Origin: a virus
DNA length: 31,893 bases
Virus record (IMG/VR): IMGVR_UViG_3300034198_016377
Coordinates: 1-31,893 of that record
Reading direction: 5' to 3' (one strand)
Shown piece after piece: positions 1 to 31,893 of the stretch; within the stretch, counting starts at the first letter, position 1; the number at the start of each line of letters is the position of its first letter. The notes under the pieces are model-generated. The model had not been told where the DNA came from, searched no databases, and saw nothing but the letters and a program-made list of their open reading frames with translations. Made by a program: the position numbers and the translations under genes.

Positions 1-3000
1 AATCAAATGATTGCAACAGACCCTACAGTTATTAAAATATCTTCTGTAAAAGCTGTGTTAGAGAACACACATCTTGGAAACTTAGAAAGAGCTTTAGATA
101 AATCTAATAATGCGTTAGGCACACTGTTGTTATTTAATAGTGAGGCATTCAGAGAGTATATAAACGAATTGCTAGAACTTTATAATAAGAATAAATACTT
201 ATCTAAGAAAAATCGTGAGTTAATTAGCGAAAAGTTATCTGCATCATTATTAGATTATATAATTCAATCTAAGAAAAATATGTTAGTGGGTGAGTTAACT
301 AAAGGAGAAAAATCTGCAGCAAGTTTACTTATCAAAGCTAAATCTAAATATCTGAAACTAGCGCAATTGGAAGAAGCTTCTTCATCATATCAACAAGTAT
401 TTGAACCTCAGATACTTCAAGATTTAGAGATTATTCCTGGTGCAAGAAAAGGAGCTCCTGAAACAATTAGACTTTCTACTAAACTAGAGAGTGCTGCTGA
501 AGTGAATATGTATACAGATATGATGAGAGGATTACGTGATGATCCTAACACATCAGAGTTATATGATGCATTACTTAGAATAGCAATTGTTCAAGGAACC
601 TACCGTACATCAGTATCTATTAAGAATATTATTCCTATTGAGGATTATGCTCGTGTTGTTACAGATTTGGTAAAAGGAATTACTTTAGATGAGTCGTTTA
701 ATGCATTTAAAGATAATTTACTATTCCAAAGGAACAATTTCAAAGATTCAACAATTGTTCCTAGAATTGATTTATACGCTAAAATTGATGAATACTCACT
801 TAGATTTAATTCAAGCACAGGAGAAGAATCTTATGACTATACCTTACCATCTATTATTAATAGTCAACTTGGTAGATCAGTTATTAAGATTAGTAAACGA
901 ACTAAAGGAGCTGGAGCTGAATTAATTGTAGTACCAAGAATAATTGAATCAAATGGAGATAGCATCGATTTTCAAACTGGACAAGTTATTACTCCTAGAC
1001 AATTTGCAGAAGCAGCTAAACAGGATGATAATCCTTTCACATATGTATATGGATATCAGTTAGTTAAAATCAACGGTAAACCTTTGATGGGTGTTAATAG
1101 TAAAGGTAAACCAACTAATGAATACATATATAAACTTGTAAACTTATACGGTGATGGTAAATTTACATTTGAATACCCTACAAATGGTAGTAAATCATTG
1201 TTAGAAAATGGTACAGCTAAAATAAGTACTGAGTTTACAAATGAAGAAGTATATGCGATGTTATCAGGTAAGTTAGAAGAATTACCTAATGTACAGTCTC
1301 AATCAACTCAACCTTTACCATCAGATCCTAAAGGTCTTGATCCATTTACTCCTACATCAAATGTTGAACCAAAAGGAGAAAAAGTTAAAGAAGGTATATA
1401 TGTAAATCAAGAAGCTCTTACAAAAGATAAACAGTTAGAATTGTTTGAATATTTAAAACCATTTTTAGAAGCTCAAGGTAAAAGGACAAACGTTTCACCG
1501 AATGCTCCTATAATGATAGGATTGGGATTAAGATGGGACTATAAGAAAAACAACTCTGAAAAAACTTCCGTGAATGTAGGTAAGAATTTAGCTGGATATA
1601 ATACAGCTTATGCTTATTATGATTTATCTATAGATGGAAAACCTTTAGGGAAAATAACTCCAAGATTTGTAGAGTTGATGAATAAAACTACAGGAGTAGA
1701 TATTAGTAATTATGACGGTGCTATTGTAAATATTTATACAAACAACTCTTTTATAAGTAATCATTCAGATTTAGAAGAATCTGAAACAGCAGAAAAATAT
1801 CCTGTAGTTGTAGCTAATATAGGAGGATCAGGAAACATTATATTAGGTACTGATGCAAATAAAATTAGTAAAGATTTAAAATCAGGAGCAGGTTATCTAT
1901 TTGGGTATGAAGGTAAAAATAGAAAAATTCCACATAGTACATATGCTAGTGATGTAAAAGGATTTTTACCAAGTATTACTGTTTCTCAAGAAGGTAAAAC
2001 TTTTAGCGAAGGTAGTTATAGAGTAAGTATAACTATGAGAAGAGTAATGCCTTTAGAACCAGGTATGCCTACGTCACCATTAATTAAATCATCTACACAA
2101 GTTCAATCTAATGAAGTTAAAAAAGGTGTAGAGATAAGTTCTAATGCTAAAGGATTAGCAGCAGCTCTTACAAATCCTACAGAACTTGCTAAATCAAAAG
2201 GTAATCTTACAGAGTCTTATCCTGTTAATTTTAATGGTAAAACTTATAGAGATGCAGAAGCAGCTTATCAAGCATTAAAATCTACTGCTACAAAAGATGA
2301 AGGTCCTAATAGTACTTATAATTTAATGGTAAAGATTATTAAAGCTAAACTTGAACAACATCCAAGATTAGTTAGTGAGATTACAAAACAAGGAGGTTCT
2401 GCTTGGATATTATCTTCTACTCATCAACCAACTAAACAAAATAGCGTATGGGAAACAGGTGGTAAAAATTGGTTTATTAAGTCTCTTAATGATGCCTATT
2501 TATCTATTCAACAATCTAACGAAGATAATGAAACTGAACAACTTGATAACATAGTTGCATACGGTGGTAAGAATTTTATTGTTGAAGGTAGTTTTGAATC
2601 TGGTAATGCAACTGTATTTTTTACTAAAGGAGATGGAACAAAAGGTGCAGAATTAACTTCTGATAAACCTTTATTTCGTAAAGTATCAGTTGCTACGTAT
2701 GCACAAGACAATCCAGATAATGTAGTAGAGTTAACAGATTTAAAAGGATCTCCTAAATACTTATTTATTGATTCAACAAAGAAAGTTGTATCATTAAATC
2801 CTACAAGTTACGGTGATGAGATTGTTTCTGAAGATGTTATCAATAGAGTTAACACATTAATGAATTATTTTAAAGGTGGTATTAATATAAATCCAGGAGG
2901 ATCATCTAAAGATACAACAAGATCTCCTAAGTTTTCTTATAAAGGTAAGACTATCAATACAGCATTTGATTTGACTAAAGGTCAAGTTACGGCTCTTGAA

Positions 3001-4659
3001 ACTTTATCTGATTTTGTTAAAAACAAAAACGGAGATAAGTTTATTACATTACAGGGACCTGCTGGTACTGGTAAAACATCTGTTATTGGATATTTACAAA
3101 ATTATCTAGGTAGTGCATATACTTTTCATTACATGGCTCCTACACATGCTGCAACAGCAGAGTTAGCATTTGCCACAGTGAAGACTGGTAATAAAACTCT
3201 TCCTGCAACAGTTGCTTCTTCTTTTAGTAAGAAGACAAATGGTTTAACTAAAAAACTAATAAGAAAACTTGCTCTTAGAAATAATGTAATTGTAATAGAT
3301 GAAGTGTCAATGCTTAATTCTGAGCTTTTTAATCTTGTAAAGAATTCAATAGATGGTGATGTAATTAAAGTTATTTTTATGGGAGATGAATTACAAATCC
3401 CTGAAGTTACTGACGAAACTGTGACTGAAAAGCAAGTTAATAAAGCTTTCTCTGAATTTGAGCAAGTTAAATTAACAGAAGTTAAACGTACTAGCGATGA
3501 TAATATATTGAAAGTTCTTAACACTATTAGGTATAACATTAATAATAAGATACCTAAGATTCCTAATACTAATGTATTAAAATATTTAAAAAATACTCAA
3601 TTTAATCTTAAACTCGCTGAGTCTATAGAAACTAACCCAGAAGATACTATGGTAATTGCTTTTACAAATAAGACTGTAAAAGAGCATAATGAAAGAATAA
3701 GAAAAGAGTTAGGTAGAGTTGGAAATTTACAAAAAGATGATGTTATCATTGGGTATTTGGGATATAGCAGTAAGCAAATTGAAAACAGTGATATTGCTAA
3801 TAGTCTTCAGTACACTGTAAAAAGTGTTAAGAAAAATGGGTCTATGTATAATATTACTGCTACTTCTAAAAAGTTAGATAATCTTAGAAAACTAGGAGTT
3901 GAAAATATTAGCGAAGAATTCACAACAGGATATTATCAACTTAGCCCTAACGATACATTTGTTTTTGATGATATTACAATTGTTGATATGGAAGCTAATA
4001 ATGCAAAAGTTAGTACATTAATGAAATCTGTGTATGATGCTAAAGTAAGAGCTCAGAAAAATTTTAAAGATTGGTATAAGTTTTATGACATAGTATCAGA
4101 TGTATCTAGAGAAATGTCAAGAATTGATTTGGGTGATAACTATATATACAATCCTATAACTAATAGAATGGAAAAATATGAAAAAGATAAACATAAAGCA
4201 CTCAAAAAAGAGTATGCTGAAATATATGTTGAGAAAGGTATTGGTTTAGGTCATGCTGTTACTGTACATAAATCTCAAGGTGCTACATTCAAACATGTAT
4301 TCTTTGATGCTAATAGTTTACCTGAAGGAGCTGTGTCTATTTTATATAATGGTGATAGAGTAGTTGGTATGGAGAAACATTCATTAATATATGTTGGTAT
4401 GTCTAGAGCTTCAGATACTTTAACAGTTAGTGATGATAATTCAGAAAACTTTTATAACTTAGATGGATCTCCGTTAGAACAAGAACCGTTTGATTTAGCT
4501 AATACAAGTGATACAAATTCTATAGAAAGTACTGAAAATTATATGAACTTAGAAGGAGAGATTTATGAATACTCAGAGATTAATCCTGATATGTTAGAAC
4601 ATCTAGGATATTCTCCAGAAGCAATAGGTAAAATAATGAAAAAAGTTAACGGTTGTTAA
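1..4659 (+). CDS. Giant fusion protein: AlkB-like dioxygenase, NADAR domain and SF1 helicase (5' end outside window)
   Basis: Residues are numbered from the Met at base 7, but the frame is open to the left edge, so the true start may lie upstream. Residues 1-470 are unassigned, partly helical. Residues ~470-685 fit an AlkB-type 2-oxoglutarate/Fe(II) dioxygenase: H586-x-D588, H643, and the R672...R678 signature 'RVSITMR' (AlkB consensus RxNxTxR). Residues ~705-840 fit NADAR (YbiA/DUF1768): 'NGKTYRDAEAAYQALKS' around E751, W800 and a downstream 'GKNWF'. Residues ~985-1480 are an SF1B RecD/Dda-like helicase: Walker A GPAGTGKTS (1017-1025), 'APTHAA', Walker B D1098-E1099, GDELQIP (1126-1132), HKSQG (1421-1425) and YVGMSRA (1462-1468). 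Established: AlkB proteins dealkylate nucleic acids, NADAR proteins act on ADP-ribose conjugates, and SF1B enzymes unwind DNA. Inference: an injected polyvalent protein that protects or repairs phage DNA. The next giant gene follows after 12 bases. The CDS is certain; the domain calls are strong for the helicase and good for AlkB and NADAR. Confidence 0.85.
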   Translation, partial: NQMIATDPTVIKISSVKAVLENTHLGNLERALDKSNNALGTLLLFNSEAFREYINELLELYNKNKYLSKKNRELISEKLSASLLDYIIQSKKNMLVGELTKGEKSAASLLIKAKSKYLKLAQLEEASSSYQQVFEPQILQDLEIIPGARKGAPETIRLSTKLESAAEVNMYTDMMRGLRDDPNTSELYDALLRIAIVQGTYRTSVSIKNIIPIEDYARVVTDLVKGITLDESFNAFKDNLLFQRNNFKDSTIVPRIDLYAKIDEYSLRFNSSTGEESYDYTLPSIINSQLGRSVIKISKRTKGAGAELIVVPRIIESNGDSIDFQTGQVITPRQFAEAAKQDDNPFTYVYGYQLVKINGKPLMGVNSKGKPTNEYIYKLVNLYGDGKFTFEYPTNGSKSLLENGTAKISTEFTNEEVYAMLSGKLEELPNVQSQSTQPLPSDPKGLDPFTPTSNVEPKGEKVKEGIYVNQEALTKDKQLELFEYLKPFLEAQGKRTNVSPNAPIMIGLGLRWDYKKNNSEKTSVNVGKNLAGYNTAYAYYDLSIDGKPLGKITPRFVELMNKTTGVDISNYDGAIVNIYTNNSFISNHSDLEESETAEKYPVVVANIGGSGNIILGTDANKISKDLKSGAGYLFGYEGKNRKIPHSTYASDVKGFLPSITVSQEGKTFSEGSYRVSITMRRVMPLEPGMPTSPLIKSSTQVQSNEVKKGVEISSNAKGLAAALTNPTELAKSKGNLTESYPVNFNGKTYRDAEAAYQALKSTATKDEGPNSTYNLMVKIIKAKLEQHPRLVSEITKQGGSAWILSSTHQPTKQNSVWETGGKNWFIKSLNDAYLSIQQSNEDNETEQLDNIVAYGGKNFIVEGSFESGNATVFFTKGDGTKGAELTSDKPLFRKVSVATYAQDNPDNVVELTDLKGSPKYLFIDSTKKVVSLNPTSYGDEIVSEDVINRVNTLMNYFKGGININPGGSSKDTTRSPKFSYKGKTINTAFDLTKGQVTALETLSDFVKNKNGDKFITLQGPAGTGKTSVIGYLQNYLGSAYTFHYMAPTHAATAELAFATVKTGNKTLPATVASSFSKKTNGLTKKLIRKLALRNNVIVIDEVSMLNSELFNLVKNSIDGDVIKVIFMGDELQIPEVTDETVTEKQVNKAFSEFEQVKLTEVKRTSDDNILKVLNTIRYNINNKIPKIPNTNVLKYLKNTQFNLKLAESIETNPEDTMVIAFTNKTVKEHNERIRKELGRVGNLQKDDVIIGYLGYSSKQIENSDIANSLQYTVKSVKKNGSMYNITATSKKLDNLRKLGVENISEEFTTGYYQLSPNDTFVFDDITIVDMEANNAKVSTLMKSVYDAKVRAQKNFKDWYKFYDIVSDVSREMSRIDLGDNYIYNPITNRMEKYEKDKHKALKKEYAEIYVEKGIGLGHAVTVHKSQGATFKHVFFDANSLPEGAVSILYNGDRVVGMEKHSLIYVGMSRASDTLTVSDDNSENFYNLDGSPLEQEPFDLANTSDTNSIESTENYMNLEGEIYEYSEINPDMLEHLGYSPEAIGKIMKKVNGC

Positions 4660-4671
4660 AATTTATATAAT

Positions 4672-7600
4672 ATGGCGACTTGCCCAAATAAAAATTTAGA
4701 TTCTTGGAAAAAGTTAGTAGCTGAAAAAGGTGAAGACATGGCTTATTATCTTTGGTATACTAACGATGGAGACATTTCTAAGTTAGTTTCTCCAGGAGAA
4801 ATAAAAGTATTGAACGGTAATGAAGATTTATATAAAAAATATAATCTTCTAAATAAAGAGGGTCGAATTAAAACCTTTTTGTACAATACAGTTGATCAGG
4901 TTAAAAAGATCAACGCTTTTGTAAACTCACTAAATAAGAGTCCTTACTATTCATTCAGTGTAAAGAAAACTCCATCAGGTCATAAAATATTTATTCATGA
5001 TAAAGGAATGACTAATCAGCAGGTTTCTAGAGGAGACGTAGATTTAGCGCTAAAGAATAAATATTTTCCTGATTCAGATGTAGTTGAGAGTTACGATATT
5101 TTAGAAAAAATTGCTAATAGTAATCATCCTTTAAATAAACTAGCAAACCATTTATTAAAATACGTAAGTACTAACAATGTCAATATTGAATTAGTTAATA
5201 AGTTAATTAATAATAGGTTAGGTGAAGTAGCAGGTGAATATTATTACGAATCTAATAATATTAAAATAAATAAAAATGCTAGATTTGACAAATTAGGTTC
5301 TGAAACTACATTACTTCATGAAATAATACACTCATTGTCAGCTCGAGAACTTGCTTCTAATTCAGAAGTTACAAAAGAGTTTAGAAAACTATATGAGTAT
5401 GCTCTTAAATTTATACCAGCATATAATGCTGATACTAAAGAAGGAGAATATGCAATGTATAATTTAGATGAATTTATGACTGGAATATTTACAGATGATA
5501 GATTTATTAAGAAACTTATGGAAATTTCTCCTATGAAAAGTGGAAATAAGTTTAGTGATTTTTATAATCAGATTTTAGACTATATTTATTCTTTATTTGA
5601 AATTAAAAGAGATGACAATTTATACACTCAGGCTTTTTCTGTAGCTAATGCTGTATTACAACAATCATCTGACTTTAGAAAAGAAAGTGAATATGTAGAG
5701 CGATATGCTAAAGAAAGTAGAGAAGTTCCAATTGATCAAATTATAAAACTCAGTAAAGATTTATTCAATAGATTGGATGTAGATCTTAAATCTATGAATA
5801 TAGTTAAAGGTGGGGTTAAACAAACTATTGATGATTTATCAATTATTGGAGCGGAACTTGTCAAGTTGACTAGTAAGAAAACTTCTGAGCTCACTCAACA
5901 AGCAATGGAGTTTGCTGTTAATATGATTCAAGAAAAGAATCCTAAGCTATTTAATGAATTACTTAAAAACATTAATAATTATAATGAGCTTAAGAATTTA
6001 TTTATAGAATACAATAACTCTCCTGAATATAAAACAGCTGATGGTAAACCAGATATAATAAAGATTAAAAAGAAAGCAATAGCTAATGTACTAACAAAAA
6101 CTTTAATCAATGATGAAGAAGGTACACCAGAACTTACAGAGAATTTAGATAAATCAATAAAAATGCTTAGTGATGTTATTGAATATAGTACAGAGTTTTT
6201 CAAGACATCAGGATTTGATAAAGCATCTATGTCTATAATTAAAGGAGAATTTGACGGTGACATAAATCAATTAAGAACTCAAATGGCATCTCTCCAAGCA
6301 GATGATTGGATTAAAAATGCTGTAGACTCTGCAGTTGATAAAGCAATAGATGTAAATAGTAGAATGAAGTTAGTTCCTGCAACAGGTAACCTTAAACGAC
6401 ATTATACGTTTGATGGAATCATTCAATCATTTTCTGTAACAGAGTTTATTAAAAGAGGTAAAGAGTTTTTTAGAACAGACGAACAGAAATTAGATGATGA
6501 TTATAAAAAAGCTTGGGGATCAGAAGGTCATGATTTTTTAGATAAGATTTCAAAGAAACGTTTTTTAGATGAGAACGGATACATCAAAGATGTGTACACT
6601 AATGATGATGTTCCAACACAACTTAACATTGGTATACAAGATGCCCTCATGCAATATCTCACTGAGCTATTTGATTCTTACAAAGCTAATGATGCATTAC
6701 GTACAGATGGTGCTCGTACTAGAATACTTACTGAAAAGATGGTGGTCAATACAAAGAAAAAAGGTGGAGTTGCTTCTACAATTGACTTTCAGGCTTTTAT
6801 TCCAGACGATAAAGTAGGTGTTAAAATAGACACCCTTGACTGGAAGTTTGTAAATATTGATACTTCTAGAGATGAAGATATTCCTTGGTACAAGAGAGAT
6901 GATTGGAATAAACAAATGAATCAATATGTAATGATGTATAAAACCGATTTATACGGACTTAAACCTGAAAATATTGGTAAAGCTAGAATGATTCCTTTCA
7001 TGGCTAAATACGTTCGTTCAGAAAGAGGGAATGCTAGTAGTCCATTATATTTAAACAGTGTTGAGATTGGTAAAGTAGATAGCTCTAAAGAAACTAATAT
7101 ATATTTACTTCCTGTACCTATTACATCTGAAACTACTAATAATCAAAAAATTGACGGATTATTAAAAGCACTAAGAGTTCAGTATGAAAAAATGTATAGT
7201 GCACAATTAGCTGGTGGAGAAGAACAATTTGAAAAAAACTTAAGACTTAATCAGTTCTCTATGGCAATTAGATCATTACACGTTAAACTTGATTTTGAAC
7301 CACTTGCTTCTGCAGGACAAATATACATTGCTGATTTATCTAAGATACTAAAAAACTTTAAAGGTATTGACTATAGTACAATGAGTGTTGAAGATATTAA
7401 TGCTAAGATGGGACAGCTCATAAACTTTGAATCGGCAGCTGATAAGTTTACTAAATTAGACGACATATTCCTATCAAAGTTTGACACATATGAGCTTAGT
7501 GAAGAAGATGAAGCTGAATTATCTAATATTCGTAAATTAGCATTTGATACTAAAGATGTATTAAAACAAATCAAACAATTATATGATGACTACACTGTAT

Positions 7601-10326
7601 ATTTAGCTGAGAAAAGTGGTGTAGTTAATGAAGATGATGGTTTATCAATATTAGATGCTGAAAGAGAAGTAGAGACATTAGGTAAATCATTTCTTGAGGC
7701 AAGTAAACTTTCTCCATTAGTTATTAGACTTGCTTCTAATTTAATTATGAAAGCAAGAAACTTGATGAGAATTAAAGTTAATCGAGTAATTGATGATTAT
7801 ACCACTATATTAAATAAAGTAGAAAAAGAAGCAAATGCAAAAGGTAAAACAGCATTTGAGATGGTTGCTACTATTAAAGATGGTAATATGCGTTTGATGA
7901 GTGAATTGTCTGCAGATTTCTGGAAAGCTTTTGACGCAGCTAAAGAGAATGAAGATAAAAACTTCTTTTTGAAAAATATGGATAGAGCTAAGTATGATAA
8001 ACTTGTAGCAGAATACGTAACTAAAAGTATAGAAAATATTAGACAAAGAACGTTTATTCCAAATGATTCTGAAAAAAATCAAAAAGTTAAGGAGGCTAGA
8101 ATTCTAAAAATAAAAAAATCTTTAGAAATTGATAATATAGACTTTGACGGATTTAATGAGTATAAATTTAGAGAATTTTTTATAGCATCAATGAATAAGA
8201 ATGATTGGTATTCTGATGATTTTAAACAATTGATGAATAGTCCTAATGCTCTAGCATTGTGGAATTTCTTTCGTGAGCTTAATTTAAAAGCTAAGAGGAT
8301 GGGATATTTAAGTGAAAAAGAAGCTTTATCTTTTTTTCCTGTAGTACAAGAATCTTTCCTTAAGAAATTACAGCAGTCTGGTAATTTTAAAAAAGAAAGT
8401 ATGGATTTCTTTAAGAACTTCTATGAAGTTAGAGAAGAAGAAGAACAAAGATTTTCTAAACTTGATCCTGAAACAAATAAGATTAGAAGAGTAGTACCTA
8501 AATATTTCATGAGTAAAGATCAAGAGATAACTAAGTTATCTAAAGACATGAATAAAGTTGGTATACTTTGGATAAATGCGTTAATGCAATATGAAACATC
8601 AAAAGGTCTTGAGAATACTTTATTGGTATTACATAAAGTGCAAGATTCAAAAGGTTCAATTATTGTAGATGAGAATAATAATATTGTGTATGATGATAGA
8701 GGTGTACCTAAAGTAGATGTAAACAATAAGTCTACTGCAGATATTCTAATGACTATGATAGATGATCATATTTATGGATTGCAAGAAAATGAGAACTCCT
8801 GGGGAAATATTAAATTAACTCAAGCATTAGATAAAGTTACACCTAATAGTGATAAAAAAGAAGTAATTAAGATTAACGTTAAGAAAGGGATGAGCACTAT
8901 TAATAGTTACATTCAATCATTGGCTGTTGGTTTAAAAGCTTCAATTGCTATTCCTAACTGGTTTGGATATAACTTTCAAGCATATATTAATGGTGGAAGA
9001 TTTTATACATTTAAAGATTTTACTAAAAATAATATTAAATCTACTACAGGAATAGGTTTTACTATAGAAGAAAAAGGAATAATAGATATACTTGTTCCAT
9101 TAAATGAAGACTTATCTAAAGAAAAAATTAGACATAATGCTAAAGAACAATCGTATACTAAATGGTTAGAGAGCTGGAACTTTACAGATGTGATGATGGT
9201 GAGTAACTCTTGGCCTGAAAGAAAGTTACAGATTGCTAATGCTATGTCTTTTGTAGATAACTCTACAATTATAGATGGTAAGATTGTAAATATTCGTCAA
9301 TATTTAATGAATTTAGATAGTATAACAAAGTATAAATTAAGTGAGCAAGATAGAATAACTCTTGAAAAAAGTCTTGATTCAAGAGTTGAGCAAATGATAA
9401 AAGATAAATCATTAGCTAAACTTGTTAGGTTTGAGAATGATAGATTGGTAATACCTGGCGTATCTGATGAATCATTAGCTGATTTTCGTACAACTATAGT
9501 TGAGTATGGTAGAAATCTAAACGGTCAAATGAGTGAAGATAATAAAGCTGACTATCGAAGAGATGCTATTTTTAAATCATTCATGATGTTTAGAAACTGG
9601 ATGCCTAAACAAATATCTATACGTGCTCTTGATATCAATAAGAATGCAGAACTTGGTATTTGGGAATATGGTAGAAGTCGATTGTTCATGAAAACTATTT
9701 TACACTTAGGTGCAAAAAATGTTCTTAAAATGAGAAGTATTTTAAATGGTACTGATGAAGGTCTTACGATAATGCGTGAATTACTTGAAAACAAGAAAGA
9801 AGAATATCTAAAGAAACATGGTAAAGAACTTAAAATAACAGAGGAAGAATTTTTTGATCTTGTAAGAACCGAGCTCTCCAATCAAATGAAAGAGCTTAGA
9901 TTATTATTATCATTGATGGCAATTGTTGCTGCTGCAGGATTTGCTGTAGATGATGACGATGATGAAGAAGATTTATTAGCCAAGAATCAACTTAAATTCT
10001 TAGCTAAACTAATTAATAAAACTTCTGACGAGGTTAGTTTTTACTATAATCCTCTATCTTTTCAAAGTATGACTAATGGTAGCTTACTTCCTGCATTAGG
10101 AGTTACTAATAAAATATGGTCAGTTATAAAATATGGTACTGTAGACATATATGGATTTACTACTGATGATGAACAATTGATGAAAAAAACGCATAGTCTA
10201 AAAGCTTTATTTGACATGATTCCAATATTATCTCAATTTCAAAGAGAGTTATTGCCTATAATTGATCCAGAGCTTGCAAAAGAAATGGGAATTAAACCAA
10301 CTGCCGAATCTCGTCAGGGAAGATAA
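4672..10326 (+). CDS. Giant polyvalent-type virion protein: zincin metallopeptidase plus RecB-like PD-(D/E)XK nuclease
   Basis: 1884 aa. Residues ~170-300 fit a zincin: H216-E217-x-x-H220 in 'LLHEIIHSLS', with E267 in 'NLDEFM' as the likely third zinc ligand. Residues ~575-765 fit a RecB/Cas4-type PD-(D/E)XK nuclease: H620 in 'GSEGHDF', E688, D705 in 'STIDF', D723-W-K725 as the D-x-K core, and Q748-x3-Y752 as the QxxxY helix. The remaining middle is mostly long helical sequence without a recognised fold. Near the end a hydrophobic helix (~1744-1759) runs into an acidic stretch (1760-1767), then a 'YYNPLSF' region resembling large-polyvalent-protein tail domains such as LPD38. Met at 4672 begins 'MATCPNKNLDSWKKL', a plausible N-terminus. 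The gene lies directly after the AlkB/NADAR/helicase gene and before the lysis cassette, so it is probably late-expressed and packaged. The peptidase could process the polyprotein or attack host proteins, and the nuclease could degrade host or competing DNA; both roles are inference. Confidence 0.85.
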   Translation: MATCPNKNLDSWKKLVAEKGEDMAYYLWYTNDGDISKLVSPGEIKVLNGNEDLYKKYNLLNKEGRIKTFLYNTVDQVKKINAFVNSLNKSPYYSFSVKKTPSGHKIFIHDKGMTNQQVSRGDVDLALKNKYFPDSDVVESYDILEKIANSNHPLNKLANHLLKYVSTNNVNIELVNKLINNRLGEVAGEYYYESNNIKINKNARFDKLGSETTLLHEIIHSLSARELASNSEVTKEFRKLYEYALKFIPAYNADTKEGEYAMYNLDEFMTGIFTDDRFIKKLMEISPMKSGNKFSDFYNQILDYIYSLFEIKRDDNLYTQAFSVANAVLQQSSDFRKESEYVERYAKESREVPIDQIIKLSKDLFNRLDVDLKSMNIVKGGVKQTIDDLSIIGAELVKLTSKKTSELTQQAMEFAVNMIQEKNPKLFNELLKNINNYNELKNLFIEYNNSPEYKTADGKPDIIKIKKKAIANVLTKTLINDEEGTPELTENLDKSIKMLSDVIEYSTEFFKTSGFDKASMSIIKGEFDGDINQLRTQMASLQADDWIKNAVDSAVDKAIDVNSRMKLVPATGNLKRHYTFDGIIQSFSVTEFIKRGKEFFRTDEQKLDDDYKKAWGSEGHDFLDKISKKRFLDENGYIKDVYTNDDVPTQLNIGIQDALMQYLTELFDSYKANDALRTDGARTRILTEKMVVNTKKKGGVASTIDFQAFIPDDKVGVKIDTLDWKFVNIDTSRDEDIPWYKRDDWNKQMNQYVMMYKTDLYGLKPENIGKARMIPFMAKYVRSERGNASSPLYLNSVEIGKVDSSKETNIYLLPVPITSETTNNQKIDGLLKALRVQYEKMYSAQLAGGEEQFEKNLRLNQFSMAIRSLHVKLDFEPLASAGQIYIADLSKILKNFKGIDYSTMSVEDINAKMGQLINFESAADKFTKLDDIFLSKFDTYELSEEDEAELSNIRKLAFDTKDVLKQIKQLYDDYTVYLAEKSGVVNEDDGLSILDAEREVETLGKSFLEASKLSPLVIRLASNLIMKARNLMRIKVNRVIDDYTTILNKVEKEANAKGKTAFEMVATIKDGNMRLMSELSADFWKAFDAAKENEDKNFFLKNMDRAKYDKLVAEYVTKSIENIRQRTFIPNDSEKNQKVKEARILKIKKSLEIDNIDFDGFNEYKFREFFIASMNKNDWYSDDFKQLMNSPNALALWNFFRELNLKAKRMGYLSEKEALSFFPVVQESFLKKLQQSGNFKKESMDFFKNFYEVREEEEQRFSKLDPETNKIRRVVPKYFMSKDQEITKLSKDMNKVGILWINALMQYETSKGLENTLLVLHKVQDSKGSIIVDENNNIVYDDRGVPKVDVNNKSTADILMTMIDDHIYGLQENENSWGNIKLTQALDKVTPNSDKKEVIKINVKKGMSTINSYIQSLAVGLKASIAIPNWFGYNFQAYINGGRFYTFKDFTKNNIKSTTGIGFTIEEKGIIDILVPLNEDLSKEKIRHNAKEQSYTKWLESWNFTDVMMVSNSWPERKLQIANAMSFVDNSTIIDGKIVNIRQYLMNLDSITKYKLSEQDRITLEKSLDSRVEQMIKDKSLAKLVRFENDRLVIPGVSDESLADFRTTIVEYGRNLNGQMSEDNKADYRRDAIFKSFMMFRNWMPKQISIRALDINKNAELGIWEYGRSRLFMKTILHLGAKNVLKMRSILNGTDEGLTIMRELLENKKEEYLKKHGKELKITEEEFFDLVRTELSNQMKELRLLLSLMAIVAAAGFAVDDDDDEEDLLAKNQLKFLAKLINKTSDEVSFYYNPLSFQSMTNGSLLPALGVTNKIWSVIKYGTVDIYGFTTDDEQLMKKTHSLKALFDMIPILSQFQRELLPIIDPELAKEMGIKPTAESRQGR

Positions 10327-10333
10327 ACTATTT

Positions 10334-10418
10334 AATTACTGATATAGTAATTGATATTTTATTTGCATAAATAGATTAGATTTTAGATATTTGCTTTAAA
10401 TTATTTAGAGAATATCTA
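10334..10418. repeat. Two inverted repeats in the gap between the giant gene and the lysis cassette
   Basis: The first has perfect 7-base arms AATTACT (10334-10340) and AGTAATT (10346-10352) around 5 bases. The second has 8-base arms TAGATATT (10384-10391) and AATATCTA (10411-10418) around 19 bases. Both are AT-only or nearly so, so they would be weak as RNA hairpins and could instead be protein-binding palindromes. The rest of this 180-base gap is AT-rich with no credible gene. Confidence 0.45.
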
Positions 10419-10453
10419 GATTATCAAATATTAAATACCATTTTAATAACTAT

Positions 10454-10500
10454 ATAGCACTCTAACTCATTATATGAGATAGTAGTGCTATTTAATTTTT
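10454..10500 (+). terminator. Rho-independent-type terminator before the lysis cassette
   Basis: The outer arms ATAGCACT (10454-10461) and AGTGCTAT (10484-10491) are perfectly complementary. Inner arms CTCAT (10466-10470) and ATGAG (10474-10478) extend the helix with small bulges. A T-rich tail (TTTAATTTTT) follows directly. It ends only 6 bases before the next start codon, so it could instead act as a leader hairpin affecting translation of that gene. Confidence 0.6.
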
Positions 10501-10506
10501 ATAAAC

Positions 10507-10794
10507 ATGATCTCATTTTCTGAATTTAAAGACAAAGCATTAATAGGTTTATTTACATTTATAGTTGGAATGATGTGGAATGATATCCGAGAAATGAAAT
10601 CGGATATAAAAACTTTAATTATTAATAATAGTGAAAGTAAGTCACGAATAGATGCATTAGAAAGACAACTTTTTAAAAATTCAAGTTACAAAAAACCAAT
10701 ACCTTTTGAGAATCCTCCTAAAAAAGTAATACAAAATCAGGTAGCGATATTAAATAAAGACGAAGATGACTACACCCATCATACAAATGTTTAA
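10507..10794 (+). CDS. Small membrane-anchored coiled-coil protein, lysis accessory candidate
   Basis: 95 aa. A hydrophobic segment at residues ~12-27 is followed by a charged heptad-like helix (~28-60) and a polar, Pro/Lys-containing tail. An N-terminal anchor plus coiled coil is typical of small lysis-cassette membrane proteins (haemolysin XhlA-like or Rz-like). The sequence itself is not one I recognise. It sits first in a tight cluster with a holin-like gene, which starts 29 bases before this one stops, a spanin-like gene and an M15 peptidase. That context supports a lysis role, but only by association. Confidence 0.7.
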   Translation: MISFSEFKDKALIGLFTFIVGMMWNDIREMKSDIKTLIINNSESKSRIDALERQLFKNSSYKKPIPFENPPKKVIQNQVAILNKDEDDYTHHTNV

Positions 10795-11029
10795 ATATAT
10801 TGAAAATCTATGGTTAGGAGACGATGGAAAACCTTCTATTCGTAGAGCTCTAGCTATTGCATTAGTTATTGATTTTATTAATAACACTAATTATGCAATA
10901 CATAATTGGGAATTAGGTAAAACATATGCAGATATAGCAATGCTTTTGGGAATAGAAGCTGGATTAATTGCAGCAATGTTAACTCTTACTACATATTCAA
11001 CATCAGTTAAACTACCAACTAAAGAATGA
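10766..11029 (+). CDS. Putative holin, two transmembrane segments
   Basis: 87 aa. Two hydrophobic stretches are visible, roughly residues 26-44 ('RALAIALVIDF' region) and 55-78 ('YADIAMLLGIEAGLIAAML'), with a short polar linker and a charged C-terminus. Size, topology and position just upstream of an endolysin match phage holins, which permeabilise the inner membrane to release or activate the endolysin. No family-specific motif is seen. The gene overlaps both neighbours: 29 bases with the previous one, and an ATGA stop/start overlap with the next, suggesting coupled translation. Confidence 0.6.
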   Translation: MTTPIIQMFKYIENLWLGDDGKPSIRRALAIALVIDFINNTNYAIHNWELGKTYADIAMLLGIEAGLIAAMLTLTTYSTSVKLPTKE

Positions 11030-11646
11030 AAAATGTAATAACTACAGCTATAATAGCTATCTTATTAACAATCATTGTTATACAAAAAGCATGCACACCT
11101 AATGTAGATGTGACTAAAAAAAATAAAACAGTAACTAAAATAGTAAATGTAAAAATACATGATACAATCTACACAACTCCTAAATTATTAAAAACTATAG
11201 TTATTGAAAAAGACACATCTTTACAATACTTACCTGATACTAATTATATATTACTAAAAAATCAATATCAAAAACTTGTTAAAGAACATTTATCTAAAAA
11301 TGTTTATATAGATAAACTTAACTTAGATACATTAGGTAATATTATTATAAGAGACACTACACAATTTAACAAATTAGGAAAAAGAAGTTATCAATTTAAT
11401 TTAAATATACCTAGAAGAGTAGATTCTATATTTGTAACAAATACTATATATACTCCTTTAAAACGTCAGGTTTATTTAGGAGTAGGAATTACATTAAATC
11501 AATCAATTAGTAATCTAGGAATAAGGGCATCTTTTTTATATAAAGATAAAAAAGACAATATATTTAGTCCTAGTATAATAGTTAATACAAGTGGTAATGT
11601 TATTTATGGAATTGATACTTATTTTAAAATTAAATTAAAGAAATAA
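11026..11646 (+). CDS. Membrane-anchored periplasmic protein, spanin-like candidate
   Basis: 206 aa. The N-terminus has a strongly hydrophobic helix (residues ~5-20) followed by a Cys at 23 in 'IQKACTP'. This could be a relaxed lipobox or simply a signal anchor. A Lys/Thr-rich stretch with 'VKIHDTIYTTPK' and a helical segment follow, and the last ~65 residues are strand-rich ('YLGVGITLNQS', 'GNVIYGIDTYF'). The layout resembles membrane-tethered proteins found beside endolysins in Bacteroidetes phages (DUF6808-like), possibly i-spanin equivalents that bridge the inner and outer membranes. That role is inferred from position and architecture. The start overlaps the holin-like gene (ATGA), and the stop overlaps the next tiny gene (TAATG). 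Confidence 0.6.
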   Translation: MKNVITTAIIAILLTIIVIQKACTPNVDVTKKNKTVTKIVNVKIHDTIYTTPKLLKTIVIEKDTSLQYLPDTNYILLKNQYQKLVKEHLSKNVYIDKLNLDTLGNIIIRDTTQFNKLGKRSYQFNLNIPRRVDSIFVTNTIYTPLKRQVYLGVGITLNQSISNLGIRASFLYKDKKDNIFSPSIIVNTSGNVIYGIDTYFKIKLKK

Positions 11647-11759
11647 TGATACAGAAACTTATTAATTTTATTATAGAACTGTTTTGTAAAAACTGTAATA
11701 TAAAAGCTAAAGCTATTGTAATTAATAACTCTCAAAAAATACAAAAAGATGGTAACTAG
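11646..11759 (+). CDS. 37-residue protein with a CxxC motif, tucked between lysis genes
   Basis: A short frame begins at a TAATG junction with the upstream stop codon and runs 11 bases into the endolysin gene. It encodes 37 residues with an amphipathic or hydrophobic N-terminus ('LINFIIELF') and C14-x2-C17, then a basic/polar tail. The exact stop/start coupling and filling of an otherwise empty ~100-base gap suggest a real gene. It is short enough to be chance, and no function can be assigned. Confidence 0.4.
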   Translation: MIQKLINFIIELFCKNCNIKAKAIVINNSQKIQKDGN

Positions 11760-12207
11760 TCAACAAGCTTTGAAGAAGTATGGACAACCAGATCTTCTTG
11801 CTACACAGAGCAAAAATATGATTATGTGGGATGTTCCTGCAGAGTTAGAAATTGGAGTTATTCCTAAGAAGTTATATTGTAATAAAGATATGATAGAACC
11901 TTTAACTAAAGCTTTTAAAAATCTTATATCTACAGGATGTGTAAAAGAGCTTAAAACTTGGGATGGTTGTTTTAACATTCGTAAAAAACGTGGATTAACA
12001 TCTATGTCATTACATTCTTGGGGTATTGCAATTGATGTAAACAGTTTTAGCAATCCCTTAGGTTTAAATAGAGAACAAATTAGAGCTAGAAGACTAACTC
12101 CTTTTAGTGAAGAATTTTTACAATGTTTCAGAGATGCAGGATTTGATTGTGGAGCAGATTGGGAAGATCGTCCTGATTTTATGCACATGCAAATTGCATC
12201 TATATAA
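11749..12207 (+). CDS. Endolysin: M15-family peptidase (D-Ala-D-Ala carboxypeptidase / L-Ala-D-Glu endopeptidase type)
   Basis: 152 aa, a single domain of normal length for phage M15 peptidases. The zinc-binding signature SxHxxGxAxD is present as 'SLHSWGIAID' with H89 and D96. The third ligand, H146, lies in 'DFMHMQ' close to the C-terminus, also as in the family (VanY, Ply500-like). Such enzymes cut peptide bonds in peptidoglycan stem peptides. No signal peptide or separate wall-binding domain is present, so export would rely on the holin-like protein upstream. This is the best-identified member of the lysis cassette. Confidence 0.9.
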   Translation: MVTSQQALKKYGQPDLLATQSKNMIMWDVPAELEIGVIPKKLYCNKDMIEPLTKAFKNLISTGCVKELKTWDGCFNIRKKRGLTSMSLHSWGIAIDVNSFSNPLGLNREQIRARRLTPFSEEFLQCFRDAGFDCGADWEDRPDFMHMQIASI

Positions 12208-12253
12208 TACTATAATTAAAAAACTTTTAGTTAATAAATAAAATATTTATAAA

Positions 12254-12766
12254 ATGTCTAATACTAATACATATATTAAAAGCGGTCTTTGGAAAACGAC
12301 TAATAAACCTACATTAGGTGAATTAAGTCTTGATGATCTTGTTAGATCTGTTACTTACACTTCTACAATTCCACAATCTTTTAATCCTCTATTTACGGAT
12401 ACTTCTGGAACATTATCTGGTGTAGTTGCTACAGGAAAATATAGCATGTTATCTCCAAAGATTTGTTATTTTAGAGTGTATGTAGACTTTGCAGCTTGTA
12501 CTAACTTTGGTACTTTACAGTATCAGATTACTTTACCTTTTCCATCTGTTCATACAATGAGACAAGCTGGAGGTACTTTACATCAAGTTACAGGATCTTC
12601 ATTGTATCACATTAGTGGTGTAACTGATATAGAAGTTAGTAATACTGTACACAAGTTATATTATTCAGGAAGTACAACTGATCTTGCTTGGAAATTCAAT
12701 ACACCAGTAGGAGCAACTACTGTAACTAGTCATTTTGATATTTCAGGTACATACGAAATTATTTAA
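12254..12766 (+). CDS. Short virion fibre or appendage protein with the shared N-terminal GxW anchor
   Basis: 170 aa. Residues 8-30 contain 'YIKSGLWK' followed by 'LGELSLDDL', which match the N-termini of the two large tailspikes at 16751 and 19222 ('FIKTGYWS', 'FLKAGYWS', then GEL). The rest is Thr/Ser/Gly-rich, beta-strand-type sequence with no catalytic motif. It ends in 'FDISGTYEII', typical of small phage appendage or baseplate-decoration proteins. The shared N-terminus suggests it docks at the same virion site as the tailspikes. It is the first gene of the adhesion region after the endolysin and is followed at once by a long fibre gene. Confidence 0.65.
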   Translation: MSNTNTYIKSGLWKTTNKPTLGELSLDDLVRSVTYTSTIPQSFNPLFTDTSGTLSGVVATGKYSMLSPKICYFRVYVDFAACTNFGTLQYQITLPFPSVHTMRQAGGTLHQVTGSSLYHISGVTDIEVSNTVHKLYYSGSTTDLAWKFNTPVGATTVTSHFDISGTYEII

Positions 12767-12778
12767 AAATATAAAATT

Positions 12779-14389
12779 ATGATACCACCAAAACAAATAG
12801 GTTGGGGAGTAGAAGAAAACCTTTTATGGCAAATCTCTAAACAATTAGAGAACTTGACAAATGTTACATATAATTCTAGGAATAGCCCATTAAATTTTTT
12901 GAACTATTCAGCACAATCATCAAATCCACCCACACCAACAAGTGGATTTAATTTATTTGCTAATTCATCAGGTTTATTCAGCTGGAAAGGTACAAATGGA
13001 TTTGTTAGAACATTTGATGGTACGGCTAATACAGCGGATAGAATGTACACTTTGCCAAATAATAATGGTACGATTGCATTGTTGGAAAGTACACAGACTT
13101 TTAGTGGTGTTAATACTTTTACTAATAGTTTGACAGTAGTTAAAAATCTCTTTGCTTCTGGAAACGGAAGTGTCAATGTTCAAGTTGGTCAAAATACTGA
13201 TACTGGAAATGGTAATTTTGCAGGAATTTGGATAAACCAATTAAGTACAAATAGAACTGTAACTAATTATGCTTTTTTATCGGATGCAATTAATGGAAAT
13301 ATATTTAATTCCACTGTCGGATTTTTAGATTTTAGGATTGCAAATTCTTCAAAAATAAGAATACATAACAACGGAAATTTTTCAATAGGAACTACAACTG
13401 ATGCTGGTTATAAACTTGATGTCAATGGTACTGGTAGAATTTCATCTAATTTACTTGTGGGTTCATCTATTACACCAAATAACTTTTCATTGAATATAAA
13501 TAGTGGTGGTAATGGTAGTTATATTCACATTACAGACAGTATTACAGGCGTAACTTCAGCTGATGGTTTTATAATAGGTGTAACTGCAACACAAGAAGCA
13601 ACACTTTTAAATAGAGAGGCAACTGCAATGACTTTTAGGACTACAGATCTTGAAAGAATGCGAATAACAGCTGGTGGTAATGTTTTAATTAATACTACCA
13701 CGGATGCAGGATATAAATTAGATGTTGCTGGTACTGGAAGATTCAGTTCACAATTAACTGTATTGGGAAGTAGTTCTTCTCAACCAGCATTATTAGCAAA
13801 CGGGTTTGGTATAACAAGTAATCTTGGTAGAACACCAGCTCCAGGAAATGGTATAGCTTTAAGCATAGATGGTGGATTTCAAAATACAGATGGAGGAACT
13901 GCGGCAAGTACAACTGTATCAATAGCAAACGTTGCAAGAATACAGCAAACTATTTTAAATGCTATTAATACAAATGTAACATATACAGTTGGTACAACAT
14001 TAAGAATAGAAGGAGCACCAAATGCAGGAACAAATGTTACTATTACTAATCCTTATGCATTATATGTTAATAGTGGTCAAAGTTTCTTTGGTGGCAATGT
14101 TACTTTAGGTGTTGCAGGTAACAAATTAAATATTGCAACAGGTACAAATGCAAGTATTGGTACAGCAACATTAGTAGCAGGAACTGTAACAGTAAGTACA
14201 ACAGCAGTTACTACTAATTCAAAAATAATGTTAAGTTATAATACTCCAATCGGTACATTAGGAGTTGTTATAGCTGCACCAAGTGCAAGTATTGTGAATG
14301 GTGTTAGTTTTGTAATTAATAGTTTAACAAGTGCTAATACTGTATTAACAACAGATTTATCAACTATAAATTGGTGGATAATTAACTAA
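12779..14389 (+). CDS. Tail fibre protein with repeated 'DAGYKLDVNGTGR' modules
   Basis: 536 aa. The N-terminal ~32 residues include 'LLWQISKQLENLT', which recurs in the 49-residue gene directly downstream and is probably an attachment helix. The body is low-charge, Thr/Asn/Gly-rich beta sequence. Two copies of TTTDAGYKLDV-x-GTGR begin near residues 205 and 306, about 100 residues apart, and each precedes a strand-rich block. This module is common in Bacteroidetes phage fibres. The C-terminus ends in a compact 'TINWWIIN'. It is probably a trimeric, receptor-contacting fibre. No enzyme motif or chaperone (peptidase S74) domain is seen. Confidence 0.8.
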   Translation: MIPPKQIGWGVEENLLWQISKQLENLTNVTYNSRNSPLNFLNYSAQSSNPPTPTSGFNLFANSSGLFSWKGTNGFVRTFDGTANTADRMYTLPNNNGTIALLESTQTFSGVNTFTNSLTVVKNLFASGNGSVNVQVGQNTDTGNGNFAGIWINQLSTNRTVTNYAFLSDAINGNIFNSTVGFLDFRIANSSKIRIHNNGNFSIGTTTDAGYKLDVNGTGRISSNLLVGSSITPNNFSLNINSGGNGSYIHITDSITGVTSADGFIIGVTATQEATLLNREATAMTFRTTDLERMRITAGGNVLINTTTDAGYKLDVAGTGRFSSQLTVLGSSSSQPALLANGFGITSNLGRTPAPGNGIALSIDGGFQNTDGGTAASTTVSIANVARIQQTILNAINTNVTYTVGTTLRIEGAPNAGTNVTITNPYALYVNSGQSFFGGNVTLGVAGNKLNIATGTNASIGTATLVAGTVTVSTTAVTTNSKIMLSYNTPIGTLGVVIAAPSASIVNGVSFVINSLTSANTVLTTDLSTINWWIIN

Positions 14390-14401
14390 AATAAAAATAA
14401 C

Positions 14402-14551
14402 ATGGGAATATCTGCAGGACAAATAGGACAATCATCTAGCACTAAAGCAAAATTACTTTTGCAAATTTCTAAGCAATTAGAATATCTTACACGTGTTATG
14501 TATAACTTTGGTAATTCACCAACTACTACTACAACAACTACTATATTATAA
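14402..14551 (+). CDS. 49-residue protein, stand-alone copy of the fibre N-terminal attachment segment
   Basis: Residues 18-36 ('LLLQISKQLEYLTRVMYN' region) closely match residues 15-32 of the preceding fibre ('LLWQISKQLENLTNVTYN'). An 'QIG' motif lies at a similar place near both N-termini. The rest is a Thr tract (ACT/ACA repeats) and 'IL' before the stop. It begins 12 bases after the fibre stop codon. Either it is a genuine small virion protein using the same dock, or the leftover head of a fibre gene whose body was lost. The intact frame with a clean start favours expression. Confidence 0.55.
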   Translation: MGISAGQIGQSSSTKAKLLLQISKQLEYLTRVMYNFGNSPTTTTTTTIL

Positions 14552-14613
14552 TATTAAAAGAATCAACAATTAACTTGGATAAAAAACACAACAAAAACTC
14601 TAGAGGAAATTTT

Positions 14614-15633
14614 ATGAAAAAAGATGTTATGTTATGTACAGCACAACCTACCGATACATACTTTGTATGGCAAAATCATCTTTATATAGAATCTTGTTTA
14701 CAGCAAGGTTTTAAAGAAGAACAAATACACATTCTTTTATATAGTCCTACAGGTAGACCTTATAATACTAGTTGGGATAAATTAAAAGAATGTTATCCAA
14801 AACTAAATATATTTGTATATGAAGATAAAGGAGTTCAACAATTTTTAGGAACTTATATTCCTATATTAAGACCCCATATTCTTTGGCAACATTTTGAAAA
14901 ATTTCCAGAATTACAAAATAGAACAATTATATACACAGATTGTGATATTCTTTGGTTAGATAGTTTAAATATAAATCATTTACTAGAAGACGATGTAAAT
15001 TATGTTAGTGATGCCAATTCATATTTAAATTATTCATATTTTGAAACTAAATATAAAGATGTATTTCCTGAAAAATTAGAAGAAGCTAAGTCAATAGATT
15101 TTTTAAAGGGAGTTTGTGATATAATAGGAATAGATAAGCAAATTGCAATAGATAATGATTTAAATACAGGAGGAGTACAATATATATTAAAGAATATAGA
15201 TTCATCATTTTGGAAAAAAGTTGAATTAGATGTTCTTAAAATAAGAATGTATCTTCAACAAATGAATAGAATTTATTTCAAAGATGAAAATTCTGGTATA
15301 CAATCATGGTGTGCAGATTTATGGGCAGTACAATTTAATCTGTGGTATTTTAATAAAAAATCTGAAGTTACAAAAGAATTAGATTTTGCATGGAGTACAG
15401 ATCCAATAATTAAAATAGATACATATCCTATTCTTCACAATGCAGGAATAGTTTCTGAAACAGCAAATGGATACCCTGCTTTTTATAAAGGAAAATATCA
15501 CATGGGAAGTGATCCTACTAAAGATCCTTATTTAGATATAATATTAAATAATGAAGAATCAAAAAAATATTGCACGTGGTATTATGTTAGTAATATAAAT
15601 AAAATTAAAGAAAAGTACAATTTAAACTATTAA
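14614..15633 (+). CDS. Putative glycosyltransferase (GT-A type, DxD motif)
   Basis: 339 aa from the ATG at 14614. An in-frame TTG at 14575 would add 13 residues, but its sequence is poly-Lys/Asn and the ATG is preceded by AGAGGA, so the ATG is preferred. D109-C-D111 in 'IIYTDCDILWLDSL' is the nucleotide-sugar/metal-binding DxD of GT-A enzymes. A conserved-looking 'NTGGVQY' and 'LHNAG' lie further on. Placement among fibre genes suggests that it modifies virion fibres or a host surface glycan. The exact family and sugar cannot be read by eye. Confidence 0.65.
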   Translation: MKKDVMLCTAQPTDTYFVWQNHLYIESCLQQGFKEEQIHILLYSPTGRPYNTSWDKLKECYPKLNIFVYEDKGVQQFLGTYIPILRPHILWQHFEKFPELQNRTIIYTDCDILWLDSLNINHLLEDDVNYVSDANSYLNYSYFETKYKDVFPEKLEEAKSIDFLKGVCDIIGIDKQIAIDNDLNTGGVQYILKNIDSSFWKKVELDVLKIRMYLQQMNRIYFKDENSGIQSWCADLWAVQFNLWYFNKKSEVTKELDFAWSTDPIIKIDTYPILHNAGIVSETANGYPAFYKGKYHMGSDPTKDPYLDIILNNEESKKYCTWYYVSNINKIKEKYNLNY

Positions 15634-15637
15634 TAAA

Positions 15638-16042
15638 ATGGCAGATCAGAGAAATTTAAAATCATTTGTTCGCTACGATGGTAGCGGAAAGGTTGTTGTA
15701 GGCAGCCTTATTCTGAGAAAAAATAAACCTAAAGTAGGTAAGTGGAAAGAAATACAGGGGTATGAGTGTTGTAATGATATTACACTTACCACTACAGTAA
15801 CTGCTACTATTACTAACTTTCAAGTTAAATTGTTTTGCGCAGGAACATTAACTAAAACATTAATTTCAGGACAAAACTCTACATCAGTAGCAGACCTAGT
15901 TACTAAGTTGAATTCAGCTTATTCTTTACTAGGAGTATTCTCTACAACTGGTGGAACAAATCTTACACTTGTATTGACAGGTGCTCAAGAATTGGCTATT
16001 TGTTCTAATTTAGCTCCAACCTTTACAGTTACCGCAGTATAA
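15638..16042 (+). CDS. Small virion-associated protein, Thr-rich beta domain
   Basis: 134 aa. The basic N-terminus ('LKSFVRYDGSGKVVVGSL' then 'KPKVGKW') is a pattern I associate with appendage or decoration proteins of Bacteroidetes phages. A CC pair follows ('YECCNDI'), then a ~90-residue Thr/Leu-rich beta domain. No catalytic motif is seen. It lies 4 bases after the glycosyltransferase, and its stop overlaps the next start by one base (TAATG), so these genes are likely co-translated. Confidence 0.6.
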   Translation: MADQRNLKSFVRYDGSGKVVVGSLILRKNKPKVGKWKEIQGYECCNDITLTTTVTATITNFQVKLFCAGTLTKTLISGQNSTSVADLVTKLNSAYSLLGVFSTTGGTNLTLVLTGAQELAICSNLAPTFTVTAV

Positions 16043-16461
16043 TGGCTAAAACACTATTTCCACAACAAATGCTAAGCAATGGATCAGGAGAATTATCTCC
16101 TGATACTATTGCTACAAAGTTGACGTACTTTGAACTTCAACTTCACAATCTACATTGGGCTACAAGATCGTACGCTGAACACATAGCTCTTGGAGGCTTA
16201 TACGATGCTGTATTTGATTTTAAAGATGAGATTGTTGAAAAAATTATGGGCTATTCAGGCACTCGAGCAAAGATTGGTAATCCAGGACAATTCAAAGAAT
16301 ATTCTCCAGGAGTATCTTCAGTAGTTGTATCTGAATTAATAACATTTGCAAAGCAATTAGAAAACTATGCTTCTGCTAATAATATGCCAGACATAGAGAA
16401 TGTTGCTCAATCCTTATCAGGATCCGCAGCTAAAGTTAAATACTTATTAACGTTAAGTTAG
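16042..16461 (+). CDS. Ferritin/Dps-like helical protein (DUF5856-like)
   Basis: 139 aa, predicted mostly helical. The motif 'LQLHNLHWATRSYAEH' (residues 32-47) followed by 'DFKDEIVEKIMGY' (59-71) has the His/Asp/Glu spacing of Dps-like ferritins and of phage DUF5856 proteins. H35, H38, H47, D62, E63 and E66 are candidate metal or fold residues. Dps proteins oxidise iron and shield DNA, but phage versions are poorly characterised and could be structural. The gene sits among virion genes, overlaps the upstream gene by one base and abuts the next. Family assignment is from pattern memory only. Confidence 0.55.
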   Translation: MAKTLFPQQMLSNGSGELSPDTIATKLTYFELQLHNLHWATRSYAEHIALGGLYDAVFDFKDEIVEKIMGYSGTRAKIGNPGQFKEYSPGVSSVVVSELITFAKQLENYASANNMPDIENVAQSLSGSAAKVKYLLTLS

Positions 16462-16743
16462 ATGCAAGTAGAGAAGAAGTTTTTTCCTAGTATAATGAGA
16501 TATAACGATGAGTTATACTTTGCACATATTGAAGGAATCGTTGAATCGGTTGATGAACTATGTAGCATGGAAATAACTAATCGTAATAGCTCATATTTAT
16601 TTAGAATAGCTCCTTCTCTACCAAAATATACTAATCTATTAATAGAAGAAATATTAAAATTCAATAATAGACTAGGCATTAAATTAAACTTGTCAAAGAG
16701 TATTAAAACAAGTTCAGTTATTTATTTTGATATTAACATATAA
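16462..16743 (+). CDS. Hypothetical protein
   Basis: 93 aa, not recognised. It starts directly after the stop codon of the ferritin-like gene and ends 7 bases before the tailspike gene. The protein is mixed alpha/beta with a conserved-looking 'YFAHIEGIVESVDEL' and no membrane segment or Cys. Its position between virion genes suggests a small structural or assembly role, but nothing in the sequence proves it. Confidence 0.6.
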   Translation: MQVEKKFFPSIMRYNDELYFAHIEGIVESVDELCSMEITNRNSSYLFRIAPSLPKYTNLLIEEILKFNNRLGIKLNLSKSIKTSSVIYFDINI

Positions 16744-16750
16744 AATCAAT

Positions 16751-18892
16751 ATGGCAAAATTTATAAAAACAGGATACTGGTCAGAAAAGAAGACAGGGTA
16801 CGAAGGAGAGTTAAATTTAACTAAAGAAATACTAGAAACTGCACTACCTCAACAAATAGATATAAATTCAAAACTGCAAACAGTTAATTCAATTTCTGCT
16901 TTACAATTGTTTACGGATGCATCAATTGCTTATTTTGATGGCTCAACATGGGAAAGAAAAAGTGGTAATGTGTCGAGTAACGGTGGTTCTTATGCAGGAA
17001 CATTAATTCGAGTTTCAAGTTTGGTTTATTGGGAGAGAAAATTTAACAATCAAGTAAATGCAAGATGGTTTGGTTTAATAGGTGATGGAACAATAGAAAC
17101 TCAAAAACTACAATTAGCTGTTTCAAATTCAATTGGATATGAACTTTTTATAGAATCTGGTACATATATTACTAATAATATAACAGTTTATTCAAATACT
17201 ACTATTATTGGTAAAAATGCTATTTTAAAAATGGTAGGAAACTCTCCATTAGATAATTCAGTATTGTCAATAATTAATGCAACTAATGTTAAAGTTGAAG
17301 GATTAGAAATTGATTTATCGTTAGTTGTTTTAGGAGATATTTATGCAGGTACATCGGCTATTGAAATTAGATATTCAAACAATATAACTATTAAAGATTG
17401 TTTTATTCATGATAGTAAATATGTAGCAATTAGATTTACAGTATCAAATAATAATTGTACTGTAACAGAATGTCAAATTACAAATACTGATACTGGTATA
17501 ATTTCAACAGGAGGTATTGTTGGTTTAATTGCTACTAATAATAGAATAAATGGAGGAACTTCTGAAGGAATTACTATATACGGATTAACATCAAATACTC
17601 CTGCTGAACATTTTTTAATACAAGGTAATATAATTTCTGACAAAGAGGCGTATGGTATAAGTATTCCTTATGGTAAAAATGGAATTATATCAAATAATAA
17701 TATTTATAATTGTTTAGGTGGAGTTACTTTAAATGATACTAATTTACCTTTAATAACTTCAGATATTTTAATTGATAGTAATCATATTGAGGGAACTTCT
17801 TTTGGAATACGTTCAACTGCACTAAGAATTACAGTTACTAATAATTTTTTAAAAAATTTTATTAATGATGCTATTAACGTTGAAGGTTATATTGGAAATG
17901 ATTCAATACTAATAGCAGATACTACAAATATATCTAATAATCATATAATATCTCCTGCTCAAGTTGGAGGTAATAGAGCAGGTATTCATATTAAAGACGT
18001 AGTTAATTGTTACATAACAAATAATAAAATATTAACTAAAAAAATAAGTGGAGGTAGTGCTATTTATTTTCAAGGTATAATGAATAATGTTTATATTGAA
18101 AATAATATTTCAATAGATGGTAGCATAGTAACTCCAAAAACAATTTTTGATGAAAATATTTTTATTATGAATAATAAATTTTCATTTTTTTATATAAATG
18201 TTGTGCAGCCTATAAATTATATTATAAAATTAATTGTTGCAGATAATATATTTACTAATTCATCTCAATTAAACAAATTAATATCTTCAGCTTCAGGTAT
18301 AGCAATTTCTGAAACAATTAGTCCGCAAATTGTTGCTAGAAATAACAATGATGTTTTAATAGGAATAAATTATAAACCAACTTTTCTTGAACAAGGATTT
18401 ACAGGAATTTCTAAATTTCCTGTTATGTTTAGAGGAGCAGAAGGAGATAACAATAGTTATCCTATAACAGTTAAAGGAGATGGTTTATCAACAATTAATA
18501 AATATACTGGTATAAAATTAATGAATGGTAACTCTAACGAGTATTCAAAATGGGTTGGTATGATAGCTGTAGCAGAATCAGCAGCTGCTAATCAAAATGG
18601 TTTTAGTATAGTTACAAATGATACGCAAAGATTAAGAGTATTTCATGATGGACAAGTTTGTATTCAAAGTGGAGGAACATTTACAAATTCAGGTGAATTA
18701 CTTCAAGTAAATGGTACTGGAAGATTCACTGGAAATATTTTAGCACCACAGCACAATATTCCAGCTTTAAACACTCCACCAGCAAGTGCAACCGCAACAG
18801 GAACAACAGGTGAAATTAGATGGGCAAATGGATTTGTTTATTTATGCGTTGCGACAAATACTTGGCAAAGAAGTGCTTTAACGACATGGTAA
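16751..18892 (+). CDS. Tailspike / receptor-binding protein with beta-helix body
   Basis: 713 aa from the ATG at 16751. The upstream in-frame TTG at 16727 would lie in the previous gene and spoil the shared N-terminus. Residues 4-22 carry the 'FIKTGYW...GEL' anchor. Residues 41-113 ('KLQTVNSIS', 'YFDGSTWERKSGN', 'WFGLIGDG') match the paralogue at 19222. Residues ~110-500 are repetitive Asn/Ile/Thr-rich sequence ('NNITIKDCFIHDS', 'NNRINGG') typical of a right-handed beta-helix as in phage polysaccharide depolymerases. The C-terminal part has 'QVNGTGRFTGN' and the common fibre tip 'ATGTTGEIRWANG'. Its stop codon overlaps the next start (ATGGTAA). The depolymerase activity is unproven. Confidence 0.8.
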   Translation: MAKFIKTGYWSEKKTGYEGELNLTKEILETALPQQIDINSKLQTVNSISALQLFTDASIAYFDGSTWERKSGNVSSNGGSYAGTLIRVSSLVYWERKFNNQVNARWFGLIGDGTIETQKLQLAVSNSIGYELFIESGTYITNNITVYSNTTIIGKNAILKMVGNSPLDNSVLSIINATNVKVEGLEIDLSLVVLGDIYAGTSAIEIRYSNNITIKDCFIHDSKYVAIRFTVSNNNCTVTECQITNTDTGIISTGGIVGLIATNNRINGGTSEGITIYGLTSNTPAEHFLIQGNIISDKEAYGISIPYGKNGIISNNNIYNCLGGVTLNDTNLPLITSDILIDSNHIEGTSFGIRSTALRITVTNNFLKNFINDAINVEGYIGNDSILIADTTNISNNHIISPAQVGGNRAGIHIKDVVNCYITNNKILTKKISGGSAIYFQGIMNNVYIENNISIDGSIVTPKTIFDENIFIMNNKFSFFYINVVQPINYIIKLIVADNIFTNSSQLNKLISSASGIAISETISPQIVARNNNDVLIGINYKPTFLEQGFTGISKFPVMFRGAEGDNNSYPITVKGDGLSTINKYTGIKLMNGNSNEYSKWVGMIAVAESAAANQNGFSIVTNDTQRLRVFHDGQVCIQSGGTFTNSGELLQVNGTGRFTGNILAPQHNIPALNTPPASATATGTTGEIRWANGFVYLCVATNTWQRSALTTW

Positions 18893-19206
18893 GTATTCTA
18901 TTAATATTCCTCGCAAGCATAAGTAATGCAATAATGGACACGCTGAAAGACCATTTTAGCGTGTCTATATTCCAAAAACTCAATCAAGAATTTTGGAATC
19001 CCTCAGTAAGTTATCGCAAAAAAACGATACTTACTTACAGGGTTGACGCATGGCATATTTTTAAGAGCATCACGATTATTTTGATATGTTTTGCCATTGT
19101 TTTTTATCAGAGTATTACAATATATCCTTTGGTAGATGTGGCAATATTAGGAATGGTTTGGAATATAACTTTTGAGATTGTATATAGATTATTAAAAAGA
19201 AAATAA
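18886..19206 (+). CDS. Small membrane protein paired with the tailspike
   Basis: 106 aa from ATG 18886, which overlaps the tailspike stop codon. Hydrophobic segments lie near residues 2-14, 58-74 and 78-97, and the C-terminus is basic ('RLLKRK'). The motif 'AIMDTLKDHFSVSIF' and 'FWNPSVS...DAWHIFKS' recall a small integral membrane protein seen in Flavobacteriia and their phages, with no known function to my knowledge. A truncated copy (21047-21142) follows the second tailspike, so the pairing with tailspikes is a repeated arrangement. Superinfection exclusion is one speculative role. Confidence 0.7.
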   Translation: MVSILLIFLASISNAIMDTLKDHFSVSIFQKLNQEFWNPSVSYRKKTILTYRVDAWHIFKSITIILICFAIVFYQSITIYPLVDVAILGMVWNITFEIVYRLLKRK

Positions 19207-19221
19207 TAAATTTAAATTAAT

Positions 19222-21036
19222 ATGTCAATATTTTTAAAGGCTGGCTATTGGTCAAGTAAGAAAAAAGGTAATCTAGGAGAGTTAGATTTAGATATAGAAA
19301 TATATAAATATGCAACTGATGTTATTACAACTTCTTTAAATTTAAAATTACAAACTGTAAGTTCTATTTCTGAATTGAAAACGTACACATCTTCAAACTT
19401 TGCCTACTTTGACGGCTCCACATGGGAAAAGAAAAGTGGAAATTTAGCGAGCAATGGAGGAAGTTACGCAGGAACAATTATTAATGTTTCGAGTAGTTTT
19501 TATTGGGAAAGGATATCTGATTATTATACTCCTGAGATGTTTGGTGCAGTTGGTGATGGATTAACTAATGATGCAAATAAGATTCAATCTGCTATTAATG
19601 CAACTGCTATTGGAGGAACGCTAATGTTTGCAAATAAAACTTATTTTATATCAAGCAGATTAACAATTAATAAAAGTATTAAAATAACAGGTGGATTGAA
19701 TTCAATTGTTACTACAAATGGTCAAAACATAATTGAATTACTTAGTTGCTCTAATGTGAAAATAGAAAATATTAAGTTTTATTCAACATTAAATTCTACA
19801 AATGCTGATTTATTTGGTCTTGTTTATGCGTTCAATAAACAACTAACAAATATTACTATAATAAACTGTTATTTTTCTGTTCCTAATGTTCCCCAAAATG
19901 GCATTAAAATAATAACAGATTTAACAGGAAGTTATATTGAAAAATTGAATGTTGAAAAATGCACATTTGAATCAATAGGAAGAATGGGTGTTGAGATTCA
20001 AAATCATTTATTTGATGGTGTTTATAGAAGTAATAATATAACTATAAAAGATTGTATTTTTAAAGATTTAGGAATGAAAATAGGTGTAAGTCCAAATGGA
20101 GTTGAGCATTATGGAATGGCTATCAGTTTTTCAGGATTAGGTAGAAATAATAATTCAATAAATAACATAATTGATAACCCTTATGATATTGGTATAGAAT
20201 ACGCAAGTGGTGCAGGTAGCTATTCAACAATAGCTAATAATAATTTTATAAATATTACAAGAGTAAATACAGAAAAATCTAATGCAAATGTATTTGTATT
20301 AAGTGTAACAACAACTGGTAATCTTTCTTGTGATAATTTAGCGATTTATAAGAATTATTGCATTAGTACAACTTCAGTTGCAGCTTGTAGATTTCAAAAT
20401 CTTAAATATGCAAATATTTACAATAATGATTTTAATCTGAAGCAACCAATTTATTTTTTTAAAATGATGTATTCTACTATTTCTAATAATATTTTTATTT
20501 CAAGAGAAGCATATAGTGTTTATACAACTTCAGATAATCCTTTTTTTCCTGTTGCTTATAATATTTGGACTAATAATACATTCGATGTAACAACTGCAAC
20601 AGGTGTAATAGCTCCAGTTGTATTTGAAGAAGAAAGTAAAGAAAATATAATTGAAGGAGGTACACTAAGAAGGCTAGGAGATTCTAATATTATGATAAAT
20701 TTTGGTAGTGCAACAAATAATAAAATGGTTAATGTGAAAGTAAATAGTTTACCTAACAGTACAGTATTTAATGTTTCTATGACAGATGCAGACAAAACTC
20801 TTGAAGAATTTCAAGTACAATCAGGATTTATAGAAATTACTGGTACACTTACTGCCACAAGAATATTGTATGTACCGTTAACTAATAGACCGCTTTACAT
20901 AAAAAATTCAACTAATAATTCTCTTGAAATTAGATTAAGAGGGCAAACGGTAACAGGTGTTACTTTACCGAGTACAAATAGTAAAACTTACTTAGTAGAA
21001 ATTTCAAAAAATTCAACTTCTTGGATAAGTATTTAA
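19222..21036 (+). CDS. Tailspike with pectate-lyase-like beta-helix
   Basis: 604 aa. It carries the anchor 'FLKAGYWS...GEL' at residues 4-22 and an N-terminal domain nearly identical in pattern to the 16751 tailspike ('AYFDGSTWEKKSGN', 'SNGGSYAGT'). Then comes the classic Pectate_lyase_3 opening 'MFGAVGDGLTNDANKIQSAI' (~106-125) with 'GGTLMF...TYF'. Parallel beta-helix coils with Asn ladders follow to about residue 500, then a short C-terminal domain unlike that of its paralogue. Such proteins bind and often cleave capsule or exopolysaccharide. Two different bodies on one anchor suggest a two-receptor or swappable adhesion system. Confidence 0.82.
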   Translation: MSIFLKAGYWSSKKKGNLGELDLDIEIYKYATDVITTSLNLKLQTVSSISELKTYTSSNFAYFDGSTWEKKSGNLASNGGSYAGTIINVSSSFYWERISDYYTPEMFGAVGDGLTNDANKIQSAINATAIGGTLMFANKTYFISSRLTINKSIKITGGLNSIVTTNGQNIIELLSCSNVKIENIKFYSTLNSTNADLFGLVYAFNKQLTNITIINCYFSVPNVPQNGIKIITDLTGSYIEKLNVEKCTFESIGRMGVEIQNHLFDGVYRSNNITIKDCIFKDLGMKIGVSPNGVEHYGMAISFSGLGRNNNSINNIIDNPYDIGIEYASGAGSYSTIANNNFINITRVNTEKSNANVFVLSVTTTGNLSCDNLAIYKNYCISTTSVAACRFQNLKYANIYNNDFNLKQPIYFFKMMYSTISNNIFISREAYSVYTTSDNPFFPVAYNIWTNNTFDVTTATGVIAPVVFEEESKENIIEGGTLRRLGDSNIMINFGSATNNKMVNVKVNSLPNSTVFNVSMTDADKTLEEFQVQSGFIEITGTLTATRILYVPLTNRPLYIKNSTNNSLEIRLRGQTVTGVTLPSTNSKTYLVEISKNSTSWISI

Positions 21037-21046
21037 TAAAATAATT

Positions 21047-21142
21047 ATGATAAGCATAGTATTTATATTTATTGCAAGTATAAATAATGCTTGCATGGAC
21101 ACATTAAAAGACCATTTTAACGTGTCAATATTTCAAGAATGA
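21047..21142 (+). pseudogene. Truncated copy of the tailspike-linked membrane protein
   Basis: A 31-codon frame whose residues 'IASINNACMDTLKDHFNVSIFQ' (read here in two parts: IASINNACMDTL and KDHFNVSIFQ) match residues 8-29 of the protein at 18886. The nucleotides are clearly similar over about 93 bases. Homology stops abruptly at codon 31, where a TGA occurs, and the following DNA is fibre-like. It lies right after the second tailspike, as the intact copy lies after the first. This looks like the remnant of a duplicated module, cut by recombination. Confidence 0.7.
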
Positions 21143-21219
21143 CGGCTGGTGCGTTTGTATTTGACACGACAATCAATAGACCAAAGTTTTACAATGGAAG
21201 TGCTTGGGTTCAATTATAA
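21139..21219 (+). pseudogene. Remnant of a fibre C-terminus
   Basis: A 26-codon frame encodes 'TAGAFVFDTTINRPKFYNG' and ends in 'SAWVQL'. This matches the common C-terminal tip of Bacteroidetes phage fibres (pattern: GAxVYDTTxNRPxFYNGxxWV). Nothing upstream in this frame supplies a fibre body. The ATG overlaps the stop of the truncated membrane protein, so it could be expressed as a tiny peptide. It reads best as debris from a lost third fibre gene. Confidence 0.55.
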
Positions 21220-21248
21220 TAATAATTTTAAAAACATAATAAAAGAAA

Positions 21249-21788
21249 ATGATAAAAGTACAACCAAAACCATTTGTTAGCCCAACTGGGAAAACAATTA
21301 ACATTGTAGGAATCAATGCTAAATTCATTAATGAATTTCCTGTTACAGTAAGTCCTATAACTAGCTTTCAATTCTATATAGAATTTGTAACAGAAACTGG
21401 TGAGAGAAGAGATGTTATTAATGCTTCTTCAGATGAGTTCTACACTTTTTTAGTTTCTCAAGGAATTCCAGAAGAAGAAGTAAAAGTAACACTTGATCAA
21501 ACTTTTGCTGCATTATTAGCAGGAACAAAAGAACAAAAATATCAAGCTATTTCAGGACTTGTTAGTTTTTACGGATACACAATGTTACCTATAGAAGAAC
21601 AAGAAGGACAATCTCCAATTGTAGAAGTTCCTGAAGAGCCAGTAGTTGAACCAGTAGTTACTGACCCTATTGTAGAAACACCAATAGTAGAGCCTATTAT
21701 AGATCCAGTAATTGAACCCATAACTGAAGAACCTATAGTAGTCCCAGTAGAAGAACCTGTTATAGAACCTGCTGTAATCAATGGATAA
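21249..21788 (+). CDS. Protein with a Pro/Glu/Val-rich repetitive tail
   Basis: 179 aa. The first ~115 residues look globular ('INIVGINAKFINEFPV', 'FQFYIEFVTETGERRD'). From ~122 to the end runs a degenerate EPVV/EPII/ETPIV-type repeat, low complexity and strongly acidic, with no Lys or Arg in the repeat. Such extended PxxE tails can span a distance or bind a partner. Homologues of the N-terminal part appear to be virion-associated in Bacteroidetes phages, but I cannot name a family. It overlaps the DUF1353 gene by 8 bases. Confidence 0.65.
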   Translation: MIKVQPKPFVSPTGKTINIVGINAKFINEFPVTVSPITSFQFYIEFVTETGERRDVINASSDEFYTFLVSQGIPEEEVKVTLDQTFAALLAGTKEQKYQAISGLVSFYGYTMLPIEEQEGQSPIVEVPEEPVVEPVVTDPIVETPIVEPIIDPVIEPITEEPIVVPVEEPVIEPAVING

Positions 21789-22170
21789 AATAGTAGTTAC
21801 ATATAGAGAAGGTATAGATGATAAACCAGATTGGTGGGAATTGTTTATACCTTTATATATGCAACTTTCAGATGGAAATAAAATATGTATTCCTGCAGGA
21901 TATATAACAGATTTTGCTAGTATACCTCCTATTCTTTGGTCTTTATTTCCTCCTATTGGTAAATACAATAGAGCATCTCTAGTACATGATTATTTATATG
22001 ATACTCAATACAAACAAAATGAATTAGGTGAAAATATAGCAAGAAAGTTTGCCGATGATGAATTTTTAAGAATTGCAAACACTAGTGATCCAAAAAGTAA
22101 AACTAGACATTACATTATGTATTTAATGATAAGATGGTTTGGAAAAAGTGCATGGAAAAGTTTAAAATAA
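21781..22170 (+). CDS. DUF1353 family protein
   Basis: 129 aa, full length for DUF1353. Characteristic blocks are visible: 'IPAGYITDFASIPPILWSLFPP' (given here in parts IPAGYITDFASIPP and LWSLFPP), then 'SLVHDYLYD' with the His-Asp pair, and a Trp-rich C-terminus ('IRWFGKSAW'). DUF1353 proteins are common near phage tail and lysis genes and have conserved polar residues suggestive of an enzyme, but their activity is not established. The start overlaps the upstream gene by 8 bases. Confidence 0.85.
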   Translation: MDKIVVTYREGIDDKPDWWELFIPLYMQLSDGNKICIPAGYITDFASIPPILWSLFPPIGKYNRASLVHDYLYDTQYKQNELGENIARKFADDEFLRIANTSDPKSKTRHYIMYLMIRWFGKSAWKSLK

Positions 22171-22172
22171 AA

Positions 22173-22201
22173 TTGTAATTTTCAATATTTCATTATATAT
22201 T
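22173..22201 (+). promoter_or_regulatory. Candidate promoter, TTGTAA-17-TATATT
   Basis: A -35-like TTGTAA (22173-22178) and a -10-like TATATT (22196-22201, extended TATATTTA) are exactly 17 bases apart. They sit in the only non-coding gap before the gene at 22227. The same layout occurs upstream of the recA-like gene. TATATTTA also fits 7 of 8 positions of the Bacteroidetes TAnnTTTG element. In AT-rich DNA chance matches are frequent. Confidence 0.4.
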
Positions 22202-22226
22202 TACGCAAACCAAAAAAAGTATAAAC

Positions 22227-22487
22227 ATGAAGATTCTAAAAAACGAAGAACCGCAAGTTCAAGAAGTACCAACATTTGATCCAAGTAAAAAATATACTTG
22301 GAAATTAGATTCAGAATTCTCATTATCAGGAAATGATTTTGGAATTTTATTGAACTCATTACGTGCTATTTTATCAACAGAAGAAGCACAACGTGTATTG
22401 TTAGCTGATAAAGCTAGTCAGATTATGGAAGGTGTATTAGCAAAAGCCGTAGAGAACGGTGATGTTGTAGAAGCTTCCGAAGAGTAA
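22227..22487 (+). CDS. Small acidic hypothetical protein
   Basis: 86 aa, acidic, without membrane segments. The sequence 'FDPSKKYTWKLDSEFSLSG', then 'LLNSLRAILSTEEAQRVLLA', is of a type I have seen repeatedly in Bacteroidetes phage genomes, but no function is known to me. Mostly helical after residue 35. It follows a candidate promoter by 25 bases, and a structured segment ending in a terminator lies directly downstream, so it may form its own short transcription unit. Confidence 0.7.
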   Translation: MKILKNEEPQVQEVPTFDPSKKYTWKLDSEFSLSGNDFGILLNSLRAILSTEEAQRVLLADKASQIMEGVLAKAVENGDVVEASEE

Positions 22488-22488
22488 T

Positions 22489-22576
22489 ATACTTCTCCTG
22501 CATCTCGTAAGATCTGCACGCTGAGGATGAGTAACTTGGTGTACAACAAGCCTCTTAAAGAAGTATTCTTAACTGT
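22489..22576 (+). ncRNA. Candidate structured RNA in the 3' region of the 22227 gene
   Basis: Arms ATACTTCT (22489-22496) and AGAAGTAT (22559-22566) pair perfectly and enclose about 60 bases. Inside are a hairpin from GCATCTCGTAAGATCTGC (22500-22517; GCA/TGC and TCT/AGA pairs around CGTA) and a small CTTG/CAAG hairpin. The hairpin sequence is repeated with one change inside the terminator just downstream. It has no open frame. It is not a tRNA: no T-arm or D-arm is visible. It could be a stable sRNA, an RNA decoy or a 3' UTR protection element. Confidence 0.4.
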
Positions 22577-22620
22577 ACCTAGGTTGCATCCCGTAAGATC
22601 TGCTCCTAGGTCTTTTTTTT
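22577..22620 (+). terminator. Strong Rho-independent terminator
   Basis: Arms ACCTAGG (22577-22583) and CCTAGGT (22605-22611) are perfect. The loop carries a second GCATCCCGTAAGATCTGC copy able to form an inner GCA/TGC stem. Eight consecutive T (22613-22620) follow. It ends the transcript of the 22227 gene and the structured segment. Confidence 0.8.
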
Positions 22621-22625
22621 AAAAT

Positions 22626-22856
22626 ATGATCTACGAACCAACAAATAGAATTGAAGTAACTACGCCTAAAGGAGATGGTACTGTATGGTATTTAATAGAT
22701 TATGGATATGAATCTGATACAGTTTATACAATAATAATAAATGCCACTGGAGAACTTTGGCAATTTACTAATCGTCAAATAAGAGTTAAATCAAATATTA
22801 CATTTAATAGAAATGGCAAAGGACAAGAATTGGATTCAGAAAGCAGTAAATCCTAA
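22626..22856 (+). CDS. Hypothetical protein
   Basis: 76 aa, not recognised. Strand-rich N-terminal two thirds ('GDGTVWYLIDYGYESDTVY', 'ATGELWQFTNRQIRV') suggest a small beta-barrel-like fold. The C-terminal ~14 residues are Ser/Glu-rich and overlap the next gene by 44 bases in another frame. The start lies 6 bases after the terminator's T-run, so its transcript must begin in or read through that terminator. Confidence 0.6.
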   Translation: MIYEPTNRIEVTTPKGDGTVWYLIDYGYESDTVYTIIINATGELWQFTNRQIRVKSNITFNRNGKGQELDSESSKS

Positions 22857-22962
22857 ACATAAAGGATTTTGTACTCCTATGACTAAAGCTACTTGTACTC
22901 CTAAACGTAAAGCATTAGCAAAAACTTTTAAAGCTATGGGTAGTGCCCGTAAAGGTAAATAA
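22813..22962 (+). CDS. 49-residue basic protein of the small KMG cluster
   Basis: Starts 'MAKDKNWIQKAVNP', a beginning seen in small basic proteins of many environmental Bacteroidetes phages. It has two Cys (C20, C28) in 'FCTPMTKATCTP' and ends in a Lys/Arg-rich tail ('AMGSARKGK'). Very basic, no membrane segment. Together with its neighbours it may bind DNA or act inside the virion. The next gene starts 1 base after this stop codon. Confidence 0.7.
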   Translation: MAKDKNWIQKAVNPKHKGFCTPMTKATCTPKRKALAKTFKAMGSARKGK

Positions 22963-22963
22963 A

Positions 22964-23119
22964 ATGGCAAAAATAACACCAGTACCTAATGGATCTTTAA
23001 TTAAAAAGAATGGATCATCTCTAAAGAATGGTGGTAAGATAAGCTGTTGGACTGGATATGTTAAGAAAGGAACAAAGAAGAAAGGTGGTAAAACTGTTAA
23101 TAATTGTGTAAAGAAATAA
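22964..23119 (+). CDS. 51-residue basic Lys/Gly-rich protein
   Basis: 51 aa with 'LIKKNGSSLKNGGK' and 'KKGTKKKGGK', two Cys (in 'ISCWTG' and 'NNCVKK') and few acidic residues. Not recognised by family. It sits in a head-to-tail run, 1 base after the previous stop, and its stop codon overlaps the next start (TAATG). A nucleic-acid-binding or virion-internal role is a guess from composition. Confidence 0.6.
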   Translation: MAKITPVPNGSLIKKNGSSLKNGGKISCWTGYVKKGTKKKGGKTVNNCVKK

Positions 23120-23382
23120 TGGCAAATAAACCTATAATTAAAAAAGCTAAGAATGGTGCTTGGACTCGTAAGGAAGGACAAAGTCCGACGGGTGGACTTA
23201 ATGCTAAAGGTAGAGCTTCTTTAAAAGCAGAAGGACATAATATAAAACCTCCTCAACCTAATGGAGGTCCTAGAAAAAAATCATATTGTGCTAGAAGTGC
23301 AGGGCAAATGAAAATGTTCCCTAAAGCTGCAAATGATCCTAATAGTAGATTAAGATTAGCAAGAAAAAAATGGAAATGTTGA
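23119..23382 (+). CDS. DUF6321-like small basic protein
   Basis: 87 aa from the ATG that overlaps the previous stop; an in-frame TTG at 23104 is inside the previous gene and is less likely. It has the pattern 'AWTRKEGQSPTGGLNAKGRA' (20 residues), then 'PRKKSYCARSAGQMK' and a C-terminal 'LRLARKKWKC'. These blocks are typical of DUF6321 phage proteins, whose function is unknown. Rich in Arg, Lys and Gly. Confidence 0.75.
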   Translation: MANKPIIKKAKNGAWTRKEGQSPTGGLNAKGRASLKAEGHNIKPPQPNGGPRKKSYCARSAGQMKMFPKAANDPNSRLRLARKKWKC

Positions 23383-23383
23383 T

Positions 23384-24007
23384 ATGATATTAGATATTAC
23401 TTCTTCTGATAAAAATAAATACTTTCGTAAAAACTCTAAACATGGAGTTATTTACAAAATTACTAATCTTATAAATGGTGAGTTCTACATAGGTAGTTCA
23501 ACAAATTTATACAAGCGATATTATACTCATCTCAATGATATGAGAAATCAAAGAAAGACTTGTGTAAGATTAAACAGAGCAGTTAATAAATATGGTGAAG
23601 ATAATTTCAAGTTTCAAATAATTGCAAGATGTCCTATGGAGTATGTAATTAGACTAGAACAATGGTTTATTTCTAATTCATATCCTCAGTATAATATTGC
23701 TAAGATTGCAGGAAGTAATTTAGGTATAAAGAGATCACAAGAAGTAAAACTTGAAAGATCTATTATTCAAAAGAAAAATTGGGATGATGTCGAATATAGA
23801 AAACATCATCTTGAGAAGCTATCTGAGAATTGGAAACACGGATCTAATCATAAAGGAGCAAAAATAGATGAGTCCAAAGTTATAAAAATTAAGATTTTGT
23901 TAAAAGAATGTGTAAGTTCTGTTAATATATCTAATGAATTAAAAGTTAGTTTATATATAGTTAAAGACATTAAACGAGGTAAAACCTGGAAACATGTTAA
24001 TATATGA
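23384..24007 (+). CDS. GIY-YIG endonuclease, homing type
   Basis: 207 aa. The catalytic domain is at residues ~20-105: 'GVIYKITN' (21-28), 'FYIGSS' (34-39), R45, H49 and E92, which are the expected GIY-YIG residues. The C-terminal part is basic and ends in a helix-turn-helix-like 'SVNISNELKVSLYIVKDIKRG', resembling the NUMOD/IENR DNA-binding repeats of free-standing homing enzymes. It interrupts the run of tiny basic genes, starting 1 base after one and overlapping the next by 4 (ATGA). Probably a selfish insertion that spreads by cutting related genomes lacking it. Confidence 0.88.
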   Translation: MILDITSSDKNKYFRKNSKHGVIYKITNLINGEFYIGSSTNLYKRYYTHLNDMRNQRKTCVRLNRAVNKYGEDNFKFQIIARCPMEYVIRLEQWFISNSYPQYNIAKIAGSNLGIKRSQEVKLERSIIQKKNWDDVEYRKHHLEKLSENWKHGSNHKGAKIDESKVIKIKILLKECVSSVNISNELKVSLYIVKDIKRGKTWKHVNI

Positions 24008-24144
24008 AAAAGAAAGTAAATAAATTAGGAGTTGAAAACTCCCTTTGGAACAACATTCGTGCTAACAAAGGGTCAGGTAAAAAACCTACACCTCAAATGA
24101 TTAAGCAAGAAAAGAAAATTAAATCTGAAACTAAAAAGAAATAA
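24004..24144 (+). CDS. 46-residue basic protein of the small KMG cluster
   Basis: 'LGVENSLWNNIRANKGSGKK' then 'PTPQMIKQEKKIK'. This start (short basic leader, 'ENSLWxNI', 'KGSGKKPT') is a recurring small protein in environmental phages, of unknown function. Strongly basic, single Trp. It overlaps the GIY-YIG gene stop (ATGA) and lies 4 bases before the next gene. Confidence 0.7.
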   Translation: MKKKVNKLGVENSLWNNIRANKGSGKKPTPQMIKQEKKIKSETKKK

Positions 24145-24148
24145 TAAA

Positions 24149-24568
24149 ATGGCAACAATGTCTAAAGCAAAGAATGTATCTGCTGGTGTTTCTCCTCAGA
24201 ACAAAAAGAAAATGGGACCTGTAGATCCTAAAGGAGCCTATACTAAAGTACAAGAACGTACTATTGGTAAAATGAAAATGGGTGGGACAATGAAAAAAGA
24301 TGAAGACAATTCTTCATTTGCTAAACTTGCACCTCCTTACAATAAAGCTACGTTTGCTGATAAGATTGCTGGTGCTAATAAAGGTAAAGCTAAAAATGGT
24401 ACAGCTATGCATAAAATGCCTAACGGATCTATGATGAAGAATTCTATGATGGAAATGGGTGGATCTTTAAAGAAGCCTTCTGCTGATCAGAAAGGTTTGA
24501 AGAAACTTCCTAAACCTGTAAGAAATAAGATGGGATATCAAAAAAATGGTGGTAAAATGATTAAATAA
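24149..24568 (+). CDS. Met/Lys/Gly-rich basic protein
   Basis: 139 aa of low complexity, rich in Lys, Met, Gly and Pro, with repeated 'K-M-GG-x-MKK' style patches ('MKMGGTMKKDEDN', 'MMEMGGSLKKPS', 'NGGKMIK'). No hydrophobic membrane span and probably largely disordered. Related in style to the next gene. Candidate roles are DNA condensation, packaging or virion-internal filling; none can be proved from sequence. Confidence 0.7.
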   Translation: MATMSKAKNVSAGVSPQNKKKMGPVDPKGAYTKVQERTIGKMKMGGTMKKDEDNSSFAKLAPPYNKATFADKIAGANKGKAKNGTAMHKMPNGSMMKNSMMEMGGSLKKPSADQKGLKKLPKPVRNKMGYQKNGGKMIK

Positions 24569-24576
24569 TAAATAAT

Positions 24577-24852
24577 ATGAAAAAGATGATGACTAAAACT
24601 GCTCCTAAAAAAATGGCTGGAGCTATGAAAAAACAAGCTGCTACAGCAATTGCTATGAAGGAAGATGGTAAGTCTCCTAAAAAAATGATGCAGTATGGTG
24701 GCAAAGCTGCTTCTATGAAACCTACAGGTATGAAGAAAGCTGCAATGGGTACAAGTATGAAAAAAAGTCCTATGATGGCAAGTTCTACTATGGATAGCCC
24801 TATGATAAAGAAAGGTGGTTCTATGAAAAAGTGTGGAGGTGGTTGTAAATAA
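24577..24852 (+). CDS. Met/Lys-rich basic protein with Cys-rich end
   Basis: 91 aa, with Met and Lys together making up a very large share of the chain ('MKKMMTKTAPKKMAG', 'KKSPMMASSTMD'). It ends in 'MKKCGGGCK', a CxxxC that could bind metal or crosslink. Similar composition and 'MQYGGK' / 'KKGGSMKK' patches suggest descent from the same ancestor as the preceding gene. No recognised family. Confidence 0.65.
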   Translation: MKKMMTKTAPKKMAGAMKKQAATAIAMKEDGKSPKKMMQYGGKAASMKPTGMKKAAMGTSMKKSPMMASSTMDSPMIKKGGSMKKCGGGCK

Positions 24853-24853
24853 T

Positions 24854-25009
24854 ATGACATCAGGTAAAGCTAAAAAATCAGGTAAGCCTAAGATGGCTCC
24901 TAAGGTGAATAACCCTAACCCTAAAGGTAACTTTATGAAAGAGGCTGATACACCTTCAAGACTTAAAAGTTCAATGCTTCCAATGAAGCAAAAGAGACTT
25001 AGTAAATAA
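24854..25009 (+). CDS. 51-residue basic protein, last of the small cluster
   Basis: 51 aa, Lys/Pro/Met-rich ('KSGKPKMAPKVNNPNPKG', 'SSMLPMKQKRLSK'). It starts 1 base after the previous stop and is the last + strand gene before the bidirectional terminator. Unknown function; same compositional class as its neighbours. Confidence 0.65.
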   Translation: MTSGKAKKSGKPKMAPKVNNPNPKGNFMKEADTPSRLKSSMLPMKQKRLSK

Positions 25010-25050
25010 TTTCATTGTTTTGAGTTTTTTGTGATTAATTTGAAAATGTA

Positions 25051-25078
25051 AAAAGGCTCCTTTTGGGAGCCCTTTTTC
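25051..25078. terminator. Bidirectional terminator between convergent gene blocks
   Basis: Perfect arms GGCTCC (25055-25060) and GGAGCC (25066-25071) around 5 bases. An A-run (25051-25054) lies on the left and a T-run (25073-25077) on the right, so it works for both strands. It sits between the last + gene and the end of the - strand glycosyltransferase gene. Confidence 0.9.
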
Positions 25079-25079
25079 T

Positions 25080-25757
25080 TTATAAAATTTGTGAATAATA
25101 ATCATTATCAAAATGAGGATTTAATTTAACTTCTCCAGATATATTATCTAAAACTAGATCCGCTTGATTAAGTATTATTTCATTTGGTTGATTACCCATT
25201 CCAGATATATGAAATGTAGACATTCCCCAACGATAACACATTGTATGTTTAAGTTTTGATTCATATATTTTTGCATCATGATGAAATGTTATATCTGCAT
25301 CTTCTCCAACACTTGTATTTGGCCATATAATTCTACTTAAATATGTTTTAGTATAAATGTTTCCATTGTTTATATTAGAATTTTCTTTTTCATATATATT
25401 ATTAACAAAAAAATACATTCCTTCACTTCTATAAACATCATTTCCAGGATTACTATTTATATCTTTTTCTACATTTTGTAATGCCCAAGGTGTCAATAAA
25501 TCATCATCATCTAATCTGTATATATATTCATATTTACATTTTTCAAATCCCCATTTAAGTTTAGCAGCTATAGAAATAAATCTTTCTTTATGATTTATAA
25601 TTCTTATTTTAGGATGATCATATATATAATCAACACTAAGATTATCATTTATTATAACCATTTCGCATTCTGGTGGAAATTCTTGTGCAAGAAATGATTG
25701 CACTGCTTCTTCTAACAGATGGTGTCTTTTATATGTAAGAGTTAATACTGATATCAT
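25080..25757 (-). CDS. GT2-type glycosyltransferase
   Basis: 225 aa. It starts with the GT-A/GT2 opening 'MISVLTLTYKRHHLLEEAV'. It has 'VIINDN' (34-39) where GT2 enzymes bind the nucleotide, and the metal-binding acidic run 'RLDDDD' (81-86). No membrane segments. These enzymes move a sugar from a nucleotide donor; the sugar and acceptor cannot be told here. It follows the fucosyltransferase gene with a 4-base ATGA overlap, so the two are probably made together. Likely target: virion protein or host surface glycan. Confidence 0.85.
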   Translation of the reverse strand: MISVLTLTYKRHHLLEEAVQSFLAQEFPPECEMVIINDNLSVDYIYDHPKIRIINHKERFISIAAKLKWGFEKCKYEYIYRLDDDDLLTPWALQNVEKDINSNPGNDVYRSEGMYFFVNNIYEKENSNINNGNIYTKTYLSRIIWPNTSVGEDADITFHHDAKIYESKLKHTMCYRWGMSTFHISGMGNQPNEIILNQADLVLDNISGEVKLNPHFDNDYYSQIL

Positions 25758-26521
25758 TTTGGTTTAATTAAGCCGTTATCAAAGTAGGTTGGTAATATAA
25801 TCCAATCTTTACAATATATGTTCATCCATTCAGAAGGACCCTCTGGTCCAAACCATGTTTCTGGTGCAATAACAATCTTATTAGAATATCTTGATAAATA
25901 AGCTGCCCACCAACTAAATGATGAATTAGATATAACAAAATAATGACACATAGATATTATCCATAATTGTTCTTCTATTTTCCATTCTTCTAAATAAATT
26001 GCATTAGGTATATTTAAATTTTCCTTACACCATTTAATATCATCACTAGCAATTAAATATTGTTTTGAAGGTAACAATTTAAGTGCTTTAAATATGTACT
26101 CAGATGTAACTGTAGGATGGTAATTTGGTAAATCTAAATAATCACCTCTTCTAACATGGATTACTGTCATCTCTGTATTAAAGATGACAGGAATCTTTGT
26201 ACGTATTGTATCTATAAATTCTTTTGGAGGAGAAAATAATGATTTAACTGCTTCGCTATATTTTTCAAAATAAGAATTGCTTTGAAAGTATCCATCATAT
26301 ATAGTTACATCATGATTATTGACATCACTAGGATAATCTATATATAAGTCTAATTTTCTAAATATATTATTTTTAAAATCAGCCATATGTCCTACTTGTT
26401 TAGCAGGAACTATAAGTTGTCTATTTTCATCTAAAGCTCTAGCATAAGCATGTGCTATCATAAATAAATTATTACCTAATCTTCCTCCTAATGAAGGTAT
26501 GATACAATTATTTGTTAACAT
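25754..26521 (-). CDS. GT11 alpha-1,2-fucosyltransferase
   Basis: 255 aa, close to the usual GT11 length. Diagnostic motifs are in order: 'GGRLGNNLF' (12-20), 'HVRRGDY' (122-128, GDP-fucose binding), 'TVTSEYI' (137-143) and 'SNSSFSWWAAYLS' (198-210). GT11 enzymes transfer fucose from GDP-fucose to the 2-OH of galactose. No GDP-fucose synthesis genes are in the window, so the donor would come from the host. It is co-oriented with the GT2 gene and could decorate virions or alter host surface sugars. The gene directly upstream encodes a GroES-like protein and its stop abuts this start. Confidence 0.9.
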   Translation of the reverse strand: MLTNNCIIPSLGGRLGNNLFMIAHAYARALDENRQLIVPAKQVGHMADFKNNIFRKLDLYIDYPSDVNNHDVTIYDGYFQSNSYFEKYSEAVKSLFSPPKEFIDTIRTKIPVIFNTEMTVIHVRRGDYLDLPNYHPTVTSEYIFKALKLLPSKQYLIASDDIKWCKENLNIPNAIYLEEWKIEEQLWIISMCHYFVISNSSFSWWAAYLSRYSNKIVIAPETWFGPEGPSEWMNIYCKDWIILPTYFDNGLIKPK

Positions 26522-26809
26522 CTACCAAATAAGGATTACATCAAATATTGAAATTAATAATTTATTATCTTCTCCCATAGGAATAACAAAAGCTTTAGAT
26601 AAAGCTGCTGGATCCACTAAAATCTCATCTCCTACATTAATGTCTGTAATAGCATCACCCACTGCATGTACTGTGAGATTTTGATACTTTGCTAACATTT
26701 CTCTTTCAAGAGCTTCTTTTGTGTTATCATCGACAATTAGTTTACCTTCTTCTTTCTTAGGAAGATCTAGCAATATTCTATTGCCACGTAATGATTTAAA
26801 GTTTGTCAT
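26522..26809 (-). CDS. GroES-like co-chaperonin
   Basis: 95 aa, matching the ~95-residue Cpn10 fold. It has an opening 'RGNRILLDLP' followed by 'GKLIVDD' (mobile-loop region) and 'VHAVGDAITDINVGDEILVD', the GroES pattern of G-x-G..VGD-x-V, with a final 'LLISIFDVILIW' strand. Phages such as T4 (gp31) use their own co-chaperonin to refit host GroEL for capsid folding; this would act likewise. The similarity to bacterial GroES is weak and the call rests on pattern. It overlaps the upstream membrane-protein gene by 4 bases. Confidence 0.6.
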   Translation of the reverse strand: MTNFKSLRGNRILLDLPKKEEGKLIVDDNTKEALEREMLAKYQNLTVHAVGDAITDINVGDEILVDPAALSKAFVIPMGEDNKLLISIFDVILIW

Positions 26810-27171
26810 TTTATTATTGGTTTATTTGTTTTTCTTTCTTTTTGAATTAACTCAGAATAAAAATATATTGTTATAGGTATAATAGGACTAATTATGTTCA
26901 TTGCTACAAACTGTTGTGTAAATCCTGCTTCAAACCAATAGTTTAAAATATTGACACTCCAAGAAACTATACCAAAAAATATAGCTGTATTCTTTTTACC
27001 ATACATAGTAAATAAATATACACTTGCTTCTAAACTTACAGCAAATACCCAGCTCATTATTAATGAATAAGTTCCAGGAGATGATAAAATATAAAATACA
27101 TGAGCAGCATGATTTATTTGTGTTAATAATGCACAAATAATTGTAATTCTAATTAGTGTTCTTTTGTCCAT
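26806..27171 (-). CDS. Four-helix integral membrane protein, unknown
   Basis: 121 aa with four hydrophobic spans near residues 6-28, 36-57, 61-80 and 87-107, and a basic C-terminus ('KERKTNKPIIK'). No recognised family. It lies between a homing-type endonuclease gene and the GroES-like gene. Holin, superinfection exclusion or membrane remodelling are possible, but nothing in the sequence chooses among them. Confidence 0.7.
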   Translation of the reverse strand: MDKRTLIRITIICALLTQINHAAHVFYILSSPGTYSLIMSWVFAVSLEASVYLFTMYGKKNTAIFFGIVSWSVNILNYWFEAGFTQQFVAMNIISPIIPITIYFYSELIQKERKTNKPIIK

Positions 27172-27175
27172 AACT

Positions 27176-27784
27176 TTAGTTATTATATTCGTGGTCTAAA
27201 ATTTTTCCTACTAAATCTGATCTATGATAATCATCATTTAATATTTTTTTAATTTTATTTAAAATTTTATATTTAGCATTTAAAGATAAACATTCTTTAT
27301 ATCCAGGAAATTTTACCATTGGAATATATTTAAATTTTTCTCTTAACTTTATTAATATATCTCTTTCTATAATTGTACCTTCTTCAACTGTGCAAGGAAA
27401 TATTAATAAAGATGAAACATTATATTTACTTTTTGTTTTAATATTTTTATGCCTATTGTGTACTTCTTTAGATATTCCTACTTTAATAAAAGATTCATCA
27501 TCTGAATATAAATTTATAATATATAAATCTATGGGTTTATTTTTATTTTCATCTAATAAAGAATCTTTCATGTTATAATTAAACTTATCTTCTTCAGAAC
27601 ATATTCTACAACCATGGTTTCCTATATGATCATTAGGCGTTTGATAAAAACTACCATGTCTTTTACATACAATTTCTACTTTTGTTTTATTGTTTAAATA
27701 TAATACTTTTGAGTAATTATATTTATTACCATGTAGTTTTATACTAGTCTCTACAAATTCTTCTTTAGTTTTTTTCTTAGGCAT
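27176..27784 (-). CDS. Homing-type endonuclease: zinc-ribbon DNA-binding module plus T5orf172/GIY-YIG-like domain
   Basis: 202 aa. Residues ~10-65 carry the pattern 'LHGNKYNYSKV...VEIVCKRHG...H..GC..C' with C40, H43, H53, C59 and C62, a small zinc-binding DNA-recognition module (DUF723-like). Residues ~86-165 have 'DLYIINL', 'FIKVGIS' (99-105), R111 and E140, the T5orf172/MUG113 branch of GIY-YIG. This combination is typical of free-standing homing endonucleases in phages. Its start overlaps the PhoH gene's stop by 8 bases, so it is integrated into the operon. Confidence 0.75.
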   Translation of the reverse strand: MPKKKTKEEFVETSIKLHGNKYNYSKVLYLNNKTKVEIVCKRHGSFYQTPNDHIGNHGCRICSEEDKFNYNMKDSLLDENKNKPIDLYIINLYSDDESFIKVGISKEVHNRHKNIKTKSKYNVSSLLIFPCTVEEGTIIERDILIKLREKFKYIPMVKFPGYKECLSLNAKYKILNKIKKILNDDYHRSDLVGKILDHEYNN

Positions 27785-28436
27785 TTTTTTCTAAAAAATC
27801 AATAATAGTTGTTAATATTGGATTTCTATGATTAGACTTTAGTGTTTTATACCCAACTAGTCCTGATTCTTCAAGTTTCATTGTACTATATATACAACTA
27901 TTTTTACCTAATTTTTTATCAATTTGTTGTTTAGATCCACAAAATATCATTTTACTTTCCTTTCCTAATCTAGTTATAATTGTTCTAAAGTCATTGTAAT
28001 CCATATCTTGATACTCATCAACTATGACAACTGAATTTATAAATGTACAACCTTTTGCAACTTCTACAGGCATAATTTTTATCATCCCTTCTTTTTGCAT
28101 TTTTTCTGTTAGTTCTTTACCTTGACACACTTCTAAATTTTGAATTATAGGAAATACCCAAGGAGCAAGTTTTTCTTCTAGTTCTCCAGGTAATGCTCCT
28201 AATTTGTTAGGTAACATTGGTCTAGTAATCCAAATATTATTAAATTGCTTTTTCCTAAAAGAAATCAATGCTGTATGTACTGCAGCTAATGATTTTCCTG
28301 AACCAAAATCTCCATGTAAAAAACATACATCGTATTCATGAAACAACTTCACAAATTCTTTCTGTTCATCATTTAAATCTACTTTTAATTTAGGCTCTGT
28401 CTTAAGAGTTCTTTTTTCTTTGTTCTCTACTTTCAT
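27777..28436 (-). CDS. phoH: PhoH-like P-loop ATPase
   Basis: 219 aa. Walker A 'GDFGSGKS' (42-49), 'IWITRPML' and Walker B 'VVIVDEYQD' (136-144), then 'CGSKQQID' and a C-terminal arginine. Sequence order matches the phage PhoH family ('Q..F..', 'G..G.GKS', 'tRP', 'DE.QN'). PhoH proteins are ATPases with reported nucleic-acid helicase or nuclease links; phage function is not settled. It overlaps the downstream endonuclease gene by 8 bases and the upstream HNH gene by 4. Confidence 0.88.
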   Translation of the reverse strand: MKVENKEKRTLKTEPKLKVDLNDEQKEFVKLFHEYDVCFLHGDFGSGKSLAAVHTALISFRKKQFNNIWITRPMLPNKLGALPGELEEKLAPWVFPIIQNLEVCQGKELTEKMQKEGMIKIMPVEVAKGCTFINSVVIVDEYQDMDYNDFRTIITRLGKESKMIFCGSKQQIDKKLGKNSCIYSTMKLEESGLVGYKTLKSNHRNPILTTIIDFLEKNA

Positions 28437-28840
28437 AAATTGTATTTAAGATTTAATTGATTACGTCTTTCATTAATTTTTTCATATCTGTACATATCAT
28501 TTTCAACATCTGTATGCTCATCTAGTGTCAAAAGTATAATATTTTCTTTATCTAGGCAAGCTTCTGGATATTTACTTTTAGGTAATACGTGATGAAAGTA
28601 TGTACTCATTGCTTCATTTCCTAGATATGTACCACTAACTTCACTACAATGCTTTCTTTCTTTCCATATCTCTAAAAAGAAATTATGAGTTGCTATTGTA
28701 TTGACTTTTTTATCTATTTTATTCTGTTGAGTTTTCACAGAATTTGTTATCTTACTTATTGGCTTTTTGGGAATGTGATTTTTACACATTCCCTTAGACC
28801 AAACTCTATTATTGCAACCTTCTACATCACACTGCTTCAT
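28433..28840 (-). CDS. HNH-type endonuclease or recombination nuclease
   Basis: 135 aa. The N-terminus has a small zinc motif (C4, C9, C19, H22). The core is HNH-like: 'YFHHVLPKSKYP' (81-92), 'NIILL' (100-104), then 'DEHTDVEND' with H109. This ordering (H-H, N, H) fits the beta-beta-alpha-metal fold. Homologues in Bacteroidetes phages sit in recombination or replication blocks, and a NinG/Holliday-junction type role is possible but unproven. The gene lies between PhoH and DUF3310, with 4-base ATGA-type overlaps on both sides. Confidence 0.65.
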   Translation of the reverse strand: MKQCDVEGCNNRVWSKGMCKNHIPKKPISKITNSVKTQQNKIDKKVNTIATHNFFLEIWKERKHCSEVSGTYLGNEAMSTYFHHVLPKSKYPEACLDKENIILLTLDEHTDVENDMYRYEKINERRNQLNLKYNL

Positions 28841-29049
28841 ATTTTATTTATCTCTCTTTCTATATACCATAAAGCCTTCATTAAATCTTGTTTTTTATTT
28901 TCTTTCTTATCTGCTCTAAGTATATACTTAACTGCATTAGCTAAAGCAAATCCTAAATTATAATCTTCAATAATATCTATAACTTCTAATTTGTTTCCTC
29001 TGTAATGAGAAGGATGATTTATCATCTCTTTAGTTTCCACTTGATCCAT
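28837..29049 (-). CDS. DUF3310 family protein
   Basis: 70 aa, full length. It has the clear DUF3310 blocks 'INHPSHYRG', 'EVIDIIEDYNLGFALANAVKYILRA' (given as EVIDIIEDY and ALANAVKYILRA), and 'KQDLMKALWYI'. DUF3310 is widespread in phage nucleotide-metabolism clusters, with no proven role. It overlaps the dUTPase gene by 20 bases and the HNH gene by 4. Confidence 0.88.
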   Translation of the reverse strand: MDQVETKEMINHPSHYRGNKLEVIDIIEDYNLGFALANAVKYILRADKKENKKQDLMKALWYIEREINKI

Positions 29050-29455
29050 ATGCTTTTGTATTTCTTTCTGTTTCTGATAATTGTTCTACTTCTATATATT
29101 TAATTAATGGTATAGGTACAATTACCAATTGAGCAATACGATCACCTATACTATAAATATCATTTGAGTAAGTATTGGTAATAATAAATGTAGCCATAAT
29201 TTCTCCAGTAAATCCTGAATCAATAACTCCTACTGAATTACTCAGTATTAAATCTTTATTTCTTATAGAGCTTCTAGGAAAGATTAATCCCACCATACCT
29301 TCTGGAATTTCAACTGCTAGTCCTGTACCATATATTACTTGTTCAGGTCTTGATAAATCAACAGAAGTTGCGGTCAAATCAGCACCTGCATCTGTTTTAT
29401 GTGCAAACTTAGGAGAGATTGCATCAACGTGTAATTTTTTAAATTTGACTACCAT
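29030..29455 (-). CDS. dut: dUTP diphosphatase
   Basis: 141 aa, trimeric dUTPase length. All five family motifs are visible: 1 'DAGADL' (22-27), 2 'PRSS' (60-63), 3 'GVIDSGFTGEI' (76-86), 4 'GDRIAQL' (104-110) and 5 'AYGSSGN' (135-141). It converts dUTP to dUMP and PPi, keeping uracil out of phage DNA and feeding dTMP synthesis. Motif 5 is shortened, ending at the C-terminus right after GSSGN. The gene overlaps DUF3310 by 20 bases. Confidence 0.95.
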   Translation of the reverse strand: MVVKFKKLHVDAISPKFAHKTDAGADLTATSVDLSRPEQVIYGTGLAVEIPEGMVGLIFPRSSIRNKDLILSNSVGVIDSGFTGEIMATFIITNTYSNDIYSIGDRIAQLVIVPIPLIKYIEVEQLSETERNTKAYGSSGN

Positions 29456-29458
29456 GAA

Positions 29459-30142
29459 TTAGTGTTTTAATATTTTTATACTTTTTCCTTTAATACTATT
29501 TCCCATGCAAAGTTTACATACATCACATGTAAGTTTTTTACCCATTTCTTTTGATGCTGGGCAATGAATAAACTCATTTGAAGTATTCATACTACTAGTA
29601 ACAAAAAAGGCTCTAAAATTCAAATCTTTAGCTCTCTTGTATTCTCTCTCACTCTCAACAGAAGCCATAAAATATTTATTGCTCCAAGGATACTTAGCGT
29701 ACTGATGTGTATATCCTGTCCAAAACTTAGCCACTTTAGATATATCTTCAACAAGTTCTTCACCTAATAAGATTGGTTCTCCGTAAGTACCAAATCTAAT
29801 TCCATTATTCTCAACTAATGCTAATAGAACTGATTTAACTTTATCATTAAATTCAGGAATTTTGTCAATAGTTAATTTTCTTAATGATCTTATCTTACTA
29901 ATTAATCCCACATTAGAAAAACCTTTTCTTACATAACATGATTTTGTTTTAGACTGTGAATAAACGCAATCAAAACAAATTGGTGAATCATCTAATTCAG
30001 AAATACTCTTATTCAATGTTATCCAATCAACAGGGAATACATACTGTTGTATGACATTCCCTGTTTTTGAATTATTAGAACTTAATTGAAAATTAAATAC
30101 ATACCCATCTTTTTTAAAATAAAGATTATTATTAAATATCAT
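29459..30142 (-). CDS. Phage protein with two Cys clusters (DUF7227-like)
   Basis: 227 aa. Cys pattern: C56-x2-C59 with C69, and C194-x11-C206-x2-C209-x2-C212. Between them are 'IRFGTYGEP' (115-123) and 'TGYTHQY' (142-148). This Cys layout suggests two metal or iron-sulphur sites. The 'G-Y-G-E-P' and 'TGYTHQ' blocks recall DUF7227, a phage-only family of unknown function. It overlaps the recA-like gene by 11 bases, and the dUTPase gene follows after 3 bases, so it is made with DNA-metabolism enzymes. Confidence 0.65.
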   Translation of the reverse strand: MIFNNNLYFKKDGYVFNFQLSSNNSKTGNVIQQYVFPVDWITLNKSISELDDSPICFDCVYSQSKTKSCYVRKGFSNVGLISKIRSLRKLTIDKIPEFNDKVKSVLLALVENNGIRFGTYGEPILLGEELVEDISKVAKFWTGYTHQYAKYPWSNKYFMASVESEREYKRAKDLNFRAFFVTSSMNTSNEFIHCPASKEMGKKLTCDVCKLCMGNSIKGKSIKILKH

Positions 30143-31160
30143 CTGCTTCAGGCTCTATTTTAAATTCAGTTTCTGGATTATTGATTAACTCAATCACTTC
30201 AGTTCTTATTTGATCAAAGAATTCAGGATTATCTTCTAACAAAGTTTCAAATTCTTCTAATGAATATTTGTTTTCTTTATAAGTGATAGTTTTTCCGTAT
30301 TTCTTTAATAATTTAAAGTCATTACCAAAAGATATAAGCTCACTAATCTTATCAATACCTTTACCAAATTTTACTAAAAACTCAGCAACTCTATAAGGAG
30401 GAGCCATTTTATTTTTTAGACTTTTAATCTTTGTTTCATTACCGTAAACATCTGTACCTTCTTTTGCTAAAGTTCTACTCATCTCTAGTATAACATCAGC
30501 AGTATATTTTAATACGTGACCACCTTGTGTTGTTCTAGGATCACCAAACATCACCCCTATCTTTTCTCTATACTGAGAAATAATAATCATACAAGTATTG
30601 TTCTCAGCAATTAAAGATTTTAGTTTAGGATATGCTCCAGAGTTCAAACGAGCTTTTTTACCAATTGAAGAATCTCCCATCTCACCATCAATTACTGATT
30701 TAGGAAGCAAACCATTATCTGAATCAATGATAACTAAATCAATTGCTCCAGTTTTAATTAAATCCTGAGCAATTTGAAAACCTTCATCACCTGACTGTGG
30801 TTGACAAAATATTAAATCATCAACATCTACACCTAACGCTCTAAAATAGTTCTTGTCTACAGCATATTCACTATCTATATACAAAACCTTACCACCATTT
30901 TTTTGACAGTTAGCAGTAGCATGACCACACAAAGTTGATTTAGAACATCCTTCCCAACCTCTGATCTCATACATTTTACCTTTAACAAATCCTCCTACAC
31001 CCAGAGCAATGTAATCAATAGCTAAAGAACCTGTAGAAATCAAATCATAATTCTCATATGATTTTTGATTAAGAGATAACACAGTACCTTTACCATATTT
31101 CTTATTCAAACTATCCATAGCTTCTTCTAAAGATAATTTTGCTTCTTGTTTTTTTGCCAT
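30132..31160 (-). CDS. recA: RecA/UvsX-like recombinase with an altered P-loop
   Basis: 342 aa, RecA length. RecA blocks are clear: 'STGSLAIDYIALGVGGF', 'VLYIDSEYAVD' with E98, Walker B 'LVIIDSDNGL' with D146, 'IISQYREKIGVMFGDP' and 'GGHVLKYTADVILEM'. At the P-loop (68-76) the sequence is G-W-E-G-C-S-K-S-T, so the Gly before Lys, almost invariant (GPESSGKT in RecA), is Ser73. The Ser codon is TCT on the coding strand. The C-terminus is acidic. Likely role: strand exchange and repair of phage DNA. It follows a candidate promoter by 25 bases. Confidence 0.9.
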   Translation of the reverse strand: MAKKQEAKLSLEEAMDSLNKKYGKGTVLSLNQKSYENYDLISTGSLAIDYIALGVGGFVKGKMYEIRGWEGCSKSTLCGHATANCQKNGGKVLYIDSEYAVDKNYFRALGVDVDDLIFCQPQSGDEGFQIAQDLIKTGAIDLVIIDSDNGLLPKSVIDGEMGDSSIGKKARLNSGAYPKLKSLIAENNTCMIIISQYREKIGVMFGDPRTTQGGHVLKYTADVILEMSRTLAKEGTDVYGNETKIKSLKNKMAPPYRVAEFLVKFGKGIDKISELISFGNDFKLLKKYGKTITYKENKYSLEEFETLLEDNPEFFDQIRTEVIELINNPETEFKIEPEADDI

Positions 31161-31185
31161 TATTTTGTTTTTAAATGTGAATATA

Positions 31186-31214
31186 AATATAATTAAATAA
31201 ACTTATTCAATCAA
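31186..31214 (-). promoter_or_regulatory. Candidate promoter of the recA-like operon, TTGATT-17-TATATT
   Basis: On the minus strand TTGATT (31209-31214) and TATATT (31186-31191, extended TATATTTA) are 17 bases apart, between the upstream terminator and the recA-like start codon, with a short leader. Same layout as the promoter at 22173. Moderate chance risk in AT-rich DNA. Confidence 0.4.
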
Positions 31215-31220
31215 GTGAAC

Positions 31221-31261
31221 GTATAAAAATAAATAGCCTAGACGTAAAACATCTAGGCTAT
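31221..31261 (-). terminator. Rho-independent terminator after the 31298 gene
   Basis: Perfect 10-base arms ATAGCCTAGA (31233-31242) and TCTAGGCTAT (31252-31261) with a 9-base loop. On the minus strand the hairpin is followed by a T-rich TTATTTTTAT tract (31223-31232). It separates the upstream minus-strand genes from the recA-like operon. Confidence 0.85.
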
Positions 31262-31297
31262 ATTCATCACTTTTCACAATCAAAATTAACATTAATT

Positions 31298-31651
31298 TTA
31301 TTTATTATTTAATAATTGTACTGCATTATCTAATAAATGATGCTCTGCATCTTTTCTATTTTCAAATATAGATTCACTTACAGACCCATCTATTTCTACT
31401 TTAAAAACTGGATACTCATTAGAATAATCTATAAGAACAGTAGCATATATATTATTATCATCTAATAAATCTAATAAAGCTCTAGGATTCTGATCAAGAG
31501 TGTCAGTTATCGCTTTTGTAATAATTTCATCTGTTAAAAATTCCTCCATCTCTGGTGAAATATTTACACTATTCTTCATTACTATCTTATAGTAATCTAG
31601 TATAATTTTACCTGCTGTTGGGTAAGTTTCTAGTAACTCATGCATGTTCAT
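31298..31651 (-). CDS. Hypothetical protein
   Basis: 117 aa, acidic, mostly helical N-terminal half ('EMEEFLTDEIITKAITDTL') and a strand-rich middle ('ATVLIDYSNEYPVFKVEIDG'). Not recognised. Its start overlaps the upstream gene's stop by 14 bases, and a strong terminator lies 37 bases beyond its stop, so it is the last gene of that transcript. Confidence 0.7.
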   Translation of the reverse strand: MNMHELLETYPTAGKIILDYYKIVMKNSVNISPEMEEFLTDEIITKAITDTLDQNPRALLDLLDDNNIYATVLIDYSNEYPVFKVEIDGSVSESIFENRKDAEHHLLDNAVQLLNNK

Positions 31652-31893
31652 ATATTTCTTTTTTAAGTTTATCTAAATTCAAAGTTTCTACTATTGGATC
31701 AAACCCTTCCCAAACTTCCATATCATCATCAAAATCCATACCAATTCTTTTTTCCCAATATTTATACAAATCTTCTGTCTTTCTGAAAATACGAAACTGA
31801 ATAGATATCTCATCTCTATGTAATCCGCTCTTCATTATCTTAACAACCTTAGGAAATGCTTGTTGAAATTTACTAGATGTTTTTGAATATTGA
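31638..31893 (-). CDS. Hypothetical protein, partial (5' end outside window)
   Basis: The visible C-terminal part is about 85 codons. An internal Met at 31835 could serve as a start, but the frame stays open to the right edge with normal-looking residues ('KFQQAFPKVVKIM') before it, so the gene probably begins outside the window. The visible sequence 'GLHRDEISIQFRIFRKTEDLY' is mixed and charged. No family recognised. Confidence 0.6.
   Translation of the reverse strand, partial: QYSKTSSKFQQAFPKVVKIMKSGLHRDEISIQFRIFRKTEDLYKYWEKRIGMDFDDDMEVWEGFDPIVETLNLDKLKKEIYEHA

Follow-up and report, generated by a model that had tools for sequence, protein, structure and literature searches.

The window, that is, the whole 31,893-nucleotide stretch analysed here (IMG/VR record IMGVR_UViG_3300034198_016377), begins inside a giant gene. 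The corresponding frame comprises 1552 residues and is open from base 1 of the window to a stop at position 4659. Since no stop precedes the contig edge, this ORF is 5'-truncated, and the ATG at nt 7, which provides its first methionine, is not a demonstrated start. A second public contig from the same virus (G011), 99.997% identical to the window over 30,103 bases, also starts inside this gene, further in than the window does; the catalytic RNA polymerase (RNAP) core lies outside both contigs. Along the frame, three domains can be differentiated (Table 1): (i) an AlkB-type Fe/2OG dioxygenase; (ii) a NADAR-superfamily domain, hereafter NADAR-like; and (iii) a Dda-like SF1B helicase. This three-domain match is far beyond chance, and profiles, hhalign and motifs confirm the original prediction that the three lie in order in one open frame. 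Residues are numbered here according to the frame; the numbers of the original prediction are 2 lower (its H586/D588/H643 are H588/D590/H645).

Table 1. Features of ORF 1-4659 and of the gene that follows it in the window.
Feature	Position	Strand	Basis
Giant crAss-like vRNAP polyprotein, best reading as its C-terminal part	1..4659	+	No upstream stop; collinear DFDxDK ORFs and cr118_1 gp14
vRNAP C-terminal region, aa 13-427	37..1281	+	30-34% identity to L013, L014, L015 and L042
AlkB-type Fe(II)/2OG dioxygenase, aa 466-690	1396..2070	+	PF13532; alignments with L024 and L091; hhalign; residues
NADAR-like domain, divergent branch, aa 708-838	2122..2514	+	E753, K760, H808, W817, E818
Linker region, aa 846-955	2536..2865	+	Common to L039 and L040
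Dda/RecD2-like SF1B helicase, aa 976-1495	2926..4485	+	phrog_325, PF13604, PF13538, Dda 3upu
Next giant cargo-type protein, 1884 aa	4672..10326	+	HExxH metallopeptidase-like motif at aa 216

The 1884-residue protein encoded downstream has a weak SprT-like match and is related only to proteins of the crAss-like phages cr55_1, cr1_1 and cr10_1; by eye, its central stretch resembles a PD-(D/E)XK nuclease. Elsewhere in the window, two tail-spike-like proteins and a protein with a C-terminal polysaccharide deacetylase PHROG match are encoded at 16727-21036 and 12779-14389. A block in the opposite orientation (25080-31160, minus strand) contains a UvsX-like recombinase (30132-31160), a PhoH-like ATPase (27777-28436) and a glycosyltransferase (25754-26521).

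The N-terminal region of the frame (aa 13-427) aligns with giant proteins of the four loci listed for it in Table 1, with E-values from 1e-53 to 1e-58. In L013-L015, the matching stretch begins approximately 440 residues after the motif AGSDFDVDK/AGSDFDIDK/QGSDFDVDK, and L042 also carries a DxDxD motif upstream of the homologous stretch. Around DFDxDK, the L013 protein aligns with g066 of Cellulophaga phage phi14:2, annotated as a catalytic RNAP subunit (DFDIDK). The same L013 protein matches 141 phage records, mostly crAss-like or with Bacteroidota hosts, and is collinear with the 4946-residue gp14 of cr118_1 (KNV30_gp14; Besingivirus, Crassvirales), which combines an RNAP core with a C-terminal helicase related to that of the window. 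In cr118_1, gp14 is followed by another giant gene (gp15), just as the gene at 4672-10326 follows ORF 1-4659. A phi14:2-type portal was found in 13 of the 22 searched records, including those of the closest virion RNAP (vRNAP) relatives (G013, G014, G015 and G023), and a major capsid protein in 8 of the 22; neither protein was found in the window (G000) or in G011, both of which are fragments. Because of the homology of aa 13-427, the collinearity with cr118_1 gp14 and the records with portal and major capsid protein, the most plausible reading of ORF 1-4659 is that it encodes the C-terminal portion of a vRNAP of crAss-like type.

The phi14:2 proteins g065-g067 have been detected in virions by mass spectrometry, and the RNAP-associated cargo of crAss001 (155-277 kDa) is thought to be ejected partly unfolded ahead of the DNA (PMC10172136). 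By analogy with such relatives, the window protein would be packaged and injected. It had been predicted to be a single injected protein: injection remains very probable, since the ORF encodes the end of a cargo protein of the vRNAP type, whose virion location is taken from homologues, but the RNAP context had been missed. A stand-alone injected enzyme is rejected, since aa 13-427 belong to the vRNAP scaffold.

With regard to the helicase, the best profile match is phrog_325 (Dda-like; E 1.7e-64), and PF13604 and PF13538 are also matched; TIGR01448 (E 4.9e-15) stays below its equivalog cut-off, and the comparison with Dda (3upu) gives an E-value of 1.5e-12. The motifs GPAGTGKT, DEVS, MGDELQIP, TVHKSQGATF and VGMSRA appear in this order, so that the full RecD/Dda set previously reported holds, with Walker A/B and the SF1 motifs in place and phrog_325 in agreement. 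The linker that precedes the helicase is 38-39% identical to L039 and L040 (E 1e-14 to 3e-15), where it likewise lies between a NADAR-like domain and a helicase.

The AlkB-type domain is matched by PF13532 (2OG-FeII_Oxy_2) at aa 534-680, with an E-value of 6.5e-6 on the whole ORF; when excised, the piece passes the curated cut-off (31.3 versus 31.2 bits). Its signature is complete (H588-S-D590, H645 and R674-VSITM-R680), which means that all five HxD/H/RxxxxxR residues named at the outset are present. In hhalign, the domain matched cellular AlkBs at 94.6% (E 6.6e-8), while shuffled and reversed controls stayed below 0.4%. The threshold of the AlkB equivalog TIGR00568 was not reached (E 0.014), and AlphaFold2, run on a two-row alignment, gave no usable model of this part (pLDDT 30). 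The domain occurs in three giant ORFs, all of which keep the metal triad and both arginines: (i) the window ORF, with its vRNAP-tail homology; (ii) L024 (G006), a 4559-residue frame of a crAss-like record, where it lies above the PF13532 cut-off (33.7 bits); and (iii) L091 (IMGVR_UViG_3300034418_007243, ORF 3-9662), where it is located at the C-terminus of a crAss-like vRNAP frame in which DFDxDK is seen directly (SGADFDIDK). The last of these surfaced only on a scan with the L024 AlkB domain, earlier and wider AlkB scans having been empty; it has no NADAR-like module and no detectable Dda-like helicase. A search of 50,697 isolate phage records gave no relative of the AlkB domain of the window protein. 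For jumbo phages, a sporadic presence of AlkB has been described (PMC7824862).

The NADAR-like domain is more diverged. The Pfam NADAR family (PF08719) does not match the window, and the best E-value among 23 members of the branch is 0.037, which does not reach the curated cut-off. Nonetheless, 20 of these 23 members match phrog_1017 (best E 2.9e-5), which is a NADAR family because E. coli YbiA (query sequence checked as identical to PDB 2b3w) matches it at 1.2e-38. Profile comparison by hhalign against a set of YbiA and 13 genomic NADARs gave 96.6% (E 5e-10); shuffled and reversed profile controls score at most 1.2%, and a chance match is hence rejected. The AlphaFold2 model reached a pLDDT of 86 and a pTM of 0.83. 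Searched with Foldseek against BFVD, it retrieved viral NADARs on top with probability 1.00, yet with E-values of only 4e-3 and up; against the PDB, the ADP-ribose-bound NADAR 8bau came first but weakly (probability 0.44; next at most 0.13). A PDB sequence search with the module yielded only antibody noise. The domain is clearly a relative of the NADAR superfamily, too diverged for Pfam: the NADAR-type block originally pointed out belongs to the superfamily according to hhalign, phrog_1017 and fold, but to a separate branch, whose existence Pfam has overlooked.

E753 and K760, located seven positions apart, do not vary among the 23 members and are the counterparts of E88 and K95, which matter in the E. 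coli C7 NADAR (PMC11543638). By contrast, the domain lacks a segment of approximately 20-25 residues through which the P. nicotianae NADAR makes most of its contacts with ADP-ribose and which carries K75, R79, Y84, D86, W89 and R93 in the ADP-ribose-bound structure. Neither Glu, Asp nor His is found at the third catalytic position (D171/E125), which is occupied by Ser, Lys, Asn or Thr across members; three residues past it, H808 is invariant. Phage gp30.3 NADARs have a His at the third catalytic position. H808 could then replace the third catalytic residue, and a His-based site is conceivable. On the other hand, the domain may not be a hydrolase, the conserved ADP-ribose contacts having been lost; because this grip is missing, another substrate or a binding function only would have to be considered.

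The NADAR-like module is present in 27 viral loci (approximately 20 distinct crAss-like records after removal of near-identical ones), with one copy per record where tested. With a single exception, these copies are embedded in giant frames, which reach up to 5076 residues, and most of the module-bearing frames of sufficient length show the RNAP motif. In general terms, three arrangements can be distinguished: (i) C-terminal to the RNAP core, in most cases; (ii) N-terminal to it, in L035 and L042; and (iii) in a separate 1637-residue protein adjoining the vRNAP frame, in L025. Identity to the window copy is 57-91% in phages and 43% in a bacterial metagenome-assembled genome (MAG), whereas the scaffolds around the module share about 30% identity or cannot be aligned. 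As these scaffolds do not align, exchange of the module between distant phages is needed. The module is under purifying selection (dN/dS about 0.1-0.3, dS 0.4-0.8), and the same values argue against the high identity being due to nothing more than recent copying, which is therefore rejected as the sole cause. Ordinary NADARs were found with a YbiA query in 341 of the 50,697 phage records, from which the NADAR-like branch is absent.

Concerning its partners, the module appears together with a Dda-like helicase in the window, L021, L026, L039 and L040, and together with AlkB in L024. The combination had been regarded as unusual; the exact trio was seen only in this virus among the loci examined, and two-module combinations recur in other crAss-like vRNAPs. 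As a separate observation, SLOG-like motifs (NHSGGA, AGIGSR) are present in L024 (about 9086-9640 and 10439-11152), L026 (about 9029-9640) and L018 (about 8986); L026 also has a weak DNA_processg_A match, and DUF4326-like stretches can be discerned by eye in these giant frames. Such SLOG-like and DUF4326-like parts are candidate ADP-ribose- or nucleotide-handling domains on vRNAPs.

Beyond phages, the module is found on conjugative plasmids of cyanobacteria, in proteins of 2,100-2,600 residues. The plasmid ORFs concerned are L045 (1045-7605), L046 (490-7029), L047, L093 (4570-10812) and L094 (2797-10551); in Anabaena pANACY.02, the giant gene is located one small gene away from the relaxase gene. 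The giants of L045 and L046 were scanned and gave no significant Pfam match. Variovorax megaplasmids carry stand-alone NADAR-like genes of approximately 147 residues. The bacterial copy belongs to one Agitococcus MAG, and among 299 genomes of its phylum the module was present only in that MAG itself. A module common to phage and conjugative-plasmid proteins would fit an entry-associated role.

The domain identities, the vRNAP context, the recurrence of the module, the AlkB residues, the NADAR E/K pair and the purifying selection are established computationally; the substrates, a counter-defence role and a helicase serving the polymerase on incoming DNA are what we infer. It is considered fairly probable that the frame encodes the tail end of a vRNAP that brings a helicase for the incoming genome and, in AlkB and the NADAR-like domain, erasers for the first minutes. 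Following this reading, the vRNAP cargo protein would be packaged inside the capsid, pass through the phage tail in threaded form and regain its fold in the host cytoplasm as the DNA enters; exchangeable modules would be carried on its C-terminal tail. The Dda-like helicase would most likely aid the polymerase in opening or clearing the incoming genome, and AlkB and the NADAR-like domain would most likely remove chemical marks or ribosyl/ADP-ribosyl adducts in the first minutes. Such marks or adducts might be borne by nucleic acid or by small signals and might come from host defence or from damage. The eraser modules would arrive where early transcription takes place, in a fixed ratio to the polymerase.

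Under the original prediction, which gave DarT as its example, DarT-type ADP-ribose (by NADAR) and methyl or alkyl marks (by AlkB) would be stripped from phage DNA during unwinding, a single injected enzyme thereby countering defences that modify DNA. All three domains required by such a model are present, E753/K760 correspond to E88/K95 of the E. coli C7 enzyme, and polypeptides that join a NADAR-like domain to a helicase recur. But the ADP-ribose-contact segment is missing, the D171/E125 position is not acidic, and none of the loci read shows a link to DarT. Moreover, T4 gp30.3, an active phage NADAR, hydrolysed guanine-ADP-ribose in vitro and did not rescue cells from DarT1. Removal of DarT-type ADP-ribose from phage DNA is thus unsupported and the model very unlikely; owing to the missing segment, membership of the DarT antitoxins is not adopted either.

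Two other explanations concern the NADAR-like module. One of them holds that its targets are small defence signals derived from ADP-ribose (e.g., cADPR variants), which it would degrade or sequester, AlkB being an independent module. Iyer et al. (2022) argued that phage NADAR, Macro, SLOG and DUF4326 proteins target mainly small ADP-ribose derivatives, and the explanation parallels the SLOG/Macro/DUF4326 sets of other phages; SLOG/DprA-type motif matches and one weak profile match in L002, L018, L024, L026 and L039 point in the same direction. These SLOG-like and DUF4326-like parts, however, consist of short motifs and visual resemblance rather than significant profiles, and the module has no counterpart of the adenine/pyrophosphate grip seen in NADARs; the explanation is deemed unlikely. 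According to the other one, the module is no longer an enzyme and serves, under constraint, for binding or docking within the proteins with which phages and conjugative plasmids enter. The loss of the ADP-ribose segment, the high conservation along the whole module (including the N-terminal block ISSN.KGL..ALTNPTE) and a position that varies between proteins, as that of a docking tag could, speak for it; nevertheless, E753 and K760 are invariant over the 23 members and an invariant His lies nearby, as expected of an active site, which leaves pure docking unlikely.

CrAss-like phages rank with the most abundant human gut viruses and, to our knowledge, few roles beyond transcription have been assigned to their injected giant proteins. 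Concrete enzymatic modules can now be named on one such protein. If the erasers-on-vRNAP reading is true, a single molecule brings along the means to clean the template, unwind it and start its transcription. Separately, there are precedents for injected polyvalent proteins, crAss vRNAPs and phage NADARs (PMC5512222, PMC7886860, PMC9503650); no paper dealing with both Crassvirales and NADAR was found in the open-access literature searched, a body that leaves most subscription papers outside. It is tentatively proposed, as a possibility, that injected crAss-like RNAPs carry swappable erasers of base and ribosyl modifications, and that the compact NADAR-like branch, lacking the ADP-ribose grip and having an invariant His, could be a new enzyme family that phages and conjugative plasmids alike carry in their entry proteins, directed against a common host defence. 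The question is then raised of whether there is a host defence acting at the DNA entry of both phages and plasmids that is answered by a NADAR-like module of 130 aa.

With respect to known systems, the closest are the vRNAP cargo proteins of Crassvirales (phi14:2 g066; crAss001 gp47/gp49/gp50; cr118_1 gp14), which are likewise giant and multidomain and are followed by another giant gene; the homologues of the window protein share with them the DFDIDK RNAP core. As in the window protein, a Dda-like helicase forms the C-terminus of cr118_1 gp14, but the latter has no NADAR-like or AlkB-like match; phi14:2 g066, at 2180 aa, is much shorter and does not match the window protein. The AlkB-type domain shares with AlkB family dioxygenases the features HxD..H and RxxxxxR and the N.Y.....HSD context; compared with cellular AlkBs, it scores only marginally and sits inside a vRNAP polyprotein. 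With the NADAR superfamily (YbiA, DarT1-linked NADARs, T4 gp30.3), the NADAR-like branch has in common the core, the E..(7)..K pair, the VM..A..AKF.QH helix and the D/N..W motif. It differs from known NADARs in lacking the SP..A..GR....W..R segment and in having its own N-terminal block (ISSN.KGL..ALTNPTE) and THQPT/WETGG blocks, and its members, 43-91% identical to the window copy, are far closer to it than any known NADAR. Finally, the polyvalent proteins of phages and conjugative elements described by Iyer et al. (2017; PMC5512222) are likewise large multi-enzyme polypeptides predicted to enter with invading DNA. Their paper does not mention AlkB, SLOG or crAss-like phages, and the helicases noted from it are of the SF2 SNF2-type or UvrD, whereas that of the window is Dda-like. 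ORF 1-4659 corresponds to the polyvalent description, in which one very large phage or conjugative-element polypeptide combines several enzymatic domains related to conflict: its 1552 aa, only part of the full protein, contain four domains, and the NADAR-like module is common to the giants of phages and to those of conjugative cyanobacterial plasmids, as in polyvalent proteins.
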